IMG/VR virus record: IMGVR_UViG_3300007513_001900
Location: 1-64,000 of that record
Length of the DNA: 64,000 nt
Source: a virus
Reading direction: 5' to 3' (one strand)
The notes beneath the pieces are model-generated. The model saw only the letters and a program-made list of their open reading frames with translations, was not told the origin of the DNA and did no database searches. Numbering within the stretch: the stretch's first letter is position 1; each line of letters opens with the position of its first letter. Positions 1 to 64,000 of the stretch are shown piece after piece. The position numbers were made by a program, and so were the translations under genes.

Positions 1-119
1 TTTACTCCGTCATAGTAAAGTGGGATAAACCTATCCCAGAAGGAAACCCAATGGGGTTGACAGAAGACACAAGTGATGATTATCTTGATGATCTAATTCT
101 ATTGGAGAACGAAGAATGA
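1..119 (+). CDS. C-terminal end of a small SH3-like protein (5' partial)
   Basis: Reading frame 3 is open from the window edge to a TGA at 117-119, giving about 38 residues with an acidic end (YLDDLILLENEE). The pattern 'V-I-V-K-W-x-x-P' followed by a T/S-rich stretch and 'D-x-L' resembles the C-terminal half of the small GDxV/SH3-like proteins downstream, for example the one at 3225-3443. The stop overlaps the ATG of the next short frame (ATGA). The N-terminus lies outside the window, so the family call is tentative. Confidence 0.5.
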   Translation, partial: YSVIVKWDKPIPEGNPMGLTEDTSDDYLDDLILLENEE

Positions 120-181
120 GAAAAGATACAAATGAAGATGAATGTCACCTGCAGTTTTATATTTACTCACCGGTGATTTAA
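116..181 (+). CDS. Possible 21-residue peptide
   Basis: An ATG overlapping the previous stop (ATGA) opens a 21-codon frame ending in TAA. Nothing in the peptide is recognisable. The only support is translational coupling, a gene arrangement used repeatedly in this genome. The 85 bases after it hold no frame I can support. Confidence 0.25.
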   Translation: MRKDTNEDECHLQFYIYSPVI

Positions 182-266
182 GATCTGCATCAAGCAACGC
201 ATTAGCATTGCATGGTGTGCTGGTTTTATCACACTGGAGCTTTGAAAAGCTATGGGAGAGAAATAA

Positions 267-926
267 ATGAAGAGTTATATATTGCTAGCACTATTATACG
301 CATGCGGCCCTGCAGAAGTTTTGGTTGATGGCGGGGTGATAGATATCACAGATGATACTGTCATAGTAGATTCATATGATACTGGTGATACAGAGCGCGG
401 GGATACGGGCAAAACTACTGATACTGTTAATGATACCGGCATACCAGAAGAGCCAGATACAGGTGCGCCAGAAGAGCCAGATACAGGCATGCCAGACGAT
501 CCCGAGACTGTATTAATAAATATCGCCCCACTATCAACTGTGTGGGCATCTTCAGATTATTATGGCCACTCAACAGGTTTTACAATTGATGAAGAACACA
601 CGAAGCAATGGTGCTCAGATCTGCTAATTCCAGATCCAAATGTTGAAATAAGTTGGGATTGGTCAGCCGATTATTATGTTGATCATATTTCAGTACAGTG
701 GAATGAACTATACGAACCATCAGATTTTAGATTAAACATTCGGAGAGAGAGCTATAATGAATACTTCGACTTAACTCATGATGATATTGATCATGCAACT
801 GGTATTTTCGAATACCCTATATTGGGAAATATTCATGGAATACTGCTGGAATTAAAAGATGTTGAAATACCTACTTCACATTACTATTGCATAGTTGAAT
901 TTGAAGCAATGGGCTATGAGCTATAG
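267..926 (+). CDS. Predicted lipoprotein with Asp/Thr/Gly-rich stalk and discoidin-like C-domain
   Basis: The 219-residue protein starts with a short signal peptide and a lipobox (L-Y-A-C, Cys13), so it is probably lipid-anchored in a bacterial envelope. Residues about 30-80 are a low-complexity linker with repeated 'DTG' and 'EEPDTG' units. The remainder contains 'ASSDYYGHSTGFTIDE', a Trp/Cys pair and 'SVQWNE', a pattern like F5/8 type C (discoidin) carbohydrate-binding folds, though I cannot confirm that. DTG-rich stalks are known from envelope proteins of Myxococcota-like bacteria. In a phage it could be a host-surface decoration or superinfection factor. It sits in a plus-strand run just before a rhodanese gene. 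Confidence 0.6.
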   Translation: MKSYILLALLYACGPAEVLVDGGVIDITDDTVIVDSYDTGDTERGDTGKTTDTVNDTGIPEEPDTGAPEEPDTGMPDDPETVLINIAPLSTVWASSDYYGHSTGFTIDEEHTKQWCSDLLIPDPNVEISWDWSADYYVDHISVQWNELYEPSDFRLNIRRESYNEYFDLTHDDIDHATGIFEYPILGNIHGILLELKDVEIPTSHYYCIVEFEAMGYEL

Positions 927-951
927 CGTAAGATAATAAGGAGAATTTAAA

Positions 952-1218
952 TTGTTTAAAACAAAAAATAGGTTATTTTTAGATGTTCGAAGCCCAGAAG
1001 AGTATCTAGAGGACTTTATAGAAAATAGCCTTAATATTCCCCATGATACGATAATGAATAACCTCCAGCACCTTCCAGAGGATCAAGAGATACTAATATA
1101 TTGCCATTCCGGAAGAAGAAGTGAGCTGGTTGCAAAAGTTTTAGAGAAGCTTGGATATGATGCTAAAAATGTTGGCACCGTTCAAAGAGCTGAAGACATC
1201 AGGCTGTTCAACAAGTGA
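952..1218 (+). CDS. Single-domain rhodanese-like sulfurtransferase
   Basis: The protein has 88 residues, close to the usual length of GlpE/PspE-type single-domain rhodaneses. It shows the first conserved motif 'LDVRSPEEY' at residues 10-18 and the active-site loop 'YCHSGRRSE' with catalytic Cys51. Rhodaneses carry sulfane sulfur on this cysteine and pass it to thiol acceptors. The start is a TTG at 952 placed 8 bases after an AAGGAG ribosome site at 938-943; no ATG fits as well. It probably acts in the host cytoplasm, with an unknown acceptor. Confidence 0.8.
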   Translation: MFKTKNRLFLDVRSPEEYLEDFIENSLNIPHDTIMNNLQHLPEDQEILIYCHSGRRSELVAKVLEKLGYDAKNVGTVQRAEDIRLFNK

Positions 1219-1275
1219 GCAGCAAAAAAGCTGTTAGAAAATAAAACAACTTGCTAAATTATAGTAAAATAAACT

Positions 1276-1449
1276 ATGATAAAAATGAATATTGTAAGAA
1301 TAATGTGGCTGGTGTTTGCATCACTTGGCGCTGGTGCATATCTCGGCTATAAAGATATCATAAGCTACAATTGCGAGCAACAAGAAGCTCAACAAGACAG
1401 TACTGATCTGCTCTTATCCCTAGATCTTGAAGAGATGGAGGAAAAATGA
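1276..1449 (+). CDS. Small single-pass membrane protein (57 aa)
   Basis: This ATG frame encodes 57 residues. Residues about 8-26 form a hydrophobic segment (W-L-V-F-A-S-L-G-A-G-A-Y-L), followed by a hydrophilic acidic tail rich in Gln, Asp and Glu. Its TGA overlaps the ATG of the next gene (ATGA at 1446), which supports translation. The likely topology is one N-terminal membrane helix with a soluble tail. No function can be assigned. Confidence 0.6.
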   Translation: MIKMNIVRIMWLVFASLGAGAYLGYKDIISYNCEQQEAQQDSTDLLLSLDLEEMEEK

Positions 1450-1649
1450 AGGGCGGAGAGATGGTGCGTTTCGCAAAAAACAGCGATGTTACAGACTCTA
1501 GTAATAGAGCTCTTACAAAAAAGACTCACATCGGACTATTAGTAGAATACTGCAGCACTCAGCAGGTTGCTACAATATTATACGAGGGCGAACTCTTAAG
1601 AATTCCAGGTTATTTGTTTGAAAGAGCGGGCAAAAAAGACATGCTATAA
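1446..1649 (+). CDS. Small SH3-like 'GDxV-type' protein
   Basis: This 67-residue protein begins 'MKGGEMVRF' and contains 'IGLLVEY' and 'ATILYEGE', ending 'AGKKDML'. The same spacing and similar words occur in the 64-residue protein at 3034-3228 ('VGDMVKF', 'VGLLIHY', 'ATVLHEGE', 'AGKKDGLK'), so the two are paralogues. The pattern fits a small five-strand SH3/KOW-like barrel. Its start overlaps the stop of the membrane-protein gene upstream. Function is unknown. Confidence 0.65.
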   Translation: MKGGEMVRFAKNSDVTDSSNRALTKKTHIGLLVEYCSTQQVATILYEGELLRIPGYLFERAGKKDML

Positions 1650-1677
1650 TAAAGATTTCAAGACTTATAAGTCTTAT

Positions 1678-2100
1678 CTAAGTCCTGTCAAGTACGACAA
1701 TATTATCTGCTGAAACAGTTACTAATTTAGTGCCGCACATCAGTACATACTTGTCCTCTTTACCCATGTTATATATAATCTTTTGAACAATTCCCACAGT
1801 CTTTTCTAAAGATGATTGTTTGTATATTTTTTCAAAAGATGCAACTAGATCATTGATTTTCGGCATGAGGATTCTTTTAGAAGATAGCAAGCATGCTTCT
1901 TCTAGTTTGAGCTTGATGCACAAATCTTTTGGGACAGTATGATATGATGTGCTATATCGATCATCATTAACGACAACAAGATCAGACGACCCTACAATTA
2001 TAATTGTTGCAATTGTAATCGCATCAGCAATATGATTTTCCCCCGTACGTTCTCCCCCAAAGATTGCTACTATGTCACCCTCACTATAATCATTCATCAT
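1678..2100 (-). CDS. Unknown minus-strand protein with GDIV-type N-terminus
   Basis: This is one of only three convincing minus-strand genes in the window. The 140-residue product starts 'MMNDYSEGDIVAIF', again an SH3-like opening, and continues with a Val/Ile-rich central part and a C-terminal strand-rich region. An AGGAG ribosome site lies about 7 bases upstream of the ATGATG start on the minus strand. It converges with the gene ending at 1649 and diverges from the promoter at 2199-2227, so it may have its own control. Product function is unknown. Confidence 0.6.
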   Translation of the reverse strand: MMNDYSEGDIVAIFGGERTGENHIADAITIATIIIVGSSDLVVVNDDRYSTSYHTVPKDLCIKLKLEEACLLSSKRILMPKINDLVASFEKIYKQSSLEKTVGIVQKIIYNMGKEDKYVLMCGTKLVTVSADNIVVLDRT

Positions 2101-2198
2101 AAGGTCTCCTGCAAGACATAAATATTGTCTAACACTAAGTTTGATGAATTATACAGGCACAAAACAGATAATGTACATTCAAAATTATCGCATGCGAA

Positions 2199-2227
2199 GT
2201 GCAATTAGCCATGATATATGGTATAAT
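2199..2227 (+). promoter_or_regulatory. Promoter P1 of the RTGYAW-N17-TATAAT class
   Basis: GTGCAA at 2199-2204 is followed by exactly 17 bases and TATAAT at 2222-2227, preceded by GG. The same layout occurs nine times between 2.2 and 15.8 kb. It lies 25 bases upstream of the gene at 2253, whose AAGGAGG ribosome site follows. Confidence 0.8.
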
Positions 2228-2252
2228 ATATCTATAATAAAGGAGGTCACTA

Positions 2253-2609
2253 ATGACCAATCAATCGCTAGCAATTCTTATCACATCAGCCGCAGTCATC
2301 GGACTGCCAATTGCTTATAACTTTGGTACTGCTGGAACGACAACCATCACCGTCGAAGAAACATTTATGATGAAAGGATCTAATGAGCCTGATACTATGC
2401 TTATCCGAACAACTGATGGCGACTTATTCATGGTTGATGATTCACTGCTTCGTTGGGAATTTCGATCGGCTGACTTATGGTCTGATATGAGTGCCGGCGA
2501 GACTTGGGAAGTCGAGCACTTTGGCTGGCGGTTGGGATTCTTTTCATGGTTCCCACAGATTTACTCCGGATCGCAAGCTCCAAACCCACAGGCGCCAGGG
2601 ACGTTATAA
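2253..2609 (+). CDS. Small membrane-anchored protein, DUF1523-like
   Basis: The 118-residue product has an N-terminal hydrophobic helix (about residues 6-25) and then a strand-rich domain with 'TITVEE', 'RSADLWSDM' and 'FGWRLGFFSWFPQI'. The order of a TM helix, a 'T-I-T-V' strand, 'S-x-D-L' and 'GWR-x-x-F' resembles small phage/bacterial proteins of the DUF1523 type; I assign that from memory of the pattern only. A strong AAGGAGG ribosome site precedes ATG 2253, downstream of promoter P1. Its stop overlaps the next ATG (TAATG). Confidence 0.6.
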   Translation: MTNQSLAILITSAAVIGLPIAYNFGTAGTTTITVEETFMMKGSNEPDTMLIRTTDGDLFMVDDSLLRWEFRSADLWSDMSAGETWEVEHFGWRLGFFSWFPQIYSGSQAPNPQAPGTL

Positions 2610-3037
2610 TGAAGATACAATCAGCTATTAATAAGACAGAAAAATATCTAGGCGTTAAAGTTAATCGCGGAGAGTGGCGATGCACGTTCCAATATGGTGA
2701 CAGAATCGGCTCGTTCCGCATGAATAATGATGATACTGTTAGTAACTTCCATACCAGGCGCCACAACGATCACACGAATGCGCAAGTAGATTACTTCGCA
2801 GGTTATTATCTAGATAACCTAACTCAACTTTTGCATACCATGAAACCACCGCCACGTAAATTTGCTAACGGTGATTTAATTCGCGGCAAGGATAACAAGC
2901 GCGCGCAAACGTACAGAATATCTGGAAGAACTGGATTAATCGTAGAGGCTCGCGATGATGGATATGACATTCTTTGGAACGACAACAGCCAAATAACCCA
3001 GTATTGTAACGATCGCGATTTGGAGATGATTAAGTGA
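2609..3037 (+). CDS. Unknown protein with C-terminal SH3-like segment (142 aa)
   Basis: The start is ATG 2609 inside TAATG, coupled to the upstream stop; the longer frame to 2504 would overlap the upstream gene by over 100 bases. Residues about 80-142 contain 'FANGDLIRG', 'GLIVEARDDGYDILW' and end 'DLEMIK', the small-barrel pattern seen in neighbouring genes. The N-terminal half is not recognised. The gene is followed by a GTGA-coupled paralogue of the same barrel type. Confidence 0.6.
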   Translation: MKIQSAINKTEKYLGVKVNRGEWRCTFQYGDRIGSFRMNNDDTVSNFHTRRHNDHTNAQVDYFAGYYLDNLTQLLHTMKPPPRKFANGDLIRGKDNKRAQTYRISGRTGLIVEARDDGYDILWNDNSQITQYCNDRDLEMIK

Positions 3038-3228
3038 AGGTCGGTGATATGGTAAAGTTTCGAGACGTACTTAATCATAGAACAGAAGAGCTCACAGATT
3101 GGAAAGTTGGTCTTTTGATTCATTATGAAACATGGGAAAAAATAGCAACTGTTCTCCATGAAGGAGAAGTGCGTCGCATAAGGGCAGAATATGTTACTAA
3201 AGCAGGAAAAAAGGATGGATTGAAATGA
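3034..3228 (+). CDS. Small SH3-like GDxV protein (paralogue of 1446-1649)
   Basis: The 64 residues begin 'MKVGDMVKF', contain 'VGLLIHYETWEKIATVLHE' and end 'AGKKDGLK', matching the gene at 1446-1649 over its full length. The start is a GTG overlapping the preceding TGA (GTGA), and its own stop overlaps the next ATG. It is part of a coupled set of barrel-type proteins. Function is unknown. Confidence 0.65.
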   Translation: MKVGDMVKFRDVLNHRTEELTDWKVGLLIHYETWEKIATVLHEGEVRRIRAEYVTKAGKKDGLK

Positions 3229-3443
3229 AGAAAGGCGACATGGTAATGTTTACGGATGAAGGCACCTACGCAAAGTGGTTCTATGGACAGATTGGCGAAG
3301 TTGAGAACGATGCTAAGAAAGGTAACGACGGCAAAATGCATGTATCTATTAGGTGGCTCCGCCCGGTAAAATACCATAACAAGTATACGACCAAGTCACA
3401 CTTCAGCGCTGACATGTTTCGCGTGATTTGTGGAAATCGGTGA
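3225..3443 (+). CDS. Small SH3-like GDxV protein
   Basis: The 72-residue product begins 'MKKGDMVMF' and contains 'GQIGEVEND', 'MHVSIRWLRPV' and 'FSADMFRVI', typical of a small SH3/KOW-like fold. The ATG overlaps the previous stop. A further, interrupted member (3430-3642) starts inside its 3' end. Function is unknown. Confidence 0.65.
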   Translation: MKKGDMVMFTDEGTYAKWFYGQIGEVENDAKKGNDGKMHVSIRWLRPVKYHNKYTTKSHFSADMFRVICGNR

Positions 3444-3642
3444 TCTAGTTAGGGTGTCACTTTCTCACGGTCCAAGCGATGCATATTCTCCTTACTGGGG
3501 AAGAAAGCTTCCGCTCTATGGAATAGTGTTAAAGATAGATACACACTAGTGGGCTAGGCAACCAACAGTTTTGTTGTACCACGATTCAGGGGAGAAAAAG
3601 TCTTGGTTTGCTAGTTGTTTAACAGTAATCAATAAATTTTAA
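3430..3642 (+). pseudogene. SH3-like GDxV gene interrupted by an in-frame amber codon
   Basis: A GTG frame starting 'VEIGDLVRVS' runs 39 codons to TAG at 3547-3549. The same frame continues open for another 30 codons to TAA at 3640-3642, including 'PTVLLYHDSGEKKSW'. The two halves together make a complete barrel-type protein like those at 1446 and 3034 ('G-I-V-L' then 'P-T-V-L-L-Y'). TAG is a normal terminator for other genes here, so this is a decayed gene, a sequencing error or a read-through site. Confidence 0.5.
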
Positions 3643-3649
3643 GAATTGA

Positions 3650-3678
3650 GTGCAAATATGTCGCAGAAATGGTATAAT
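3650..3678 (+). promoter_or_regulatory. Promoter P2 (GTGCAA-N17-TATAAT)
   Basis: GTGCAA at 3650-3655, 17 bases, GG and TATAAT at 3673-3678. Transcription from here would run through the 3685-3893 structured region into the CCA-enzyme-like gene. Confidence 0.8.
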
Positions 3679-3684
3679 AGTGGT

Positions 3685-3893
3685 ATAAGGAAGGAAACAG
3701 ATATGTGGGAGGCACAGACCAGAGAGACTTAGATAGATCACCGGGCACCTTCGGGTGGCATGCCGGTTGAAGCTAAGCTCGTGGTTGCGTAAGCGTGATT
3801 CCGTAGAACGTCAAATGGGACCGATTGGAAACTACTGGGCGGGAGGAATCTTTAGGCTGTGTCTAGACGGGGAAGTTGGGAACCCCATCATTT
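3685..3893 (+). ncRNA. Candidate structured RNA or structured leader
   Basis: About 210 bases between promoter P2 and the next gene are clearly more G/C-rich than the flanks. An outer helix ACCGG/CCGGT encloses CACC-TTCG-GGTG, a stable UUCG tetraloop, at about 3741-3769. Near the 3' end GGGG pairs with CCCC (about 3868-3888), followed by ATCATTTTT. Other segments ('GCGTAAGCGTG', 'GATTGGAAACTACTGGGCGGGAGG') look RNA-like. Some words recall right-end RNAs of TnpB-type elements, but no nuclease gene is present and I cannot confirm any family. It could also be a long regulatory leader. Confidence 0.45.
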
Positions 3894-3920
3894 TTAACAC
3901 TTAATTTGCAGGAGACAAAA

Positions 3921-4649
3921 ATGACTATTAGGCTTTTTGAAGTTGGGGGATCCATTCGAGATGAATTGATGGGCATTGACAACCCACCAGATCGCGACTT
4001 CTGCGCAGAATCCCCGGAAGGATGGGAGGCGTTGCTAGCTTGGTGTCATGAAAACATGAAGCGAGTATTCTTGGTGACGCCGGAGTTCTTTACGGTCCGC
4101 GGCATGATGCATAACGGCACTTCAATTGACGTTGTAATGTGTCGTAAGGATGGCTCAAGCTCCGATGGTCGTCACCCCGACTCAGTTGAACCTGGCTCAC
4201 TAATGGATGACTTGGCACGTCGTGACTTTACTATTAACGCCATGGCTCGTGAAGTTGACCCCAAGACTCTAGAACCTATTGGCGATATTATCGACCCATT
4301 TGATGGCGCTTTTGACCTGGAGCATTTTGTAATCCGTTGTGTTGGTAATACAAAGGAAAGGATTCATGAGGATGGTTTGCGAATACTTCGAGCCGCTCGA
4401 TTTATTATAACAAGAGGTCTTGCACCAAATGCTGATTTGGCTGCTGAACTTAAGTCGCCAATTCCATGGCTTTGGATGGATGATACTGTTTCAGCAGAAC
4501 GTGTAAGAGAAGAGTTGCAAAAAATGTTTAAGCACAATAGTTCAGACGCTATTCGCTTTCTAGCAACGGGCTGTGCGCATGCTGCTCTAACTGTGCTAGT
4601 AGGTCGGACTTCTGATATTTGGCTTAAACCTACAATGGAGAAGAAGTAA
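3921..4649 (+). CDS. Truncated tRNA nucleotidyltransferase-like protein (CCA-enzyme head domain)
   Basis: The start ATG 3921 follows GGAGA by five bases; an earlier frame start at 3876 has no ribosome site. The 242 residues carry the class II nucleotidyltransferase signature: 'EVGGSIRDEL' (GG-x-x-RD), 'PDRDF' (metal-binding D-x-D), 'RRDFTINAMA', 'GDIIDPFDG' and 'EDGLRILRAARF'. These belong to the head and neck of CCA-adding enzymes or poly(A) polymerases, which extend tRNA 3' ends. The normal C-terminal body and tail are missing, since bacterial enzymes are around 400 residues. The only tRNA-like substrate I see in the window is the tmRNA at 39.4 kb, which already encodes its CCA. Confidence 0.85.
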   Translation: MTIRLFEVGGSIRDELMGIDNPPDRDFCAESPEGWEALLAWCHENMKRVFLVTPEFFTVRGMMHNGTSIDVVMCRKDGSSSDGRHPDSVEPGSLMDDLARRDFTINAMAREVDPKTLEPIGDIIDPFDGAFDLEHFVIRCVGNTKERIHEDGLRILRAARFIITRGLAPNADLAAELKSPIPWLWMDDTVSAERVREELQKMFKHNSSDAIRFLATGCAHAALTVLVGRTSDIWLKPTMEKK

Positions 4650-4717
4650 TGACAGCTCAGTCAGATTTAGTTGATATCGTGCATACTCTCAAAGCAGTTG
4701 TATGCGTAATGGGTTAG
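4649..4717 (+). CDS. Possible 22-residue peptide
   Basis: An ATG overlapping the CCA-enzyme stop (TAATG) opens a 22-codon frame ending in TAG three bases before the next gene. The peptide is mildly hydrophobic at its C-terminus. Support is limited to the coupled start. Confidence 0.3.
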   Translation: MTAQSDLVDIVHTLKAVVCVMG

Positions 4718-4720
4718 GAA

Positions 4721-5020
4721 ATGAATGAACATGTAGAAATTCTAGAGTACATGTGCCCTCGTGAACATAGCTCGGGTAACGGCATGCAATTTATTACGAA
4801 AGTTCTAATCGATGGCCTCCGGTACCGAATATCTGAAGTACACATTTCGGTGGCTGGTATAATGAGAGTTGATGAAGCCATGGCCTTTGATGATGAAGCA
4901 GATTCAAGCACCGATCTAGCAAGTGTACACGGAAGTTTTGAAGATAATATCACCATTGAGTGCATCAATCAATTAGTTGAATATCTTAAAGCTCTTAAAT
5001 ATCAAAATTATTTGATATGA
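4721..5020 (+). CDS. Unknown 99-residue protein
   Basis: The frame has an ATG start three bases after the preceding stop and a purine-rich upstream sequence (TTAGGAA). The product is acidic in the middle (DDEADSSTD) and ends with a helical 'INQLVEYLKALKY'. No domain is recognised. It lies in the transcript read from promoter P2. Confidence 0.55.
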   Translation: MNEHVEILEYMCPREHSSGNGMQFITKVLIDGLRYRISEVHISVAGIMRVDEAMAFDDEADSSTDLASVHGSFEDNITIECINQLVEYLKALKYQNYLI

Positions 5021-5078
5021 GAGATTTTGTTCCGGCTGTGTGTTTTACTAGTAGATCATTGAAATATATCATTAAGTT

Positions 5079-5294
5079 ATGCTTCGTATCATTTCAGGCA
5101 CTGTACTTATTATTTCCGGAGTGTGCTGTTTAGTGTACATGTACTCAACTGCAGTTGAGCTGGGGAAGCTAATTGGTCACTGTGAGATCAGATGTGCTGA
5201 TCTAGACTCAGAGTTCATCGCGTTAGACGGATCCGAAAGTTGTCAATGTGTCTCCAGCGGCCCGATCAAGTGGGTTTTCAGTACAGCTAGATAA
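5079..5294 (+). CDS. Small signal-anchor protein with Cys-rich tail
   Basis: The 71 residues start with a hydrophobic segment (about residues 3-24, containing 'SGVCCLVYM') and continue with a hydrophilic domain holding four cysteines (CEIRC, CQC). It may be exported or membrane-anchored. No clear ribosome site precedes ATG 5079. A competing 38-codon frame from ATG 5017 overlaps it in another phase, so only one of the two is likely real. Confidence 0.4.
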   Translation: MLRIISGTVLIISGVCCLVYMYSTAVELGKLIGHCEIRCADLDSEFIALDGSESCQCVSSGPIKWVFSTAR

Positions 5295-5308
5295 ATATCG
5301 ATGATCTA

Positions 5309-5337
5309 GTGCAAGTATCGTCTAAGTGTGTTATAAT
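5309..5337 (+). promoter_or_regulatory. Promoter P3 (GTGCAA-N17-TATAAT)
   Basis: GTGCAA at 5309-5314, 17 bases and TATAAT at 5332-5337. This copy has TG-T rather than GG just before the -10. Downstream is a 130-base leader with no convincing gene. Confidence 0.75.
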
Positions 5338-5411
5338 GAAACATATCAACAATGCTGAAGTTGCTTGGACTAGCTCATGAGACGATTGGCATAATAATCG
5401 CATAAGAAAGT

Positions 5412-5433
5412 AGGAAATCCCTAGGGAAGTCCT
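5412..5433. promoter_or_regulatory. Dyad-symmetric site in the P3 leader
   Basis: AGGA-aa-TCCCTAGGGA-ag-TCCT is a 22-base imperfect palindrome with a perfect TCCCTAGGGA core. It could be an operator, or an RNA hairpin of the same AGGA/TCCT kind found after promoters P4 and P5. Confidence 0.4.
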
Positions 5434-5466
5434 CCACTAAAAACTCTAAAGTTATGGAAATAAATA

Positions 5467-5656
5467 ATGATGAAAGTCAATACACTTTGGACGCTTAAGC
5501 CGTCAAACATATGTAAGGCAAAGAATATGTTGCCACTATCAGATTGGGCATGTCGACGTTGAAGGTTATGTGTGGCACCCGATTGACGTTCAGGACGCCA
5601 TCAACCTGGAGGGGTACAATCTGTTAGAACAGCCTGATGTCATCATGTTTATGTAG
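5467..5656 (+). pseudogene. Frameshifted small gene (remnant)
   Basis: ATG 5467 opens a 31-codon frame ending at TGA 5560-5562. The +1 frame is open from about 5473 to TAG 5654-5656 and its C-terminal part reads like a real protein ('GHVDVEGYVWHPIDVQDA'), but it has no start codon. The two overlap by about 90 bases, which suggests an indel in a single gene of roughly 60 residues. No function is recognised. Confidence 0.35.
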
Positions 5657-5660
5657 TTTT

Positions 5661-5689
5661 ATGTAAATCCTGAAGAGGTATGGTATAAT
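5661..5689 (+). promoter_or_regulatory. Promoter P4 (ATGTAA-N17-TATAAT)
   Basis: ATGTAA at 5661-5666, 17 bases with GG before TATAAT at 5684-5689. It drives the gene at 5738 through a leader nearly identical to that of P5. Confidence 0.8.
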
Positions 5690-5697
5690 AGTAGTGT

Positions 5698-5709
5698 AGG
5701 AACAATCCT
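5698..5709 (+). promoter_or_regulatory. 5'-terminal leader hairpin AGGA/TCCT
   Basis: AGGA-ACAA-TCCT forms a small hairpin close to the predicted 5' end of the P4 transcript. The ribosome site AAGGA lies about 20 bases downstream and could pair instead with the TCCTT. The P5 leader has the same arrangement. Confidence 0.5.
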
Positions 5710-5737
5710 TCATCAACCAAAAATCAAGGAAAATCAA

Positions 5738-6073
5738 ATGTCAACTCGATCAGTTATCGGATATGAAACAGAAGAAGGCGGATTCGTCGGGTGCTATATG
5801 CATTTTGATGGTTACCCAGATAATATCAAACCGCAACTCGAGTCAATCCCACATTTTGTCGTAAAGACAGAAATCGAACGAGCGTTGACGCAATCTGGAC
5901 TTCGATGTCTTGATAAATGCTCATTCACAACTTATGGTGATTTTCGAAATGAAACATCGAACCGTGAAGATGAAGTTTACTCTGAGTGGCCTTGTCGAGA
6001 TCAAGAATACAACTACATCAAGCGCTTGAATGGATCTGTCGAATGTGTAAAGCACGATGGGGAACGATTCTAA
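5738..6073 (+). CDS. Conserved phage-type hypothetical protein (MSTRSVIG... family)
   Basis: The 111-residue protein opens 'MSTRSVIGYETEEGG' with 'MHFDGYPDN' shortly after. This combination ('T-R-S-x-I-G' and 'x-W/F-D-G-Y-P') is typical of a small protein family I know from many phage genomes, whose function is unknown. The ribosome site is AAGGA about nine bases before the ATG, downstream of promoter P4 and its leader hairpin. It forms a single-gene transcription unit. Confidence 0.7.
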   Translation: MSTRSVIGYETEEGGFVGCYMHFDGYPDNIKPQLESIPHFVVKTEIERALTQSGLRCLDKCSFTTYGDFRNETSNREDEVYSEWPCRDQEYNYIKRLNGSVECVKHDGERF

Positions 6074-6077
6074 ATTC

Positions 6078-6106
6078 GTGCAAATCTAACCACTGTATGG
6101 TATAAT
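6078..6106 (+). promoter_or_regulatory. Promoter P5 (GTGCAA-N17-TATAAT)
   Basis: GTGCAA at 6078-6083, 17 bases with GG before TATAAT at 6101-6106, followed by the hairpin AGGA-ACAA-TCCT at 6115-6126 and ribosome site AAGGA. Promoter plus leader closely repeat P4 over about 45 bases. Confidence 0.8.
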
Positions 6107-6149
6107 AGTAGTGCAGGAACAATCCTATAATAACCAAGGACAATAAAAA

Positions 6150-6527
6150 ATGAATAATGTAAAAGACATGACAGTAAGGGTAGAATGGGATACAGACGGA
6201 GAAGTAGTCAAAGGTCTATCAACCCTATGGACAATCCCAGCTGGAGCATTTAGTGATGCAGATGGGGAGTCAGCTGACATTAATGGATGCGTCTGTGACT
6301 ACCTAAGCGATGAATCAGGCTGGTTAGTGGCTGACTGGGAAGAGGTAGAGGTCACAACAATAGAAAGCGATGCCCTTGAGACAGCTGTCAAACTAATGAA
6401 GAGGTCTGCAATGGATCTGGCTCTTTTGGCAACCTTCAACCACACCAACGCAAAGATGGTGGCTGACTACAACCAAAGAGGGCTTGAACTAATCAACGCA
6501 GCTGAAGCACTACAGGCCCAACTATGA
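6150..6527 (+). CDS. Unknown acidic protein (125 aa)
   Basis: The first gene after P5 encodes a 125-residue acidic product with 'VRVEWDTDGE' near the N-terminus, a Trp-rich middle (SGWLVADWEEVEV) and a helical C-terminus (residues about 80-125). No family is recognised. Its TGA overlaps the next ATG (ATGA at 6524), so the two genes are translationally coupled. Confidence 0.6.
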   Translation: MNNVKDMTVRVEWDTDGEVVKGLSTLWTIPAGAFSDADGESADINGCVCDYLSDESGWLVADWEEVEVTTIESDALETAVKLMKRSAMDLALLATFNHTNAKMVADYNQRGLELINAAEALQAQL

Positions 6528-6730
6528 TCCCAAAAGAAGGACAAGCCTTCAGAGGCCGATACACAAACATAATCTACCTCCAAGTGGGCAGCGTATTCAG
6601 CAAACGCTACTACGGCATCCACCCTGAAGATGTTGAAGTGTCACCGGCTGTGCAGCTCATCGACCCAAATACGGGTAAGGCAAGAGTGGAAAAACTTAGT
6701 GATATACGCCGGAACTTCGTGCAAATCTAA
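6524..6730 (+). CDS. Unknown small protein coupled to 6150-6527
   Basis: The 68-residue product begins 'MIPKEGQAFRGRY' and contains 'FSKRYYGIHPEDVEVSP', a short strand-rich pattern. The ATG overlaps the upstream stop. It could be another small barrel-type protein but lacks the GDxV word. Function is unknown. Confidence 0.55.
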   Translation: MIPKEGQAFRGRYTNIIYLQVGSVFSKRYYGIHPEDVEVSPAVQLIDPNTGKARVEKLSDIRRNFVQI

Positions 6731-6787
6731 TCAAAACAATATGATATCAATCAATAACCCAAAACCCAAACTAAGTAGAAGAACATA

Positions 6788-6880
6788 ATGACAACAATTT
6801 CAAACAAGATCTTTTGCGATGCAACTGGACAACTCGGGTTTGTTGAGCGTGACACATTAATAGTTATTGACGAGGGATGA
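6788..6880 (+). CDS. Possible 30-residue peptide, short SH3-like fragment
   Basis: The ATG frame encodes 30 residues containing 'GQLGFVERDTLIVID' and ends eight bases before the next ATG. It resembles a piece of the barrel-type family and may be a remnant or a true short peptide. Confidence 0.3.
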   Translation: MTTISNKIFCDATGQLGFVERDTLIVIDEG

Positions 6881-6887
6881 TATTATA

Positions 6888-7163
6888 ATGGGGCGACGAG
6901 AAGTAATAACGGGAAGATGGGGAATGATTGTTGAGGTGACTGTTCATGAATCAACAGAAATAGCACAGTTGATTAGTAACGGTATTCTTGTAAGGACTGA
7001 CAGAGAATGCTTAGACGCTGGGTGGGGTTTTGTTATGCAACATGACCTCAATAACGGTAGCATTATTGCAGGAAAGAGTAGAATTCCTGACGAGTGTGCA
7101 GATGATTGCTGGATTGATGCCTCATGGTCACGATCGTACGAAACAGAAAACGACTATAGTTGA
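6888..7163 (+). CDS. Unknown 91-residue protein
   Basis: The better start is ATG 6888, since the longer frame needs a TTG at 6867; GAGGG lies about ten bases upstream. The product begins 'MGRREVITGRWGMIVEV' (SH3-like) and is acidic and Trp/Cys-containing toward the end (DECADDCWIDASW). No domain is recognised with confidence. Confidence 0.5.
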   Translation: MGRREVITGRWGMIVEVTVHESTEIAQLISNGILVRTDRECLDAGWGFVMQHDLNNGSIIAGKSRIPDECADDCWIDASWSRSYETENDYS

Positions 7164-7187
7164 CGAATAAAAAGGAAAGATCATAAC

Positions 7188-7508
7188 ATGACAGGTAAAG
7201 AATTGACGAACAACACCCAGCACTGGAAATTTAATGTGATCTCTATAGAAGATCAGCCAGACGGTACCGCACTCATTACGTTTGATATCGATGATGAGTT
7301 TATAGTCTGGTTCAAAGAGTGGCAAGGATTACAAAGATGGAGTCAAAAAAGATTTCAGAAAGTTATGAGCAAAGTTTTTCATGATCACGTTGAGCAATTA
7401 GGATCTCAGCAACTTTCTTCTGAGGTTATCAAAGGATTAGCTGATGCAATTGATAGCGGAAAAACTTCACTGCCCGCTAAGCCCAGCAAACCTGTGGCGG
7501 ACACATGA
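7188..7508 (+). CDS. Unknown 106-residue protein
   Basis: An AAGGAAAG ribosome site precedes ATG 7188. The product has a strand-rich half ending 'ITFDIDDEFIVWFKEW' and a helical half (residues 45-95) with a Pro/Lys-rich tail. The 'F-x-x-W-F-K-x-x-x-G-L-x-R-W' stretch looks like a small conserved phage protein, but I cannot name the family. Its TGA overlaps the ATG of the next interrupted gene. Confidence 0.6.
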   Translation: MTGKELTNNTQHWKFNVISIEDQPDGTALITFDIDDEFIVWFKEWQGLQRWSQKRFQKVMSKVFHDHVEQLGSQQLSSEVIKGLADAIDSGKTSLPAKPSKPVADT

Positions 7509-7623
7509 GATCAGGAGATCTTGTGTTTGTTGAATCGATTGGTGTGGAACAGTCGCAGACTTGGTTGATAAATCATCACCCTTTTCAGAATGTGTAAGAT
7601 TAGTTATTGGGTTTGGCGGCTAA
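7505..7623 (+). pseudogene. Frameshifted SH3-like GDxV gene
   Basis: ATG 7505 (ATGA-coupled) opens 'MRSGDLVFVESIGVE' and stops at TAA 7595-7597. A second phase, open through this stretch to TAA 7621-7623, reads 'CGTVADLVDKSSPFSECVRL'. 'GDLV...GTV' in phase is what the sibling barrels show, so a one-base indel near 7545 probably split one gene of about 38 residues. Confidence 0.4.
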
Positions 7624-7641
7624 TAATGAACTAGGAGGTTT

Positions 7642-7866
7642 ATGGTCACGTCAATAAAAATAGGAGATTTGGTTGCATGGTCGCCGAACTTTAAGATAAG
7701 CAATGAAACAGGTATTGTTATTGGATTTGAGAAATCTATAGAGCTAGACAGACAGATAGCAATTATTGTCAGCTTCGCGTCCGGAATAGAAAAGAAATAT
7801 TTAGACATGTCGACTAAGGATAATCTTCGCAATTGTCCGTTTATCACGGTGACTGATGGGAATTAA
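7642..7866 (+). CDS. Small SH3-like GDxV protein
   Basis: An excellent AGGAGGT ribosome site precedes ATG 7642. The 74 residues contain 'IKIGDLVAW', 'ETGIVIGFE' and 'IAIIVSFASG', a clear small-barrel pattern. The 3' end overlaps the start of the next, similar gene. Function is unknown. Confidence 0.65.
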   Translation: MVTSIKIGDLVAWSPNFKISNETGIVIGFEKSIELDRQIAIIVSFASGIEKKYLDMSTKDNLRNCPFITVTDGN

Positions 7867-8110
7867 AAACAAAACATACAAGGTTGGTGATTTTGTAGAG
7901 GTCAAAGCTGGAACACACTGGGACGGGTCAGGAATCTCAAGAAAAGGATTCGTAACAGGTCCGGGCAGATATCATCAATCATATATGATCTTGTTTCCGG
8001 AAAACGGAAAAGAGCTTCAGTTTCACAGCACATTCATAAAGCTAATATCTTCTTCTCACGGAGAAAAGATTAAGTTTGTACAGCAATCTCAAACAGACTA
8101 TAATTTATAA
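7856..8110 (+). CDS. Small SH3-like GDxV protein
   Basis: The 84-residue product starts inside the previous gene and contains 'YKVGDFVEVKAG', 'RKGFVTGPG' and 'YMILFPENGKELQF', another small barrel. With 7505 and 7642 it makes a run of three adjacent members. Function is unknown. Confidence 0.6.
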   Translation: MGIKNKTYKVGDFVEVKAGTHWDGSGISRKGFVTGPGRYHQSYMILFPENGKELQFHSTFIKLISSSHGEKIKFVQQSQTDYNL

Positions 8111-8126
8111 ATTGGAGAGCATATAA

Positions 8127-8579
8127 ATGTCAAGTGGATGGAAATACGGATTAATTAAGGTTTATATCGAAGATGAAGGAACTGAATTTGAAACCCAAAT
8201 CAATCTTCTAGTTGAACTTTATCCCATGGGTGAAGAAGAAGAGGGCGAAGAACTTTATAACATGTTTTGCAAAGCCAGCATTCGAACCTCCGAAGATATG
8301 CGATTAGCATCGGCTGATATTGAACGTGATGGAATTAACGAATATTTCTTTAACAACGGTACATTTAAATGGAACGTATGTAACAAATGTAATGATGGTG
8401 ACTGGGACTGGAAGCCTAATAAGGAACCACTATTTGAAAAGGCAATTCTTCAAGAAATCGATGAAGGAACTTTTATCCCACTTAATTCAGATATCTTAAA
8501 TCAAATGGGCTGGGAAGAAGGTGATGATATAGATATGGAAATTGAAAATGGGTCGATTATTGTTTCTAAGTCGCCCTAA
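8127..8579 (+). CDS. Unknown protein with AbrB-like C-terminal domain
   Basis: The 150-residue product has an acidic N-terminal domain, a Cys pair ('CNKCNDGDWDW', about residues 91-101) and a C-terminal segment 'MGWEEGDDIDMEIENG' preceded by 'LNSDIL'. That end matches the swapped-hairpin AbrB/MazE type DNA-binding fold ('L-G-x-x-E-G-D-x-x-x-x-x-x-x-G'). It may be a small transcription regulator. The ribosome site GGAGAG precedes the ATG. Confidence 0.6.
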   Translation: MSSGWKYGLIKVYIEDEGTEFETQINLLVELYPMGEEEEGEELYNMFCKASIRTSEDMRLASADIERDGINEYFFNNGTFKWNVCNKCNDGDWDWKPNKEPLFEKAILQEIDEGTFIPLNSDILNQMGWEEGDDIDMEIENGSIIVSKSP

Positions 8580-8625
8580 ACTATCTGAAAATAGCAGCAA
8601 AATTAGAAGAAAAGGAAGGTGAATA

Positions 8626-9138
8626 ATGGGAATAACTAAAAGCGGCGACAAGACGGAGAATCTTGTTGAAAGTCTATGTAAAAATGTGAAAGCTCTCAAG
8701 AGAGGCTCTCCGCTTGGAGATGCCGAATGCAGTGCTCTCTCTGGTAAGGAATTTTATATAGAAATCAAAAAGACAACACTGAATCAAGTAAGACCTTACA
8801 AATATATACCAGTTGTGGCATACAATTCAGATGATAATGACTGGTTTGTTATTCCTCCTGATGACATCCTCGACATGGCAAGCAGTAGAAAGGGGCAGCA
8901 CACTTTGAATCCATTTGTTTGCATTGGAATGGGAAAAGTGGAAAGACTTTCAGCGAAAGGCAAACCAACTCGGTGGAACAAATATCATACGACGCCTTCT
9001 CAACTGGAAGGAGCTATCGTTTCTGCTTTCCGCAAAGGAGAGTCGTCGAAACAAAAGAAGATGTTCGCACAAAAAGTGCTTAAGGATCTCAAGGAGTCAG
9101 TAATCGCTCAGAAAGACGAGTACGGGAAAATACAGTGA
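8626..9138 (+). CDS. Possible nuclease-like protein (170 aa)
   Basis: AAGGAAGGTG precedes ATG 8626. The central stretch 'FYIEIKKTTLNQVRPYKYI' followed by 'VVAY' and 'VIPP' looks like the E-x-K strand of a PD-(D/E)XK fold and recalls phage proteins with a 'lnqvRp' motif, but this is a weak resemblance. The C-terminus is strongly basic (KQKKMFAQKVLKDLK). Nucleic-acid contact is plausible. Other functions are open. Confidence 0.55.
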   Translation: MGITKSGDKTENLVESLCKNVKALKRGSPLGDAECSALSGKEFYIEIKKTTLNQVRPYKYIPVVAYNSDDNDWFVIPPDDILDMASSRKGQHTLNPFVCIGMGKVERLSAKGKPTRWNKYHTTPSQLEGAIVSAFRKGESSKQKKMFAQKVLKDLKESVIAQKDEYGKIQ

Positions 9139-9142
9139 TGAT

Positions 9143-9391
9143 ATTGTAATCAGACGAATTCGTAATGACTGGATTGCTATTACCCCTAATGAACATGAGC
9201 CTGATGATTATAATGATATATTTGCATATTCAGAGGAAAATGATGATATTGGATCAGGTGCCGCGGCATTAGCTTGGTTGTTACGTGAACAATTTTATGG
9301 TTATACACAATCCAAAAAGCGGGGTGGGCTGGTTATCGATGTACATAAATTCGGATTCGAAATCGAAACTATCGCAAGCATAGAAGACTAA
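9143..9391 (+). CDS. Unknown protein without a standard start codon
   Basis: A frame of about 82 codons ending at TAA 9389-9391 reads like a real acidic protein ('RNDWIAITPNEHEPDDYND', 'GLVIDVHKFGFEIETI'), yet it has no ATG, GTG or TTG at its 5' end. It could begin at ATT 9143. Alternatively an indel disrupts the GTGATG start at 9135, which in its own phase stops after four codons. I list the frame from ATT. Function is unknown. Confidence 0.4.
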   Translation: MVIRRIRNDWIAITPNEHEPDDYNDIFAYSEENDDIGSGAAALAWLLREQFYGYTQSKKRGGLVIDVHKFGFEIETIASIED

Positions 9392-9463
9392 TCACCGGTC
9401 ATATAGCAGACACACATAATAACAACAAACCTGCATGAAATATTCAAAAGAGCACAAAACACA

Positions 9464-9691
9464 ATGACGACAAATCATCATATCATCAAAGAAGGTACTC
9501 GAGTTTTCTTGAGTGAAATCGGCCATCGTGGGTTTATTTACCCTTCAGACAAATCTGTTATCCTACTCTATAGTGTAAAAGCTGAGCCCAAGAGTTGGGT
9601 AGGTGGATCAAATTTGAATGCTTATTTAGTCCCACAAAACTCTGTTCACATATGTGGTTCTTCTGATCAAATTGTTCCCATATGGCTGTAA
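9464..9691 (+). CDS. Small SH3-like protein
   Basis: The 75-residue product contains 'IKEGTRVFLSEIGHRGFIY' and 'VILLYSVKAE', the barrel-type layout with 'EGTRV' in place of 'GDxV'. The ribosome site is weak (AAAGAGC about 15 bases upstream). Function is unknown. Confidence 0.55.
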   Translation: MTTNHHIIKEGTRVFLSEIGHRGFIYPSDKSVILLYSVKAEPKSWVGGSNLNAYLVPQNSVHICGSSDQIVPIWL

Positions 9692-9795
9692 TTGCATGAT
9701 TCAACATTGATCAAACGCCTGTACGAATCTTACAAATTGTTTTATCATTCATAGAATCAGATTGAGCTCAAATAACATATTTAGATGAAGGTCAT

Positions 9796-10275
9796 TTGAC
9801 CCATAATCTGGAGTGTATTGTGAAAAAAGATTTTCAAGAAATGTTATGTCAAAAGTACCCAAAACTTTTGAGAACGAAAAGAATTGAAACAGGCGACGGA
9901 TGGTACCACATCATTGATAGTCTATGTGAGACGATTCAGAATAGAATGGACTGGTCTGAAGGGGCGGAGTCTAGAGTAGAAGTAAACCAGATTAGAGAGA
10001 AATTTGGCAGCTTGGAGTTTTATTTCACAGGGGGAGATGAAGTAGTCTCCGGAATGGTGGCTAGTGCTGAGAGCATCTCGAGAAAAACATGCGAATCATG
10101 CAGCATGAGAGGAGAACAACGATCATCTGGTTGGATTGTAACTCTATGTGACAAATGCTTTAAAGGATGGGGCGATGTTGGTAAACAAACAATGTCAGGG
10201 TATGTACCTGGAGATAGTAGTGTTGACGACAGTAATGAAGACAATGAGCTTTATGCGACCTATGGTGGCGATTGA
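9796..10275 (+). CDS. Conserved phage-type protein with zinc-ribbon-like C-terminus
   Basis: The start is TTG 9796, seven bases after AAGG. The 159 residues include 'YPKLLRTKRI', 'GDGWYHIIDSLC', 'IREKFGSLEFYF', 'AESISRKTCESC' and 'WIVTLCDKC'. This order ('G-W-x-x-I-I-D', 'x-E-K-F-G-x-L-x-F-Y', then two C-x-x-C pairs) matches a widespread phage hypothetical family. The two CxxC pairs are likely to bind zinc. The biochemical role is unknown. Confidence 0.7.
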   Translation: MTHNLECIVKKDFQEMLCQKYPKLLRTKRIETGDGWYHIIDSLCETIQNRMDWSEGAESRVEVNQIREKFGSLEFYFTGGDEVVSGMVASAESISRKTCESCSMRGEQRSSGWIVTLCDKCFKGWGDVGKQTMSGYVPGDSSVDDSNEDNELYATYGGD

Positions 10276-10395
10276 TCAACCACAAGTCATATCTTATCTT
10301 AACATAAAATTGTCCTGCTAATATCTGCATACTGATAATAGTTATCACTATATGTCCTGCCTACCAACCCAAATTATTCCGGAGTGAATATTATT

Positions 10396-10668
10396 ATGAA
10401 AATTACTAAAAGACAGCTAAGAAGAATAATTCATGAATCTATAGATGCTGTACAGCTTGAAGAGATATATCTAGATCATGATGCTGCTACTTCCTTGGGA
10501 CTGCCTTACGATAACCGCGGTGTCCAGCACCACTTTTCAAGAGGCGACCTTTGGGATCTTGCAGACATGAGTCAGTATGATGCAGCACATCAAGAAATAT
10601 TTGAGAAGTATAGCCTGACTGGCGTTGATGCCACTGGCAGAGGTTACGGCTGGTGGACACTCAATTGA
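10396..10668 (+). CDS. Tagged small protein 1 (MKITKRQLRRII family)
   Basis: ATG 10396 follows GGAG by 11 bases, a better choice than GTG 10384. The 90-residue product carries the basic N-terminal helix 'MKITKRQLRRIIHE' directly followed by Ser15, giving I-H-E before S, which fits the T4 prohead-protease rule (L/I-x-E before A/S/G). The remainder is acidic and Asp/His-rich with no known domain. It is the only family member far from the 19.5-23.1 kb cluster. I infer a capsid-targeted internal head protein. Confidence 0.65.
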   Translation: MKITKRQLRRIIHESIDAVQLEEIYLDHDAATSLGLPYDNRGVQHHFSRGDLWDLADMSQYDAAHQEIFEKYSLTGVDATGRGYGWWTLN

Positions 10669-10829
10669 ACAGCTATAGCTAAGCTAAGATAGCTCACCAC
10701 TCACAAGCAATAAAAAACATCATAATGCTGACTTATTTATTATGAAACATTCAGAATCCTTCGTGAATAATCCCAATTCCGGAGGATTTTTCAATTTCAC
10801 TTCACGCGCAGTTAATAACAAAATCTATC

Positions 10830-11150
10830 ATGACAGATAACTTATCAATCAAAAACACCCCGGAACATAAAGAGTCTATAGACAAGAAGACTCTAGTAGC
10901 TATAAGATGGCATAAAGACGACACACCTCTCTACGGTCGCGTGACCGCGAACTATTGAAAAGCTAAAACAGAGAGAGGGTATCATATCCTAACAGATATA
11001 TCAGGCAACAAAGTTCCGTTTCTAAAAGCTCATGTTGAGGTCGAGTCTATCAAACCAGAAGACGAGGCTGCTATCATCGAATCAGTGATCCGTGAGACAC
11101 AGCGAGATTGTCGCTGTTGCTGTGGTAACCATATATGTGGGAATTACTGA
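10830..11150 (+). pseudogene. Small gene interrupted by an in-frame opal codon
   Basis: ATG 10830 opens a frame with 'TLVAIRWHKDDTPLYGRV' that stops at TGA 10956-10958 (codon 43). The same frame then continues 64 more codons to TGA 11148-11150, including 'GYHILTDISGNKVPFLK' and a Cys-rich end (C-R-C-C-C-G-N-H-I-C-G). Together the halves make one plausible 106-residue barrel-type protein. TGA terminates many other genes here, so decay, error or read-through are the options. Confidence 0.45.
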
Positions 11151-11626
11151 ATGTTTAGCTCTGAGCTAACGGCTGTGGCCGAATATCCACATGTGGCTAG
11201 CGATGGTAAGGGGTAACTCAGGTCAGTGATAATGAGTAATCTAAACTGCAGCTTAGCTAGGGCTGAAAAAAACTAATCAAGTGATGAGGTGGGCTTAGCA
11301 CCCCCTTTTTCGGGACAATTTCTGAAGTGCCTCGAGACCCAACCCGATATCGGCATCGCAACGCCGTCTCACGGGTGACTGTAATACATTTATTCCGTTG
11401 TGTTCAGCATTCTGTTATGTTACTTTTATTCTGTAATATTATAATAATATTCGCGGTTTGTTATATGAACAATATCGAGTGTTACTTTTATTCTCAGGTA
11501 TATAATTTGCATATGATACAACACGTACATGCATGGTATAGTTATACTATGATAACAAATAAACCCGCGCTATAGAGAATGACGATGTCAACATATATAC
11601 AGCATGTGATTGGAGAAGAAAGAGAA
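11151..11626. other. Non-coding stretch with a weak terminator
   Basis: I see no convincing gene. An 82-codon frame at 11327-11575 has unnatural composition and no ribosome site. At 11288-11310 GGTG pairs with CACC around a 7-base loop and is followed by CCCTTTTT, a possible weak terminator. The rest is AT-rich with several short stop-containing frames. Confidence 0.4.
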
Positions 11627-11863
11627 ATGAAAACAACATCTCTCAAAACAACTCCAGCGCGGTTGCAGCTTCGGCTAGCGCTGATCGATTGCGACTCAGG
11701 CCTTAAAGGTGACAGAATCCACTTGTCGCATGGTGTGGAATCGCGTCTCTCTAGCGTGGGTTTTATTGAAGAGGAGGCCGTGTCTCATTATGTCGACTTT
11801 GAGATCCCGGACAACTCATTATCATACATATGTGACTCATTATCGTACGAATTTGAATTCTGA
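11627..11863 (+). CDS. Doubtful 78-residue protein
   Basis: ATG 11627 lies ten bases after GGAGAAG. The product is weakly plausible ('LQLRLALIDCDSG', 'FIEEEAVSHYVDFEIPDN') and acidic at the end. The 3' part contains a near-repeat of 'GACTCATTATC', unlike typical genes here. I keep it only because of the ribosome site and the lack of another gene. Confidence 0.35.
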   Translation: MKTTSLKTTPARLQLRLALIDCDSGLKGDRIHLSHGVESRLSSVGFIEEEAVSHYVDFEIPDNSLSYICDSLSYEFEF

Positions 11864-12364
11864 CAATATTGTTGACTCAGGGCCGCGCTAATTGTTGATT
11901 CAATTTGCTGTGCTGATTGCTGAGATGTAATTGAATTATTCCTTAAAGTTGTGACGTTGGGCCTCGCGAGCTCCACGAACGACAGCAGCAATTTGCGTTA
12001 TACGATGTTGCCGTTTTTCGCGTTCTGCCGCGGCGGGTGGTAATCTCATCGATGACAGCAGCAATTGCAGCTTTTTTGCATGAATTCAGAATTGCAGTAT
12101 ATGATTGAGGTGTAAATGAGAGCATGACGCTGCAAGATGCAGTTTATAAAGTTGAGCAGTTTCTTAACGTGGAGCAATATCAGCTAAGCCGTACGGCGCA
12201 TTATAAGTGTACAGGTGAACGGGATCTTTCGCTCGCCGGATCCCTGGTAACCACACGTGATCACATTATGGTAACCACGTTAGCGTGATCACATCATGGT
12301 AACCACACACAGCTGCGAGTTGACGCATCGCATATGCAATAAAGTTATATTAATTGTGTTCTGA
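11864..12364. other. Mostly non-coding region with direct repeats
   Basis: About 500 bases contain no well-supported gene. A 13-base word, GACAGCAGCAATT, occurs at 11981 and again at 12054. A 54-codon frame at 12124-12288 starts with ATG after GAGAG but ends inside the GGTAACCAC repeat array (12246-12306). The stretch sits immediately upstream of promoter P6, so it may hold control sequences. Confidence 0.4.
12246..12306. repeat. Three GGTAACCAC direct repeats with TGATCACAT spacers
   Basis: GGTAACCAC occurs at 12246, 12270 and 12298. The two intervals both contain GTGATCACAT(T/C)AT, so the unit is about 24-28 bases long. Each unit carries the palindrome TGATCA and the near-palindrome GGTAACC. 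The array ends about 60 bases upstream of promoter P6 and looks like binding sites for a protein. It could also be an iteron-type element. Confidence 0.6.
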
Positions 12365-12393
12365 GTGCATATCTGTTATCGATGTGGTATAAT
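12365..12393 (+). promoter_or_regulatory. Promoter P6 (GTGCAT-N17-TATAAT)
   Basis: GTGCAT at 12365-12370, 17 bases with GG before TATAAT at 12388-12393. It is 23 bases upstream of ATG 12417. Confidence 0.8.
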
Positions 12394-12416
12394 AGTTATA
12401 TAAGAGGTAACAAACT

Positions 12417-12941
12417 ATGCAAAAGACTCATGCTAACATAACACCCGCTGAGCGTCAAGCATTGCGCGATCGCGACGCCGAGGTTAAACCCCAGTCTTAT
12501 TCTGATAAGCTTCGCGAGGCCAAACAGCGCGCGTTCGAGAATAAAGACATTGCTGACCGGGTTGTCAAGATCAAAGATGAGAAGCGACATGCTAAGCTTT
12601 GCGGTGCGCAACTTAAGAAAAAACTTAAAGCGTCATCCAAATTTGGTGACCGGGGTGGCAAGGTATGGGCAGATAATGATGAAGCCCGTCGTGTCAGAGC
12701 AAACGGCGTTGAACGTCGACGTAAAAACACTATCTGGAATCTAGAATTGGGGTCGATGGTAAAGACAGCGCGTAAAGCTAATTTATATCCTGTGGGTCAT
12801 AAATGGATCGCGTCGCGTGTGGTGCCTAAGGGGACACTGGGGATCTTGGTTGGTGTGCCCTATCAAGACTATGTCGAGGTTATGCTTGATAATTCAATCT
12901 TTCAGATCCGGTGTTCTGCACTGCGACCCTGCAGAGTTTGA
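12417..12941 (+). CDS. Basic coiled protein with C-terminal SH3-like domain (174 aa)
   Basis: An AGAGG ribosome site precedes ATG 12417. Residues 1-100 are highly charged, Lys/Arg-rich and probably helical (TPAERQALRDRD, EKRHAKLCGAQLKKKLK). Residues about 105-174 show 'LGSMVKTARK', 'PKGTLGILVGV' and 'DYVEVMLDNSIFQI', the same barrel type as the small GDxV proteins. The basic arm suggests nucleic-acid binding. It forms a single-gene unit from promoter P6. Confidence 0.6.
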   Translation: MQKTHANITPAERQALRDRDAEVKPQSYSDKLREAKQRAFENKDIADRVVKIKDEKRHAKLCGAQLKKKLKASSKFGDRGGKVWADNDEARRVRANGVERRRKNTIWNLELGSMVKTARKANLYPVGHKWIASRVVPKGTLGILVGVPYQDYVEVMLDNSIFQIRCSALRPCRV

Positions 12942-12972
12942 ATGATATATTTTGCTTATTGTCGCTTGTTTA

Positions 12973-13001
12973 ATGCATAATGCTCGTGCATAGGGTATAA
13001 T
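12973..13001 (+). promoter_or_regulatory. Promoter P7 (ATGCAT-N17-TATAAT)
   Basis: ATGCAT at 12973-12978, 17 bases with GGG before TATAAT at 12996-13001. The leader has AGGG-gatgat-TCCT (13017-13030) and shares TCCTGCCAAGGAAA (13046-13059) with the RadA-like gene leader. Confidence 0.75.
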
Positions 13002-13064
13002 AATAATGTGGAGAGGAGGGGATGATTCCTTCTTTCTCAGCTGACTCCTGCCAAGGAAAAATTA

Positions 13065-14144
13065 ATGGATGTAAAAACTTTCAAAAACGTTGCTGGAAAA
13101 TTCCCAGCTGATATCGCGCTTCTTATGCGTGGACCTACTGGGGTTGGTAAGTCCTTCCTCGGTAAGGCAATTGCCGATGAACTCGGTCTCCCCTTCATCG
13201 ACGTCCGTGGTTCTACCATGTCCGAGGGTGATGTTGGTGGATATCCGGATATCGAAGGGATGAAGGAAACAGGGGTCATGACCTTCTGCATGCCTTCCTG
13301 GTTCATGCGTGCTTGTCGGGAACCTGTTGTCCTGATGCTTGATGAGCTCAACCGCTCTCTTCCTGGTGTCCAACAGTCCTTCTTCCAGCTGGTCCTTGAC
13401 CGCGAGCTTGGTAATGATAAGGACGGTGTCCCACATCGCCTTCATCCCGAGACACGGGTAATTGCTGCTGTTAACCACGGTGCAGAGTATGATGTCAATG
13501 ACATGGACCCTGCTCTTCTCCGTCGTTTCTGGGTTTGTGACCTTGAACCAACTGCAGCAGATTGGATCGATTGGGCTATTGGTTACGGCGTTGATGACGT
13601 CATGGTTGACTTTATCCGTCAGAATCCTGCCCACCTCCGGGTCGACCCCTCTTCAGTTGAGCCTGGTACAGTGGCACCTAACCCTGCTTCTTGGCACCGC
13701 CTCAATGACTCTTTGGGTCATATGGGATGGTCACCCACAAATATTGGTGGTACACGTCCTGATGGCTTTTATGCAGTATGCTCAGGGTTTGTTGGAACTG
13801 AGGCGGCAATTGCTTTTGCTAGCTGGGTAGAGAACTTTGAGATGATCATCACTGCTGAGGACGTCCTTGAGAACTGGGACAACGTTGCGGGTAGGGTTGC
13901 ACTGCTCAATGCTTCGGCTGTTGCTGCTCTAACTGATAAGCTGGCTATCCACTGCAAGGATAACAAGTGGAAGCTCCGTAACGCTCAGAACGTGGCTAAG
14001 TTTGCTCATCTAATCTCTGGTGAGCAATTGGTTGCGCTCTGGAACAAGATCTCTGGAAGTCAAAACCTGCCTAACATCCAGAAGTTGCACAAGCTTATTG
14101 GCAAGACAGTTGTCAAGCATGTTCAGGCGTCGCGTAACGTCTAA
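13065..14144 (+). CDS. MoxR-like AAA+ ATPase
   Basis: The 359-residue protein has a Walker A 'GPTGVGKSFL' (about residues 24-33), a Walker B 'VVLMLDELNR' (about 88-97), a sensor-1 'RVIAAVNHG' and an arginine region 'DPALLRRFW'. These are features of MoxR/RavA-type AAA+ ATPases, which remodel partner proteins and typically pair with a VWA-domain protein; such a partner is the next gene. Residues 150-359 are mainly helical. Codons are noticeably richer in C at third positions than in most of the window. Transcribed from P7 through a hairpin leader, with ribosome site AAGGA. Confidence 0.8.
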   Translation: MDVKTFKNVAGKFPADIALLMRGPTGVGKSFLGKAIADELGLPFIDVRGSTMSEGDVGGYPDIEGMKETGVMTFCMPSWFMRACREPVVLMLDELNRSLPGVQQSFFQLVLDRELGNDKDGVPHRLHPETRVIAAVNHGAEYDVNDMDPALLRRFWVCDLEPTAADWIDWAIGYGVDDVMVDFIRQNPAHLRVDPSSVEPGTVAPNPASWHRLNDSLGHMGWSPTNIGGTRPDGFYAVCSGFVGTEAAIAFASWVENFEMIITAEDVLENWDNVAGRVALLNASAVAALTDKLAIHCKDNKWKLRNAQNVAKFAHLISGEQLVALWNKISGSQNLPNIQKLHKLIGKTVVKHVQASRNV

Positions 14145-14172
14145 GGGATCCCAAACATATCACGCTTGATCA

Positions 14173-14201
14173 GTGCAATAGCCGGCCGGGCGTGGTATAA
14201 T
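14173..14201 (+). promoter_or_regulatory. Promoter P8 (GTGCAA-N17-TATAAT)
   Basis: GTGCAA at 14173-14178, 17 bases with GG before TATAAT at 14196-14201, followed by GTAGTGGAGGGG and a TTTGGAG ribosome site before ATG 14257. Confidence 0.8.
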
Positions 14202-14256
14202 ATATATGTAGTGGAGGGGAACATACCCGTTTTGCTTTCTTTGGAGAATATACATC

Positions 14257-15639
14257 ATGGCTGATACCGGAACCAACGTTGACCTAGCCCCCGTAAAAGA
14301 GGCTACTGCAGATCAAGTTAAGAATTTCAACCTGAACACACACCTGATCAGGCTGATATGGGATGAGCCATTCTTCAGCAAGGTTCTGAGACCTATCACC
14401 AAGGTCATGACAGATTCAATCCCAACTGCTGGTGTCCTAGCTAAGGATGGTGATATCAAGATGTGGTGGAACCCCAAGTTCATGGCCGGTCTTACCACCA
14501 AGCAGGTTAAAGGGTTGCTTAAACATGAGTGTTTTCACCTGGTGTTCGAACATACAACCACACGTCGGCACGAGCCGCATATCGTCTGGAACTACGCGGC
14601 GGATCTAGCTATCAATAGTCTCATTCCTGAGGCTGAGCTTCCTGAGGGTGGTCTTATCCCAGGTCAGGCATTCAAGGCACTGACAGAAGAGCAAAAAGAA
14701 AAGATGGGCGAGGAGGCTGTTGAACGCTATCAGCGGGTATCAGATAAGATTGCTTCTTTCAAGACACGGCTCTCTGCAGAAGAATACTTTGCAATGCTCC
14801 TCGATGTCGCAGAAGATATTGAAAAGGGCCAAGGTGGCCAGGGCACGTGCAACGGTAACTGTCAACCCGGTGATGGTACAGGTCCCCAGTGTGATGGTGA
14901 CTGCAGCTGCGGTGGTGGCATGCCCGGCCCTATGGATATCCATGACGGCTGGGATGAGATGTCAGACGAGGACCGTGAACTGATCAGGGGCAAGATTCGG
15001 AAGTCCGTTGAGGACGCTGTTAAAGATTGTGACCAGAAGGGTTCTTGGGGCACAGTTGGAGCTGACACCCGTCAAGTCTTGAGAGAGCTGATCAGCAATG
15101 AGATTCCCTGGCAGTCAGTTCTCAAGCAGTTTTGTGGCATGACGCGCCGTGCCAACCGTGCTAGCAACGTACGACGGTTGAACAGGAAGTATCCTGGGAT
15201 CCATCCCGGGCACCAGAAGGGGTATACCTCCTCTATTGCAATCTATATCGACCAGTCTGGCTCCATGCGTCAAGATGAACTGGAGCTGCTCTTCGGAGAG
15301 CTTCGGTCACTGGCTAAACACACAGAGTTTGTCTGCTTCCACTTTGACACTAAAGTTGATATCGATAGTGAGACATCATGGCGTAAGGGCAAAACCCCCA
15401 AACTGGTCCGGACAATGTCAGGCGGTACAGATTTCCGGCCTGTGGTTGAACATGCTAACAAGAACGCTAAGCGGTTTGATGGGTACCTTATCCTTACTGA
15501 TGGTGGCGCTGCTGATCCAGGACCGTCGCGTCTCAAGAGGGGTTATATCATCACCCCGGGTCAGAAGCTATACTTTACAGCTGCTAAAAGTGACTTTGTT
15601 ATCAACATGTCGCAGCCCAAGAAAAGGAATGCAGCATGA
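14257..15639 (+). CDS. DUF2201-type putative metallopeptidase with VWA domain
   Basis: The 460-residue protein has an N-terminal domain with the zinc-metallopeptidase word H-E-C-F-H ('KGLLKHECFHLVFEH', about residues 85-99). A Gly/Cys-rich linker follows (about 196-225, CNGNC, CDGDCSCGGG). The C-terminal VWA domain has the MIDAS 'DQSGSM' near residue 333, 'MSGGTDF' and 'LILTDGGA'. This is the DUF2201 plus VWA-like architecture often encoded beside MoxR ATPases. The pair probably acts as a protein-remodelling or maturation machine; the substrate is unknown. The clustered cysteines may bind metal. Confidence 0.8.
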   Translation: MADTGTNVDLAPVKEATADQVKNFNLNTHLIRLIWDEPFFSKVLRPITKVMTDSIPTAGVLAKDGDIKMWWNPKFMAGLTTKQVKGLLKHECFHLVFEHTTTRRHEPHIVWNYAADLAINSLIPEAELPEGGLIPGQAFKALTEEQKEKMGEEAVERYQRVSDKIASFKTRLSAEEYFAMLLDVAEDIEKGQGGQGTCNGNCQPGDGTGPQCDGDCSCGGGMPGPMDIHDGWDEMSDEDRELIRGKIRKSVEDAVKDCDQKGSWGTVGADTRQVLRELISNEIPWQSVLKQFCGMTRRANRASNVRRLNRKYPGIHPGHQKGYTSSIAIYIDQSGSMRQDELELLFGELRSLAKHTEFVCFHFDTKVDIDSETSWRKGKTPKLVRTMSGGTDFRPVVEHANKNAKRFDGYLILTDGGAADPGPSRLKRGYIITPGQKLYFTAAKSDFVINMSQPKKRNAA

Positions 15640-15719
15640 CAGGCCTCAATATGCTTTGGTTCTTTGCCGGCTTCCTGACATGTATTATGGTAGCTACAAT
15701 TGCTGCAGACAGTCAATGA
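15636..15719 (+). CDS. 27-residue membrane peptide
   Basis: An ATG overlapping the VWA gene's stop (ATGA) opens a 27-codon frame that is almost wholly hydrophobic (LNMLWFFAGFLTCIMVA). It could be a short coupled membrane peptide. Support is the overlap and the TM character. Confidence 0.4.
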   Translation: MTGLNMLWFFAGFLTCIMVATIAADSQ

Positions 15720-15757
15720 TTCAATTACGCGCTGCTAATAATAAAAACGTCTGTCTA

Positions 15758-15786
15758 GTGCAAAAGTACTGCACCTAAGGTATAAT
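15758..15786 (+). promoter_or_regulatory. Promoter P9 (GTGCAA-N17-TATAAT)
   Basis: GTGCAA at 15758-15763, 17 bases with GG before TATAAT at 15781-15786. The leader carries the perfect hairpin GAGGA-gatgat-TCCTC (15798-15813) and the shared box TCCTGCCAAGGAAA (15828-15841). Confidence 0.8.
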
Positions 15787-15847
15787 AACAATGTAGGGAG
15801 GAGATGATTCCTCTCTTACAACCTGAATCCTGCCAAGGAAATTATAA

Positions 15848-16603
15848 ATGAAGCTCAACGTACGCCGTGATGATATCAATTTCGGAACCAACATTCTAGA
15901 CGTTAAGGTGCCAAAAGCACTCAAAATCAAAGTCCCATCAGGGCTTGACTACTTCGACTCTGCATTGGGCGGAGAGGGTTTTACTCCTTCTCAGGTCCTC
16001 TTCTTTACTGGTACTCCCGGTGCTGGTAAGACAACCATGCTTCTAGAGTTGGCTGACAGCCTTACCAAGAGCGGTGCTTTGGTGGTCTTCAACACTGCTG
16101 AGGAAAGCCTCTATCAGGTCAAGTTGATCGCCGAACGTCTCAAACTCCGCAGCGGTTTTTCTGTTGGGCAAGAGACTCACGTTCCCACACTGCTGAAGAA
16201 CTGTGATAAGCTCCGGGACAAGTGGGGCAACAAGAACAAGCCCTTCTTCCTCCTGGTGGACAGCCTCCAATGCATGGATGACGGTAAGTACAAGGATGGC
16301 TCGGTCAATCGGGCTTCAGCTGAGCGTTCTTTGGGACTGATTACTAATTATTGCAAAGAGCATTACGTCAATTCTGTTGTCATCGGACAGGTCAATAAGT
16401 CTGGTAAGATGGCCGGCTCTAACAAGATTAAGCACATGGTCGACGCAATGATGGAGCTCTCCGTTGAAGAACGTGACCCTGACCTCCGCGGCTGCCGTGT
16501 CCTTCAAACAGTCAAGAATCGGTTTGGCGGCTGCGGACACACCTTCTTCTTGTCACTGGATGGCAAGGGCTTTACAGAGATTGCCCGGGTATCAGCTGCC
16601 TAA
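15848..16603 (+). CDS. RadA/Sms-like RecA-fold ATPase
   Basis: The 251-residue protein contains a Walker A 'GTPGAGKTTM' (about residues 56-65), 'NTAEES' and the Walker B 'FFLLVDSLQCM'. It also has 'VVIGQVNKSGKMAGSNKIKH' and the RadA-specific 'KNRFGG'. It therefore matches the ATPase core of RadA (Sms), which drives branch migration in recombination, but lacks both the N-terminal zinc finger and the C-terminal Lon-like domain. A stand-alone core like this may serve phage recombination or replication. It shares a leader design with the MoxR gene and the C/G-rich codon style of that block. Confidence 0.85.
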   Translation: MKLNVRRDDINFGTNILDVKVPKALKIKVPSGLDYFDSALGGEGFTPSQVLFFTGTPGAGKTTMLLELADSLTKSGALVVFNTAEESLYQVKLIAERLKLRSGFSVGQETHVPTLLKNCDKLRDKWGNKNKPFFLLVDSLQCMDDGKYKDGSVNRASAERSLGLITNYCKEHYVNSVVIGQVNKSGKMAGSNKIKHMVDAMMELSVEERDPDLRGCRVLQTVKNRFGGCGHTFFLSLDGKGFTEIARVSAA

Positions 16604-16623
16604 CATATACACTAACTAGCCTT

Positions 16624-16689
16624 CCCCAGTCGGAAATACTAGGGACCGGAAGAGCCGATTGGGGATAACCTTGGCTACTCTTCCGGTCC
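16624..16689 (+). ncRNA. H-type RNA pseudoknot candidate downstream of the RadA-like gene
   Basis: Two long helices are interleaved. Stem 1 pairs CCCCAGTCGG (16624-16633) with CCGATTGGGG (16655-16664), 10 bp with one G-U. Stem 2 pairs GGACCGGAAGAG (16643-16654) with CTCTTCCGGTCC (16678-16689), 12 perfect bp. The order A-B-A'-B' with no gap between B and A' is that of an H-type pseudoknot; otherwise the two helices are competing hairpins. It begins 20 bases after the stop codon. No T-run follows, so a plain terminator is less likely. Confidence 0.65.
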
Positions 16690-16803
16690 ACCTTCTTATC
16701 TCCAGGACACAACGACGCGTCGACGTCAAACACGCGCGGTTAACAATAATATCTACCAAGGTATACTAATCTACAATACATTAAACGCAGAGAGCACAAA
16801 CCC

Positions 16804-16977
16804 ATGGACAGATTCCTTAGATCAGAGACATTTGCCGGCCTAGCAACACTAATGAACGGGTACTTCTGCTTTCAAGCACTCAACCAAGAACAGTGGGGGT
16901 GGGCACTTCTATCAGGCGGCCTGTGCTGGCTTTGCGGGAGACACTACTTGGACATGCACGGCAGACCCAGGTATTAG
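16804..16977 (+). CDS. Small membrane protein (57 aa)
   Basis: ATG 16804 opens 57 codons. The middle and end are hydrophobic with many Trp/Cys/Gly residues (WGWALLSGGLCWLCG), suggesting one or two short membrane segments. A possible AGAGAG ribosome site lies about nine bases upstream. A TATACT-like -10 lies near 16760. Function is unknown. Confidence 0.45.
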   Translation: MDRFLRSETFAGLATLMNGYFCFQALNQEQWGWALLSGGLCWLCGRHYLDMHGRPRY

Positions 16978-17283
16978 ATGTATCACACAGATTAGATGTA
17001 TCAGCTCTCAGGGCCCCCTGCAGAGGGGGTCCCACAGAGGGGCCCAAAAACAGCTCCCAGAGCCCCATCTAGAGGGCCCTTCTGCATACTCAGTGGGACC
17101 TTCTGGGGGTAGGTGGCCTAAGTTCAAGCACAAAATTTCTGCGCAGAAAATCGGGAAAACTTTTTACTTTTTACCCACACTAATAAAAATAGATACACTA
17201 GCTTAGTACGAAAATTTTCTTCCGGGAATTTTTGGGTACTTTTACTAGTGCTCAACATGTTATAACTCAGAGGTAATAATTAT
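16978..17283. other. Non-coding region with GC-rich hairpins and a perfect palindrome
   Basis: No gene fits in these 306 bases. At 17011-17033, CCCCCT-GCAG-AGGGGG is flanked by GGG/CCC to form a strong hairpin with one bulge. Next come GGGGC (about 17040) and GCCCC arms plus two GGGCCC sites. At 17136-17149 TTTCTGCGCAGAAA is a perfect 14-base palindrome. T-rich words (CTTTTTACTTTTTACCC) follow. It may be a terminator/operator region or a replication element. Confidence 0.5.
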
Positions 17284-17553
17284 ATGTTTGAATTGAATTG
17301 GAAATTCGCATTAATCATACTGGTAGTCAATGCTTCATTATTCAGCTTGATATTTTGGGTCATGAATCATCCGGATGGAAAGGTAGGCAAGTTTTTCGAA
17401 AGACGAAGCCGCCGGTATAGAAAATCAGTACGTCGAACCACTGGTAACACTAAAGTTAATCGTACCACCGGCAAACGTCCACTCCCCATGCAAAGAAATC
17501 GAAAGAAAGCTCGCCCAACAGTAGATGCCGAGACATCTTCAAACGACGCTTAG
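17284..17553 (+). CDS. Small membrane protein with long basic tail
   Basis: The 89 residues have an N-terminal membrane helix (about 7-27, FALIILVVNASLFSLIFWV) followed by about 55 residues rich in Arg and Lys (RRSRRYRKSVRRTTGN, RKKARP). The ribosome site is AGAGG upstream of ATG 17284. A membrane anchor with a basic cytoplasmic arm could bind nucleic acid or acidic proteins. Function is unknown. Confidence 0.6.
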   Translation: MFELNWKFALIILVVNASLFSLIFWVMNHPDGKVGKFFERRSRRYRKSVRRTTGNTKVNRTTGKRPLPMQRNRKKARPTVDAETSSNDA

Positions 17554-17554
17554 C

Positions 17555-17740
17555 GTGTGCACACATACGTCCTATTCAGACATATGCCCAGAGCGCTCTT
17601 CAGAGAACTGCAGGATCGTCACACCAGCTATCTGTGTCACCCTAAACGCTATATACGGTGGAAACAAGGCGGCTAAGCCTACAATCAATCTAGCAGCGCC
17701 TGGCATGCCTTATAACCCGTTTAAAGCGGGCCCGGGGTAA
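17555..17740 (+). CDS. Doubtful 61-residue protein
   Basis: A GTG one base after the previous stop opens 61 codons with several cysteines and the end 'AAPGMPYNPFKAGPG'. No ribosome site is obvious. It ends just before the next gene, which fits tight packing, but codon evidence is slim. Confidence 0.3.
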   Translation: MCTHTSYSDICPERSSENCRIVTPAICVTLNAIYGGNKAAKPTINLAAPGMPYNPFKAGPG

Positions 17741-17745
17741 ACACA

Positions 17746-18003
17746 GTGTCAGGTATGGTGGGTGATGCTGTTGTATTTCTAGATGACACTGTTACATATG
17801 ACAGCAATGGTACCGTTGTGTTAATTCCGGAAGGGACAATTGGCTTAGTTGTACAACGACGAGATGAGTTGCGGACTGTGGTCGTTACTGATGTTGGGTG
17901 TGTTGTCGCAGCGCCCAATCATATACGTCGTCTAGATAAACATGCTCTCATATATACGAAAGAATATTCGGCCGAATTATCAGCACTTTCAGGGACGCAA
18001 TGA
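17746..18003 (+). CDS. Small SH3-like GDxV protein
   Basis: GTG 17746 follows the previous stop closely. The 85 residues contain 'MVGDAVVF', 'PEGTIGLVVQRRD' and 'RTVVVTDVG', a typical small barrel, with a short helical tail. It is one of the members of this type spread over the first 26 kb. Confidence 0.6.
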   Translation: MSGMVGDAVVFLDDTVTYDSNGTVVLIPEGTIGLVVQRRDELRTVVVTDVGCVVAAPNHIRRLDKHALIYTKEYSAELSALSGTQ

Positions 18004-18153
18004 TGATCACACTGGCAATCGTCTTACTATTTCACATTATGTACTAGACTAATTTATATAAGTGCTGGACTACGCAGTAGAATAATATTATCAGTACTAA
18101 GTACCTATAAGTACCTATCCTTACAACAACACCCTATACAAGGCTTACACATT

Positions 18154-18621
18154 ATGATATCTGATGATACTCCCACACTTACTATGACGGGTTCGGTTAC
18201 AGACACCTTGATGGCTGGAATGGGTGTTGCTCCGTTGGGCGGTATTATGCTTTTGCCTGGTGGTGATATCAATATTGCACTGACAAATTTTCCAGTGGAT
18301 CCCGCTGATGAAGAGGAGTGGTCCCAAGCAGCCGATATGGTTGCATTCCTCACACACTGCCTTTCTCGTCATGATTGGTGGGATGAGTGGATATATCACG
18401 AAGAAAAAGACCGTGAAGAGGTATTCAACGAGCTAGAAAAAATCGATCGTGAGATTATGCGATCTAAGCTTACTGTGCTTAAGGGCGGCCTTGATGATAA
18501 ATTGAGTAAGAGTATCGGTAAGAAGGCTGACAGCGGCAAGGATGGCGATTCGCATACCCATACGTTGATCAACACACCTTCGCATCATAATAATTCTGAC
18601 AATTCATTTGCAAATGAGTGA
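18154..18621 (+). CDS. Unknown acidic protein (155 aa)
   Basis: The product has a Gly/Met-rich N-terminal part, a central helical stretch with many Trp/His/Glu residues (HDWWDEWIYHEEKDREEV) and a His/Ser/Asn-rich disordered tail. No domain is recognised. The gene at 18634 follows closely and its start has GGAG upstream. Confidence 0.55.
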   Translation: MISDDTPTLTMTGSVTDTLMAGMGVAPLGGIMLLPGGDINIALTNFPVDPADEEEWSQAADMVAFLTHCLSRHDWWDEWIYHEEKDREEVFNELEKIDREIMRSKLTVLKGGLDDKLSKSIGKKADSGKDGDSHTHTLINTPSHHNNSDNSFANE

Positions 18622-18633
18622 TGGAGTAAATAA

Positions 18634-19074
18634 ATGAGTGACAGTCGTAGACCTCAATCTAGAGTAGGCACCAGGCCAGGCCGGCCTGGTGAAGAGACTA
18701 GCAATCCCTCGCAAAGCAATTCCTCATACCAAGCAGACAGTTCGATTCCTCATGTCTCTGCACCTGATCCTCGTCATCGAGATGCAGAGGTTATGTTTAG
18801 GGACATGAGTCAAGACTTTATTCAAGCACAACAATCTGTCAATCGAACTGTCAACGTCTTGAGATCTAAAATGAGGGTCATGCATGAGAGGCTTGGTAGA
18901 AGTCTAAATGCACTTGAAGTACACGGTGCTGGTGCTTCACTAGTTGAATTGCCCGGTGTTCATGAAGATGGTGTTGCTGTGGAGCGCATCTCAAGACAGC
19001 TGCAAGACCAGCTCGAAAGCATGGAGCGAGCATACGACACTATTCGTGCTGTTACTAGACGAGAAAGAGTCTGA
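18634..19074 (+). CDS. Unknown protein with coiled-coil C-terminal half (146 aa)
   Basis: Residues 1-55 are low-complexity, rich in Ser, Arg, Gly and Pro. Residues about 55-146 are helical with heptad-like spacing (FIQAQQSVNRTVNVLRSKM, ISRQLQDQLESMERAY). The pattern suggests a structural or scaffold-like small protein. It may be co-transcribed with 18154-18621. Confidence 0.55.
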   Translation: MSDSRRPQSRVGTRPGRPGEETSNPSQSNSSYQADSSIPHVSAPDPRHRDAEVMFRDMSQDFIQAQQSVNRTVNVLRSKMRVMHERLGRSLNALEVHGAGASLVELPGVHEDGVAVERISRQLQDQLESMERAYDTIRAVTRRERV

Positions 19075-19132
19075 CGAATGCAGCTTATGGGTATGGTGTC
19101 TGACTATTCTTCCTATTCTTCCTAAAAACGTA

Positions 19133-19258
19133 ATGACGCGTACCCAACGTATAAGGAATACTCGGGAGAGTGGACATCAAAGATGTGCCGATTCCCGTGA
19201 TTACTACACTGTATTACTTGAATTCTTCGCTGCGCAACTCGATCGCCTTCGGCGATAA
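19133..19258 (+). CDS. Possible 41-residue basic peptide
   Basis: ATG 19133 opens 41 codons rich in Arg and ending 'AAQLDRLRR'. There is no clear ribosome site. The final codons form an ATCGCC/GGCGAT hairpin (19237-19254 area). It is weakly supported. The following 230 bases up to 19488 hold nothing I can support. Confidence 0.25.
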   Translation: MTRTQRIRNTRESGHQRCADSRDYYTVLLEFFAAQLDRLRR

Positions 19259-19488
19259 GGGTCTATAGAGATATGCAAGGTTACATGATGAATGTTTGCT
19301 ATGGTGTTGTTTCGCCAAGCAACAGAGACAAACCTAATCATCTCTACAACCCTTCCGAGTGATATCAGAGGATCTAGATTTGCAATTATAATTCAGATTA
19401 TGGAACGTCTATTGCGTCATTGATAGTTATTGCTATAACATATAGTGATTATCAGCTATTTATAAGAAGCGACAGAGGAGTATTACGT

Positions 19489-19755
19489 ATGAAAGTTACC
19501 AAAAGACAACTAAGAAGAATTATCAAAGAAGAGAAAGCAAAGATCCTTTCAGAGAAGAACCCTGACGGGACAATATCTGATAATGAAGACAACGAGAGAT
19601 ATCTTTTAATGGCCGAAGTTGAAGAGAAGCTCAATGAAATACTTGACTACATAATCAGCGAGTCAGAAAGAATCGGCGGCGGATTTCGCGGCCCGGGCAT
19701 TAAGAAACAAGCTTTTCGACTCTTGGCCGACATGATCCACAGCTATAGGCGATAG
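19489..19755 (+). CDS. Tagged small protein 2
   Basis: ATG 19489 follows GAGGAG by eight bases; an upstream ATG at 19420 has no such site. The 88-residue product begins with the shared tag 'MKVTKRQLRRIIKEEKAK'. The following 'ILSE' is followed by Lys, so its cleavage-site match is imperfect. The body is acidic and helical ('EVEEKLNEILDYIISE'). It is the first of ten consecutive tagged loci. Confidence 0.65.
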   Translation: MKVTKRQLRRIIKEEKAKILSEKNPDGTISDNEDNERYLLMAEVEEKLNEILDYIISESERIGGGFRGPGIKKQAFRLLADMIHSYRR

Positions 19756-19772
19756 GCAAAAGGACTAATAAA

Positions 19773-20204
19773 ATGAAAATTACAAAGAGACAACTTAGAA
19801 GAATTATCAAAGAAGAAAAAACTAAACTTCTTGATGAAACAAAAGCGCGTAGAATTATTCGCAAAGTCATAAGAGAAAGCTATGAGGATAGAGATGACGA
19901 CCGCGAGTACCGACGAGGTCTTGCAGATAATCTGGCCGCCATGCCTGAGCCGCTCTCTAGAGAGGAAATACGCCGCCGCGTTCACCAGTTCCTTATTGAC
20001 AAAAAATATTTCTCCCCAATGTCTCCTTCACACCCCTTCATCGATATGTTCAAGCCGCTGCCTCCAGGCGCGCCCCGCGACGCACAGACCTCACTAGGCG
20101 CTCTCAGGGCTCTCGAGGCTGCAGTTGCCTCCGGAGAGATAGACTGGGCTGACATGGATGAAATAGAAGTTGTATGGCGTCAAATCGATCGTATGGCTGA
20201 CTGA
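19773..20204 (+). CDS. Tagged small protein 3
   Basis: The 143 residues start with 'MKITKRQLRRIIKEEKTK' and have 'VIRE' before Ser38, an L/I-x-E/S site downstream of the tag. The body is charged and Pro-containing with a helical end. The ribosome site is AAAGGA. The tag DNA is nearly identical to that of neighbouring copies, which suggests recent duplication or conversion. Confidence 0.65.
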   Translation: MKITKRQLRRIIKEEKTKLLDETKARRIIRKVIRESYEDRDDDREYRRGLADNLAAMPEPLSREEIRRRVHQFLIDKKYFSPMSPSHPFIDMFKPLPPGAPRDAQTSLGALRALEAAVASGEIDWADMDEIEVVWRQIDRMAD

Positions 20205-20251
20205 TATATAGACTTATATAGACTTAGAAAACACTAAAGGGGACAATTTAA

Positions 20252-20527
20252 ATGAAACTAACAAAATCAAAACTTAAAGAAATCATAAGAGAAGAAATTC
20301 AGAAGTTGAATGAGAGTGTCGATACTTTGTATGTATATGCAACTACATCGAATGACCATAAAAAATTCAAAAAGTGGTTATCTAAAAGTGAATTTTATGG
20401 AGAAGAATTCAGAAACGATTATTTTAAGTTTGATGTTTCTGACCAACACGATGCTGATTCACTTGAACGAGAAATTGATAAATCCATAAATAAATTAAAT
20501 ATATCGGTTAGATATGAAGTGGAATAG
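20252..20527 (+). CDS. Tagged small protein 4
   Basis: The tag here is a diverged form, 'MKLTKSKLKEIIREE', followed by 'KLNE' before Ser22 (L-N-E before S, a good prohead-protease site). The 70-residue remainder is a small mixed fold ('LYVYATTSNDHKKFKKWL', 'ISVRYEVE') that resembles no family I know. A GGGGA ribosome site precedes the ATG. Confidence 0.65.
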   Translation: MKLTKSKLKEIIREEIQKLNESVDTLYVYATTSNDHKKFKKWLSKSEFYGEEFRNDYFKFDVSDQHDADSLEREIDKSINKLNISVRYEVE

Positions 20528-20538
20528 GAGCAAATATA

Positions 20539-20808
20539 ATGAAACTAACTAAATCACAACTACGAAAAATTATTAAAGAAGAGACAGAAAAAGTAATGGA
20601 AATGGGCGCCGGGATCCCAGGCGGCTCGAGCGACGTGGACATTTTGATCCAAGATTCTTTAAACGCAATTGTAGATGAGTACGGGACGTCGTTGTTGGAT
20701 TTAAAGGACACTCTCGACAGGATGATAGAAGACGACGCGAATTCTCCTATCGACGACACCGAAGGTTACGACGTCGACTTCGACGCCGCGAACCGGCGAT
20801 TTATGTAA
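20539..20808 (+). CDS. Tagged small protein 5
   Basis: The tag is 'MKLTKSQLRKIIKEE', followed by 'VMEMGAGIPGG', which lacks a clean L/I-x-E/A-S-G site. The rest is strongly acidic (many Asp/Glu), helical in the middle. The ribosome site AGGAG is 9 bases upstream. It belongs to the tandem family. Confidence 0.65.
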   Translation: MKLTKSQLRKIIKEETEKVMEMGAGIPGGSSDVDILIQDSLNAIVDEYGTSLLDLKDTLDRMIEDDANSPIDDTEGYDVDFDAANRRFM

Positions 20809-20825
20809 TCATTCAGGAGAATAAA

Positions 20826-21089
20826 ATGAAAATTACAAAGAGACAACTTAGAAGAATTATCAAAGAAGAGAAGGCTAGAGTATTGAGAGAAGCTGGCCCG
20901 AATCTCCCACCAACATACCCACTAAATCCTAGTGGCGTCGAATCAATGCTCGCACAGAAGATGGCTAACCTTGATCCGCTCGTCGACGGATTCGACCGAG
21001 ACTTCATGAGACTAGCAGAGGCCGTTATTGAACTAGAATATAGCGGCTGGGGAGGCATTATTGATGCCTTGATCGATTTAGGGGACTAA
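20826..21089 (+). CDS. Tagged small protein 6
   Basis: The 87-residue product starts 'MKITKRQLRRIIKEEKAR' and then has 'VLRE' before Ala23 (L-R-E before A, a good protease site). The body is a helical domain with a Pro-rich beginning. AGGAG lies eight bases before the ATG. Confidence 0.65.
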   Translation: MKITKRQLRRIIKEEKARVLREAGPNLPPTYPLNPSGVESMLAQKMANLDPLVDGFDRDFMRLAEAVIELEYSGWGGIIDALIDLGD

Positions 21090-21090
21090 A

Positions 21091-21315
21091 ATGAAAATTA
21101 CAAAAAGACAGCTTAGAAGAATCATTAAAGAAGAGAAGCAAAAGCTTAACGAGGGCGCTCGAGAAATGGCGGCGCTCTTGAATGCTGTCGATGCTTTTAA
21201 GGCCGCCGGCGGTGCCAATCAGGGGTATGTCATCGATGTACTCAGGACTATCGCTGATGAGATGGAAAACGAGGAATACGGTACCGACATCAGCGACTTC
21301 ACCGGTCGACGGTAA
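21091..21315 (+). CDS. Tagged small protein 7
   Basis: The 74-residue product starts one base after the previous stop, with 'MKITKRQLRRIIKEEKQ' and 'KLNE' before Gly22 (L-N-E before G, a good protease site). The body is a short helical domain ending 'DISDFTGRR'. Confidence 0.65.
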   Translation: MKITKRQLRRIIKEEKQKLNEGAREMAALLNAVDAFKAAGGANQGYVIDVLRTIADEMENEEYGTDISDFTGRR

Positions 21316-21329
21316 ATAGGAGAACTCAC

Positions 21330-22034
21330 ATGAAAATCACGAAACGACAGCTTAGAAGAATGATATCAGAGGCAATGCCCCGCGGGAGTGTACCAGACAT
21401 CGTTGGGGCTCTTACCAATGTGCCAGGCGGAAATATTCAAAACTTGGTCGACGAGTATAAGAAATGGGCCATGGAGTATATGGGTACATCTAGTGGGCCC
21501 AACTCATCGTCTGTTCTCGCGACGTTCCTGGTGGATCAAGGGCTAGACCAAGGACCCACAGCTGAAGACATCATTACAGACATGTCCTCAGCCATGGAGT
21601 TCGATAAGCACGATGTTAATCGTGAAGTATCACACGCAAGAAGAGAGTACGACGCAGGACGGACTCTTCCTGAGGGAAAAGTGAAAATTACAAAACGACA
21701 GCTTCATAGAATCATCAAGGAAGAGAAAGCTAAGCTTCTCCGCGAATCAGTTGCAGATATACGCCATTTTGAAGAGGCAGCAGACAAATGTGCTGAACGT
21801 ATGTCTGACTTATTTTATAATGATATGATGAAGCTTTATGATGAAGAGCCTGATGCCTTTGCACGCCCTGTCCCGGGCTCGGAGGCAATGACTCGCACCG
21901 AAAAAGGTGTTTGGGAACAGCAGGTTGTATACGCTACTCAAGAACTTGAAAATGCTATTTCGTTTTCCATCGCTCAAGCCATCGAGGAAATAGAAATGAA
22001 ACTACATGATGGCCAGTATCACGACGACAGGTAA
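21330..22034 (+). CDS. Tagged protein 8: fusion of two tagged units
   Basis: This 234-residue frame carries two tags. The first, 'MKITKRQLRRMISE', has Ala15 right after it (I-S-E before A). A second tag, 'VKITKRQLHRIIKEE', starts at residue 118 and is followed by 'LLRE' before Ser. The second unit has a GTG at 21681 and an upstream GAGGGA, so it may also be translated on its own (117 aa). Either the stop between two neighbours was lost, or the internal tag is processed as part of a polyprotein. Confidence 0.65.
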   Translation: MKITKRQLRRMISEAMPRGSVPDIVGALTNVPGGNIQNLVDEYKKWAMEYMGTSSGPNSSSVLATFLVDQGLDQGPTAEDIITDMSSAMEFDKHDVNREVSHARREYDAGRTLPEGKVKITKRQLHRIIKEEKAKLLRESVADIRHFEEAADKCAERMSDLFYNDMMKLYDEEPDAFARPVPGSEAMTRTEKGVWEQQVVYATQELENAISFSIAQAIEEIEMKLHDGQYHDDR

Positions 22035-22038
22035 TATA

Positions 22039-22443
22039 ATGAAGATCTCAAGAAAACAGCTCAGAAAAATTATTCGAGAAGCTCAGTGGGGAAGATTTAC
22101 TGGCGGTGCAGCACCGCTGGACGAGCCGCCTTTGGATTCCGGAAAGATGGATCCTGAGCAGCAGCAGAAGGTATTCGATATCTTGGTTGATACAGGCTCA
22201 GACCCTAAAAAGCTTCTTGCTTCCGGCGAATTTCCTGATGTCGTAACAGAGGTGAGGCTCAACGAGAGAGGAACTGGTAATCCCGCGCTTCGGGCAGATG
22301 AGCAGGCAATAACAAAAGCAGTAGCGGACTTTGTTGACAAGTACATGATGACTATGGGCATGAACCCAGGTGATGATCGTGACTTACAAAGAGCTCGACG
22401 CGTCGTTGATGATATCGTCGGCGCAGTATTGGATGTGTTATAA
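22039..22443 (+). CDS. Tagged small protein 9
   Basis: ATG 22039 lies just after the previous stop; the longer frame from 22006 would start inside that gene. The tag 'MKISRKQLRKIIRE' is followed directly by Ala15 (I-R-E before A, a good site). The 134-residue product then has a Pro/Gly-rich stretch and a helical end. It shares its last base with the ATG of the next member. Confidence 0.65.
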   Translation: MKISRKQLRKIIREAQWGRFTGGAAPLDEPPLDSGKMDPEQQQKVFDILVDTGSDPKKLLASGEFPDVVTEVRLNERGTGNPALRADEQAITKAVADFVDKYMMTMGMNPGDDRDLQRARRVVDDIVGAVLDVL

Positions 22444-22961
22444 TGAAAATTACAAAGAGACAACTCAGAAGAATTATTAAAGAAGAGCTTGACATTATTA
22501 ATAATGAAACCGGCCAGGTGTTTGAATTTGGTGACGAACCACTAAGCTCACATACCCCCGAAGCTGCATGGCCTGAATTGGCTAAGCGCTTAGGCATCAA
22601 ATCGCTACAAGATGATCTAGACGACGATGCAATTTATGTTAGTGGCGAAGATTGGGATAAGCTTGATAATGAAGTGATGGGTAAACGCAATGATAGAAAT
22701 CGTAAGCGAGCTTATAAAGAACGTGAAGCTGAAAGAGCCAGGCTAAACATTGACAACCTCAAAGCCCGTCTCGATCAATGGGCTGATGATGCTGGGGCAG
22801 ATTATTCTGCTGATAACCCTGGCGTAGATATGCAGAGTATCGCTTGGGATCTTGCTTCAGGAGCAAAATATTCATTTGCTCCTGATGAGTGGGACGAGCT
22901 AGTCTGGGAATTTGATGATAGTGAAGATGATCTGATAACATATATTGCAGAGATGATCTAA
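22443..22961 (+). CDS. Tagged small protein 10
   Basis: The 172-residue product starts 'MKITKRQLRRIIKEELD' with ATG overlapping the previous TAA (TAATG). The nearest candidate site is 'INNE' before Thr, an imperfect match. The body is acidic, with a helical Arg/Lys/Glu-rich part (residues about 75-105) and a C-terminal domain 'FAPDEWDELVWEFDD'. It is the longest single-tag member. Confidence 0.65.
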   Translation: MKITKRQLRRIIKEELDIINNETGQVFEFGDEPLSSHTPEAAWPELAKRLGIKSLQDDLDDDAIYVSGEDWDKLDNEVMGKRNDRNRKRAYKEREAERARLNIDNLKARLDQWADDAGADYSADNPGVDMQSIAWDLASGAKYSFAPDEWDELVWEFDDSEDDLITYIAEMI

Positions 22962-22997
22962 TAACATATATCCCATATAACGTTACAGAGTAATTAA

Positions 22998-23111
22998 ATG
23001 AAAATTACAAAACACCAGCTAAGAAGAATTATTAGAGAAAAGAAGGCTAGGTTACTTCGACAGTCGATTTCTGATGTGCATAATTTGCTAAGTATATATG
23101 TTACCTACTAA
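22998..23111 (+). CDS. Tagged peptide 11, truncated member
   Basis: A 37-codon frame starts 'MKITKHQLRRIIREKKAR' and continues 'LLRQ' before Ser, where the conserved Glu of the protease site is replaced by Gln. It then stops at TAA 23109-23111, inside the start of the next gene. It looks like a decayed member whose body was lost. Confidence 0.5.
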   Translation: MKITKHQLRRIIREKKARLLRQSISDVHNLLSIYVTY

Positions 23112-23478
23112 AGAAAGCATCGAGTCTTTATTCAAAAGTCTAGTTCAAGATATTACAATTTCAATGTTTCCAACGCCATTGGCAATTATAGACGAACAGA
23201 TTTCTTGTGTCAATACTAATCTAGCTATAGAAAAGTCTTGTTATGGTACTATCGATCTAGATGATAGAACTGATCTTAAGATTTTATCATGCAGAAATTG
23301 CGCTTCGTACGATTGCTCGCCTCGTATTCAAGCAGCTATGAAAAACAAAGCAGGTATAGGTTACTGCTGGATTCACAATATCCCATGTACACTGTCTAGA
23401 ACATGCAATAAGCACTGTACTGGTAAGTCAATTACTAGTGATAATGAGTCTTACAGTAAACAGAAAAATTCACTGTAA
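23098..23478 (+). CDS. Cys-rich protein of unknown function (126 aa)
   Basis: ATG 23098 lies inside the truncated tagged peptide. The product has eight or more cysteines, including 'CRNCASYDC', 'YCWIHNIPC' and 'CNKHC' in the C-terminal half, likely metal-binding. The N-terminal half is helical. No family is recognised. The ribosome site is weak. Confidence 0.5.
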   Translation: MLPTKESIESLFKSLVQDITISMFPTPLAIIDEQISCVNTNLAIEKSCYGTIDLDDRTDLKILSCRNCASYDCSPRIQAAMKNKAGIGYCWIHNIPCTLSRTCNKHCTGKSITSDNESYSKQKNSL

Positions 23479-23611
23479 TATCGAATCACATTGTGTGACA
23501 GATTTCTTAAGAAAATATTCATATTGTTGATGTACTTTTTGCATATTCTGTCTAGACTACATTATGTGAATTTCACATCTAGACAACACTAACATCATTA
23601 GGACATATTAT

Positions 23612-24067
23612 ATGAGCAGCCTCTTTCCAATTACTCGAATCAACGAACTGGGATCCATGGACCAAAATTTTGACACTTTTTTTAACACACTGTTTGGTGA
23701 TTCATCAAATCAGACTCGCATTTCTAAAAACAGCGCAATATCTACTGTGCCAAGAGCTAACGTTTCGAAAAACGATCAAGGATACTTGATTACACTAGCA
23801 GCACCCGGATTATCACGAGAAGACTTTGGTATCAATATTGAAAATAATACACTTTCTATAACATCGAATTATGAAGATGAGTATGTAGAGAAAAAATCTA
23901 ACTACACGACTCAAGAATTTGAATATAGCACTTTCACCAGGACATGGTCATTGCCCGAAGGCATAAATCCTGATTCTATTAGTGCTCGTTATGAATCCGG
24001 ATTACTCAAAGTTGATATTCCTGCAGGTGGTGATATCACAAAGAAGGTAATTATCAAAGTAGAATAA
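23612..24067 (+). CDS. Small heat-shock protein, Hsp20 family
   Basis: The 151-residue protein has an alpha-crystallin domain at about residues 48-140 ('PRANVSKNDQGYLITLAAPG', 'LSITSNYED', 'FTRTWSLPEGI', 'ARYESGLLKVDIPA') and ends with an I-x-V type C-terminal anchor. Hsp20 proteins hold unfolding clients in soluble complexes without ATP. Phage Hsp20s are known in marine T4-like phages. A perfect terminator follows the gene. A TTTGCA-N17-ATTATG sequence near 23539 may be its promoter. Confidence 0.9.
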   Translation: MSSLFPITRINELGSMDQNFDTFFNTLFGDSSNQTRISKNSAISTVPRANVSKNDQGYLITLAAPGLSREDFGINIENNTLSITSNYEDEYVEKKSNYTTQEFEYSTFTRTWSLPEGINPDSISARYESGLLKVDIPAGGDITKKVIIKVE

Positions 24068-24088
24068 GCGTTAATTCACTTAAGTTAC

Positions 24089-24122
24089 AAAAGGAGGTTT
24101 CGAAAGGAGCCTCCTTTTTTTT
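24089..24122 (+). terminator. Rho-independent terminator after hsp20
   Basis: AAAAGGAGG (24089-24097) pairs with CCTCCTTTT (24110-24118), a 9-bp stem with a 12-base loop, followed by more T residues. It is the clearest terminator in the window. Confidence 0.85.
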
Positions 24123-24261
24123 ATATCAAGAACATCTAGATTCACATAGATAAGAGGCAAGGTATACTTAAATGAAAGTTTGATTTACTAAACAATTGCT
24201 AGCGCTAATATTTTCGCTACAATTGCAACCACAGCTTTAGACAACAAGGCGGCTTTCCATT

Positions 24262-24660
24262 ATGTTTCGTACAATATTAATATTGACAGCTTTTTTAACT
24301 ACCCAACTGGGTATTGCCCGGGCGCAAGAATCATGTACTCGAGTATTACTTGAACCAGCTACTAGTACATCACTAAACTTAGACACCACTCAGACTCTTC
24401 CACAGCTCAGTACTGATCCTGGTGAAAATATGACATATTCGTACCCAGTCCTAATTACTAGTAATTCAGAGACTAGACCCACGCATGTTCAAAGAATTAT
24501 AATCATGAACGTCGACGAAGACGGTAGAATTATAATTACGCCCATGTTAATTGATTCAATACCTGAGGCTTTGTGGCCTATTTCAGAAATTCTAGAAGAC
24601 ATTGAAAACGAAGCGACAACGCCTCTGGACAATATTGAAGAGGCTAAAACTGAAATTTAA
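24262..24660 (+). CDS. Secreted protein of unknown function
   Basis: The 132-residue product has a typical signal peptide (residues 1-21, ending 'ARA' before Gln22). The mature part is acidic with Thr/Ser-rich strands ('YSYPVLITSN', 'RIIIMNVDEDGRIIITP'). The signal implies export to the host periplasm or beyond. It lies 12 bases before the metalloprotease gene and may be its partner or inhibitor, though that is only a guess. Confidence 0.6.
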   Translation: MFRTILILTAFLTTQLGIARAQESCTRVLLEPATSTSLNLDTTQTLPQLSTDPGENMTYSYPVLITSNSETRPTHVQRIIIMNVDEDGRIIITPMLIDSIPEALWPISEILEDIENEATTPLDNIEEAKTEI

Positions 24661-24672
24661 ATTCAGCATAAC

Positions 24673-25263
24673 ATGAATTCATCACTAGTAACATATTTTC
24701 TAATGTTGTTCGCTGCGCCGAATGTAAAATATGTCGATCATAGTAGCAGCCAAGAACTAGTTCATATATATCAGGCTAGAAGTTCAGACATACCGGTATC
24801 ATACACTATTGAAAGAGATCACACGTGGTCATCTTCTCCGGATATTATTATCTGCACTGAGTTGATGATGGATAAGGCTATCGTTGTCAGAGCACTATCA
24901 CATTGGGAACAGCTAGGACACCGATTCCGTGAGGTCAGTATGACTCTGTGTGACTCTAATGAGCTTTATGATGGTTGGTTAGGAGCGATATACTTTGTCA
25001 ATCCAGAGCAAAACTACGACTTCCGGAAGCTTAGTAACTCAATAATATCATACGGCGTAAAAAAAAGTGGTGAGACTAATATTGTAGGCTCAGCTATTAT
25101 GTTGACATATGACAGTCGCCGCGATATTCGAATATTAATTCATGAGTTGGGTCATGCACTTGGTTACTCACACTATAATATTCCCGGGCACCTTATGAAC
25201 CCTGTGCTTCAACAAATTGGTCAATCAACGACAGGTTTACATGTAACGGAATTATCACAATAA
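24673..25263 (+). CDS. Metzincin-type zinc metalloprotease (matrixin-like)
   Basis: The 196-residue protein carries the full metzincin zinc site H-E-L-G-H-A-L-G-Y-S-H ('LIHELGHALGYSH', about residues 156-168) and a Met-turn 'GHLMNP' eight residues later. The N-terminus is hydrophobic and may be a signal or anchor. Matrixin-like domains are about this size. An exported protease of this type in a phage could attack the envelope or competitors. No propeptide Cys-switch is evident. It probably shares a transcript with 24262-24660. Confidence 0.8.
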   Translation: MNSSLVTYFLMLFAAPNVKYVDHSSSQELVHIYQARSSDIPVSYTIERDHTWSSSPDIIICTELMMDKAIVVRALSHWEQLGHRFREVSMTLCDSNELYDGWLGAIYFVNPEQNYDFRKLSNSIISYGVKKSGETNIVGSAIMLTYDSRRDIRILIHELGHALGYSHYNIPGHLMNPVLQQIGQSTTGLHVTELSQ

Positions 25264-25339
25264 GCTGGAATTCATTCAAATACATTGCGATAATCATACT
25301 GTATTATATTATCATGACAGCAAAAAAGAAAAAAGCCGA

Positions 25340-25591
25340 GTGACAAAGAAGAAGACGAAGAAGACAATTGTAAAAGAGCCGGCAGTAACTGAGATGATGG
25401 GATTCAAACTAGGAGATCATGTGTGGGCAATCTACTTAGATAAAAAAGTAATTCAAGGTACTATCGATCGATTCTATCCGAAAAATAAATCAGGGACAGC
25501 AGTATCTATAATTACTAGTGAGATGGGTTACAGAAATGTGTTGCTAGAAACTCTGAGCAAATCACAAATTAAGATTAGTAGAAAAAAATGA
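25340..25591 (+). CDS. Small SH3-like protein with basic N-terminal arm
   Basis: GTG 25340 opens 83 codons. Residues 1-13 are nearly all Lys/Thr, followed by 'FKLGDHVWAI' and 'VIQGTIDRFYPKN', again the barrel pattern. A nine-codon frame (25314-25343) overlaps its start as GTGA and may be a coupling leader. The basic arm suggests nucleic-acid binding. Confidence 0.55.
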   Translation: MTKKKTKKTIVKEPAVTEMMGFKLGDHVWAIYLDKKVIQGTIDRFYPKNKSGTAVSIITSEMGYRNVLLETLSKSQIKISRKK

Positions 25592-25593
25592 TG

Positions 25594-26460
25594 TTACTCA
25601 GAGGGTGATTCGGGTGATCTCATAATAATCCAATCAGTATTTGCATTTGATATATCTGAATCTGCTTGAATCATATTTTCAGCATCTATAATTGACGACA
25701 AGCTTGTAACAATTGACATTGTTTCAAAGACTGTGCTAGCCATTGTTATAATTCCAACTATCTCTCCATGAGAATTAATGACAGCCGAACCAGAACTACC
25801 TGGTCTGGCAGGAATAGTATAGAAGTGAAGGCCTTCATCCATACCTGAATAATATCCGTCAAACGATAGTGTCATTCCAGGAGAGAATATTCCGTACGGC
25901 GCTGCCATGTTATAATATTTTTGCCCCTGTACAGGATTGTTTTCTGCTATAGGTAGCGGCTGGCCAAGTCTACCCGGGGTGGAAATAAGACATACGTCTC
26001 TTTCTTCATCAACATAAAATACGTTGCCTGTTGCAACAGTTCCATCATACAGTACTAGATTGATATTAGATATCGACAGTATCTCTAAAATCATCGTGTT
26101 GTTTTGTACAGTCTCGTACGGCTCAACCCAGCAAACATGAGCTGCTGTCAGCACGTATGTCTTTCCATTCTCATGAGAAATTACTGCGCCGCTTCCCGTC
26201 GACGTTACTTCGATTGTGGGGAAATGTGGAAGCATGTCATCACACGGTTCTTGCAATAGAGAATTATAGCATTCAGTCGGTGTCATTGCAATATCGACTC
26301 TTATTTGTGTAAATGCATTATAATTTAGAGGTGCAGACTGAGTTTCTACTGCGTACTGAGGATAGAAATCTGTACAGCTTTTCGAAGTTAGACATCCTGT
26401 CAATGCTGCTAATACCGGTAATAGCATTACAAACATATAGCGAGAATACTCCTTAATCAT
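25594..26460 (-). CDS. Trypsin-like serine protease lipoprotein
   Basis: On the minus strand, ATG at 26460 has GGAG eight bases upstream; the ATG at 26472 has none. The 288-residue product has a signal peptide with lipobox L-T-G-C. It carries the S1-type catalytic triad: His in 'LTAAHVC', Asp in 'ERDVCLIS' and Ser in 'PGSSGSAVIN', followed by 'GEIVGII'. It has no PDZ domain. Lipid-anchored trypsin-like proteases act at the envelope. It converges with the gene at 25340. Confidence 0.8.
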   Translation of the reverse strand: MIKEYSRYMFVMLLPVLAALTGCLTSKSCTDFYPQYAVETQSAPLNYNAFTQIRVDIAMTPTECYNSLLQEPCDDMLPHFPTIEVTSTGSGAVISHENGKTYVLTAAHVCWVEPYETVQNNTMILEILSISNINLVLYDGTVATGNVFYVDEERDVCLISTPGRLGQPLPIAENNPVQGQKYYNMAAPYGIFSPGMTLSFDGYYSGMDEGLHFYTIPARPGSSGSAVINSHGEIVGIITMASTVFETMSIVTSLSSIIDAENMIQADSDISNANTDWIIMRSPESPSE

Positions 26461-26557
26461 TTTTGTCTCCATGTTTTCGTATGTTTATAGTCAATATGTA
26501 GCCCAACTATTAGTGTACGATTTTGTGTAAAAAGATAGACTTGCTACGAGGATAACT

Positions 26558-27352
26558 ATGAAAAACATTATTTTATTTGACTTAGATGGAACTTTAACTC
26601 CCGCACGTGGGCGAGCTGATTGGTCTATGGTTAACGCTCTTCGAAGTCTATCTGAGCATGCTGATATTGGAATTGTATCTGGCAGCTCATGGGAGTATAT
26701 CAAAGAGCAAACCGCGTTGTTTTGGGAATTCGGTGCTGTACCGGTAAGAAAAATAAAAATTATGCCATGCAACGGGACTCAATTGTATGAGTTTCACAAT
26801 TCAGATTTCAAATTGATAAGCTGTTTAAGCATGAAAGAGTATTTGGACGATGAAGAATACAAGAATCTGATAGCTGTATTATGCACCATTCAGTCTCAAT
26901 ACCTCAATGACAACAAGTCTCTTCCCGTTACGGGAAATTTTATTTCATTTCGAAAGAGTTTAATAAACTGGTGCCCAATTGGCAGAGACGCAGAGGACAG
27001 TGACAGAGAAGAGTTTGTCAAAGCAGATCATGATCAAAATATACGTAAAAAATTCAAAGAACTTATTATAGCTTATTTAGATCTTTATGAGCTTTCAGAC
27101 AAGCTAGAAGTAGTTATAGGTGGGAACACATCTATAGATATATACCCAATTGGGTGGGACAAGAGAATATCACTATCCCACTTGCCTGCTAGTCAATTGC
27201 CATGGTTTGTAGGGGACAGGTGTACACCAGGGGGAAATGATTACTCGCTGTACTCACATCTGGTGAAAACCGGTCGGGCATATGAAACTTCCGGGCCGAG
27301 TCAGACTATTGAAATTATCAATAATATTATTAGCAGCATCAAGAAGACATGA
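26558..27352 (+). CDS. HAD phosphatase of the phosphomannomutase (PMM) type
   Basis: The 264-residue protein begins 'ILFDLDGTLTPAR' (HAD motif I, D-x-D-G-T). It has 'GIVSGSSW' (motif II), 'IGGNTSIDIYPIGWDKR', and 'FVGDRCTPGGNDYSLY' (motif IV). The 'D-x-x-P-x-G-W-D-K' and 'GD-x-x-x-x-G-G-N-D-Y' words are those of eukaryote-type alpha-phosphomannomutases, which convert mannose-6-P to mannose-1-P for GDP-mannose. It could feed the glycan genes at 50-64 kb. Length is close to the family's 240-260. Confidence 0.75.
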   Translation: MKNIILFDLDGTLTPARGRADWSMVNALRSLSEHADIGIVSGSSWEYIKEQTALFWEFGAVPVRKIKIMPCNGTQLYEFHNSDFKLISCLSMKEYLDDEEYKNLIAVLCTIQSQYLNDNKSLPVTGNFISFRKSLINWCPIGRDAEDSDREEFVKADHDQNIRKKFKELIIAYLDLYELSDKLEVVIGGNTSIDIYPIGWDKRISLSHLPASQLPWFVGDRCTPGGNDYSLYSHLVKTGRAYETSGPSQTIEIINNIISSIKKT

Positions 27353-27831
27353 TGACAACAAAGTCTGACAAAATCAAGAAATTTGGCTTTCTAGAGACAA
27401 ATGTAGTAATGTTATGCTGTGACTACACAGATTTGTTTACACTGAAAAGAGAAGATGATTCGTACGAATTATCAATGATCGCATCAAGGTCCGGGCTTGT
27501 CAAAGATTTGGCAGAAATTCTATGTGTTATGAATTCACATCCGGATGATGACTGTGATTACAGTACATTATACTCACTAACAAAGAGTAGTAATCCAAAC
27601 AATATCGAAAATGTTGTCAAGAGTCTTCTCTTTTCTCTACCCGACGAAATTATAATTTTTGCTAGCAAATTTGACACAACAAAATGTAAAGTTCATATGC
27701 ACTTTGAAATGAAATTATATTTGAGAGATGCAATTAAATTGTCTGATGAATTTATAAATAAGTGTACAATAGTTAGTGTCATGACAGATATGGGTGACAT
27801 CCAATTGGAATCGAATGATGAGCAAGATTAA
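27349..27831 (+). CDS. Unknown 160-residue protein
   Basis: The ATG overlaps the preceding TGA (ATGA). The product has Cys-rich and Asp-rich patches (LCCDYTD, HPDDDCDYST) and a helical C-terminus ending in acidic residues. No domain is recognised. Its 3' end overlaps the next gene. Confidence 0.55.
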   Translation: MMTTKSDKIKKFGFLETNVVMLCCDYTDLFTLKREDDSYELSMIASRSGLVKDLAEILCVMNSHPDDDCDYSTLYSLTKSSNPNNIENVVKSLLFSLPDEIIIFASKFDTTKCKVHMHFEMKLYLRDAIKLSDEFINKCTIVSVMTDMGDIQLESNDEQD

Positions 27832-28057
27832 TTTACATTCGAGGGTATGTCCACACTGTGCTGGGGCGCTGGTGTGGGTTCTTAGATCTAGAGAGTATAG
27901 AGCAACTAGCACAGTGCGGTGTTCAAATTCCTCGCATGCTACCAGGGTCAATTTTTATAATGATAAAAAGAAATTCTGTACATGGAGTGGTGTTGTAATG
28001 AGAGAATACGACGGTAACGTGTCATTTTTTCATGACGATGGAATTACTAGCATCTGA
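27815..28057 (+). CDS. Small zinc-ribbon-like protein (80 aa)
   Basis: ATG 27815 (or 27818) overlaps the end of the previous gene. The product has 'CPHCAGALVW' and later cysteines ('VRCSNSS', 'KKFCTW'), a treble-clef or ribbon layout that would bind zinc. The C-terminus is strand-rich. Function is unknown. Confidence 0.55.
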   Translation: MMSKINLHSRVCPHCAGALVWVLRSREYRATSTVRCSNSSHATRVNFYNDKKKFCTWSGVVMREYDGNVSFFHDDGITSI

Positions 28058-28158
28058 TTTCGCGTCTGTTTGTACAGCTTGAGTTTCACGAATAAACTTA
28101 TTATATGCTATGTGCAATGGCATATAATAATTGTAATAATTCGTAAGTATGGACAAAT

Positions 28159-28722
28159 ATGACGTTTAATTCTCATCAAAACAAGAAATATCAGATTATA
28201 TATGCTGATCCACCATGGGACTATAAGGGACAAAAGCAGCATACAGGAAAGGGTGGTGCTGATAGTGGGGGTGCTATTAAACACTATAACTGTCTCAAGC
28301 TGCGACAACTGAAGCTTTTACCTGTTCCTGATATCACAGCTGACAATTGTCTAATGTTTATGTGGGTTACCAGCCCGCACCTTGATCAAGGAATAGAACT
28401 CTTGAAAAGCTGGGGATTTAATTACTGTACGATTGGATTTATTTGGAATAAGGAGAGAGTCAATCCAGGATTCTACACTATGTCACAATGTGAGATTTGC
28501 ATTATTGGTAAGAAGGGCAAGATTCCTCAACCTCGAGGTGCGAGAAACATTAGACAGCTTGTTACAGAGCTTAGGGGAAAACACTCGGCTAAGCCTCATC
28601 AAGTTAGAGAGCGAATAGAGGCAATGTTTCCGTCACAAACCAAAGTCGAATTATTTGCAAGGCAAAAAGTTAGCGGCTGGGATAGACATGGGCTAGAAGT
28701 TGATGCAAACGTTGTACTATAG
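28159..28722 (+). CDS. MT-A70 family N6-adenine methyltransferase
   Basis: The 187-residue protein has the catalytic 'YADPPWDY' (D-P-P-W) near residue 14, 'LMFMWVTSPHL', 'GFIWNKER', 'GFYTMSQCEICIIGKKG', and the closing 'KPHQVRERIEAMFP' and 'VELFARQ'. These are the conserved blocks of MT-A70-like enzymes, which methylate N6 of adenine in DNA or RNA. In phages they commonly modify DNA, which can block host restriction. The size is typical. No restriction partner is nearby. Confidence 0.9.
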   Translation: MTFNSHQNKKYQIIYADPPWDYKGQKQHTGKGGADSGGAIKHYNCLKLRQLKLLPVPDITADNCLMFMWVTSPHLDQGIELLKSWGFNYCTIGFIWNKERVNPGFYTMSQCEICIIGKKGKIPQPRGARNIRQLVTELRGKHSAKPHQVRERIEAMFPSQTKVELFARQKVSGWDRHGLEVDANVVL

Positions 28723-28768
28723 CTAACTTTAAAGACACTTGCATAAAATCAGATTAAATGGATAACAC

Positions 28769-30385
28769 ATGACACATCGTTTCGAAAAATACTTTCCGTA
28801 TGATAATATTAGAGATCAGCAGACAACTGCAATCAAATTTGCCCTTCAAGAGTTTATCGATAATGACAAGAAATTTGTGATTATTGAGGCCGGTACCGGG
28901 TGTGGCAAGTCAGCAATTGCGTATACTGTATCACAATATATGAATAAGCATATGCCTGACGTCGATGAGTTCGAACAGGGCACATGGTTTGTAACAACGC
29001 AAAAAGTGCTTCAAGATCAGTATGTCAAAGATTATGCAGCTATGGGTATGAAGTCTATTAAAAGTTCGAGCAATTATATGTGTACGTTCAAAAAGGGAAA
29101 TACATGTCGTGATAGTGCTAAAGAACTTCGCGCTGAAGAACGGGGTAGCAAATTTTGGAATGCATGCATGATGGGATGTTTATATAAGAAAAAGAAAGAA
29201 GCTTTTTTAAGCTCGAAGAATAGTGTTACTAACTATCCATACTTTTTGACAGAGGCTACTTATTCCGGAAAGATTGGTGCAAGACAACTTCTTGTTATTG
29301 ATGAAGCACATAATACAGAAACAGAGTTGAGCAAATTTATTGAAGTAGCTATCACAGAAAGATTTGCTAAAAGTACACTCAAAATGAGTATTCCTAAAAA
29401 TAACACACAAATACAAACTTATAAGTGGGTTAGCAATACATACTTTCCAAAGCTAGCTAGTCATAGATCTCATATTAATTCGATGTTAGAAAAATATAGC
29501 GGTCTTAAGGACAAGCTAAAAGATTTTATTTCACTAGCTAGACAAGTAGATCTGATTAATAGTCACTACGAAAAAATAAAAAGATTCTTAGAATTATATG
29601 ATAAAGATAATTGGGTCTTTGACTATGAGAAAGGCTACGGTAGAAAAAGTGATAAAATTATTTTTAAGCCTATCGATGTGTCACCATATGGGTCACAGAT
29701 AGCCTTTAGACTGGGTCGCAAAATTCTTATGATGTCCGCAACAATATTAGACAAAGATGGGTACTGCCAATCTCTTGGGATCCCTAAAGATCAAACTGCG
29801 TTTATATCGATGCCCTCACCATTTCCTGTCAAGAACAGACCTATATTTTTCTGCCCAATTGGAAAAATGTCAATGAATCAAATCGATGACACACTGCCAA
29901 AGTTGACAAAAGCTATCAAGGCAATTCTAGAACAACACAAAAATGACAAAGGAATTATTCATACACATTCATTTAAAATTGCAAATCACCTCAAGAAGAG
30001 TTTGAAAAGCAGTAGAATTATAATTCACGACTCAGATAATCGTGAAGCAATGCTTAAAAAACATATAGCATCAAAAAAGTCGACTGTATTGTTATCACCA
30101 TCAATGACTGAAGGGATTGATCTAGTGGGCGAAGCTTCGAGGTTTCAAATAGTTTGCAAAGTACCATATCCATATCTCGGTGACAAGCTTGTTAAAAAGA
30201 GAATGAATAAGTGGAAGTGGTGGTACCCATTACAAACTGCAAAAACTATAGTTCAGTCTGTCGGAAGAAGCGTTAGAAATTCTGAAGACCATGCAGTGAC
30301 ATATATACTAGATGAGAACTGGGAATTATTTTACAGCAGGAATAAAAAATATTTTCCTGATGAATTCCACAAATGTATGATGTAA
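28769..30385 (+). CDS. DinG/XPD-like iron-sulfur superfamily 2 helicase
   Basis: The 538-residue protein has Walker A 'EAGTGCGKSA', four cysteines between motifs I and II ('YMCTFKKGNTC' and 'ACMMGC') that fit the Fe-S cluster of XPD-type helicases, and the 'VIDEAHN' DEAH box. It also has 'THSFKIANHL', 'LLSPSMTEGIDL' and 'QSVGRSVRN'. These enzymes unwind DNA 5' to 3' and clear R-loops or repair forks. The length is a little short compared with cellular DinG (about 700). It likely serves phage DNA replication or repair. Confidence 0.85.
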   Translation: MTHRFEKYFPYDNIRDQQTTAIKFALQEFIDNDKKFVIIEAGTGCGKSAIAYTVSQYMNKHMPDVDEFEQGTWFVTTQKVLQDQYVKDYAAMGMKSIKSSSNYMCTFKKGNTCRDSAKELRAEERGSKFWNACMMGCLYKKKKEAFLSSKNSVTNYPYFLTEATYSGKIGARQLLVIDEAHNTETELSKFIEVAITERFAKSTLKMSIPKNNTQIQTYKWVSNTYFPKLASHRSHINSMLEKYSGLKDKLKDFISLARQVDLINSHYEKIKRFLELYDKDNWVFDYEKGYGRKSDKIIFKPIDVSPYGSQIAFRLGRKILMMSATILDKDGYCQSLGIPKDQTAFISMPSPFPVKNRPIFFCPIGKMSMNQIDDTLPKLTKAIKAILEQHKNDKGIIHTHSFKIANHLKKSLKSSRIIIHDSDNREAMLKKHIASKKSTVLLSPSMTEGIDLVGEASRFQIVCKVPYPYLGDKLVKKRMNKWKWWYPLQTAKTIVQSVGRSVRNSEDHAVTYILDENWELFYSRNKKYFPDEFHKCMM

Positions 30386-30405
30386 CAACAATATGAGGTT
30401 TAAAC

Positions 30406-30933
30406 ATGCCAGCACTGATATTCGAAGATGTTATCGACTTGAAAGCGCATATCGACAGTAACTATGAAGATTTTTCTATCTATGCAACATCTGGTGGCTT
30501 TGATCCTCTGCATGTAGGACATCTTAGATGTATACAAGGGACAGCAGACATGGCATGTGGTGAGAGCGATCTAAGTCTACCAATGGGTATTGTTGTTGTT
30601 ATTGTCAATGGTGATGGGTTTCTAGAACGCAAGAAAGGATTTTCATTTATGCCCCACAATGAAAGACTAGAAATAGCAGCAGGAGTTGAAGGTGTCGACT
30701 TTGTTGTTGGGTGGGATGATGGCAGCCAATTCGTTACTGAAGCGCTGAGGTGTTTAAAGCCTGACTTCTTTACAAAGGGCGGAGACAGAACAGACAAGAC
30801 AACTGTTCCGGAATTTTCGCTTTGTGAGGAAATTGGGTGTAGGGTTATATTTAACGTCGGGGGAGGAAAAGTTCAGAGTAGTTCAGAACTTGTCAAAAAT
30901 GCGCAGGAAAAAAAGAAATCTTCACATATTTGA
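30406..30933 (+). CDS. Cytidylyltransferase-like (HldE/TagD type) nucleotidyltransferase
   Basis: The 175 residues contain 'GGFDPLHVGHL' (nucleotide-binding H-x-G-H), 'NGDGFLERKKGF', 'NERLEIAAGVEGVDFVVG' and 'KGGDRTDK'. This is the pattern of the ADP-heptose synthase nucleotidyltransferase domain and glycerol-3-phosphate cytidylyltransferase relatives, which activate sugar or polyol phosphates. It could supply the glycan cluster. Kinase domains are absent. It overlaps the HAD gene that follows. Confidence 0.8.
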   Translation: MPALIFEDVIDLKAHIDSNYEDFSIYATSGGFDPLHVGHLRCIQGTADMACGESDLSLPMGIVVVIVNGDGFLERKKGFSFMPHNERLEIAAGVEGVDFVVGWDDGSQFVTEALRCLKPDFFTKGGDRTDKTTVPEFSLCEEIGCRVIFNVGGGKVQSSSELVKNAQEKKKSSHI

Positions 30934-31414
30934 TTTTGATGACACACTAGTAAAGTCAGACTCTAAAGTTATTATTACTCACATCGATGGCTCTGTTGAT
31001 GAGCTTACTAGTAGTGAGTATGCAAAGTATGTCCCCAGGCGCGGTGACGAATTCAATTTTGAAAATTTCGAAAAGTATCCGGACAGCATTGAATTAATTC
31101 AACACACATATAATAATCTAATCGCAGCTATCAATAAAGACGGAATAAGAAATGTAGTTATATTGACTGCACGTTCAAATCCGGCGCCAGTGAAGAAATT
31201 TCTCAAAACACTGAATTTGGGTGCAATTGATGTAGAGGCAGTAGGAAGCTCTGACCCTATGCTTAAAGCACTTTATGTAATCAGTAGAATCAAAGATGAT
31301 GACATTACCATGGTTCACGTGCATGAAGATAATCTATCTAATATTAGAGCGATTCGCAAAGTTGTCGACAATATGGGAAATATAAAATTTCAGTCGACAT
31401 TAATAAGACACTAA
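30899..31414 (+). CDS. HAD superfamily hydrolase (171 aa)
   Basis: ATG 30899 is preferred; a GTG at 30824 would overlap the upstream gene by 110 bases. The product begins with 'HIFDFDDTLVKSDS' (HAD motif I, D-x-D-D-T), then 'VVILTARSNPAPVKKFL' (motif II) and 'VHVHEDNLSNI' (motif IV-like). It is a small phosphatase-type HAD; the substrate is unknown. Linkage to the nucleotidyltransferase suggests sugar-phosphate or nucleotide chemistry, but an end-healing phosphatase is also possible. Confidence 0.75.
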   Translation: MRRKKRNLHIFDFDDTLVKSDSKVIITHIDGSVDELTSSEYAKYVPRRGDEFNFENFEKYPDSIELIQHTYNNLIAAINKDGIRNVVILTARSNPAPVKKFLKTLNLGAIDVEAVGSSDPMLKALYVISRIKDDDITMVHVHEDNLSNIRAIRKVVDNMGNIKFQSTLIRH

Positions 31415-31509
31415 TATATTATCAAATGTTTATTTATAAATATGATAATATGCGCGGGATAATTGAAACACTGCACTAATCGATCTCCCAAACCATACTT
31501 AGAGGTAAT

Positions 31510-32712
31510 ATGTCAATTTTTCGTGAACATAAGAGAGTTGCAGATCGATCAGCATCTGACAGACGTCGTCACAAAAAGAAAATTGAGAGAGCGATTAGAG
31601 ATGGTGTACACCATATTGTCGCAGATGAGTCTATTATTGGTCAAGATGGGACAAAAAAAATAAAAATCCCGGTCCGTGGTATCAAAGAATATAAATTTAT
31701 CTACGGTGACAACAAAACTAACAAGAACGTAGGTTCTGCTCCCGGCAAGGACATCAAAAAAGGTCAAGTTATTGGCGATGCTGGTAGTCCCCAACAAGCA
31801 CCTGGATCGGGTGAGCCTGGGAATGAAGCTGGTGAAGAGTATTACGAGGTAGAAATTACCCTCGAGGAATTATCATACTACTTGTTCAATGATTTAGAAT
31901 TACCTGATCTAGAAAAAAAGACTCTCAAGAATATTGTGGGTGAAAAAATTAAGCGCCATGGCTATAGAAAGAATGGAATTCGGCCGCGACTTGATAAGAA
32001 AAAGACGATTATAAACAAAATCAAGAGGCAGAAAGCAACTAACCATGAAAATAAATTATCTGGCAGTGTAGGAAACGATGAAGAGAGCTTTCCATTTCAT
32101 GAAAACGACTTACAGTACAGGCACATCAAGGTTACAAATAAAGAATCTAGTAACGCTGTAATATTTTTCCTCATGGATGTGTCCGGTTCGATGACACAAG
32201 AAAAGAAATTTTTAGCTAGAAGCTTCTATTTTCTATTGTATCATTTCATTAGACATCGCTATGAAAAAGTCGACGTCATATTTATAGCACATGACTCAGA
32301 AGCATATGAAGTTGATGAAGAAAAGTTTTTTCAGCGTGGTAATAGTGGCGGTACAATAGTCTCGTCAGGTTTAGTCAAGATTAATAATATTATTGATAAG
32401 CGTTATCACCCATCATTGTGGAACGTATATGTTTTTCAATGCTCTGATGGTGATAACTGGTCTAGTGATACTCAAAAAACTCTAGAAGAAGCTCAAAAGC
32501 TAAAAGACAAAAGCCAACTATTTGGCTACTGCGAAATTGAGCCTGAGGATGAGAGAATTAAGTGGACAACTAGCGAGTCTAGAATGTCATCTGTATATGA
32601 AGTACTTAGTGGCGGAAATTTTAAAATTGTCAAAGTTTTCAATAAGCATGATATATGGCCAGGGTTTCAGAAACTATTGGGCAAAAAAATGATAGGCAAG
32701 GACAATACATAA
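31510..32712 (+). CDS. yeaH: YeaH/YhbH family VWA protein (DUF444)
   Basis: The 400-residue product has an N-terminal 'FREHKRVADRSASDRRRHKK', a 'ADESIIGQDG' and 'IKIPVRGIKEY' region, and a VWA-like domain with MIDAS 'MDVSGSM' near residue 222. All are hallmarks of YeaH/YhbH (DUF444), which is about 427 residues in bacteria. YeaH works with the kinase PrkA and SpoVR in stress and starvation responses. The stop overlaps the SpoVR start (TAATG). It is the first gene of a three-gene operon. Confidence 0.9.
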   Translation: MSIFREHKRVADRSASDRRRHKKKIERAIRDGVHHIVADESIIGQDGTKKIKIPVRGIKEYKFIYGDNKTNKNVGSAPGKDIKKGQVIGDAGSPQQAPGSGEPGNEAGEEYYEVEITLEELSYYLFNDLELPDLEKKTLKNIVGEKIKRHGYRKNGIRPRLDKKKTIINKIKRQKATNHENKLSGSVGNDEESFPFHENDLQYRHIKVTNKESSNAVIFFLMDVSGSMTQEKKFLARSFYFLLYHFIRHRYEKVDVIFIAHDSEAYEVDEEKFFQRGNSGGTIVSSGLVKINNIIDKRYHPSLWNVYVFQCSDGDNWSSDTQKTLEEAQKLKDKSQLFGYCEIEPEDERIKWTTSESRMSSVYEVLSGGNFKIVKVFNKHDIWPGFQKLLGKKMIGKDNT

Positions 32713-34025
32713 TGTTTTTAGAAGACTGGGATTTCAAATTTCTTCAAGAGTGGGATGATAAAATAAAGATTGCAGCTGAAGAAGCTGGATTAGATTGGTT
32801 TGACATACATTACGAGGTATGTGATTACTTGTCAATGATAGGCCACATGTCATACCATGGTATGCCTTCTCATTACGGTCATTGGAGTTTTGGAAAGTCA
32901 TTTGAAAGAACTCAACAGCAATACAATTTGGGCATGTCCGGGCTCCCTTACGAGCTTATAATAAACTCTGATCCCTCGATTGCATATCTCATGCGTGAAA
33001 ATGCTGCGTACCTTCAGTTGCTGATTATGTGTCACTGTGTAGGTCACTCTGATTTCTTCAAAAATAATCGTATGTTTAGTCATACTGGGCCCAAGTCTAT
33101 TGTTCAAAGAATGCGATCATCTAGAAAAAGAATTCAATCGTACATTGAAGATCCAACTATTGGAATTGTGTTAGTAGAAGAAGTTCTAGATGCTGCGCAT
33201 GCGATTCAATTCCAAACTCATAGATATCATATTAATCGACCGTCTGAAGAAGAGCTCAGAGAAAAATATACCAAATTGATAAAAGAAGATGTTGATGGGA
33301 AGTACAAAGATTTTGATCTAGATGATATACCACTTGAGCCTGAGTATGATTTACTCAATTTTGTCATTAATCACGCGCCGAAGATTCCGGACTGGAAAAA
33401 AGATATTCTAGAAATTGTCCGGAACCAATCACAATATTTTATCCCTCAAATTCAGACAAAAATAATGAATGAGGGCTGGGCATCATTCTGGCACTATAGA
33501 CTAATGCATACACTTGATCTTCCACAAGAATATCATCTTCCTTTTTTGAAAAGTCATAATCAAGTTATTAGACCGCATATTGGTGGTCTAAATCCTTACC
33601 ATCTGGGTTTTGAAATGTTCAAAAGAATTGAAGAGCGTCACGGAATAGATGAGTGCTTTATTGCAAGAGAAACATGCCATGATGCATCTTTTCTACGACA
33701 ATACCTTACACAAAATGACTGTTACGAGTTAGGATTGTTTAGTTTTTCTAAACAAAAGGACAAATTTGTCATTGATGAAATATCAAATGATGAAGGATGG
33801 AAAAGTGTGAGAAGTGACTTAATCAACAATGTTGGGACTAATGGTATACCCGTTATCTATATTGATAGTATTGATGACGGTGACATGCTAATATTACGTC
33901 ATGAGCATGATGGTAGAGATTTAGATCTTTCACATGCTGACGAGGTTGTTGTACACTTAACAACTTTATGGGGTGACGTCGTCAAATTATACACAATTGT
34001 CGAAGGCGACATCTGGGAGATCTGA
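32712..34025 (+). CDS. spoVR: SpoVR family protein
   Basis: The start ATG 32712 overlaps the yeaH stop. The 437 residues include 'FDIHYEVCDYLSMIGHMSYHG', 'MPSHYGHWSFGKSFE', 'HCVGHSDFFKNN', 'MNEGWASFWHYRLMH' and 'NPYHLGFEMFKRIEE', all conserved in SpoVR/YcgB. The fold is zincin-like and the molecular activity is unclear. Bacterial SpoVR is about 500 residues, so this one is somewhat short. It sits between yeaH and prkA, the standard partners. Confidence 0.9.
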   Translation: MFLEDWDFKFLQEWDDKIKIAAEEAGLDWFDIHYEVCDYLSMIGHMSYHGMPSHYGHWSFGKSFERTQQQYNLGMSGLPYELIINSDPSIAYLMRENAAYLQLLIMCHCVGHSDFFKNNRMFSHTGPKSIVQRMRSSRKRIQSYIEDPTIGIVLVEEVLDAAHAIQFQTHRYHINRPSEEELREKYTKLIKEDVDGKYKDFDLDDIPLEPEYDLLNFVINHAPKIPDWKKDILEIVRNQSQYFIPQIQTKIMNEGWASFWHYRLMHTLDLPQEYHLPFLKSHNQVIRPHIGGLNPYHLGFEMFKRIEERHGIDECFIARETCHDASFLRQYLTQNDCYELGLFSFSKQKDKFVIDEISNDEGWKSVRSDLINNVGTNGIPVIYIDSIDDGDMLILRHEHDGRDLDLSHADEVVVHLTTLWGDVVKLYTIVEGDIWEI

Positions 34026-34065
34026 GTTATGAAAAATCAATTAATCACCAAGGGTAAGGTAACCA

Positions 34066-36015
34066 ATGAGTAAGAAAAAAGCTGTGACAGAAAAAGAATT
34101 CTTAGACATTATTCATAGTCAGCGTTCTGACAGTAGAAAAGAAAAGAAATTTCGAGGCACATTTTTAGAGTATTTAGATCTCGTCAAGAAGAATCCGGAG
34201 ATCGTAATACTGTCACACAAAAGACTTCGAAATGCACTCGAATCCCATGGTGTCCGAACAATGGATAGCAGTGACTCTAGAAAAAACAAGATCTTCGGTG
34301 GTGATAATATCAAAATATATGATTATTTTGATAGTGAGTTTTTTGGTATGGAACGAGTAATCTCAAAAATAATGAGATTCTTGAATTCAGCTGCTAGTAA
34401 GGGAGAAGAGAGTCGACAAGTTCTACTTCTAATGGGCCCAGTTGGTGCAGGAAAATCTGCGCTTACAGAGCATATCAAAAGCTCCCTAGAGGGATTTACT
34501 TACTATCACTTAGAAAATGATCCTCAAAGAGGTGAGCCGTTACAGCTAATTCCAAGAAGTCTTAGGGATCAGTTCAATAGCATGCTAGGTGTATCGATCG
34601 ATGGAGATATAAGTCCAGTAGCTAGATGGAACCTTCTAGAAGACTATGATGGAAAATATGAAGACATGACTGTTGTTGAAACAACATTTTCTCAGCGAGG
34701 CCGGAGAGGAATTGCATCAGTCCCACCAATGGACGCAAATAGTCAGGATGTAGGAGTTTTGATTGGTACAGAGGATATATCTAAGCTTGATAAGTACTCT
34801 GAAGATGACCCACGTGTTCTATCACTTAACGGTGCATTCAATGTCGGTAATCGTGGGATTGTAGAGTTAGTTGAGGTTTTCAAGAACGAAATAGAATTCT
34901 TGCACACCATTATCACAGCAACACAAGAAAAAAGAATCCCATCACCTGGAAAGAATGACATGTTGCACTTTGACGGTGTTATTCTTGCACACTGTAATGA
35001 ATCAGAGTGGAATCGATTCCAGAGTGAGCATACTAACGAAGCTATTATGGATAGAATTGTTAAGATCAATGTTCCCTATATTTTAGAATTAGATAGAGAA
35101 GTCATGATTTATGAGAAAATTCTTAGTAGGTCTGATTTTGACGCCCATATTGCGCCGCATACTCTAGAGGTTGCTAGCATGTTCTCTGTACTTTCTAGAC
35201 TTAAGCCCTCTAGCAAGTGTGATCTACTTACAAAGATGAAAATATATAACGGTGATGAAGTTATTGAAAAAGGTCGTGTAAAGAAGGTAGACATTGAAGA
35301 TCTAAGAGAAGAGTCTAGCGATGAGGGGATGAAAGGTATATCAACACGATTCATAATGAAAGCTATAGATAATGCACTAACTGACTCTGACAAAAATATC
35401 ATAACACCTATAGCGATTATAGATAGTGTTATCAAGCAAGTCAAAGAACAGATTATCAATGAAGAATTCAAGACTAAGTGTCTAGAAATCATTCAGCAAA
35501 CTGTTAGAGAAGAATACTTGAAAATTCTAGAAACAGAAATTGCTAAAGCATTCATATCAGCTTACTCAGAACAGGCTCAGAATTTATTTGATACATACTT
35601 GGATAATGCTGAAGCTTACACAACACGTCAAAAAATGAAAGATAAAGTTACGAAAGAAGAGCGATCTCCCGACGAACACTTCATGAAGATTATCGAAGAG
35701 CAAATTGGTATTATAGGGTCTGCACGTGATGGATTCAGAAGTGATGTTACTGCTTATATGTTTGCAAAAATGAGACGCAAAGAAACAATCAATTATCAAA
35801 GTTATGAGCCGCTCAAAGAAGCTATAGAGAATTATCTAATAGGCTCAGTCAAAGATATGGCTAGAATTGTTACAAAATCTAAAACCAGAGATGATGACCA
35901 ACAGAAAAAATATTCTGAAATGGTACAGACGCTAATTGACGATTATGGTTATAATGAACATAGCGCTGAAGAGATTCTGACGTATGCTAGTAACAATCTT
36001 TGGCGAGATAACTAA
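34066..36015 (+). CDS. prkA: PrkA family AAA+ serine protein kinase
   Basis: The 649 residues match the length of bacterial PrkA/YeaG (about 640). It has the N-terminal PrkA AAA domain with Walker A 'GPVGAGKSAL', 'LENDPQRGEPLQLIP', 'GVLIGTEDISKLD' and 'LNGAFNVGNRGIVE'. The region 'CNESEWNRFQ' and a C-terminal helical domain with 'DEHFMKIIEEQIGI' also match. PrkA is a serine kinase/AAA+ ATPase linked to starvation and sporulation pathways. The ribosome site is GGTAAGG-like. It is the last core gene of the yeaH-spoVR-prkA operon. Confidence 0.9.
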   Translation: MSKKKAVTEKEFLDIIHSQRSDSRKEKKFRGTFLEYLDLVKKNPEIVILSHKRLRNALESHGVRTMDSSDSRKNKIFGGDNIKIYDYFDSEFFGMERVISKIMRFLNSAASKGEESRQVLLLMGPVGAGKSALTEHIKSSLEGFTYYHLENDPQRGEPLQLIPRSLRDQFNSMLGVSIDGDISPVARWNLLEDYDGKYEDMTVVETTFSQRGRRGIASVPPMDANSQDVGVLIGTEDISKLDKYSEDDPRVLSLNGAFNVGNRGIVELVEVFKNEIEFLHTIITATQEKRIPSPGKNDMLHFDGVILAHCNESEWNRFQSEHTNEAIMDRIVKINVPYILELDREVMIYEKILSRSDFDAHIAPHTLEVASMFSVLSRLKPSSKCDLLTKMKIYNGDEVIEKGRVKKVDIEDLREESSDEGMKGISTRFIMKAIDNALTDSDKNIITPIAIIDSVIKQVKEQIINEEFKTKCLEIIQQTVREEYLKILETEIAKAFISAYSEQAQNLFDTYLDNAEAYTTRQKMKDKVTKEERSPDEHFMKIIEEQIGIIGSARDGFRSDVTAYMFAKMRRKETINYQSYEPLKEAIENYLIGSVKDMARIVTKSKTRDDDQQKKYSEMVQTLIDDYGYNEHSAEEILTYASNNLWRDN

Positions 36016-36041
36016 TACCTCAAACAGCAACAGGAGACCAA

Positions 36042-36305
36042 GTGTCAAAAAACAGTATTAACATTCAACTTCCGGAGATTTTGTGCATATGCAGCTGTAC
36101 ACTCCTAATTTCAGGGTTGACATGGCAAGCCTGGCTATTTTTTGGCTTAGGCCTCTTTGGAGCACTTATTAGAACATCTCTTTTACTACAGACACAGAAA
36201 TTAGCTAAAGAAAAAGTTGAAAGCAGTACTGGTATGCTAGCTGACATCGGTAAAGAAATAGTAAATGCTGTTAAGAATTCTGGTAATGATAATCGATATC
36301 ACTAA
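36042..36305 (+). CDS. Small two-helix membrane protein
   Basis: GTG 36042 follows a CAGGAGACC ribosome site. The 87 residues have hydrophobic segments at about 12-27 and 30-50 (WLFFGLGLFGALI) and then a helical soluble tail. It sits directly after prkA in the same operon. It could anchor a partner at the membrane. No family is recognised. Confidence 0.6.
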   Translation: MSKNSINIQLPEILCICSCTLLISGLTWQAWLFFGLGLFGALIRTSLLLQTQKLAKEKVESSTGMLADIGKEIVNAVKNSGNDNRYH

Positions 36306-36322
36306 AACGAGGTACATCTCAT

Positions 36323-37723
36323 ATGAAATCCCGGGTGCTCTCAAGCAGTGATGTTGATAAAAAGCTTATTTCTTATGTTTCAGATTTAGATGAGTATGTA
36401 AACTTACTCTTTGATGGTAAATCAACTATAGCATATACAGGGGGCGTCATAGGATTAGCACCGATAGATATTCTTCGAATGACAGGAGAATGTCCTCTAA
36501 GCAATACTAATGATATCCTCCTAAGGAATGTATTGATAAACTCTATCATTACATCAGAGAACAAGTGGAGCTGCTCTGGTGTTATCACAGTGCTAGCCTT
36601 CTTAGAGATGTCTAAATACTTAATCAAACGTAAAAAATTACGTAATAATGAGACACTCAATGACATCGACGTAATAATTTCTAGACTTTCAAAGCAAACT
36701 AGAAGATGCTCATCATCTCAAGCACTCACAATATGCGAAAACATAATGAAAGATGACCTGTCTTCACACGCAGTGAAAAAGACAGTTCAGATGTCTGGGG
36801 CTGACGGTCAAATTCATTTTGTACAAAGAGATTCACCATCAAGCTATATTCGTGTAAAGAGTGGATATAAATTTCTGAAATGTGATATTCCTGAAATATT
36901 TCAGAAAGAGTATAGTAATTTGCCATGGATTAGGTCAAATCCCAAAGTATTGATAATCGATGGCATCGTAGAGTCTATAGGTTCAATTCATAATATTTTG
37001 GACGCGTCTATAAAAGATCATGATTCATGTGTGATTATCGCGCGCGGGTTTGGAGGCGATGTTGAAAATACACTAGCTGTCAATATGTCATATGGGCGTC
37101 TGAACGTCTTTCCAATTGCGGTGCAGTCTGATGAAATTGGTGCTAATCAATTGTTTGATATTGCAGCTGTGTGTAATGCTGATGTTGTCTCTTCTCTTAA
37201 GGGTGATGTCATATCTTGCAAAACATTTGAAGACTTAGTTAGTATTGATGAAATTGAGATTACTGATCGCGGGGTTACGATTTACAATGACACCACTAAG
37301 ACTCTTGTCGCAAAAAGAAGATCATCTCTCAAGAAAAAGCTGGGAAATATCGACACTAGCAATGGATTTGACTCTGCAGAATTTCAAAGGAATATGTTTA
37401 GTGAAAGAATTCGATCACTAATTGACAAGGGTGTAGAGCTAAATGTTGGATCTGATTTTGGTGTTAGCAGCGGAATTACTAGAGACAGAATAGAGTCAGG
37501 AATTAGAGTCTATAGAGACTCATGTCGCCATGGAATAATAAGCACATCAGATTCTATAAACTATTTGCCGAGACACCTCAGAAGCATAGCTTCCAGACTC
37601 GAGTCTGCTGGGATATATAATATGTCAGCGCCCGGATTTCTTGCCGGCCTCAAGATTGGGCATCAAACAGCAATTACTTGTTCTAGGGTGGGTGCATGGG
37701 TTGTGTGCGATGAATCATACTAA
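36323..37723 (+). CDS. Divergent GroEL-like chaperonin, ATPase motif lost
   Basis: The 466-residue product aligns by eye with GroEL along its length. Residues about 15-100 resemble the N-terminal equatorial part ('GGVIGLAPIDILRMTGE', 'VITVLAFLEM'). The apical domain is clear: 'VKSGYKF', 'PKVLIIDGIVESIGSIHNIL', 'CVIIARGFGGDVENTLAVNM', 'VFPIAV'. Then comes 'SERIRSLIDKGVELNVGSDF' with 'RDRIESGIRVYRD', matching 'R...L.GGVA.I.VG....D-x-x-x-A'. The GDGTT nucleotide motif is replaced by 'SCSGVIT', and the last 80 or so residues are missing. It could be a substrate-binding ring or a cofactor for host GroEL. Confidence 0.7.
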   Translation: MKSRVLSSSDVDKKLISYVSDLDEYVNLLFDGKSTIAYTGGVIGLAPIDILRMTGECPLSNTNDILLRNVLINSIITSENKWSCSGVITVLAFLEMSKYLIKRKKLRNNETLNDIDVIISRLSKQTRRCSSSQALTICENIMKDDLSSHAVKKTVQMSGADGQIHFVQRDSPSSYIRVKSGYKFLKCDIPEIFQKEYSNLPWIRSNPKVLIIDGIVESIGSIHNILDASIKDHDSCVIIARGFGGDVENTLAVNMSYGRLNVFPIAVQSDEIGANQLFDIAAVCNADVVSSLKGDVISCKTFEDLVSIDEIEITDRGVTIYNDTTKTLVAKRRSSLKKKLGNIDTSNGFDSAEFQRNMFSERIRSLIDKGVELNVGSDFGVSSGITRDRIESGIRVYRDSCRHGIISTSDSINYLPRHLRSIASRLESAGIYNMSAPGFLAGLKIGHQTAITCSRVGAWVVCDESY

Positions 37724-38204
37724 TATAGCTAATAGTCACAAATCTATATGGCGTAGATCATATGATGGCAGCAATATTAGTCTAAAAGATATCATCAGCA
37801 TTATCAAACAAAAGAAAGATTACACAGTACATGTAGGAACAGATTCTCACAATTCTAGAAGTGTACGAGATCGATATGTCTTCTCTAGCACCATATGTCT
37901 TTATCTAGAGGGAAAGGGCGGATTTTATTTTTTCTGCAGAGATGTACCAGACATAAAATACAGTTCTTTGTCAGGACGATTAACAGAAGAAGTCAATCGA
38001 TCGCTAGCTGTATCTAATAGTATTCGTAAAGTGCTAGCTAACAGAAAGATTGCTGTACATGTCGATGTCAATAAAGACACTAAATTCAAGAGCGGTAAAT
38101 TTTCTTCAATATTTAAGAGTTGGGTTATGTCTTCTGGTTACTCGTATGTACAGAAGCCAGATTCATGGGCTTCATGTTGTGTTGCCGACCGACATGCTAA
38201 GTAA
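37710..38204 (+). CDS. YkuK-like (DUF458) RNase H-fold protein
   Basis: ATG 37710 overlaps the end of the chaperonin gene. The 164 residues have 'VHVGTDSHN', 'LYLEGKGGFYFFCRDVPD', 'GRLTEEVNRSLAVSNSI', 'IAVHVDVNKD' and 'PDSWASCCVADRHAK', the conserved blocks of the YkuK/DUF458 family. These have a predicted RNase H-like nuclease fold with acidic residues Asp (GTDS) and Asp (VDVN). The biological substrate is not established. Length is typical (about 165-175). Confidence 0.8.
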   Translation: MNHTNIANSHKSIWRRSYDGSNISLKDIISIIKQKKDYTVHVGTDSHNSRSVRDRYVFSSTICLYLEGKGGFYFFCRDVPDIKYSSLSGRLTEEVNRSLAVSNSIRKVLANRKIAVHVDVNKDTKFKSGKFSSIFKSWVMSSGYSYVQKPDSWASCCVADRHAK

Positions 38205-38258
38205 TATTATTTTACTTCCTCGCTGCCCAGGTTAATGTTTCTGAAACAGGAGGATATT

Positions 38259-38477
38259 ATGACATTACAAACTCAAGTTGGCAGAAATGCAATAGATGTT
38301 CTAGAAGTTATCAAAACAGCAGTGGTTACTGAACTACTTGAAGCTAAAGGTGTTGGGGCACTAACACTATCAGATAAGGAAATGTCCGTGCTAGTCAGGT
38401 TAGTAACAGGCTCAATCGAGAAATCATTTCAGAACGGCTTGAATAGCATACTTTCGCCGCTAGAAAAAGCTTCCTAA
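38259..38477 (+). CDS. Unknown helical protein (72 aa)
   Basis: ATG 38259 follows a CAGGAGG site; the longer frame from 38235 lacks one. The product is almost entirely helical ('AIDVLEVIKTAVVTELLEAK', 'SVLVRLVTGSIEKSF') with a short polar end. No family is recognised. Confidence 0.6.
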   Translation: MTLQTQVGRNAIDVLEVIKTAVVTELLEAKGVGALTLSDKEMSVLVRLVTGSIEKSFQNGLNSILSPLEKAS

Positions 38478-38487
38478 GTGTTATTCA

Positions 38488-38958
38488 GTGTATGGTATTA
38501 AGCACATGATTGATTGTCACTGCATTCTTCCACAATATAAGCGAAAAAGCAATCCGCTATTTCATAAATTCGTGGTTTTTTCTATTGTAGACGAAAGTGA
38601 CACTGTAATACCAAAGTACTCACAATGTAATAATTGTGGTGTGGTTCACAAAGTATACGATTTGTGTAAGTCAGAAATAATTGCGGGAAAAGACGAGACA
38701 AGAGCTGTTGCATCTATTGAAGATGTTAGTTATTCAATACCAGCAGACTTGAGAGACTTATTGAAAACATATGATTGTGACATAGCAACATGGGAACATA
38801 CAAAATATGCTGTGGAGCATAGAAAATATGGTGAGAAGATTATCTTGACTAGAGAGATGGTTGACACTGAAATTACCGGCAAGGTTTTGGTTATTAAAGA
38901 AAAAGATAAATTTGTAGTAGAATCATATATTGAAGAAACAGCGACAAGCGAACGATGA
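38488..38958 (+). CDS. Conserved zinc-binding-type protein of unknown function
   Basis: GTG 38488 or ATG 38506 are possible starts; I list the longer. The product has 'MIDCHCILPQYK', 'KFVVFSIVDESD', 'YSQCNNCGVVHKVYDLC', 'YDCDIATWEHTKY' and a C-terminal beta part. The CxC and CxxC pairs suggest a bound metal. It reads like a well-conserved protein, but I cannot name the family. Confidence 0.6.
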   Translation: MYGIKHMIDCHCILPQYKRKSNPLFHKFVVFSIVDESDTVIPKYSQCNNCGVVHKVYDLCKSEIIAGKDETRAVASIEDVSYSIPADLRDLLKTYDCDIATWEHTKYAVEHRKYGEKIILTREMVDTEITGKVLVIKEKDKFVVESYIEETATSER

Positions 38959-39212
38959 CAGATATAATATTTTCAAAGAGCAACCAAAAGATGACTCACG
39001 AAGAAGAGGCAGCTTCTGCAGATAATTTTGTTTCTCGTCAAATTGTCGCTGAGATCATGAACTATGGAATTACACAAATACAAATTCTTAAGATTATTGA
39101 ATTCTTAGCAATGGAACTAGAAAATAGAGATTCTTTACTCAGTCTGGTAGAAATTTCTCAGTCGCTTCAAAACAAAGACAATCACAAAAACATAATTATC
39201 ACAGAGACATAG
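38955..39212 (+). CDS. Unknown helical protein (85 aa)
   Basis: The ATG overlaps the previous TGA (ATGA). The product is acidic at the N-terminus and helical after that ('QIVAEIMNYGITQIQILKII', 'LSLVEISQSLQ'). No family is recognised. The next gene has its own AGGAGG site ten bases after this stop. Confidence 0.55.
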   Translation: MTDIIFSKSNQKMTHEEEAASADNFVSRQIVAEIMNYGITQIQILKIIEFLAMELENRDSLLSLVEISQSLQNKDNHKNIIITET

Positions 39213-39221
39213 GAGGTTAAT

Positions 39222-39416
39222 ATGTCAAAAATACTAGAGAGCTGGGACGAAATTAAAGTGCTGGTTGAATCAATTGATCTAGATGTACACAAAAACGCTA
39301 GCGGTAATGCATCTGCAGGTGTTCGTGCAAGAAAGGGTCTGCGCTTACTCAAAAATACTACAGCTGAATTAGTCAAACTAACTATTGTAGAAGAAAAGTC
39401 TAGAAAAGCAGACTAG
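39222..39416 (+). CDS. Histone H1-like (Hc1-type) small protein
   Basis: A GGAGGT site precedes ATG 39222. The 64 residues contain 'DLDVHKNASGNASAGVRARK' and 'LRLLKNTTAELVKLT'. This follows the bacterial histone H1-like pattern (acidic 'E-x-D' start, 'K-x-x-x-G-N-x-x-A-x-x-R-x-R-K' core, then helical Lys-rich end). Such proteins bind nucleic acid or help condense DNA. The gene lies just upstream of the tmRNA. Confidence 0.6.
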   Translation: MSKILESWDEIKVLVESIDLDVHKNASGNASAGVRARKGLRLLKNTTAELVKLTIVEEKSRKAD

Positions 39417-39433
39417 CTTGACAACAAGATTAA

Positions 39434-39795
39434 GGGGACGCACCGGTTTCGACAGGGTAGTCTAGAAGGATAGTGCAAGTGCTCTAATGATGATTCGAGC
39501 TAAAAGATTTATCAAAAAAATAATTGCTAATAACAATAATTTCTACAACGTAGCTCTAGCAGCTTAGTAGTGGGGTTTTCAATAACCTTATTACCCAATA
39601 TTGAATAATAGGTAGAGATCCTATGAAAATAACAAATCAAAAATGGTTACCCTGGAAACAGGTGGAATCCGAGGCAACATAGGAATGGGAATTTTGTTGC
39701 TACCTTTTTAGTTTGGGAATAAGCTAAATAAACTTGTGAATGACTTGAATTTAACGTTATCTTGGACAGGAGTTCGACTCTCCTCGTCTCCACCA
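39434..39795 (+). ncRNA. ssrA: tmRNA
   Basis: The 362-base RNA begins GGGGACGCACCGGTTTCGAC and ends with a T-arm 'GGAGTTCGACTCTCC' and encoded CCA at 39793-39795. The acceptor helix GGGGACG/CGTCTCC has the G-U third pair needed for alanine charging. The tag frame opens with the resume codon GCT at 39526 and reads ANNNNFYNVALAA to TAG at 39565-39567, a typical '-ALAA' degradation tag. The RNA rescues stalled ribosomes with SmpB. No smpB gene is seen in the window, so host SmpB would be needed. Confidence 0.95.
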
Positions 39796-39956
39796 TTTTT
39801 AAAAATAGAGATTTGTGGGTTCAAATTGATGATCATCAGTTGCTTGATATATGCATAGACATCCAGAGTAGTGGATTTTACCGCAATTTTAGGCTAGTTA
39901 GTATTATCGTATAGACATATTTATAGTCGTCAGCATTAGATCAGGATTCAATATCA

Positions 39957-41168
39957 TTGGCTTCATCAACAAAAAGTTTGTTTTCAAAAAGAAGCAATGC
40001 AGTTGTAACCAAACCCAAGATCATCAACAATGTTATAGAGACACATAATAGCTTAGTTATAAACGACAAGGAAAAAGAAATGGCTGGACAAGAAGATACA
40101 AAAGAAGACACTTACATAAACCCTGCGGATGATCTTGGGTTTGACTTTGTCGAAGCATATGACGATGATCCCGTAGAAGCAGATGAACGGATGTTACCTG
40201 AGAATTCATCTGCTTGTGCTATTAAGTGTGCATTTATTGGTGTTGGCGGAGGTGGTGGTAAATTAGCTAAAGCATTTCTAGATTTAGGATTTTCGAAAAC
40301 AATATTGGTAAATACAACAGTCAAAGATCAGCCTGCAGGTGTAGCGCCCGAAAACTTTTTACTTATGCCTGGTGCTGACGGTGTGGGAAAAGATATAGAT
40401 GTGGGTCGTCAAGTGCTCAAGGAAAATAGTACTCTATTAGAAGACGCGCTTAGAACACGAATTGGGCCGGTTGATTGGGTATTTGTTCTAGCGGGTGGCG
40501 GAGGTGGTACAGGTAGTGCGTGTTCAACACTACACAATTCTATTGATAGACACCTAAAATCATGTGAATCAACTGGGAAGGTTGTCTATGTTATAACAAA
40601 ACCATCTGCTCAAGAACTACTAAATCCTACGATATCATCAAATTATAAATCTACAATCGAAGATGTTTCTAGACATCCCCATATTGTAATTGACAATGAA
40701 CGACAACTTCAATTGCTCAGAGGCAAGGTAGGGATGCTTGATTTGTATCCGTCTGCTAATAGAAATTTTGCTAAGTTAATGGCGCAAATATTTAAACTCT
40801 CATCAGAAAGTTCGCCTATTCAATCATTTGACACTAAAGACTTAGAACGATGTTTGGGTACACCAGGAAGAATGGTTGTGGGTAGTACTATAGCTAGAGA
40901 TACTAACATTAGAGACTTAGGATCTTCCTTATTTCAGGGTTGTATCAAATCATCGCCGTGTTCTGCCCCACGAGGATCGATAGCTACTGGAGCTATGTTA
41001 CTAGTAGTTACATCTAACATGGCAAATGATCCAGTGGTTAGCAAAAAATTAGAAGCAGCTCTTTCATATGTCGGTGGCAGAACTGAGACATTATTCTCAG
41101 GAATCTATGTTAATGAATCCGTTCCGGGACTAATAGCTATTACATTACTTGGCGGCATTGAATCATAA
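39957..41168 (+). CDS. Tubulin/FtsZ-superfamily GTPase
   Basis: The 403 residues carry the FtsZ-like first loop 'CAFIGVGGGGGKLAKAF' (about residue 87) and the tubulin signature 'LAGGGGGTGSACS' (about residue 180). An acidic T7-like region follows ('SFDTKDLERCLG'). The fold polymerises with GTP. In phages and plasmids, relatives (PhuZ, TubZ) move DNA or centre the phage nucleus. The start is TTG 39957, ten bases after AGGA; ATG 40080 after AAGGAAA is an alternative that removes 41 residues. It lies between the tmRNA and the sigma-like gene. Confidence 0.8.
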   Translation: MASSTKSLFSKRSNAVVTKPKIINNVIETHNSLVINDKEKEMAGQEDTKEDTYINPADDLGFDFVEAYDDDPVEADERMLPENSSACAIKCAFIGVGGGGGKLAKAFLDLGFSKTILVNTTVKDQPAGVAPENFLLMPGADGVGKDIDVGRQVLKENSTLLEDALRTRIGPVDWVFVLAGGGGGTGSACSTLHNSIDRHLKSCESTGKVVYVITKPSAQELLNPTISSNYKSTIEDVSRHPHIVIDNERQLQLLRGKVGMLDLYPSANRNFAKLMAQIFKLSSESSPIQSFDTKDLERCLGTPGRMVVGSTIARDTNIRDLGSSLFQGCIKSSPCSAPRGSIATGAMLLVVTSNMANDPVVSKKLEAALSYVGGRTETLFSGIYVNESVPGLIAITLLGGIES

Positions 41169-41453
41169 ATCTGATATTTTTCCGGTCTTGACTGCTAGCT
41201 TTTGAATTACAGCTTTTTCTATTTGGCACACTCTCATTCTAGTCACACCGAATATATCGCCTATTTCTTGTAAAGTCATCGGGCCGTGTCTGGCTGCTAT
41301 CATAGAGCAGTTATTACTGTCTTTGCTATCTATCCAATATTTACAAGATGCTTTCTTGCATGAAATATTTAGCTTATCATGTTCATGAAAACATGTTGTA
41401 CCTTCAACTATATTATTACTGTCTAAAATGGGGTTTGTCGCTGTGTTATTCAT
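41163..41453 (-). CDS. Sigma-region-4-like DNA-binding protein with Cys-rich N-terminus
   Basis: The 96-residue minus-strand product ends with a clear sigma-70 region 4 helix-turn-helix: 'MTLQEIGDIFGVTRMRVCQI' then 'EKAVIQKL'. The N-terminal half has Cys/His residues ('CFHEH', 'CKKASCKYW', 'NC') that may bind zinc or an Fe-S cluster. Stand-alone region-4 proteins in phages act as promoter-specific factors. An AGGAAATG site precedes the start. Its 3' end overlaps the end of the tubulin-like gene by six bases. Confidence 0.75.
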   Translation of the reverse strand: MNNTATNPILDSNNIVEGTTCFHEHDKLNISCKKASCKYWIDSKDSNNCSMIAARHGPMTLQEIGDIFGVTRMRVCQIEKAVIQKLAVKTGKISDL

Positions 41454-41539
41454 ATAATCATTTCCTACTTAGTAGAAATATAATATCGTCGAATAGAAAT
41501 ATGTACATAAAACACTAGTAGTTCAGGAGCAGTTTAAAC

Positions 41540-42838
41540 GTGAGAAAGTCTTTAATTTTAGATACATCAGTACTTTTATATGATAAAAATTCAATTCATT
41601 CATTTCCGGGTAACGATGTTATTTTGCCCTTTGTCGTCTTAGATGAACTCGATAGATTTAAAGACAAGCAGGGTATATTAGGTGAGTCAGCTAGACATGT
41701 CAATAGATATCTAGACGATCTAAGAGGTTTGGGAAGACTGGATGTGGGTGTTCACATAGTAGAAACAGATCAAACTATAAGGGTTATGACACAAGACTTT
41801 GTCAAACCAGGGCTTGATCTGGGACTGGATATTACATTTGGTGATAACAGAATTATATCAACAGCTCTAAAGCTTAAAGTTGAGTCTGGCTCAACTATTA
41901 AGGTCATTACAAAAGATATAAATCTTAGAGTAAAATGTGATGCGCTCGGAATTGCTGCAGAAGATTACTACAAGGATCATATTTCTATAGAAACAACTGA
42001 AGAGAAAACGGGTGTATGCGAATTGCAGCTTAGTGACAGTCAGATCGACAGAATATTTTCAGATGGAAGTATTGTTTTAGGTGACAGCAATGATAACAAT
42101 TTATTCGAAAATTGCTATGTTGTTGCCAAGTCATGTTCAAACAAGTCAGCGCTGTGTGTCTATAAAAATAAAAAGATTCATAAAATTAAAGATAGCGTAC
42201 ATGGTGATGTGACTAGCATTACACCCAAAAACAAAGAACAAACATTTGCTATGCATGCACTAAGTGATTTAGATATTGACTTAGTTTGCTTAACAGGTAT
42301 CGCGGGCTCTGGCAAAACGTTCTTGACATTGGCGTCTGCGTTGGACGCACTCCATAAAAAACAATATGATAGAATAGTCTTCACCAGATCAATTCAGCCC
42401 GTAGGCAGAGAGATGGGTTTCTTACCTGGTGATATGAATGAAAAGATGCACCCGTGGATTATGCCGCTTATTGATAACTTTAGACACACATATAAAGACA
42501 TATCATATTTCAATATTATGATAGAAAAGGGTCAAATCGATATCGCTCCGTTAAGTTATATTAGAGGGAGAACGTTTAATAATTCTTTTATAATTGTTGA
42601 CGAAGCACAAAATGCAACAATTCATGAACTCAAAACTGTCATAACACGAGTAGGAAAAGATTCAAAAATTGTTTTGTTAGGCGATACTGACCAGATCGAT
42701 ACACCCTATATTGACAAGCGATCCAATGGTTTGTCAGTTGTTTCTAAGAAGTTGGCCGGTAGTAAATTAACAGCTCATGTCAACTTAAGTAAGGGTGAAA
42801 GATCTGATCTAGCGACACTAGCGTCACTGAAACTCTAA
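41540..42838 (+). CDS. phoH: PIN-PhoH protein (PhoH family ATPase)
   Basis: The 432-residue protein has an N-terminal PIN nuclease domain (about 1-150: 'LILDTSVLLYD', 'VVLDELDRFK', 'DNRIISTAL', 'VITKDINLRVK'). The C-terminal PhoH ATPase has Walker A 'LTGIAGSGKTFL' and 'RSIQPVGREMGFLPGD'. Walker B is 'FIIVDEAQNAT' and a final 'LGDTDQIDTPY' follows. PhoH is common in marine phages; PIN-PhoH proteins are RNA helicase/nucleases. The start is GTG 41540 after CAGGAGC. It may process RNA during infection. Confidence 0.9.
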   Translation: MRKSLILDTSVLLYDKNSIHSFPGNDVILPFVVLDELDRFKDKQGILGESARHVNRYLDDLRGLGRLDVGVHIVETDQTIRVMTQDFVKPGLDLGLDITFGDNRIISTALKLKVESGSTIKVITKDINLRVKCDALGIAAEDYYKDHISIETTEEKTGVCELQLSDSQIDRIFSDGSIVLGDSNDNNLFENCYVVAKSCSNKSALCVYKNKKIHKIKDSVHGDVTSITPKNKEQTFAMHALSDLDIDLVCLTGIAGSGKTFLTLASALDALHKKQYDRIVFTRSIQPVGREMGFLPGDMNEKMHPWIMPLIDNFRHTYKDISYFNIMIEKGQIDIAPLSYIRGRTFNNSFIIVDEAQNATIHELKTVITRVGKDSKIVLLGDTDQIDTPYIDKRSNGLSVVSKKLAGSKLTAHVNLSKGERSDLATLASLKL

Positions 42839-42885
42839 TCTCATAGTACGAAGTGCATACTTATCAATAAATATTGGAGTATGTT

Positions 42886-43236
42886 ATGGCATCAGTAAGA
42901 ATGCGTGTTAGAGACGGTAATAGATATCAAAAGCGCTATCCGTATACTAGACACCCTGTTAGACGTCAATTGTTTTCGGACAAGTCTGTTGAAATTGAAG
43001 TGAAACAATTGACTGTCTCAGATCAAAGTACAGTTGATTGGGAATTTGACGAGACATTCAATTCAGAACCCACAGTTACAGTGACTGTAGTCGGTACTAG
43101 TGGAAATACTTCTTCTGGAAATCAGGCAAATATTAATTGTTATGTAGCAGAGGTGTCAACTTCTAAAGCAACAATCAGATTTTCTAGCAATTTCAGCGGA
43201 TTGGTTCACTGTCAAGCAATTAATGTGATTGGATAA
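42886..43236 (+). CDS. Putative tail/fibre-associated beta protein (116 aa)
   Basis: ATG 42886 follows TTGGAG; a TTG at 42874 is unlikely. After a basic arm (RMRVRDGNRYQKRYPYTR), the body is a beta domain with 'DQSTVDWEFDETFNSEP', 'VTVTVVG' and 'ATIRFSSNFSG'. The pattern ('W-x-F-x-x-x-F-x-x-x-P-x-V', then strands) resembles H-type-lectin-like or fibre-tip modules. It precedes the fibre genes and probably belongs to the virion. Confidence 0.55.
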   Translation: MASVRMRVRDGNRYQKRYPYTRHPVRRQLFSDKSVEIEVKQLTVSDQSTVDWEFDETFNSEPTVTVTVVGTSGNTSSGNQANINCYVAEVSTSKATIRFSSNFSGLVHCQAINVIG

Positions 43237-43239
43237 AGA

Positions 43240-43563
43240 ATGCCAAGACTACTAACATATTCTGCTGAGTCGGGTACTGCGATATGTGATTCCACAGGGT
43301 TTGTAACAGTTAGCTTGGGTGGAGAATATAATGAAACGCCTATAGTTTGTGTAGTTACATCAGGGACTCACATAGGGTCATCTGGATCTCTTCATAACAC
43401 AGACCCAGGAAGTGGTGGGGGTTTTATGCAAGATGATGACAATACTAATGCGTTTATTGTATCATCAACAAAAACAAGCGGGCAATGGTCTGTCATCATG
43501 GGAACTAGTGTTTCTGGATCGGCCATAAATTACACTGCCTGGGGCACAAGGCTACGAGGATAG
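43240..43563 (+). CDS. Putative tail/fibre-associated beta protein (107 aa)
   Basis: ATG 43240 begins four bases after the preceding stop. The product is Gly/Ser/Thr-rich and strand-rich ('VTVSLGGEYNETPIVCVVTS', 'GSGGGFMQDDD', 'FIVSSTKTSGQWSVIM'). It resembles its neighbour in layout and may be a paired small fibre or tip protein. No family is recognised. Confidence 0.5.
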   Translation: MPRLLTYSAESGTAICDSTGFVTVSLGGEYNETPIVCVVTSGTHIGSSGSLHNTDPGSGGGFMQDDDNTNAFIVSSTKTSGQWSVIMGTSVSGSAINYTAWGTRLRG

Positions 43564-43578
43564 TTCGGAGATTAATCA

Positions 43579-46500
43579 ATGGCTAAGGATTTTAGATCAG
43601 ATCAGATAAGAGTTACCAAGATTATTGGTGAGGGTGGTCTTACCCAAATATACTCTTCTTCTAATGCAGCAAATTATGACGGTGAGCTTTCTAGCTCAAA
43701 TACCGGTGTTGGTAATGACGTTTGGTTACTAATTTCTGGCAGCTCTAGTGAAGAGTATGACGGAAATAGAAATGACGGATCAACAGTGCTGTTTTCAGGT
43801 GATGTTGTCGTTTCAGGTACTTTATATGCCGAGCGGAGTGTCATTGAAGTAGACGAATCTGTTGTGGGTAATTTACGTGTTCCAAATAAGCTACTAGTTT
43901 CAGGTGCTGCTGTATTCAACACAGATGCAGGATCAACAGCAGACTTTCAAGTAAAGGGTGATTCTACTACAAACTTATTATTTGTTGATGTTTCTGCTGA
44001 TAAAGTTGGAATTGGTACAGCATCACCAACTTATACACTCGATGTTGTTGGAGATATTGGCCTAGATGAATATCTTTATCACAATGATGATTCAGACACA
44101 AACATTAGATTCTCTCCAGATAACATTAGTATGCATGCGGGAGGCGCGCACTTTGTTGATTTCGACGAGTTATCAGGTAGTAATGATAGAGTTGTTTTCA
44201 ACCCCTCTGGCAGTACTATCAATTTTCAAGTTGAGGGCACCTCAGATGAACATGCTATATTTGTTAATGCTTCGACAGACAGAGTCGGTATTGGTAGCAG
44301 TGAGCCGGCTGCTAAACTGCATGTTGCACATTCAGGATCTGATGCTCACTTACGATTAGAGTATGGTGGGCCCACATCTGGCAGTGCTTATGCACAGTGG
44401 ACTATTGATGCATCTAATAATCTAAGACTAGAGATACCGACAGGATTAGCAGAATATGCTGTAGAAGCTGATCTTGCTGTTTCTGGTAACTTTTATGTAA
44501 CGGGAACATTTTCGCCGTCATCACTAGTCATTAATGAAGAGGGTGCTACTTCGGGAGATTTCAGATCAGAAGGTGACACTAATACACACTTGTTATTTGT
44601 TGATGCTAGCAGAGAATCTATTGGTATTAATAATGATAGTCCTGTATATAAGTTAGATCTAATAGAGACTGGATCACAGCTTAAGCTTGGCTACGATAGT
44701 GTTGACGGTGGGTATGCTACATTTGATGTTACATCTAGCGGCGCACTAACAATTGCCTCAACTGACAACTCTGCAGCTGCCGGACACATTACTTTAGATG
44801 CAGACGGTGACATTATCTTAGATGCTGATTCTGCGGATATTATATTCAAGGACGGCGGCACAGATCTTCTGCACTTCACTAATTCATCATCAAGTGTGAT
44901 TATGTCAGCTTCTGTTTCTGACGCTGATATTATTTTCAAAGGATCAACCGGGGGGTCTAGCGTAGAGATTGCTAGATTTGACACATCACAAACGGGTCTA
45001 TTGATGGCTTCATCCAAGAAGATTATGTTTGCAGACTCAAATGCTTACATATACGGCGATGGTACAGACGTTCATATAGGCGTAACAGATGCTGGTGATA
45101 TCAATATTCCCGCGAGTATCGGTCTTACGTTTGGAGATGATGGCGAAAAGATTGAGGGCGATGGCTCTGCGCTTACAATATCTGGTGGCACAGTTACTAT
45201 AGACTCAGAAGGTGATATATTTTTAGATACTGACGGCGCGGATGTTGTACTGAAAGAAGCCGGAACTGAATATGGTAGGCTTACACAGACAGGTGGAGAA
45301 CTAGTTGTCAAAAGTAGTGCTTCTTCTACCACAGCAATAACATTTTCTGGTGCTAATGCTACATTTGCCGGCAATACTACAATTGAGGGAACACTTACAG
45401 TTCAGGGGTCAACAACTACTTTAGACTCTACTAACTTACTAATTGAAGATCCTGTGATTCTGCTGGCGTCAGGGACTACATCTACAAACTCTAATGGCGG
45501 AATTGCCATTGCTTCTGGATCAAGCTCAGCTGACAAAGCTTTAGTTTTTGGAAGAGTTGCAGATGATACGTGGGGTGTGGGAACAAAGGACATCACAGAT
45601 GGAACTGTGACTACTTTGGCAGACATGTATTTGACTAAATTTCGTGCTAGTCAATTGCAGTTAACTGGGACTAATCACTATATCGACGTTGCTTCAGATA
45701 ATCTTACTTTTACAACCGCAGGTGATGCTCACATAGACGCAACAGGGGATATCATACTTGATGCTGACGGGGACAACGTTACACTCAAGGATGGAAGTAA
45801 TACAGTATTAGATATTGTGATGAACAGTACAACAGAGATTACGCTAGACGCACCAGGGAACATCAATTTAGATGCTGACGGTGGTAAGATCGATCTACAG
45901 GACGGCGGAACAACATTCTTAAGATTTCAGCAATCTGGTGGGAGCGTAATTCTTACATCTTCAATAGATACTAAAGATATTATTTTCAACGGCGACGACG
46001 AAGCAGAAGTTTTTAGAATTGACTCATCTGCTAAATCGCTTAAGATGGGATCCAACAGAAAGATAGAATTTGCAGATACTGGTGAGAGCATTGTAAGTGA
46101 TGGAACAGACTTGACTATTGAGTCTGCAGGTGACATTAAGCTTTCCTCGGGTGGAAATAATATTACGTTCATCACTGGAAGTACTACTGCACTAGACTTT
46201 GTCATTAACGGCAGTACTGATATTACTTTAGACGCCCCCGGAGACATAAAGTTTGATGCTGCTGGGAATGACTATATTTTCAATCCTGGCGGGACTGAGT
46301 CATTTAGATTTACTGCAAACGCTGAAACTGACATGAAGATCAATGTAGCTGGCGACATGAAACTGGACGCTGCGGGGAATGACTATATATTTGATCCCTC
46401 TGGGACTGAGTCATTTAGATTTACAGCGAATAGTACAACAAGTGCAACTTGGGATGTTGTTGGCGATGCCATTATAGATGCAGGTGGCGGTGATCTAGAA

Positions 46501-47859
46501 CTCAAAGATGACGGAACCAGCATACTGAAAATATCAAATAGTTCTTCTGATATTGTCTTTCAACCGCAAGTAAGCAATAAAGATCTCATATTCAAAGGTG
46601 CTGGTGGCGATGAAGTCTTTAGACTTGATACCAGCGCTGATACTTTGAGAATAGCTGATTCAAGTAAAATTATATTGGGCGGTACAGATTATGATGGTGA
46701 CAGTATAGGTGAAAATGCTATATGGTCTGCTAGTAATAAGCTTCACATATCGGGAACACAAATATTATTTATGTCAGGAGGTGCATCTACAGTAGATGAA
46801 AGCTCCGGAGCTGATATCAATTTTTATGTTTCTGGGACATCATCATCTCAGGGATCATCAGTACGTGGGACATCGCTATTTGGTGGTGACGTGATGATTT
46901 CAGGATCACTCAAACTTGGGGGTAGCGCAGACTTTTCTTCTGTTACAAACTTGGATATAAGTTCTGCAGGATCTTATAGATTTGGTGATGCTACTGCGAG
47001 AATGTATAGAAGCTCTGATGATTTGATGTTTGATGACGGTAATGTAGTAACAGCTAAATCTTTATCTGATCTGGCTTCGTCGACTACAAATACAACAGCT
47101 GCTTTCTTCATACAGCATGATTCGCTTAGATCAATGATAAGAACAACAGGATCTGTTTCGTTTGATACAGATGGAAATTATACAAACATGTATGGTGACG
47201 ATGTATATTTCTTTGTATCTGGTGCAGTAGGAAAGAAAGGCAGTACTGTTGTTTCAGGAACTGCAGTATTTGGTGGTGATGTTGTTTTATCTGGTGCAGC
47301 TTATATAGGGACTGGATCATTTGGTCATATTGGTGCAGCAAACAACACTGTACTAGAAATGAAAGCTAGTGCAGCAAATCACTTCAACATTGATCAAAAA
47401 GTAGCTGATAAAGACATTAGGTTTAGAGTAAATGATTCAGATGGTGGTGGTGAAGGGCAAGAGGTATTACGACTCAAGGGTGATACTCAAGCTGTTAGAG
47501 TAATAGCTGGAGCTAACTTCGAACTTGGTGGCTCAACAAGATATCTTCATTCGTCGGCATCAACTGCAATAGATATCGTTAATAACAATGCTAGTGGTCA
47601 GCTAAACTTACTAGCAGGAACTTCAGGAACTCCCGGTAATGTAAATGTTCGAGGGACATTATTACCTACTCAGGATGCTACATTTGATTTAGGTTCTTCA
47701 ACATATCGATGGGCAAATATATATACAGGTGACCTCCACCTCAAAAATGATAGAGGTGATTGGACAATTGTTGAGGAAGAAAACATGTTAACTGTTGTCA
47801 ATAATCTTACTGGAAAAAGATATAAAATGATGCTTGAATTACTAGAAGGAGATGAATAA
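43579..47859 (+). CDS. Long tail-fibre protein with repeated GD-I-x-L-D-A-D modules
   Basis: The 1,426-residue protein is built largely from repeats of the form 'GDIILDADG...I.FKDGGT..L.F' separated by 'SSS' stretches (about residues 390-1080). This is a beta-rich fibre shaft like those in cyanophage and other T4-like tail fibres. Near the C-terminus 'FDLGSSTYRWANIYTGDL' and 'DWTIVEEEN' match a common fibre-tip ending. Ser, Thr and Gly dominate. It would sit on the virion surface and contact the host. The next gene (ATG at 47859) shares the same repeat type. Confidence 0.85.
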   Translation: MAKDFRSDQIRVTKIIGEGGLTQIYSSSNAANYDGELSSSNTGVGNDVWLLISGSSSEEYDGNRNDGSTVLFSGDVVVSGTLYAERSVIEVDESVVGNLRVPNKLLVSGAAVFNTDAGSTADFQVKGDSTTNLLFVDVSADKVGIGTASPTYTLDVVGDIGLDEYLYHNDDSDTNIRFSPDNISMHAGGAHFVDFDELSGSNDRVVFNPSGSTINFQVEGTSDEHAIFVNASTDRVGIGSSEPAAKLHVAHSGSDAHLRLEYGGPTSGSAYAQWTIDASNNLRLEIPTGLAEYAVEADLAVSGNFYVTGTFSPSSLVINEEGATSGDFRSEGDTNTHLLFVDASRESIGINNDSPVYKLDLIETGSQLKLGYDSVDGGYATFDVTSSGALTIASTDNSAAAGHITLDADGDIILDADSADIIFKDGGTDLLHFTNSSSSVIMSASVSDADIIFKGSTGGSSVEIARFDTSQTGLLMASSKKIMFADSNAYIYGDGTDVHIGVTDAGDINIPASIGLTFGDDGEKIEGDGSALTISGGTVTIDSEGDIFLDTDGADVVLKEAGTEYGRLTQTGGELVVKSSASSTTAITFSGANATFAGNTTIEGTLTVQGSTTTLDSTNLLIEDPVILLASGTTSTNSNGGIAIASGSSSADKALVFGRVADDTWGVGTKDITDGTVTTLADMYLTKFRASQLQLTGTNHYIDVASDNLTFTTAGDAHIDATGDIILDADGDNVTLKDGSNTVLDIVMNSTTEITLDAPGNINLDADGGKIDLQDGGTTFLRFQQSGGSVILTSSIDTKDIIFNGDDEAEVFRIDSSAKSLKMGSNRKIEFADTGESIVSDGTDLTIESAGDIKLSSGGNNITFITGSTTALDFVINGSTDITLDAPGDIKFDAAGNDYIFNPGGTESFRFTANAETDMKINVAGDMKLDAAGNDYIFDPSGTESFRFTANSTTSATWDVVGDAIIDAGGGDLELKDDGTSILKISNSSSDIVFQPQVSNKDLIFKGAGGDEVFRLDTSADTLRIADSSKIILGGTDYDGDSIGENAIWSASNKLHISGTQILFMSGGASTVDESSGADINFYVSGTSSSQGSSVRGTSLFGGDVMISGSLKLGGSADFSSVTNLDISSAGSYRFGDATARMYRSSDDLMFDDGNVVTAKSLSDLASSTTNTTAAFFIQHDSLRSMIRTTGSVSFDTDGNYTNMYGDDVYFFVSGAVGKKGSTVVSGTAVFGGDVVLSGAAYIGTGSFGHIGAANNTVLEMKASAANHFNIDQKVADKDIRFRVNDSDGGGEGQEVLRLKGDTQAVRVIAGANFELGGSTRYLHSSASTAIDIVNNNASGQLNLLAGTSGTPGNVNVRGTLLPTQDATFDLGSSTYRWANIYTGDLHLKNDRGDWTIVEEENMLTVVNNLTGKRYKMMLELLEGDE

Positions 47860-49739
47860 TGGCAATAGTCGTTGATAATATTACAATTGACGGTACTGAG
47901 ATTGATCTCTCATCAGGGAGTCTTACACTAGATGTTGCAGGTGACATTATACTAGATGCTGCTGGAGATCAGATATACTTCAAAGATGCAGGTTCTACTA
48001 GATTTACCTTCAATTTAGACTCAACTCCGGAGCTTGACGTTACAGGAGATTTCACAATCGACTGTTCAGGTGACATTGTATTAGATGCCGCCGGCAGTAA
48101 CATCACATTCAAAGAAACTGGCACAACTAGATTTGATTTTACGCTAGACGCAACGCCAGAAATAGCTATTACTGGTAGTACTTTTACACTAGACTGTTCA
48201 GGTGACATTGTATTAGATGCAGATGGCGGGCAAATTCACATGAAAGATGGTGGAGCGTCACAGTTTCTATTTGACATGGATAATACATCGTTTGTAATAT
48301 ATGACGATGTAACATCTTCTGACTATTTGAAATTTCTAGTTACAGCTAACGCAGCTACTACAATTTCTACTGTAGACAACGACGGAGAGTTAGGACATCT
48401 AACCCTAGATATTGATGGTGACATTGTACTAGATGCTGATGGTGGTCAGATTACATTTAAAGACGGTGGAACATCACGTTTTGTTTTCAATCTAGATAGC
48501 ACGCCAGAAGTTGACATCACGGGAGATTTTACTCTAGACTGTTCAGCTGACGTTTATATTGATGCCGGTGGCTCGCAAATATATTTTCAGACCGGTGCGA
48601 ATTACCCACTTAAGTTTTCGAACAGTGCGGGTGAATGGACAATTGAGAATGAAACGTCGAATAAAGATATTATTTTCAAGGTCAATGACGGCGGTGTGTC
48701 TACAGAAGTTATGAGATTAGACGGCACCACCGGGTGGGTGGGAATTGGTGACACAACGCCGTCTGCCAAAATAGAGCTCTATCAAGACACTAATAGTATT
48801 GCATTTAGGGCTACAAGTGACTCCACTAGTCAAAAAGTTGTATCGATTGTTGGTGACTCGCTAACATCTGGCAATGCATTATATGTCAAATCAAATTCTA
48901 GTTCAACTAGCACTCGCTCTATAGCAAAAATACATCAAGACCATGGTAGTGCAACAGGGACTACTACCCTAGAATTAGTTAATGACTCTTCAACTGCTGA
49001 TCTTCTAAATTGTAAATACGCGTCGACGTCTAGATTCAGAATTCAAACAGACGGTAAGGTGGGAATAGGATCTACTGCGCCGACATCTTTATTTCATGTA
49101 TTTGGAAGTACCTCACATACATCACCAATGATTAAATTTGAGAGTGGTGATACTTCACTGTCTGCTGATCAAGCAATATTAGAAATTGATTCTGGGGATT
49201 CATCGTTTTTGTCTAACAATTATTTTATTGAATTTACGTGTAATGGAACAATATTGGGATCTATTAATTCTGAGGTTGCTTACAGTACATTTACCGGACA
49301 GCATCCTACACAATTACTAAACAATAACGTTCCAGTAAGCGGCTCTATACTTAAGTCGACAGGAAATGTAATATACCGAAGCGGCTTGTCAAATGCGTGG
49401 GTTGAGACGACTGAGACTACCTCTGAAAAAGACAAGTCAGTTGTTGGTGTTTATCGCGGTGAGTGGTCAACGAAGACTGAAATTTCCGGAATGACACACA
49501 TATACAATGCATTAGGAGAAGGACAGATTTTAGTAACAGATTCAGGTGGTAATATAGAAGCTGGTGATTACATATGCAGTAGTGCTCGACCTGGCCATGG
49601 AATGCTGCAAGATGATGACATATTACACAATTACACGGTAGCTAAGTCGACTGAAACTATTGATTTTTTAGACGTTTCGATCGATCCAGTATTGGGTTAC
49701 AAATCTTATCTTTTAGCATGCACATACCACGCAGGTTAG
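47859..49739 (+). CDS. Tail-fibre protein with repeat shaft and distinct C-terminal domain
   Basis: The 626-residue product overlaps the previous stop (TAATG). Residues 20-230 carry the same 'GDIVLDA(A/D)G...I.FK(D/E).G(T/G)' modules. The middle has 'EVMRLDGTTGWVGIGDTTPS' and the end has 'NALGEGQILVTDSGGNIEAG', 'DYICSSARPGHGM' and 'NYTVAKSTE'. The end resembles a tip or intramolecular domain seen in other marine-phage fibres. It may form a trimer with the longer fibre. Confidence 0.8.
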   Translation: MAIVVDNITIDGTEIDLSSGSLTLDVAGDIILDAAGDQIYFKDAGSTRFTFNLDSTPELDVTGDFTIDCSGDIVLDAAGSNITFKETGTTRFDFTLDATPEIAITGSTFTLDCSGDIVLDADGGQIHMKDGGASQFLFDMDNTSFVIYDDVTSSDYLKFLVTANAATTISTVDNDGELGHLTLDIDGDIVLDADGGQITFKDGGTSRFVFNLDSTPEVDITGDFTLDCSADVYIDAGGSQIYFQTGANYPLKFSNSAGEWTIENETSNKDIIFKVNDGGVSTEVMRLDGTTGWVGIGDTTPSAKIELYQDTNSIAFRATSDSTSQKVVSIVGDSLTSGNALYVKSNSSSTSTRSIAKIHQDHGSATGTTTLELVNDSSTADLLNCKYASTSRFRIQTDGKVGIGSTAPTSLFHVFGSTSHTSPMIKFESGDTSLSADQAILEIDSGDSSFLSNNYFIEFTCNGTILGSINSEVAYSTFTGQHPTQLLNNNVPVSGSILKSTGNVIYRSGLSNAWVETTETTSEKDKSVVGVYRGEWSTKTEISGMTHIYNALGEGQILVTDSGGNIEAGDYICSSARPGHGMLQDDDILHNYTVAKSTETIDFLDVSIDPVLGYKSYLLACTYHAG

Positions 49740-50144
49740 TACTTAATTATCTCAACTTTATTTAAACCGTGACTTTCCCACTTTTACGTAACGTTCAGAT
49801 CTGATAAATCACCTTTACCTCATCTTATTCATTTAATTAAGTAATTGTTTAATTAAGTAATTGTTTAATTAAGTAATTAGAGAATTTAAGTAATTAGAGA
49901 ATTTAAGTAATTGTTTAATTTAAGTAATTGTTTAATTTAAGTAATTGTTTAATTTAAGTAATTGTTTTAATTGAGTAATTGTTTTAATTGAGAATTCTTA
50001 AGATGTTTTAAAGATAAGATCAATTTCAGCAATTGTATAAATTATAATTTCAGAATTATAATACAAATTATAATTGAACACTACTCAAATCGTACGTAAT
50101 TTCTTTAATAGAATTCTCTTAAGATAGAATTGTGAGGAAATTAT
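49740..50144. other. AT-rich intergenic region between fibre and glycan genes
   Basis: The 405 bases hold no gene. The centre is a tandem repeat (49832-49991). After it, AATTATAATTTCAG, AATTATAAT and AAATTATAATT form inverted and direct copies (about 50037-50075). GTGAGGAAATT is the ribosome site of the following gene. A promoter for the glycan operon may be here, but none matches the P1-P9 class. Confidence 0.6.
49832..49991. repeat. AT-rich tandem repeat, nine AGTAATT units
   Basis: The unit AAGTAATTGTTTAATT(T), 16-18 bases long, recurs nine times with minor changes; two copies have AGAGAATTT in place of GTTTAATT. The array is nearly pure A/T. Such arrays can serve as replication or recombination sites, protein-binding sites, or results of replication slippage. 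Confidence 0.8.
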
Positions 50145-52100
50145 ATGTTTGGTAACAGCCCATTTGATTCAGAGCAGCGTAAACTAATAACTGTGCCTGA
50201 ATCTGCAAAAATAATATTCGTCTCAGACATGTTTGTTGAAGACTACGTAGGGGGAGCAGAATTGACATCTGAGGCACTAATAGAAGCCTCTCCGTTTGAA
50301 GTTTTTAAGTTACATGCTCGTGATGTAGATCTCAGGCTTCTAGAAGAAGCTCAGAATTGTCATTGGATATTCGGAAATTTTGCTTCTTTGAATATGGAAT
50401 TAATTCCAACTATCTGCGCAAATATCAGATACTCTATTTTAGAGTATGATTATAAATTCTGCAAGTACAGATCTCCGGAAAAACATTATGCGTTAGAGAA
50501 TTCTGATTGTGACTGTGTTGATCAGATAAATGGAAAGATGATATCAGCTTTCTTTTACGGTGCTAAATCACTTTGGTGGATGTCAGAAAAACAAATGGAG
50601 AGATATCACGAATACTTTCCGTTCCTATCTGAAGTCAACAATGTAGTTCTAAGTTCTGTCTTTGATGATAAATTTTTCTTAGCACTCAAACTCCTCAAGA
50701 AGAAAAACAAAGACATTGAGAGAAAGGGGTGGGTCGTTTTAGGATCAGCTAGCTGGATTAAGGGAGCAGATGATGCTAAACAGTGGTGCGAAGATAATAA
50801 TAAAGATTATCAGATACTTTGGGACACACCCTACGAGTATGTTCTAGAAACTTTGGCAAAATCTGAAGGTTTTGTCTATCTACCTAAGGGCGGTGACACC
50901 TGCCCCAGAATGGTAATAGAAGCTAAATTATTGGGTTGTAAATTACACATCAATGATTTTGTTGAGCATAAAGATGAGATATGGTTTGACACATCTGATG
51001 AATTTGACACTGAGGCTTATCTTTACGCAGCTAGAGACAGATTCTGGGGCGGCATAAAATCAGATATGGAATGGTGCCCAACACTTAGCGGCTATATAAC
51101 TACTCTAGACTGTGATAAAAATAATTATCCATGGCAAGCTTCTATTGAGTCGATGTTGGGCTTTTGTGATGAAGTCGTAGTTATGGATGGCGGCTCTAAA
51201 GATGGCACATGGGAAAAACTTCTAGATTGGTCAAGCAAAGAAGACAATTTACATGCGCATCAAGTCAAGAGAGACTGGTCGCACCCAAGATTCGCAGTTT
51301 ACGATGGCGCGAACAAAGCACTAGCACGAGATAAATGCAGTATGGATTTTTGCTGGCAGCAAGATGCAGACGAAATAGTTCATGAGAATGATTTTCAAAA
51401 GATCAAGAATCTGATGATATCATTTCCGGGCAATATTGACATTGTTTGTCTTCCAGTTGTAGAATACTGGGGAGGAGAAGAAAAAGTCAGGATGGATATC
51501 AATCCATGGAAGTGGAGGATAAGCAGAAATATGCCTCACATTACACACGGAATCCCAGGTGCACTGAGACTTAAAGATGAAGATGGTTCACTATATGCTC
51601 AACCAGGCACAGACGGATGTGACTACATAGATTCTAATACATATGACCCAATTCCTCATGCTACTTTCTACAATACTGAAGCTCACAATTGCAAGATCAA
51701 GGCATTAGAGGGAGACACGGTATCACATACAAATTATTCTAAGTGGTTTGAAAGATGTGTTGATTTACTTCCGACAGTGCATCATTACTCATGGTTTGAT
51801 TTAACTAGAAAGATTAAGACATACAGAGACTACTGGTCACAACATTGGCAAAGTCTGTACAATATTGAACAAGAAGATACAGCAGAGAATAACATGTTTT
51901 TTCAAAAACCATGGTCAGAAGTATCAGATGATGACATTCAAAGTCTATCAGAAGCACTTCGTGATAAAACAGGCGGCTGGGTATTTCACACTCCAATCGA
52001 TTTTTCGAAACCCAACCCCCATGTAACACTCAAATCAGATCACCCAAAGTATATATGGTCATGGCTGGGTCGCACTCAAGAGAGCACTAATGAAGGATAA
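50145..52100 (+). CDS. Two-domain glycosyltransferase (GT4-like plus GT2)
   Basis: The 651-residue protein has an N-terminal half (1-300) with Rossmann-like elements ('KIIFVSDMFVEDYVGGAE', 'LPKGGDTCPRMVIEAKLLGC') typical of GT4-type enzymes. The second half (about 325-560) is GT2 with 'VVVMDGGSKDGTWEKLLDW' and 'QQDADEIV' (D-x-D). It may add two sugars in turn. GTGAGGAAAT is the ribosome site. It is the first gene of the overlapping glycan operon and ends 11 bases into the next gene. Confidence 0.75.
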   Translation: MFGNSPFDSEQRKLITVPESAKIIFVSDMFVEDYVGGAELTSEALIEASPFEVFKLHARDVDLRLLEEAQNCHWIFGNFASLNMELIPTICANIRYSILEYDYKFCKYRSPEKHYALENSDCDCVDQINGKMISAFFYGAKSLWWMSEKQMERYHEYFPFLSEVNNVVLSSVFDDKFFLALKLLKKKNKDIERKGWVVLGSASWIKGADDAKQWCEDNNKDYQILWDTPYEYVLETLAKSEGFVYLPKGGDTCPRMVIEAKLLGCKLHINDFVEHKDEIWFDTSDEFDTEAYLYAARDRFWGGIKSDMEWCPTLSGYITTLDCDKNNYPWQASIESMLGFCDEVVVMDGGSKDGTWEKLLDWSSKEDNLHAHQVKRDWSHPRFAVYDGANKALARDKCSMDFCWQQDADEIVHENDFQKIKNLMISFPGNIDIVCLPVVEYWGGEEKVRMDINPWKWRISRNMPHITHGIPGALRLKDEDGSLYAQPGTDGCDYIDSNTYDPIPHATFYNTEAHNCKIKALEGDTVSHTNYSKWFERCVDLLPTVHHYSWFDLTRKIKTYRDYWSQHWQSLYNIEQEDTAENNMFFQKPWSEVSDDDIQSLSEALRDKTGGWVFHTPIDFSKPNPHVTLKSDHPKYIWSWLGRTQESTNEG

Positions 52101-52815
52101 TCGATTTGTTTTCATAATGCCGGCATTCAATGCCGAAGCTACAATTGCCAGAAGTATAATGTCAGTTTGGTTTCAAACTCATGAAAACTGGAAGATTATA
52201 ATTCGTGATGACTGTTCAACAGATAGAACTCCTGATATGGTCAACCTTATCAAGCAGCAGCTAGCTATCCCTGATGATAAAATATCGCTAACAGTTAATA
52301 GTGAAAAGCACTGGGAAGTGAAGAATATTGTTGAGTCTTTGAAAGAATGTGATTCGAATGACATTATTTGTAGGCTAGACGGCGATGACTGGCTTTGTGA
52401 CTGTGATGCGCTCAGTATCATTAACAATCGATACCAGCAGAAAAATTATGACGCAATTTGGACAGCACATCGATGGGATTATACACACAATAATATATCC
52501 CGGTCATTGCCGACAACCGCAGATCCATACAAACATCAATGGGTCTCTTCACATCTTAAAACGTTTAGAAAAAGAATCATTGAAGACGTAAAAGATGAAA
52601 ACTTTAGAGGTCCAGATGGAGATTACTTCAAGAGGATAGGTGATCAAACAATATACTTGCCAGTATTACATCAAGCCGCCGGCAATTGGCATTATGAGCC
52701 AATAGTTGCATATCACTACTCTATAGACATGAGCCCAAATACATTCCAGTCAGATGATGCCAAATTTCAGAAGTCCGAGGGTGAATTTCTCCGGACACGA
52801 GGTTTTATTTCATGA
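52090..52815 (+). CDS. Family 2 glycosyltransferase
   Basis: The 241 residues open 'FVFIMPAFNAEATIARSIMS', with 'IIIRDDCSTDRTPDMV' and 'IICRLDGDDWLCD', the standard GT2 nucleotide-sugar and D-x-D metal sites. It overlaps both neighbours. It transfers a sugar from a nucleotide donor to an unknown acceptor. Length fits a single GT2 domain. Confidence 0.85.
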   Translation: MKDNRFVFIMPAFNAEATIARSIMSVWFQTHENWKIIIRDDCSTDRTPDMVNLIKQQLAIPDDKISLTVNSEKHWEVKNIVESLKECDSNDIICRLDGDDWLCDCDALSIINNRYQQKNYDAIWTAHRWDYTHNNISRSLPTTADPYKHQWVSSHLKTFRKRIIEDVKDENFRGPDGDYFKRIGDQTIYLPVLHQAAGNWHYEPIVAYHYSIDMSPNTFQSDDAKFQKSEGEFLRTRGFIS

Positions 52816-53738
52816 AAGTATTCTTCAATAGAGTCCCTCGAGATGAACCGTACGGCGGCGGCAATCAATTTTTATCTGCTATGGTCAAACATCTTGTCAA
52901 TCATGATCATGAAGTTACTTTCAATCTTGAGGAAAATATTGACATAATATTTTTGATGGATCCTCGGCCTGGTGACATAGGATACTCAATTGAGCATGTT
53001 TCTAGATATAAATCAGCGCATCCAGAAACTAAAATACTACACAGAGTAAATGAATGCGACAAAAGAAAAGATACTAGCTTTATCGATAAGATTTTACTAG
53101 ACTCAGCAAATATTTCTGACGAAGTAGTTTTTATAAGCCAGTGGTTGGCAGACTATTTTGTGAACGCCGGTTACGACAAAGATTATCATGTAATTTATAA
53201 TGGCTGCAATGCAGATCATTTCTATCCAGGTAACAGAAAAATAGTTACACATAAACCGAAATTAGTAACACATCACTGGTCTGACAACTGGATGAAGGGG
53301 TTTGATTTGTATACAGAGATAGATCGTTATCTTCAAGACAATGACGACTTTGAATTTACGTATGTAGGTAGGTATAATAAAACCTACTCTCCAAGCGCTA
53401 CATCAATTGTTGGCCCGCTTTCCGGAGCATCACTCGGTAATGAACTAAGAAAGCATGACATATATGTTACAGCTAGCAAATTTGAGCCGTGCGGAATGCA
53501 TCATATTGAAGGCGCTGCGTCAGGAATGCCTGTTATATATCACACTGATACAGGGGGAATAAAAGAGCTATGCAAACAGCATGGCGAAGAGTACGAGACA
53601 TTTCATCAGTTTCTTAATGCTATCGATATTATTGTCAAAGATTATAAATCCTATGTATCAAAAATTGACACCGAATTTATGAATATTGATAGATGTGTAT
53701 CACAATACTACAATATAATTGAATCAATGGTGAATTAG
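52812..53738 (+). CDS. Family 4-type glycosyltransferase
   Basis: The 308-residue product starts ATGA-overlapped with the GT2 gene. It has 'GGGNQFLSAMVKHLVNHDHEV' (N-terminal acceptor domain) and 'KFEPCGMHHIEGAASGMPVI', the E-x7-E donor-site motif of GT4 enzymes, plus 'TDTGGIKELC'. It forms part of the sequential glycan assembly. Donor and acceptor are unknown. Confidence 0.85.
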   Translation: MKVFFNRVPRDEPYGGGNQFLSAMVKHLVNHDHEVTFNLEENIDIIFLMDPRPGDIGYSIEHVSRYKSAHPETKILHRVNECDKRKDTSFIDKILLDSANISDEVVFISQWLADYFVNAGYDKDYHVIYNGCNADHFYPGNRKIVTHKPKLVTHHWSDNWMKGFDLYTEIDRYLQDNDDFEFTYVGRYNKTYSPSATSIVGPLSGASLGNELRKHDIYVTASKFEPCGMHHIEGAASGMPVIYHTDTGGIKELCKQHGEEYETFHQFLNAIDIIVKDYKSYVSKIDTEFMNIDRCVSQYYNIIESMVN

Positions 53739-54658
53739 TGAATATTCATTTTTCTAATGTCAATTTTTCTTCGTCCACGGGACCCAATACATTTGCTGCA
53801 AGACTAGCTAGCGAGTTGATGTCATTTGGCCACGAGCTAGTACCAGCTAGTGATCAGTATGATTCTTTGCTAGCATTTATTGAGCCGGTTACTATTCCAC
53901 GCCCAAATGCCAAAACAATTCAGCGTCTAGACGGAATTTGGTTCAAGCCAGATGAGTTTTATATCAAGAATCAACATATCAAGTGGGCATACGATAATTT
54001 TGATCACATCATATGGCAGTCTGAGTTTGATAAAAAAATGACAGAGTATCACTGGGGCGCCCGGGTCGGCTCAGTGATAAGAAATGGAATTGCTATTGAG
54101 CGATCGATACCCTCTAATGAAAATTTACTAAAACTTAGAAAGAAATATGACTACCTATTTGTTTGTTCTGCCAATTGGCATCGACAAAAGCGCCTAAGAG
54201 AAAATATAGATCTATTTCTGAATCTCAAAAAGAACTCAAAGTATGAAAATTCAGGACTCATTGTGTTAGGCAATAACCCTGATCATATAGTAGATAATTC
54301 TAGTATATACTACGCAGGCTCAGTTCCACACAGCTTATGTCTAGAAATATATTCAGCAGCAGACTGGATGATACACTTAGCTTGGTTAGATCACTGTCCA
54401 AATGTTGTTGTTGAGTCTTTATCACAGCAGTGTCCTGTTATATGCTCTTCTTCAGGGGGCACAAAAGAAATAGTAAAAAATAACGGATTGATTATCCAAG
54501 AAGATAAAGAGTACAAGTATGAGCTTCTAGACTATGATTCTCCCTATAAATTAGATATATCTAAAATTACAGACTTGCCAACCATCGATGTATCTTGCGA
54601 TTATCTCAACATAAACACTATTGCGAAAGAATATGAGCGTATTTGTACTAGCACCTAA
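53738..54658 (+). CDS. Family 4-type glycosyltransferase
   Basis: GTG 53738 shares the stop of the previous gene (TAGTGA). The 306 residues have 'FSSSTGPNTFAARLASELMS', 'FVCSANWHRQKRLRENIDLF', and a donor site 'CPNVVVESLSQQCPVI' followed by 'SSGGTKEIV', a standard GT4 layout. It sits in the middle of the glycosyltransferase run. Confidence 0.85.
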   Translation: MNIHFSNVNFSSSTGPNTFAARLASELMSFGHELVPASDQYDSLLAFIEPVTIPRPNAKTIQRLDGIWFKPDEFYIKNQHIKWAYDNFDHIIWQSEFDKKMTEYHWGARVGSVIRNGIAIERSIPSNENLLKLRKKYDYLFVCSANWHRQKRLRENIDLFLNLKKNSKYENSGLIVLGNNPDHIVDNSSIYYAGSVPHSLCLEIYSAADWMIHLAWLDHCPNVVVESLSQQCPVICSSSGGTKEIVKNNGLIIQEDKEYKYELLDYDSPYKLDISKITDLPTIDVSCDYLNINTIAKEYERICTST

Positions 54659-55583
54659 AGAAGACTGGATATGTGATAGATTTGTAACTGAGTGGAATCA
54701 GGCACAACCCTACCCTACATCAACATCTATAGAAGACTCGAGTGTCATTTGGTTGTTGGCTGACTGGTGCTGGAATAAAGTAAGTCCCAATCTACTCATA
54801 CAAAAAAAAGTTGTTGCATCTGTTCACCATATTGTACCTAACAAATTTGATAAACAGCAGAAAGAAGATTTTCTAGAAAGAGACAAGTACGTCGATTTAT
54901 ATCATGTCCCATGTGAGAAAACAAAAGAGCAAATATTACCGTATACCAAAAAGCCCATATGGGTCCAGCCTTTTTGGGTAAATCAAAACATATGGAAGGG
55001 GTTATCTAAAAAGTTACGTCAAGATATACGAACTCAATATGGTATTTCTGACAATTGTTTCCTTATAGGATCGTTCCAGAGAGACACAGAGGGCCATGAT
55101 CTTAAGAGTCCCAAATTAGAAAAAGGTCCAGATCTTTTTTGTGATGCTGTTGAAGAGCTTAGAGACTTCTACAAGACAAAGAATGTAGAGGTTCGTGTGC
55201 TTCTAGCAGGGTGGCGACGTCAGTATGTCATTCGAAGATTGAAAGATGCTAATATTCCGTATTACTATTCTGAGCTTCCGCCGATGTCTGACATCAATAC
55301 ATTTTATAATATTTTAGATCTATACATTGTTGCAGCAAGGTTTGAAGGTGGACCACAATCAATTGTTGAATGTGCACTTACAAAAACACCAATTGTGTCA
55401 ACAGATGTAGGAATATCTGATATAATTCTAAGCCCAGGTTCAATATTTCAACCCGGAAATGTAAAAATGGCTAAGCCTGATGTAGAATATGCATATGAAA
55501 GTGTGTCCCAATACTCTATGCCTACCGGATTTATGCCGTTTGTTACAATGTTTGAAAAGCTCATGAGCACTAGCAATGACTAA
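54633..55583 (+). CDS. Family 4-type glycosyltransferase
   Basis: ATG 54633 lies inside the end of the previous gene; a TTG at 54621 is less likely. The 316 residues include 'SVHHIVPNKF', 'IGSFQRDTEGHDL', and the donor site 'FEGGPQSIVECALTKTPIV' with 'TDVGISDII'. It is the fourth glycosyltransferase gene of the operon. The stop overlaps the cupin gene. Confidence 0.8.
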   Translation: MSVFVLAPKEDWICDRFVTEWNQAQPYPTSTSIEDSSVIWLLADWCWNKVSPNLLIQKKVVASVHHIVPNKFDKQQKEDFLERDKYVDLYHVPCEKTKEQILPYTKKPIWVQPFWVNQNIWKGLSKKLRQDIRTQYGISDNCFLIGSFQRDTEGHDLKSPKLEKGPDLFCDAVEELRDFYKTKNVEVRVLLAGWRRQYVIRRLKDANIPYYYSELPPMSDINTFYNILDLYIVAARFEGGPQSIVECALTKTPIVSTDVGISDIILSPGSIFQPGNVKMAKPDVEYAYESVSQYSMPTGFMPFVTMFEKLMSTSND

Positions 55584-55920
55584 TCAGCGTCCATGGGGAA
55601 CGTATACTGTTTTGCACGACCCAGATGACTGCAAAGTTAAAAGAATATCAGTGCTACCGGGACAACAGTTAAGCTACCAATATCACCATCATAGATCTGA
55701 AGTGTGGGTATTTTTATCAGGCATAGGAAAAGTAATTCTAGACGGGCATGAAATAGACGTATCACCTGGAAAGATTGTCCAAATACCCGCCCTGTCTAAA
55801 CATAGAATTAGAAATACAGGAAACAAGAATCTAGACCTAATTGAAGTACAATTAGGTGCCTATTTCGGTGAAGATGACATCGTCAGGCTAGAAGATGATT
55901 ACGACAGAGTACAAACATAG
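55576..55920 (+). CDS. Mannose-6-phosphate isomerase-type cupin
   Basis: The 114-residue cupin starts 'RPWGTYTVLHD' and has 'VLPGQQLSYQYHHHRSEVW', 'SGIGKVILDGHEI' and 'IPALSKHRIRNTG'. This matches the C-terminal isomerase domain of ManC/type II PMI, with His and Glu metal ligands. It would interconvert fructose-6-P and mannose-6-P, which fits the PMM-like gene at 26.6 kb. The guanylyltransferase half of ManC is absent. Confidence 0.8.
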   Translation: MTNQRPWGTYTVLHDPDDCKVKRISVLPGQQLSYQYHHHRSEVWVFLSGIGKVILDGHEIDVSPGKIVQIPALSKHRIRNTGNKNLDLIEVQLGAYFGEDDIVRLEDDYDRVQT

Positions 55921-55933
55921 TGAGAGTATTATA

Positions 55934-57862
55934 ATGAGACATATACACATTAGAGATAAATTATCTGAATTGAACATAAACCTTGAAGACTTAGCTTTGG
56001 GTGACTTCGACTACATAGGAGAATTTACAGCAAAAAAGCAAAGAGAAGCTAGTCATCCTTACTTCAAAACCCATGGGTGTTTCTTCAGGCCAAACTATGA
56101 AAGAGGTATCTTGATATATTCTCTAATAAGAAAATATAACTTGACATCTATGCTTGAGATCGGCTTCGGTCGTGGGTATGGAACTATGTGTGCTGCTAAG
56201 GCATTTCATGATATGGGAATTGAGGGAAAAATTGTAACTATAGATCCAAATTTGGACGAAGATTTTGTTAGAAATCTTACACAAGTGTTTCCCAAATCAT
56301 GGTTTTCAATGATTCAGTTCGCAAAAGGAACATCAAACAATGTTCTGCCTCAAGTAAAAGAAAATTTCGACATGATATACATTGACGGAGATCATACATA
56401 CGAGGGTGTAAAATCTGACTGGAATAACTGTAAAGACAAGTTCAATAAATTTTTACTATTTGATGATTATCATTTGCCAACCAAGAACGACCCGGGTATA
56501 CAATGTGCTAAGGCAATTGATGAAATAGATGCACCTAAAGATCTAATCATCATGGATAGAAGAATATTTCATGATGATTTGTGCCGCGAAGATAAAGAGG
56601 TTGACTACGGACAAGTTCTTATTGAACGAGAGGGTGATGCATTACACAGCATGCCAAAAAACCAGTCACCCTTTTCTGAAGTCTGGAGCCCGGAAGATAA
56701 TGTTCCAGAAGCAGATAGTGAATTGATGTCCTATAGAAATGAGTGGATGGATGAAGACGAAGATGTCGACGCAATATTTCCAAGTAGCATTACTATGGGT
56801 GCATTAGAATCATCTCTAGTGAATAGAGAAAAATCATGGCCAAAAAGAGGTGAATCATACATCAAGCTAATGAATTCACTATCTGATTTTTCTGCAGATT
56901 TAGTTAGCAAGTCTGATTCTAGCAATATTGATGTCGACAAAATAACTAGTTTGTCTAGCAACATGGACGATCCTGTGTTTATATTTGGAAACATGAAGGC
57001 CGGTACTTCATTATTGTTGTGTCTCTTAGATGGTCACAATAGCTTACTAGCACTCCCAGTTGATTCTCATCTGATGAAGCATCACTCACCTGAGGCAACA
57101 GTGCCATCCAGGACAATGATCAACGAGGCAAGATCACGCTGGCTGGGGAAACTTATAAGCCCTACGGGTTACAGCCCATACCTACTATTGGGGAAAGATA
57201 GAGGTGCATATCAGAAGTTCACTGATGCTTACGAATGGGCTTCTATGAACCTGCTAGACGAAGCTCCATTCTCATTATTCAAGGTAGCCGCGTCAGCGTT
57301 CGCATTATCATATCCACATAAGCTCAATAAAGATTTTCGTGTTGTAGAAAAAACACCAGAAAATGAAAGATTCTTTTCGCAGATAAGTAAAAACTTTACT
57401 AATGCATCTTATGTACACGTGCTTAGAAACCCTATTGACAATGTTGCTAGTATGAAAAAATTGTGTGAATCTCGAGACGAATCATTCAACTTGAGGCATG
57501 TTGCACATTCTATCAACACTGGCTTAGAATTAGCTATAGACAATTCTGCATCTTCAGAACAGTATAAGCTGGTGAAATATGAAGATTTAGTTGAAAACAC
57601 AGAAGATGTTATGCGTGAAGTTTCTAAGCACGTTGGAATAAGTTATACAAAATCACTTTTAAAACCAACTTCACTCAAATTGTCAAATAAGTCAAATTCA
57701 ATGTTCGATTCTAGAAGAGTTACTGGCGAAATATGTGTTGAAGAAAAAGAAGAAAGGCAGAATAGAATAAATAGCACACTCACAGACAGTGAAATATCTG
57801 AAGTCATCAGAATCTGTGGTGAGAATGCTAAGAAGCTAGGCTACACTTTAGATTCTGCATGA
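55934..57862 (+). CDS. Fusion of a class I methyltransferase and a sulfotransferase
   Basis: ATG 55934 follows GAGAG; 55895 is an alternative start. Residues about 60-200 form a SAM methyltransferase ('MLEIGFGRGYGTMCAAKAF', 'DMIYIDGDHTYEGVKSDW'). Residues about 355-640 are a sulfotransferase: 5'-PAPS loop 'FGNMKAGTSLLLCL', 'VVEKTPENERFF' and the 3'-phosphate site 'HVLRNPIDNVASM'. The central 100 residues are a linker. The enzyme probably adds methyl and sulfate groups to a glycan. I know no standard family with this order. Confidence 0.75.
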   Translation: MRHIHIRDKLSELNINLEDLALGDFDYIGEFTAKKQREASHPYFKTHGCFFRPNYERGILIYSLIRKYNLTSMLEIGFGRGYGTMCAAKAFHDMGIEGKIVTIDPNLDEDFVRNLTQVFPKSWFSMIQFAKGTSNNVLPQVKENFDMIYIDGDHTYEGVKSDWNNCKDKFNKFLLFDDYHLPTKNDPGIQCAKAIDEIDAPKDLIIMDRRIFHDDLCREDKEVDYGQVLIEREGDALHSMPKNQSPFSEVWSPEDNVPEADSELMSYRNEWMDEDEDVDAIFPSSITMGALESSLVNREKSWPKRGESYIKLMNSLSDFSADLVSKSDSSNIDVDKITSLSSNMDDPVFIFGNMKAGTSLLLCLLDGHNSLLALPVDSHLMKHHSPEATVPSRTMINEARSRWLGKLISPTGYSPYLLLGKDRGAYQKFTDAYEWASMNLLDEAPFSLFKVAASAFALSYPHKLNKDFRVVEKTPENERFFSQISKNFTNASYVHVLRNPIDNVASMKKLCESRDESFNLRHVAHSINTGLELAIDNSASSEQYKLVKYEDLVENTEDVMREVSKHVGISYTKSLLKPTSLKLSNKSNSMFDSRRVTGEICVEEKEERQNRINSTLTDSEISEVIRICGENAKKLGYTLDSA

Positions 57863-58875
57863 AGATAATTGCTATAACACCAGACAATAAGATGGATGCA
57901 GTTGTCCCAATTGTTATCGAAGGTCTGTATGATTTGGGTGTAGAAGTAATTGCAACAGACTATGGTAACAGTGTAAGAAGAGTGTATGCAGACGAAGATG
58001 TGATTGAGCATTCTAAAACAGCAGACTTTATTTTTGTGTTGTGGGGTAAGATAAGAGACAACAATCCTCCCAAATACTATCTTTTAAACAAAATAAACAG
58101 GCCGGAGATCACTGCTTACATTGACGGAAGTGAATGGACAGCAACAGGGTACCCTGATGACAAAGAAAGAGTATCAGCACCATGGGCAAAAAATGGAACT
58201 ATTGCTAAGCAAGTCTATGAATCAAAATTTAATCCCAGCAGGTGTAAGGGCACTCCATGGATTAATGATGTTATGTATGATTATTGTCGTTGGTACTTCA
58301 AGAGAGAATGTTATCAATCAGATGCTGATATAGGAATAATACCTTTCAACATAGGCTGCAAGATGTCTTATTTGTCTGATGACTTTTGTGATAAGTCAGT
58401 TGACGTAGTATGCTCATTTGGGCATCTCCACACAGGACTTCGCTGGGAAGTATATCATTTTTGCAAAAGACTGGAGAAAGAAGGTTACACTGTCGACTTT
58501 GTAAGTAACGTTTCGTATAGCGAATACAGAAAACGTCTATCAAGAGCATATATTGGAGTCGACGCTTGGGGTGCTGGAAATAGCTCAATGAGAACGTGGG
58601 AAATTATGGGAAACAAAACATGCTGCTTTACACAAAGCGCAGAGATACTATTTCCTAACAAGCCAACAGACAACGTGCATTGGATAGAGTACTCAAATAT
58701 GAAAGAATTTGAGTTAAAAATATATGATATGCTTAATAATAAACAAAAATGTAAAGATATCGGTATTGCCGGTTATGATTACACAGTCAAGTATCACACA
58801 GGAAAGCCACGTGTAAGATATATGCTAGACATCATGAGGAAGGATATAGATGAAGATACACACAGACTTAAGTGA
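57859..58875 (+). CDS. CgeB-like glycosyltransferase
   Basis: The 338-residue product overlaps the previous stop (ATGA). Features are 'FIFVLWGKIRDNNPP', 'YIDGSEWTATGY', 'CSFGHLHTGLRWEVYHFCKR', 'AYIGVDAWGAGNSSMRTWEI' and 'GNKTCCFTQ'. The C-terminal half resembles the CgeB-type glycosyltransferase domain of spore and surface glycan synthesis. The acceptor is unknown. It overlaps the next gene by 26 bases. Confidence 0.65.
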   Translation: MKIIAITPDNKMDAVVPIVIEGLYDLGVEVIATDYGNSVRRVYADEDVIEHSKTADFIFVLWGKIRDNNPPKYYLLNKINRPEITAYIDGSEWTATGYPDDKERVSAPWAKNGTIAKQVYESKFNPSRCKGTPWINDVMYDYCRWYFKRECYQSDADIGIIPFNIGCKMSYLSDDFCDKSVDVVCSFGHLHTGLRWEVYHFCKRLEKEGYTVDFVSNVSYSEYRKRLSRAYIGVDAWGAGNSSMRTWEIMGNKTCCFTQSAEILFPNKPTDNVHWIEYSNMKEFELKIYDMLNNKQKCKDIGIAGYDYTVKYHTGKPRVRYMLDIMRKDIDEDTHRLK

Positions 58876-59611
58876 TTTAGCCCTTCTAACTTATACACAT
58901 ACAGCATGCAAAGATATATGGCCAATCTATTTTGGGCAAGTAAAAAAATATCTACCGGGTGATATATCCAGTTACGTATTGTCAAATGATACAGGTCCGG
59001 ACTACACTAAAGATAATACATTCTTGATATATGATGAATCTGATCCGTACTATATTCAGTATACATCTGGGCTAAAGAAAATAGACCAAAAATATATACT
59101 GTATGCACAAGAAGATTTTATATTGTATGATTCACCAAACGTTGATCGCTTAAAGCGATATATTAATTTTCTAGAAAACTCAGATTTTTCCTTCATAAGA
59201 CTTATACGCTCCGGTTTTACTGATATTGACTTTGGTCTTCACAAAATCGAAGATGACCTATATGATGCAAATACTCTAAACCCAAAATCTTTCCCTTTCC
59301 AAATGCAGGCAACAATATGGAAGAAGAGTGATATGATGTCATTGTACAGAACAGCTAAATCTCCTCTTCACTTAGAACCAGCTGCAGATTGGCCTGGGTG
59401 TATGAGATCACTAGGGATAAAAGGCGCATATTGTTACAATAATGAGCCCAAGCAAGGAAAATATCACTGGGGCACTTCAACATACCCACATATCGTTTCA
59501 GCTGTACAACGTGGAAAGTGGAATACTTTCCAGCACAATGGGATAATTTTAGACATCTTGTCAGAATACAATGTTGATCCAAACATACGTGGTACTAGAA
59601 CTCAGTACTAA
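58850..59611 (+). CDS. Glycosyltransferase-like protein of unknown family
   Basis: The 253 residues have 'LALLTYTHTACKDIWPIYF', 'FLIYDESDPYYIQYTSGL' and 'ILYAQEDFILYDSPN' (an E-D site where D-x-D would be), with a C-terminal 'GKYHWGTSTYPHIVSA'. This follows the general pattern of small glycan-cluster glycosyltransferases, although I cannot name one. It lies between two glycan enzymes. Confidence 0.55.
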   Translation: MKIHTDLSDLALLTYTHTACKDIWPIYFGQVKKYLPGDISSYVLSNDTGPDYTKDNTFLIYDESDPYYIQYTSGLKKIDQKYILYAQEDFILYDSPNVDRLKRYINFLENSDFSFIRLIRSGFTDIDFGLHKIEDDLYDANTLNPKSFPFQMQATIWKKSDMMSLYRTAKSPLHLEPAADWPGCMRSLGIKGAYCYNNEPKQGKYHWGTSTYPHIVSAVQRGKWNTFQHNGIILDILSEYNVDPNIRGTRTQY

Positions 59612-59622
59612 AAGGATATACT

Positions 59623-60417
59623 ATGAAAATTGTAAGCTTAGTTTTCAATTATGATTTAGACAAACAGAGAGATAGCGGTCGCTTGTGGGGGAAGCAAGGA
59701 TATAGAAACAAAGATTATATTTTTGAGTACTCTGCAGCATCTATTTCTACATTTTTGCATCACAATCCAAGTAGACATTATGTTGTCAATACAGATGATG
59801 TAGATTTATTGAATAACAAGATATCACAATATAATGTTCCCACATCAAATCTTGAATTGGTCGATTCTAGTGATCGATTAGAAGAGTGGAAGAAGCATAA
59901 GTACTGTTTCAATCCTGCAATGATGCACTTTAAAGAGCATTTAGTCCCCGGGGAGAAGATTATAAAACTAGACAATGACCTAACATGTCTTAAGCCGATT
60001 GATGAAGTTGCTGACTTTGAAGGTGCATTGATTTGGGAGACTGAGTTTCCTATTGCAAATGGTCGAGAATATTGGGGAGAAAGACACGTAGCTAGAGCAG
60101 TTGTTGGCACAGAAGACTTCAACTCGTATAATATTGGTGTCTTTGGCTTAAGCCCAAATTACCTTCCACTAGTTGATAAAATGATAGACATTGCATATAA
60201 AATGCTAGATGTTGACATCAGCAATATTGTTTACTTCAAAGAAGATCCTGAGTTTAAATCTAAGATGTGGTCATGCTCTGAACAAACAGCTTACAGTTAC
60301 GTGTTAGATGCGGAAAAAGTTCCAATCCGTGAAATGAATGATTTTTTCAAGCATCACTGCTACGGATTTGAAGCAAAAGATAATTGTATATCAGAAGCAG
60401 CTTGGCTAAGAAAGTAA
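59623..60417 (+). CDS. Glycosyltransferase with GT-A fold (D-x-D)
   Basis: The 264-residue protein has an AAAGGATAT ribosome site, 'HYVVNTDDVDLLNNK', 'FKEHLVPGEKIIKLDNDLTCL' (D-N-D in the metal-site position), and 'EWKKHKYCFNPAMM'. The order resembles GT8/GT-A type galactosyl or glucosyl transferases. It is an independent unit in the operon. Confidence 0.6.
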   Translation: MKIVSLVFNYDLDKQRDSGRLWGKQGYRNKDYIFEYSAASISTFLHHNPSRHYVVNTDDVDLLNNKISQYNVPTSNLELVDSSDRLEEWKKHKYCFNPAMMHFKEHLVPGEKIIKLDNDLTCLKPIDEVADFEGALIWETEFPIANGREYWGERHVARAVVGTEDFNSYNIGVFGLSPNYLPLVDKMIDIAYKMLDVDISNIVYFKEDPEFKSKMWSCSEQTAYSYVLDAEKVPIREMNDFFKHHCYGFEAKDNCISEAAWLRK

Positions 60418-60427
60418 GGAGAATAAT

Positions 60428-61141
60428 ATGAATATTAATGAAAAATCTCACGGTTTTAAAACAAGAACCGTCAACTCAGGCCCAAAGTGGAGGTTACCAT
60501 GGCCCCCAAAATACCCTGAGTATTATAACAAGACATGCTTTTATCTAGACGCGTTATACGAAACACTCATTCAGATGAATCCCAAGTATTGTTTAGAGAT
60601 AGGCACACATAAGGGTGATATGTCAACAGCTATATTTCAAAAGTATTTTGATAATCACCGCCCTGACGGATTACTCATAACTCTAGACATTAACCCATGC
60701 AATGATCTAGATCTTAAGAATGTTGAGCAAGTTATTGTATACCCACATCATAACAGAATATATGAGACATGCGGCGCAAACGGATCATGGTTTTCAGAAA
60801 CTGACTTACCAGATGATTTTAAGACCGCATCTGCTTCATCTGTTCAAACAAACACTGACATCGTACGATTAGCAATGGATAAGCACAATATATCTGGTTT
60901 TGACTTAGCATTTATAGATGGCGATCACGAAAGAGAATCATTCCTCCGTGACATAGAAATGTGTATGTCTATAACATCTGATCCTCACTATGTTTTAATT
61001 GATGACACTAAAGAAGAATATCACCCATGCTGTCACATATATCAAGAAGAAATAAAGCCTTCTAGTGAATATGAAACTTATGATTTTGATAATTGGGATA
61101 GATTTGTAGGCTGTTCACTAGTATGGAAAAGTAAGGTATAA
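60428..61141 (+). CDS. Class I SAM-dependent methyltransferase
   Basis: AAGGAG precedes the start. The 237 residues have 'YCLEIGTHKGDMSTAIFQ' (motif I, G-x-x-x-G), 'LLITLDINPCN' and 'LAFIDGDHERESFLRDIE', the pattern shared with the N-terminal domain of the fusion at 55934. It resembles the sugar or FkbM-like methyltransferase group. It may O-methylate a glycan unit. Confidence 0.7.
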   Translation: MNINEKSHGFKTRTVNSGPKWRLPWPPKYPEYYNKTCFYLDALYETLIQMNPKYCLEIGTHKGDMSTAIFQKYFDNHRPDGLLITLDINPCNDLDLKNVEQVIVYPHHNRIYETCGANGSWFSETDLPDDFKTASASSVQTNTDIVRLAMDKHNISGFDLAFIDGDHERESFLRDIEMCMSITSDPHYVLIDDTKEEYHPCCHIYQEEIKPSSEYETYDFDNWDRFVGCSLVWKSKV

Positions 61142-61145
61142 CAAA

Positions 61146-61577
61146 ATGATTCAAATTCATTCTAAGCTGAATCCAAGCAAAGTACTTCATATAATACATA
61201 AAAGATATGAATTTGAAGGCGAAGTGTCTAGAAACGACATTGTCGACGGAGATCAGTATATACAGCTTTCCACATTGAGTATGAACAAAGGGAAGACATT
61301 TCGTCCACACAGGCACATATGGAAACAAGGCCCTGAGACATGCATTGCACAAGAGTCATGGGTAATAATCTCTGGAAAAGTTAGGGTGTATCTTTATGAT
61401 ACAGACGACTCTCTTCTCTACAAGGCAGACTTATCCCATGGCGATGCTAGTATTACTCTAGAGGGCGGTCATACATACGAAATATTGGAGGATAATACAT
61501 ACGTGTATGAGTATAAAACTGGACCGTATCAAGGACAAGAGCTAGATAAGGTTTTCATCGATGACACAAGAGACTAA
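61146..61577 (+). CDS. Cupin-fold protein of the glycan cluster
   Basis: The 143-residue protein has 'MNKGKTFRPHRHIWKQGPE' (His-rich metal site), 'ESWVIISGKVRVYLYDTDD' and 'ITLEGGHTYEILEDNTYVYE'. It fits a cupin, possibly a sugar isomerase or epimerase of the WxcM/FdtA type. It overlaps the next gene by 17 bases. Confidence 0.65.
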   Translation: MIQIHSKLNPSKVLHIIHKRYEFEGEVSRNDIVDGDQYIQLSTLSMNKGKTFRPHRHIWKQGPETCIAQESWVIISGKVRVYLYDTDDSLLYKADLSHGDASITLEGGHTYEILEDNTYVYEYKTGPYQGQELDKVFIDDTRD

Positions 61578-62172
61578 AATATATATTGCTTCAAATAGAA
61601 GCATAGGGAAGAAGTGTCTAGAGTTTGCTCGCGAGTCATGCCCCAAGGGTTATGCAATGACAGATTCTATAGAAGAGTCAGACATTGTCTTTTCTGTAGT
61701 ATATGACAAGATATTTACCGAGTCATTTCTAGTCAACAGAAGATGTTATAATTTTCACTATGGAATATTACCAGATTACGGTGGAGTAGGGTCAGCTACA
61801 TGGGTTATTATAAACGGTGAAAAAGAACACGGTGTCACACTGCATGAAATAACACCCGGGCTTGATCAAGGCCCAATTATCTTTCTAGAGAAGTTTGATG
61901 TAGGTGACAATGATACTGCACTTTTTCTTTACGAAAAGTGCGAAAATATTTTATATCAAATGTTCAAGAAGTACTTTGTCAAAATTGTAACAAACGATTA
62001 TACTTCGCAGCCACAATCTAAAAAGCCTACAATTTATAGACGGCGCAAATTAGACAAAGCAAAAGACATAACAACATTAATGAGGGCTTTTTATTTCCCT
62101 GGGAAAGAAAGCGTATACTTTTATAACAAGACAGGCAACAAGATAAGCATTAGCTATGATGATAAGGAGTAA
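61561..62172 (+). CDS. Formyltransferase (sugar N-formyltransferase-like)
   Basis: The 203-residue protein has the Fmt-like catalytic pattern: Asn and His in 'YNFHYGILPDYGGVGSATW', then 'GVTLHEITPGLDQGPI' with the Asp. Sugar N-formyltransferases use formyl-tetrahydrofolate to formylate amino sugars, and the DegT-type aminotransferase at 63300 would supply such amino sugars. The linker C-terminal domain of Met-tRNA formyltransferase is absent, which supports a sugar role. Confidence 0.75.
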   Translation: MTQETKIYIASNRSIGKKCLEFARESCPKGYAMTDSIEESDIVFSVVYDKIFTESFLVNRRCYNFHYGILPDYGGVGSATWVIINGEKEHGVTLHEITPGLDQGPIIFLEKFDVGDNDTALFLYEKCENILYQMFKKYFVKIVTNDYTSQPQSKKPTIYRRRKLDKAKDITTLMRAFYFPGKESVYFYNKTGNKISISYDDKE

Positions 62173-62174
62173 TA

Positions 62175-63290
62175 ATGGCAAATCCAAAAGAGTGGTCTAA
62201 TGACTATAACGGATTTAATGACTGGAAAATACTACTTCACAAGGACAAACTAGAAGGTTGTGCTACTGGCGATCTTTTAGCACCAATTGCTGTTGATACT
62301 GATCCAAGCAATATATGTCAACAGAGGTGTATATATTGTAACGCATATGACTATAGAGACAAGTCGGGATTTGAAAACATGCCGCCAGGTCACCTACTTA
62401 AGTTAGCAGATTTTTATGCAGATTGGGGTGTAAAAAGTACATGTATCGCCGGCGGCGGCGAGCCGTTAGTTAATAAAGATACTCTGCAAATGATTCCAAG
62501 ACTTCATAAGCATAATATAGAGGTCGGAATGATTACAAATGGAGCTCTATTAGATGAAAGATATGCTGAAGAGCTTACTAACGGTGCTAGATTTTGTGGC
62601 ATTAGTATTGACGGCACCAACGAAGAGACATACAAGAGAATGCGAGGGCAAAACCACTACAAGCAAGTTGTGAAAAATGTCACTCACTTGAATGAGACTA
62701 AATATAGAAAAGGCAGTAAGCTAGATACTAACTTAAAATTTCTAATTCATCCATTCAATTATGAAGAAACTTATAAGATAGCCAAGTTAGCAAAAGATAC
62801 GGGTTGCGACGGCGTGCACATCCGTCCTGCAGGCTTAGAAAATATCCCGGGAGTGGTAGACTATCTCAAACCAGAAAACAACCCGGGCTTTGACATCGAT
62901 GAATACATGAAAATAACACTGGAACACATTGAAAAAGCATATGAACTAGAAGATGAAAATTTCAAAGTGTATGCTGTAAGACACAAGTTTGGCAAAAACT
63001 TCAAAAGAGTAGTCAAATTTGACTCATGCAAGGCCACACCGCTCTCGGGTGTCTTTGGTGCAGACGGTTGGTTCCACATATGCTTTAGCATGCGCGGAAG
63101 AAAAGGCTTTAGATTAGCACGTCATTATCCCGACCCATGGGAAATAATGAGAGTGTGGGGATCAGAAGATCATATGAAGCTGATAAATGATATTCAGCCT
63201 GATAAGTGTATGCGATGTGCATTTACGCGATATAATGAAGTAATTGAGAACGTAATTGAAAAAGACAAAATATTTGGAAACTTTATTTGA
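62175..63290 (+). CDS. Radical SAM enzyme with C-terminal Cys-rich domain
   Basis: The 371-residue protein has 'CQQRCIYCNAYDYRD' (C-x3-C-x2-C, about residue 38) that binds the 4Fe-4S cluster, followed by 'CIAGGGEPLVNKDTL' and 'GISIDGTNEETYKRMRG'. The end has further cysteines ('CKATPLSG', 'CMRC') like a SPASM or twitch domain with an auxiliary cluster. It starts three bases after the formyltransferase stop. In a glycan operon it may be a sugar dehydratase/epimerase-like enzyme, but a peptide role is possible. Confidence 0.85.
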   Translation: MANPKEWSNDYNGFNDWKILLHKDKLEGCATGDLLAPIAVDTDPSNICQQRCIYCNAYDYRDKSGFENMPPGHLLKLADFYADWGVKSTCIAGGGEPLVNKDTLQMIPRLHKHNIEVGMITNGALLDERYAEELTNGARFCGISIDGTNEETYKRMRGQNHYKQVVKNVTHLNETKYRKGSKLDTNLKFLIHPFNYEETYKIAKLAKDTGCDGVHIRPAGLENIPGVVDYLKPENNPGFDIDEYMKITLEHIEKAYELEDENFKVYAVRHKFGKNFKRVVKFDSCKATPLSGVFGADGWFHICFSMRGRKGFRLARHYPDPWEIMRVWGSEDHMKLINDIQPDKCMRCAFTRYNEVIENVIEKDKIFGNFI

Positions 63291-63299
63291 GGGTATGTT

Positions 63300-64000
63300 A
63301 TGAAAGAAAAAACGCAATACAATGTTTGGCCTGTAGGAAAGCTACCCAAAGAGTGGCAGCGAACAGAATTAGATGATCTTAGTGCAGCTGGATATCACTT
63401 AGACGATCCACGAGATGCTGTTGATATATTTGAAAAAAAGCTGGCAGAATTTGCTGGTAGCAAGTATGCAGTAACAGTTGACTGTTGTTCAAATGGATTG
63501 TTCTTAGCATTGAAGTATTATAATGCCAAGGGTGTGATCACAATACCCTCACGAACATATGTTTCAACACCGATGCAAATTTTGCATGCTGGTTGTCAAG
63601 TTCAATTCGAAGATTACGAATGGTCAGGTGTATACCATCTATCACCATATCCTATAGTCGATGGTGCAGTTAGATTTACAAAAGACATGTACGTTCCCGG
63701 TACATTGCACGTAGTATCATTTCAAATTAAAAAACGACTGCCTATAGGCCGCGGCGGCGTAATATTGACAGATAATGAAGAAGAGTACAGATGGCTCAAG
63801 AAAGCGTCATATGACGGTAGAGATCTTACAAAAGCTTATATGGACGATGAATTTGAAATGATAGGGTATCATATGTATATGACACCCGAAGATGCTGCGA
63901 GAGGGATATTGATAATGGATCAACTGCCTCTTGAGAATGAAGATACTGGGTGTTCGAAAAATTACTCTAACTTATCAACTAAAAAAGTATTTATGAACCA
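63300..64000 (+). CDS. DegT/DnrJ/EryC1-type aminotransferase (3' end cut by window)
   Basis: ATG 63300 opens a frame that stays open to the window edge (about 233 codons). It has 'YHLDDPRDAVDIFEKKLAEF' and 'YAVTVDCCSNGLFLAL' (PLP-phosphate site). Further on are 'TIPSRTYVSTPMQILHAGC' and 'SFQIKKRLPIGRGGVILTD' (PLP-lysine segment). These are conserved in sugar aminotransferases that make amino sugars for surface glycans. It pairs well with the formyltransferase. The C-terminal part is outside the window. Confidence 0.85.
   Translation, partial: MKEKTQYNVWPVGKLPKEWQRTELDDLSAAGYHLDDPRDAVDIFEKKLAEFAGSKYAVTVDCCSNGLFLALKYYNAKGVITIPSRTYVSTPMQILHAGCQVQFEDYEWSGVYHLSPYPIVDGAVRFTKDMYVPGTLHVVSFQIKKRLPIGRGGVILTDNEEEYRWLKKASYDGRDLTKAYMDDEFEMIGYHMYMTPEDAARGILIMDQLPLENEDTGCSKNYSNLSTKKVFMN

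Follow-up and report, generated by a model that had tools for sequence, protein, structure and literature searches.

A recurrent N-terminal tag as a probable capsid-targeting sequence of small acidic proteins in large uncultured phages

The window analysed here, bases 1-64000 of a viral contig 71,077 bases long, raises the question of why a series of small proteins with unrelated bodies should all begin with the same short helix. A preliminary description had reported this N-terminal tag in eleven loci with twelve copies, and every copy was recovered: the tag profile matches exactly 12 times on the 71,077-base contig, in 11 ORFs. The tag follows the pattern M-K-I-T-K-x-Q-L-K/R-x-I-I-K-E and forms an amphipathic basic helix of 14 residues. 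One tagged ORF lies at 10396, and the others are packed closely from 19489 to 23111. They are listed below with their candidate cleavage sites, an arrow following the glutamate whose position is given.

10396..10668, plus strand: tagged ORF 1, 90 aa; IHE↓S at 14, LEE↓I at 23
19489..19755, plus strand: tagged ORF 2, 88 aa; LSE↓K at 22
19773..20204, plus strand: tagged ORF 3, 143 aa; LDE↓T at 22, and IRE↓S at 35 in a second tag-like stretch
20252..20527, plus strand: tagged ORF 4, 91 aa; LNE↓S at 21
20539..20808, plus strand: tagged ORF 5, 89 aa; VME↓M at 21 only
20826..21089, plus strand: tagged ORF 6, 87 aa; LRE↓A at 22
21091..21315, plus strand: tagged ORF 7, 74 aa; LNE↓G at 21
21330..22034, plus strand: tagged ORF 8, 234 aa, with two in-frame tags; the first tag ends in ISE↓A at 14
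21681..22034, plus strand: inner second tag of ORF 8; GTG start with GAGGG just upstream, LRE↓S at 22
22039..22443, plus strand: tagged ORF 9, 134 aa; IRE↓A at 14
22443..22961, plus strand: tagged ORF 10, 172 aa; IKE↓E at 14 only
22998..23111, plus strand: degenerate tagged ORF 11, truncated, 37 aa; site lost, with LRQ in its place

ORF 8 is probably a fused gene with a possible extra start at 21681, since its inner tag has a GTG codon with GAGGG upstream. The bodies behind the tags had been called acidic, and every tagged body in the window does carry a net negative charge. The motif L/I-x-E before A, S or G had been counted in nine of the twelve copies; the motif itself stands (IHE↓S, IRE↓S, LNE↓S, LRE↓A, LNE↓G, ISE↓A, LRE↓S and IRE↓A), and the count is corrected to eight. 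In ORF 2 and ORF 3 the L-x-E precedes a different residue (LSE↓K and LDE↓T), one copy has VME↓M, and orthologues of ORF 10 carry IIxE↓A or IIxE↓G. In the window alone, a downstream [LI]xE with P3 at 16-26 is found in 7 of 12 copies, compared to 1.6 in shuffled sequences (P = 0.0002).

The tag is not confined to this contig. A DNA pattern built for it matched at least 119 stretches in IMG/VR. In 84,980 prokaryote genomes it matched just 8 stretches, which lie on a small number of contigs of four assemblies. Because two of these four assemblies also carry an S77 protease, their tag-matching contigs are probably phage. We extracted at least 349 tagged ORFs from the fetched loci, at least 343 of which are at least 40 residues long; these proteins opened by the tag are spread over at least about 110 viral contigs. 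Their bodies form 266 clusters, 222 with a single member, with the tag rather than the protein as the constant element. Pfam searches with 103 diverse tagged proteins returned four single matches, the best to an HD domain and possibly on a chance-tag protein, and no recurrent enzymatic domain. Neither Pfam nor PHROGs gave a convincing match for the tagged proteins of the window.

The candidate sites were assessed in a sample of 316 non-redundant tagged proteins, nearly all from outside the window, in whose detection residues beyond tag position 14 had played no part. An [LI]xE with P3 at 16-30 is present in 192 of the 316, against 100 ± 6.6 expected from column-preserving shuffles (maximum 122 in 1000). 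The enrichment at P1 is strong for glutamate only, LxD being without enrichment, and is greatest at a spacing of two. The glutamate falls at position 22 in 25%, at 21 in 13%, at 18 in 9% and at 19 in 5%, with about 1% at most other positions. This enrichment, specific in both position and residue, bears out the earlier proposal that the tag is associated with the L/I-x-E cleavage rule of T4 gp21. The tag end is itself I-x-E, and where alanine follows it (A15, giving IIxE↓A) a later [LI]xE is present in only 7 of 40 proteins, compared to 185 of 276 others (odds ratio 0.10, P = 3e-9); this exclusion is seen again when each of the two main subtypes of the tag is taken alone (P = 9e-5 and 2e-4). 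E14 is present in 157 of 168 tags when the search does not demand it, and all eight tags that lack E14 but have I/L/V at 11-12 possess a later [LM]xE. In the ORF 2 family, L-[SAN]-E stays directly before NPDG despite one-residue changes in length, one of eight members being without it. Such behavior is predicted by a site that is needed once, and not by a helix or composition effect. In 40 of the 316 proteins there is no recognised second site and E14 is not followed by a small residue, which counts against reading the tag as a targeting sequence.

A search of the window's 71,077-base contig, which is a fragment, yielded no T4-type head genes. A second contig, IMGVR_UViG_3300008952_002784 (136,953 bases, here G107), starts at window base 20,715, agrees with the window contig at 99.995% over 20 kb (one mismatch in 20,000 bases) and is 100% identical to it over window 60,258-71,077 (10.8 kb); on this sequence identity, the two contigs are the same phage. 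G107 contains a T4-type head module with terminase, portal, Peptidase_S77, small core proteins, scaffold and gp23, and the presence of this module rules out that the phage lacks an S77 protease. The lack of a gp21-class protease in the genome was the outcome that the preliminary description had named as counting against its proposal; the enzyme is found at

G107 107,668-108,282: Peptidase_S77, gp21-type (E = 2e-26)

Aligned with T4 gp21, it conserves His85 and Ser140, which we take to be the catalytic residues of the T4 enzyme, and it matches PDB 5jbl (E = 1.3e-15), a chain with Ala where the His stands, as expected of a catalytic-site mutant. The major capsid protein (gp23) of G107 has QVLKE↓ASS, matching T4 FLTE↓A in place and in rule, and the capsid proteins of relatives conserve LENQA..(V/L/I)L(R/K)E followed by (A/S/Q) in 18 sequences. 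The protease also occurs in relatives that share a 649-residue protein at 72-76% identity. Of the tag contigs, 20 of the 24 large and 13 of the 36 smaller ones contain S77, whereas a random set of 46 viral contigs contains it in 4. A search of the 27 tag contigs negative for S77 found no gp23 in any of them, and their missing protease is therefore best explained by fragmentation. The association of tag and S77 partly reflects descent, since every tag carrier that has a head module falls in a single T4-type lineage; S77-bearing contigs without tags also exist, which counts against a targeting sequence.

In most relatives, a protein of 130-150 residues with the N-terminal pattern MAKxxRxxLKxLxKECLVEILxEG lies directly downstream of the protease. 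We named it a putative core protein on the basis of this position and of its numerous LxE motifs, a feature of T4 gp67 as well. By hhalign, the tag aligns with the N-terminal helix of this protein (95.7%, P = 9e-9), which likewise ends in L-x-E↓G, and not with scaffold or capsid N-termini; the tag HMM alone gives a weak match to the core proteins. In T4 IPIII, targeting depends mainly on positions 4 and 7 and processing on positions 8 and 10, and an aspartate in place of the P1 glutamate blocks this processing (PMC9026906). When the two sequences are aligned on the glutamate, IPIII positions 4, 7, 8 and 10 correspond to L8, I11, I12 and E14, which are among the most conserved tag positions. 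In the predicted structures, a linker of low confidence joins the tag helix to a body that is separate from it. An AlphaFold model for the ORF 10 family (pLDDT 77.7) has a helical body and a low-confidence linker after the tag; a fold search with this model returned no significant match.

We propose that the tag helix mimics the N-terminus of the prohead-core protein, by which tagged proteins would be drawn into the prohead core during assembly. The gp21-like S77 protease would cut after L/I-x-E, at the tag end (I12-x-E14↓A) or alternatively 4 to 8 residues further (E at 18, 19, 21 or 22), freeing a small acidic body that would stay in the head, be packed with the DNA and probably be injected with it. 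In our judgement the tag is very probably such a capsid-targeting sequence of the T4 kind, by which the protein is recruited, cleaved by S77 and its body packed and probably injected. From the sequences we strongly infer head targeting and cleavage of the tagged proteins, and injection of the bodies with the DNA is plausible by analogy. A broader reading, that the tag is a general head-import label, core-helix-like and perhaps borrowed, which packs and injects up to about 40 fast-exchanged small proteins per genome, has about an even chance of being right.

The frequency of LxE in the bodies bears on whether they are cargo or part of the prohead. Relative to expectation, LxE stands at 1.02x in tagged bodies, whereas scaffold reaches 1.68x and core protein 3.5x, so that the bodies do not show the multiple LxE sites of a gp22/gp67-type scaffold or core protein, the shortfall being modest when measured against small conserved proteins alone. 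With LxE at this level while LxD reaches 1.36x, the bodies are, by composition, not built for digestion. They also turn over fast, with a mean shared fraction between close relatives of 0.09 vs 0.21 for other ORFs (a background that includes spurious ORFs), which is unsuited to a structural role. Their poverty in LxE relative to scaffold and core, together with this turnover, favours stored cargo of the T4 internal-protein type. It is thus unlikely that the tagged proteins serve as additional scaffold or core, aiding prohead building and then being digested and lost, never delivered, even though the tag resembles a core-protein N-terminus, the bodies are acidic as in scaffold proteins (mean charge about -5.7 per 100 residues), and T4 gp22 and gp67 are cleaved to fragments (PMC9026906).

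One structural model predicts a single helix over tag and LxE together (residues 5-23), and cleavage itself is a prediction; both would suit a tag that docks onto a non-head partner (host membrane, RNA polymerase, tail or replication machinery), with L-x-E as a part of the helix. However, helical periodicity cannot account for the enrichment of E and not D or for the spacing of exactly two. The exclusion between A15 and the later site, the later site in every tag without E14, and the same layout in the core protein adjoining the protease would likewise be left unaccounted for, and we consider docking very unlikely. Even less credible is a 5' DNA cassette, selfish or neutral, that passes by recombination among neighbouring short genes and whose peptide has no selected role: positions 8, 11, 12 and 14 are constrained at the protein level in contigs of great diversity, and the site is retained through indels, both of which require selection on the peptide. 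Recombination may nevertheless be the route by which the tag spreads, as tag codon likeness is 0.65 within a contig vs 0.55 between contigs (0.37 for body codons), the window tags at 19773 and 20826 share identical first 44 bases, and one ORF is a two-tag fusion.

The capsid-targeting reading invites comparison with T4, where IPI, IPII, IPIII and Alt, which have a capsid-targeting sequence (CTS), likewise combine a short N-terminal propeptide with several unrelated small bodies and are likewise cleaved after L/I-x-E by an S77 protease. The resemblance in layout noted in the preliminary description was confirmed: IPII and IPIII begin with MKTYQEFIAE↓A, and their hydrophobic and I-x-E positions align with the tag, ten residues being too few to establish descent. 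The T4 propeptide has 10-19 residues, compared to a 14-residue tag with sites mostly at 14 to 22, and T4 has few tagged genes, compared to 5 to 41 per large contig among the matches listed here. The bodies of T4 IPI-III are basic whereas those described here are acidic, which counts against the comparison, although basic charge is not part of the CTS mechanism. Unlike the T4 CTS, the tag often has a second, later cleavage site and resembles a core-protein N-terminus. The best reading is a working mode like that of the T4 capsid-targeting system, from which the tag sequence, the acidic cargo and the very high copy number differ.

In the giant phages SPN3US and phiKZ, packaged proteins lose N-terminal propeptides to gp21-like proteases (gp245, gp175). 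The propeptide is short in two SPN3US proteins (20 and 24 residues) but long in most (111-254), and, unlike here, a common tag across dozens of small proteins is not described in the passages drawn on (PMC10052503). A search of phage genomes with the tag profile, as suggested earlier, gave no match in T4, 13 in the huge phage LR756508.1 and a single one in Flavobacterium phage immuto, whose gp23/S77 head is related to that of the window's relatives; the immuto match is gp080, MKKSQLRQIIKE↓A, with no function annotated, and the predicted cut in the immuto capsid protein follows IVSE. A tblastn search of cultured phages with the tag peptide returned no match, which the low-complexity filter may have masked for a 22-residue, lysine-rich query.

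We found no account of the tag or of CTS-like families in marine phages in the open literature, an absence that is not proof; as far as that search reaches, the family is undescribed, as had been claimed, and its principle is known from T4. If the capsid-targeting reading is true, the tag would be a second type of targeting peptide, beside that of T4, for loading proteins into phage heads, and a 14-residue signature would suffice to recognise, from sequence alone, the cargo packaged in the heads of large uncultured phages. Hundreds of domain-less 'hypothetical proteins' would become a defined class, with a direct handle on the proteins that enter the host with the DNA. On the broader reading of a general head-import label, the tagged genes would also supply a catalogue, readable in the sequence itself, of candidates for early effectors or anti-defence proteins. 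The likeness of the tag to the N-terminus of the core protein offers a testable mechanism for the origin of such labels.

Several further features were observed in the window and in related contigs. Upstream of the tag cluster, an AAA ATPase is followed by a DUF2201 putative metallopeptidase/VWA-like protein (window 13065-15639); a search of 16 large tag contigs recovered the latter in 10. A small heat-shock protein of the HSP20 family (window 23612-24067) is encoded directly past the cluster, and a complete tmRNA gene (window 39434-39795) specifies the tag peptide ANNNNFYNVALAA. The two contigs of the same phage, otherwise almost identical, differ at window about 47920-48570, in tail-fibre-like genes. 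The T4-type portal gene of G107 (L429:4179-9833, equal to G107 101179-106833) has 1,884 codons and contains three intein-splicing stretches and an HNH domain. In contig G021, the prohead protease is split by an intein with a LAGLIDADG domain (L163:9229-10956, minus strand), and some relatives carry two adjacent, near-identical gp23 capsid genes (L161:14569-16467 and 16561-18450).

Follow-up and report, generated by a model that had tools for sequence, protein, structure and literature searches.

Group I chaperonins are the classical examples of ATP-driven machines. Among those encoded by phages, EL gp146, OBP gp246 and AR9 gp228 are, like the protein described here, divergent from GroEL and without an obvious GroES, and they act with ATP (PMC7185714, PMC5934643, PMC9598537). 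Group I paralogues altered at the ATP- and GroES-binding regions occur in chlamydiae, in which GroEL2 and GroEL3 are present beside a normal GroEL1 (PMC1892554). The vertebrate proteins BBS6/MKKS and BBS12, which derive from group II chaperonins, combine a chaperonin fold with a degenerate ATP motif; they neither carry out ATP-dependent folding nor form rings, yet act in complex assembly (PMC5534436). A literature search of incomplete coverage returned no description of a phage GroEL lacking the ATP site, or of a paired set of such a protein with an active GroEL.

The window, a stretch of 64,000 nucleotides from the IMG/VR record IMGVR_UViG_3300007513_001900 (itself a 71-kb fragment), encodes on its plus strand a 466-aa pseudo-chaperonin (36323..37723) with a predicted GroEL-like three-domain fold that lacks the nucleotide site. 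The reading frame opens with an ATG, preceded about 10 nt upstream by a GAGG-type ribosome site. The protein matched PHROG 5725 ('chaperonin groEL') over residues 144-407 (E=1.4e-17) and the NCBIfam GroEL models with E-values from 1e-17 to 1e-15 (best E=1.3e-17, residues 116-407), at scores of 55-63 bits against cut-offs of 352-582; for TIGR02348, the score of 55.4 bits was below the family cut-off of 582.1 bits. The model NF038369, which represents the chlamydial GroEL2/GroEL3 proteins, gave 27.2 bits, below its 600-bit cut-off, and those paralogues are much closer to GroEL than the pseudo-chaperonin is. Strong phmmer matches in the PDB were chaperonins only, and a profile-profile comparison of the kind suggested in the preliminary description (hhalign) aligned residues 44-407 with canonical GroELs at a probability of 99.7% (E=1e-25). 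A Pfam search returned no PF00118 match for the window protein, and none of the three family members tested received a Pfam chaperonin annotation. The similarity to GroEL is far above chance, yet partial, and the protein belongs by descent to the group I chaperonin superfamily, with homology that is significant over most of its length. Chance similarity or a misread frame is ruled out by the PHROG, NCBIfam and profile-profile matches together with the AlphaFold model. The presence of a 100% identical gene on two other IMG/VR contigs excludes an assembly error, and with the dN/dS values given below it also rules out an artefact or pseudogene. The protein is related to GroEL by descent and falls outside the functional definition of GroEL, and its identity as a pseudo-chaperonin can be regarded as close to certain.

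AlphaFold2, run on 28 aligned family members, modelled the window protein with a pLDDT of 89.4 and a pTM of 0.79, and the best Foldseek matches of this model in the PDB were all chaperonins (E=2e-25). Comparison with Thermus Cpn60 (4v4o_C) by VIA-align 2 aligned residues 2-465 of the model with residues 3-528 (Z 27.6, 450 of the 466 residues, 5.0 A), with the equatorial, intermediate and apical domains all present in GroEL order; the apical domains alone aligned over 176-186 residues at 2.2-2.7 A. Structural matches also included the phage EL chaperonin (6tmu_A, Z 23.2). The model of a relative only 19% identical to the window protein (L046), whose source phage also encodes a canonical GroEL, reached a pLDDT of 84.5 and aligned over 448 residues (Z 25.7, 4.2 A), with its hairpin region modelled at low confidence. 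In the window protein, strands predicted at residues 2-6, 35-38, 41-44 and 459-463 occupy what we take to be the positions of the GroEL N-terminal strand, stem hairpin and C-terminal strand, which in GroEL form intra-ring contacts. The C-terminal equatorial part (37544..37720, plus strand) is shortened to about 59 aa, compared with about 112 aa in GroEL, and retains the last strand. The preliminary description had proposed a divergent phage chaperonin without the ATP motif, with the apical domain and flanking hinges in GroEL-like order and a shortened C-terminal equatorial part, and had named a predicted structure lacking the chaperonin fold as the outcome that would speak against it. The predicted structure has the fold, and together with about 95 relatives it bears out each of these points.

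The nucleotide site has changed at most of the positions to which we assign, from established GroEL biochemistry, the catalytic and nucleotide-binding roles (D52, D87, D398 and the GGG at 414-416). In the profile alignment, the SCSGVIT sequence at residues 83-89 (codons at 36569..36589, plus strand) falls on A85-GDGTT-T91 of GroEL, so that C84-S85-G86-V87-I88-T89 lie on G86-T91 and S85 takes the place of D87; the replacement of GDGTT by this sequence had been noted before and is upheld. Further along, S392 aligns with D398, T408-S409 align with G414-G415 and the GGG is lost, and D49 aligns with D52. Across the family, D87 is retained in 0 of the 94 members with a residue at that position and D398 in 1/91, and D52 is an aspartate in 37 of 95 sequences, compared with retention of D52, GDGTTT, D398 and GGG in all 15 canonical GroEL controls, eight of which come from phages in which the divergent gene is present too. 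Because the N-terminal equatorial part aligns only weakly, conclusions about single sites in that part depend on the alignment; the absence of the GDGTT string from every family member does not. Judged from sequence, the loss of ATP use in the family is strongly supported, and a classical ATPase cycle is very probably lacking. This would set the protein apart from the EL, OBP and AR9 chaperonins, whose action is ATP-dependent.

Conservation within the family peaks in the apical domain (residues 181-368; 36863..37426, plus strand), rising from 0.15 in the equatorial domain to 0.29 in the apical domain and 0.36 in the apical core, the reverse of the order in canonical GroELs (0.46, 0.375 and 0.39, respectively). 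N265, shared with GroEL, is kept in 95/95 members, D213-G214 and E221 are almost unchanged across the family, and R241, which corresponds to E252 in GroEL, is R or K in 76/95. In the window protein the domain contains D213-G214, R241, N254 and G294. Position L234, a client and GroES contact in GroEL, is polar (H/N/D/E/Y) in 94/95 members and L/I/M in all 15 canonical controls. L237 is retained, and positions 263/264 (GroEL V263 and V264) are mixed, so that the family does not preserve the hydrophobic client/GroES groove formed in GroEL by L234, L237, V263 and V264. This pattern would agree better with a face dedicated to a particular partner than with a hydrophobic groove of general use, and a selected function exerted through the apical domain is probable.

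Single-protein scans of viral contigs with the fast-evolving window protein returned only the protein itself. The family was revealed instead through its neighbours and a narrower alignment. The PrkA/YeaG-type kinase encoded upstream (34066..36015, plus strand) was the bait that first exposed it, with 46 loci, most of which have a syntenic pseudo-chaperonin relative. A tighter eight-row alignment recovered 27 loci, including new members on contigs without a detected PrkA, and the downstream protein with a CxC...CNNCG...H motif (38488..38958, plus strand) recovered 214. Among the 80 of these 214 loci closest to the window, the pseudo-chaperonin gene lies just upstream of the Cys-motif gene in 80/80, a rate that need not extend to all. 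In total, about 95 distinct relatives were recovered from IMG/VR, which rules out a lone oddity. Nearly all are 373-488 aa long (one, cut by a contig end, is 294 aa), compared with about 525-550 aa for GroEL/Cpn60, and in some subclades the C-terminal equatorial part is reduced from about 59 residues to 23. All divergent members form one clade in the tree (SH-aLRT 100), on a long stem of 1.56 changes per column. Median identity to the window is 27% for the pseudo-chaperonin, as against 73% for PrkA, 56% for SpoVR, 51% for PhoH and 47% for the Cys-motif protein. The gene is under purifying selection despite this fast evolution, with gene-average dN/dS of 0.06-0.15 in close pairs, distant pairs being saturated and left out. 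Four proteins (L147, L148, L150 and L170), of which only about 138 residues align, to the apical domain, and which have no GroEL match, are a further degenerate subgroup.

Around the gene, a predicted membrane-type small protein of 87 aa (36042..36305, plus strand) is tightly spaced upstream and was detected in close relatives only, and the pseudo-chaperonin gene overlaps at its end with the start codon of an RNase H-like gene (PF04308; 37710..38204, plus strand). The Cys-motif family, which had no match in named phages or Pfam, is an excellent marker for the phage clade. The kinase gene is the last of a complete, phage-borne DUF444(YeaH)-SpoVR(YcgB)-PrkA(YeaG) stress-kinase module (31510-36015) that is kept in about 40 other viral contigs. 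PrkA is a neighbour in only one part of the clade and the contigs of several members show no PrkA, which rules out service to this module as the general purpose of the gene.

The carriers form a sizeable group of giant phages related to T4, all uncultured. A 137-kb contig with an identical gene encodes a T4-type terminase closest to those of Microcystis phage Mel-JY01 and Flavobacterium immuto phages (41%), and a T4-type Gp23 capsid protein is present on 10/10 contigs tested. At the profile level, ten records of named phages, huge phages among them, contained a canonical GroEL or nothing, and none contained the divergent gene; in tblastn, no match reached 80% coverage of the protein. One contig of the clade (L097, PBIO01000025.1) was binned in a Halobacteriovorax MAG, a weak hint that this predatory bacterium is a possible host.

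The pseudo-chaperonin is a conserved core gene of the whole phage clade, and its carriers differ from phages EL, OBP and AR9 in having a second, canonical GroEL; the preliminary description had anticipated neither point. All seven contigs of at least 230 kb with a pseudo-chaperonin (G010, G022 and G028-G032; 235-298 kb) also encode a GroEL with an intact ATP site, a non-independent count, since the two genes could simply belong to the clade's shared core. These canonical GroELs are full-length and score 499-645 bits against TIGR02348. Both genes are present in a 157-kb contig (G021), and an incomplete contig of 171-172 kb (G018) has the pseudo-chaperonin only; all contigs are linear IMG/VR records, none certified complete. 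A PrkA-bearing relative (G009) has a canonical GroEL and a weak GroES-like match and lacks the divergent gene. A co-occurrence scan with the canonical GroEL of G010 returned only a self-match. The two chaperonin genes are tens of kb apart, which, like the shared-core possibility and G018, weighs against a partnership of their products. The canonical groEL adjoins a conserved gene for a product of about 140 aa in 7/8 cases (L051 3274-3690, minus strand; L200 4110-4580, minus strand; L202 863-1282, plus strand; and equivalents), and a sigma-factor gene is near in 6/8. The product of the 140-aa gene had no convincing PDB or Pfam match and is a possible candidate co-chaperonin.

The best explanation, to which we assign a probability of about one half, is that the protein is an ATP-independent pseudo-chaperonin with a re-specialised apical face that works with the phage's own GroEL in the folding or assembly of phage proteins. 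It would be a group-I-type subunit that has kept its three-domain shape, lost the usual ATP binding and hydrolysis, and become a nucleotide-independent partner of the phage GroEL. It might enter mixed rings with that GroEL as a non-catalytic subunit, or it might be an adaptor whose apical domain holds phage clients and hands them over to the active GroEL. Folding of T4 Gp23 requires host GroEL and gp31, which makes the T4-type Gp23 capsid protein a natural candidate client; tail proteins may be others. The presence of an own GroEL on every large contig makes the phage protein a likelier partner than host GroEL, and direct partnership of the two phage proteins is proposed tentatively, at rather less than even odds. 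Somewhat doubtful is a true two-subunit chaperonin, in which the phage GroEL would hydrolyse ATP and an obligate non-ATPase subunit would set client choice or replace GroES; we know of no such division of labour among group I chaperonins.

The main rival, which we consider unlikely, is a stand-alone ATP-independent holdase or assembly factor, in which monomers or a single ring would bind one or a few phage proteins, such as capsid or tail proteins, with no chaperonin partner. Loss of the ATP site, the shrinkage of the equatorial part in several subclades and the concentration of conservation on the apical domain all agree with such a factor, as do the position of the gene a few kb ahead of PhoH and baseplate/tail genes and the precedent of BBS6/BBS12 in BBSome assembly (PMC5534436). 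It leaves the active GroEL on every large contig unexplained, however, and the nearly universal polar residue at L234 speaks against broad hydrophobic client binding. A role as lid or release factor on the phage GroEL, substituting for GroES, would account for the result of a PF00166 search, which detected no GroES on the seven large contigs (0/7) or on G021 and G018, given that the same search finds it in 12/14 control genomes. A GroES as far diverged as gp31, or one from the host, could escape this search, however, and the phage GroELs of EL, OBP and AR9 function in the absence of a co-chaperonin (PMC9598537), which makes this substitution quite improbable.

The phage-encoded GroEL also weighs against a modulator, raised in the preliminary description, that enters or sits on host rings and poisons or redirects host GroEL. 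Fast change relative to PrkA suits a host-facing protein, and the strands that serve in ring contacts (N-terminal, hairpin and C-terminal) are part of the predicted structure of the window protein, but the dN/dS of close pairs, as gene averages, provides no indication of diversifying selection, an arms-race gene would not usually be a conserved core gene with a constant position, and PADLOC returned no anti-phage-defence match; this reading is improbable and is not favoured. The lost catalytic site and strong length variation could also suggest a decaying remnant without function. Purifying selection contradicts this, and more than 90 distinct members with an open reading frame, the invariant apical residues and the fixed synteny leave it scarcely credible.

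A partner of the phage GroEL of the kind preferred here would give viruses of prokaryotes a counterpart to BBS6/BBS12, which it would resemble in its way of working; their loss of ATP use was independent, and the best sequence matches of the pseudo-chaperonin are to group I proteins. An identity is now given to about 95 proteins, and a clade with both an active and a non-catalytic GroEL makes it directly testable whether the group I fold can serve without ATP. By the same means it can be tested how the capsid protein is folded in large-genome phages of the T4 type.

Several other features of the window lie downstream. A tmRNA (39434-39795) with the tag ANNNNFYNVALAA is confirmed by Rfam (RF00023), which found no other match over the locus. 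It is followed by a Tubulin/FtsZ-like GTPase (39957-41168; PF00091, E=4e-7) with a weak PhuZ match, about 60% conserved in close relatives. A cluster of glycosyltransferase and methyltransferase-like genes (50145-58875) is located downstream of the tail genes, and a radical SAM protein with a weak QueE-like match is encoded at 62175-63290.
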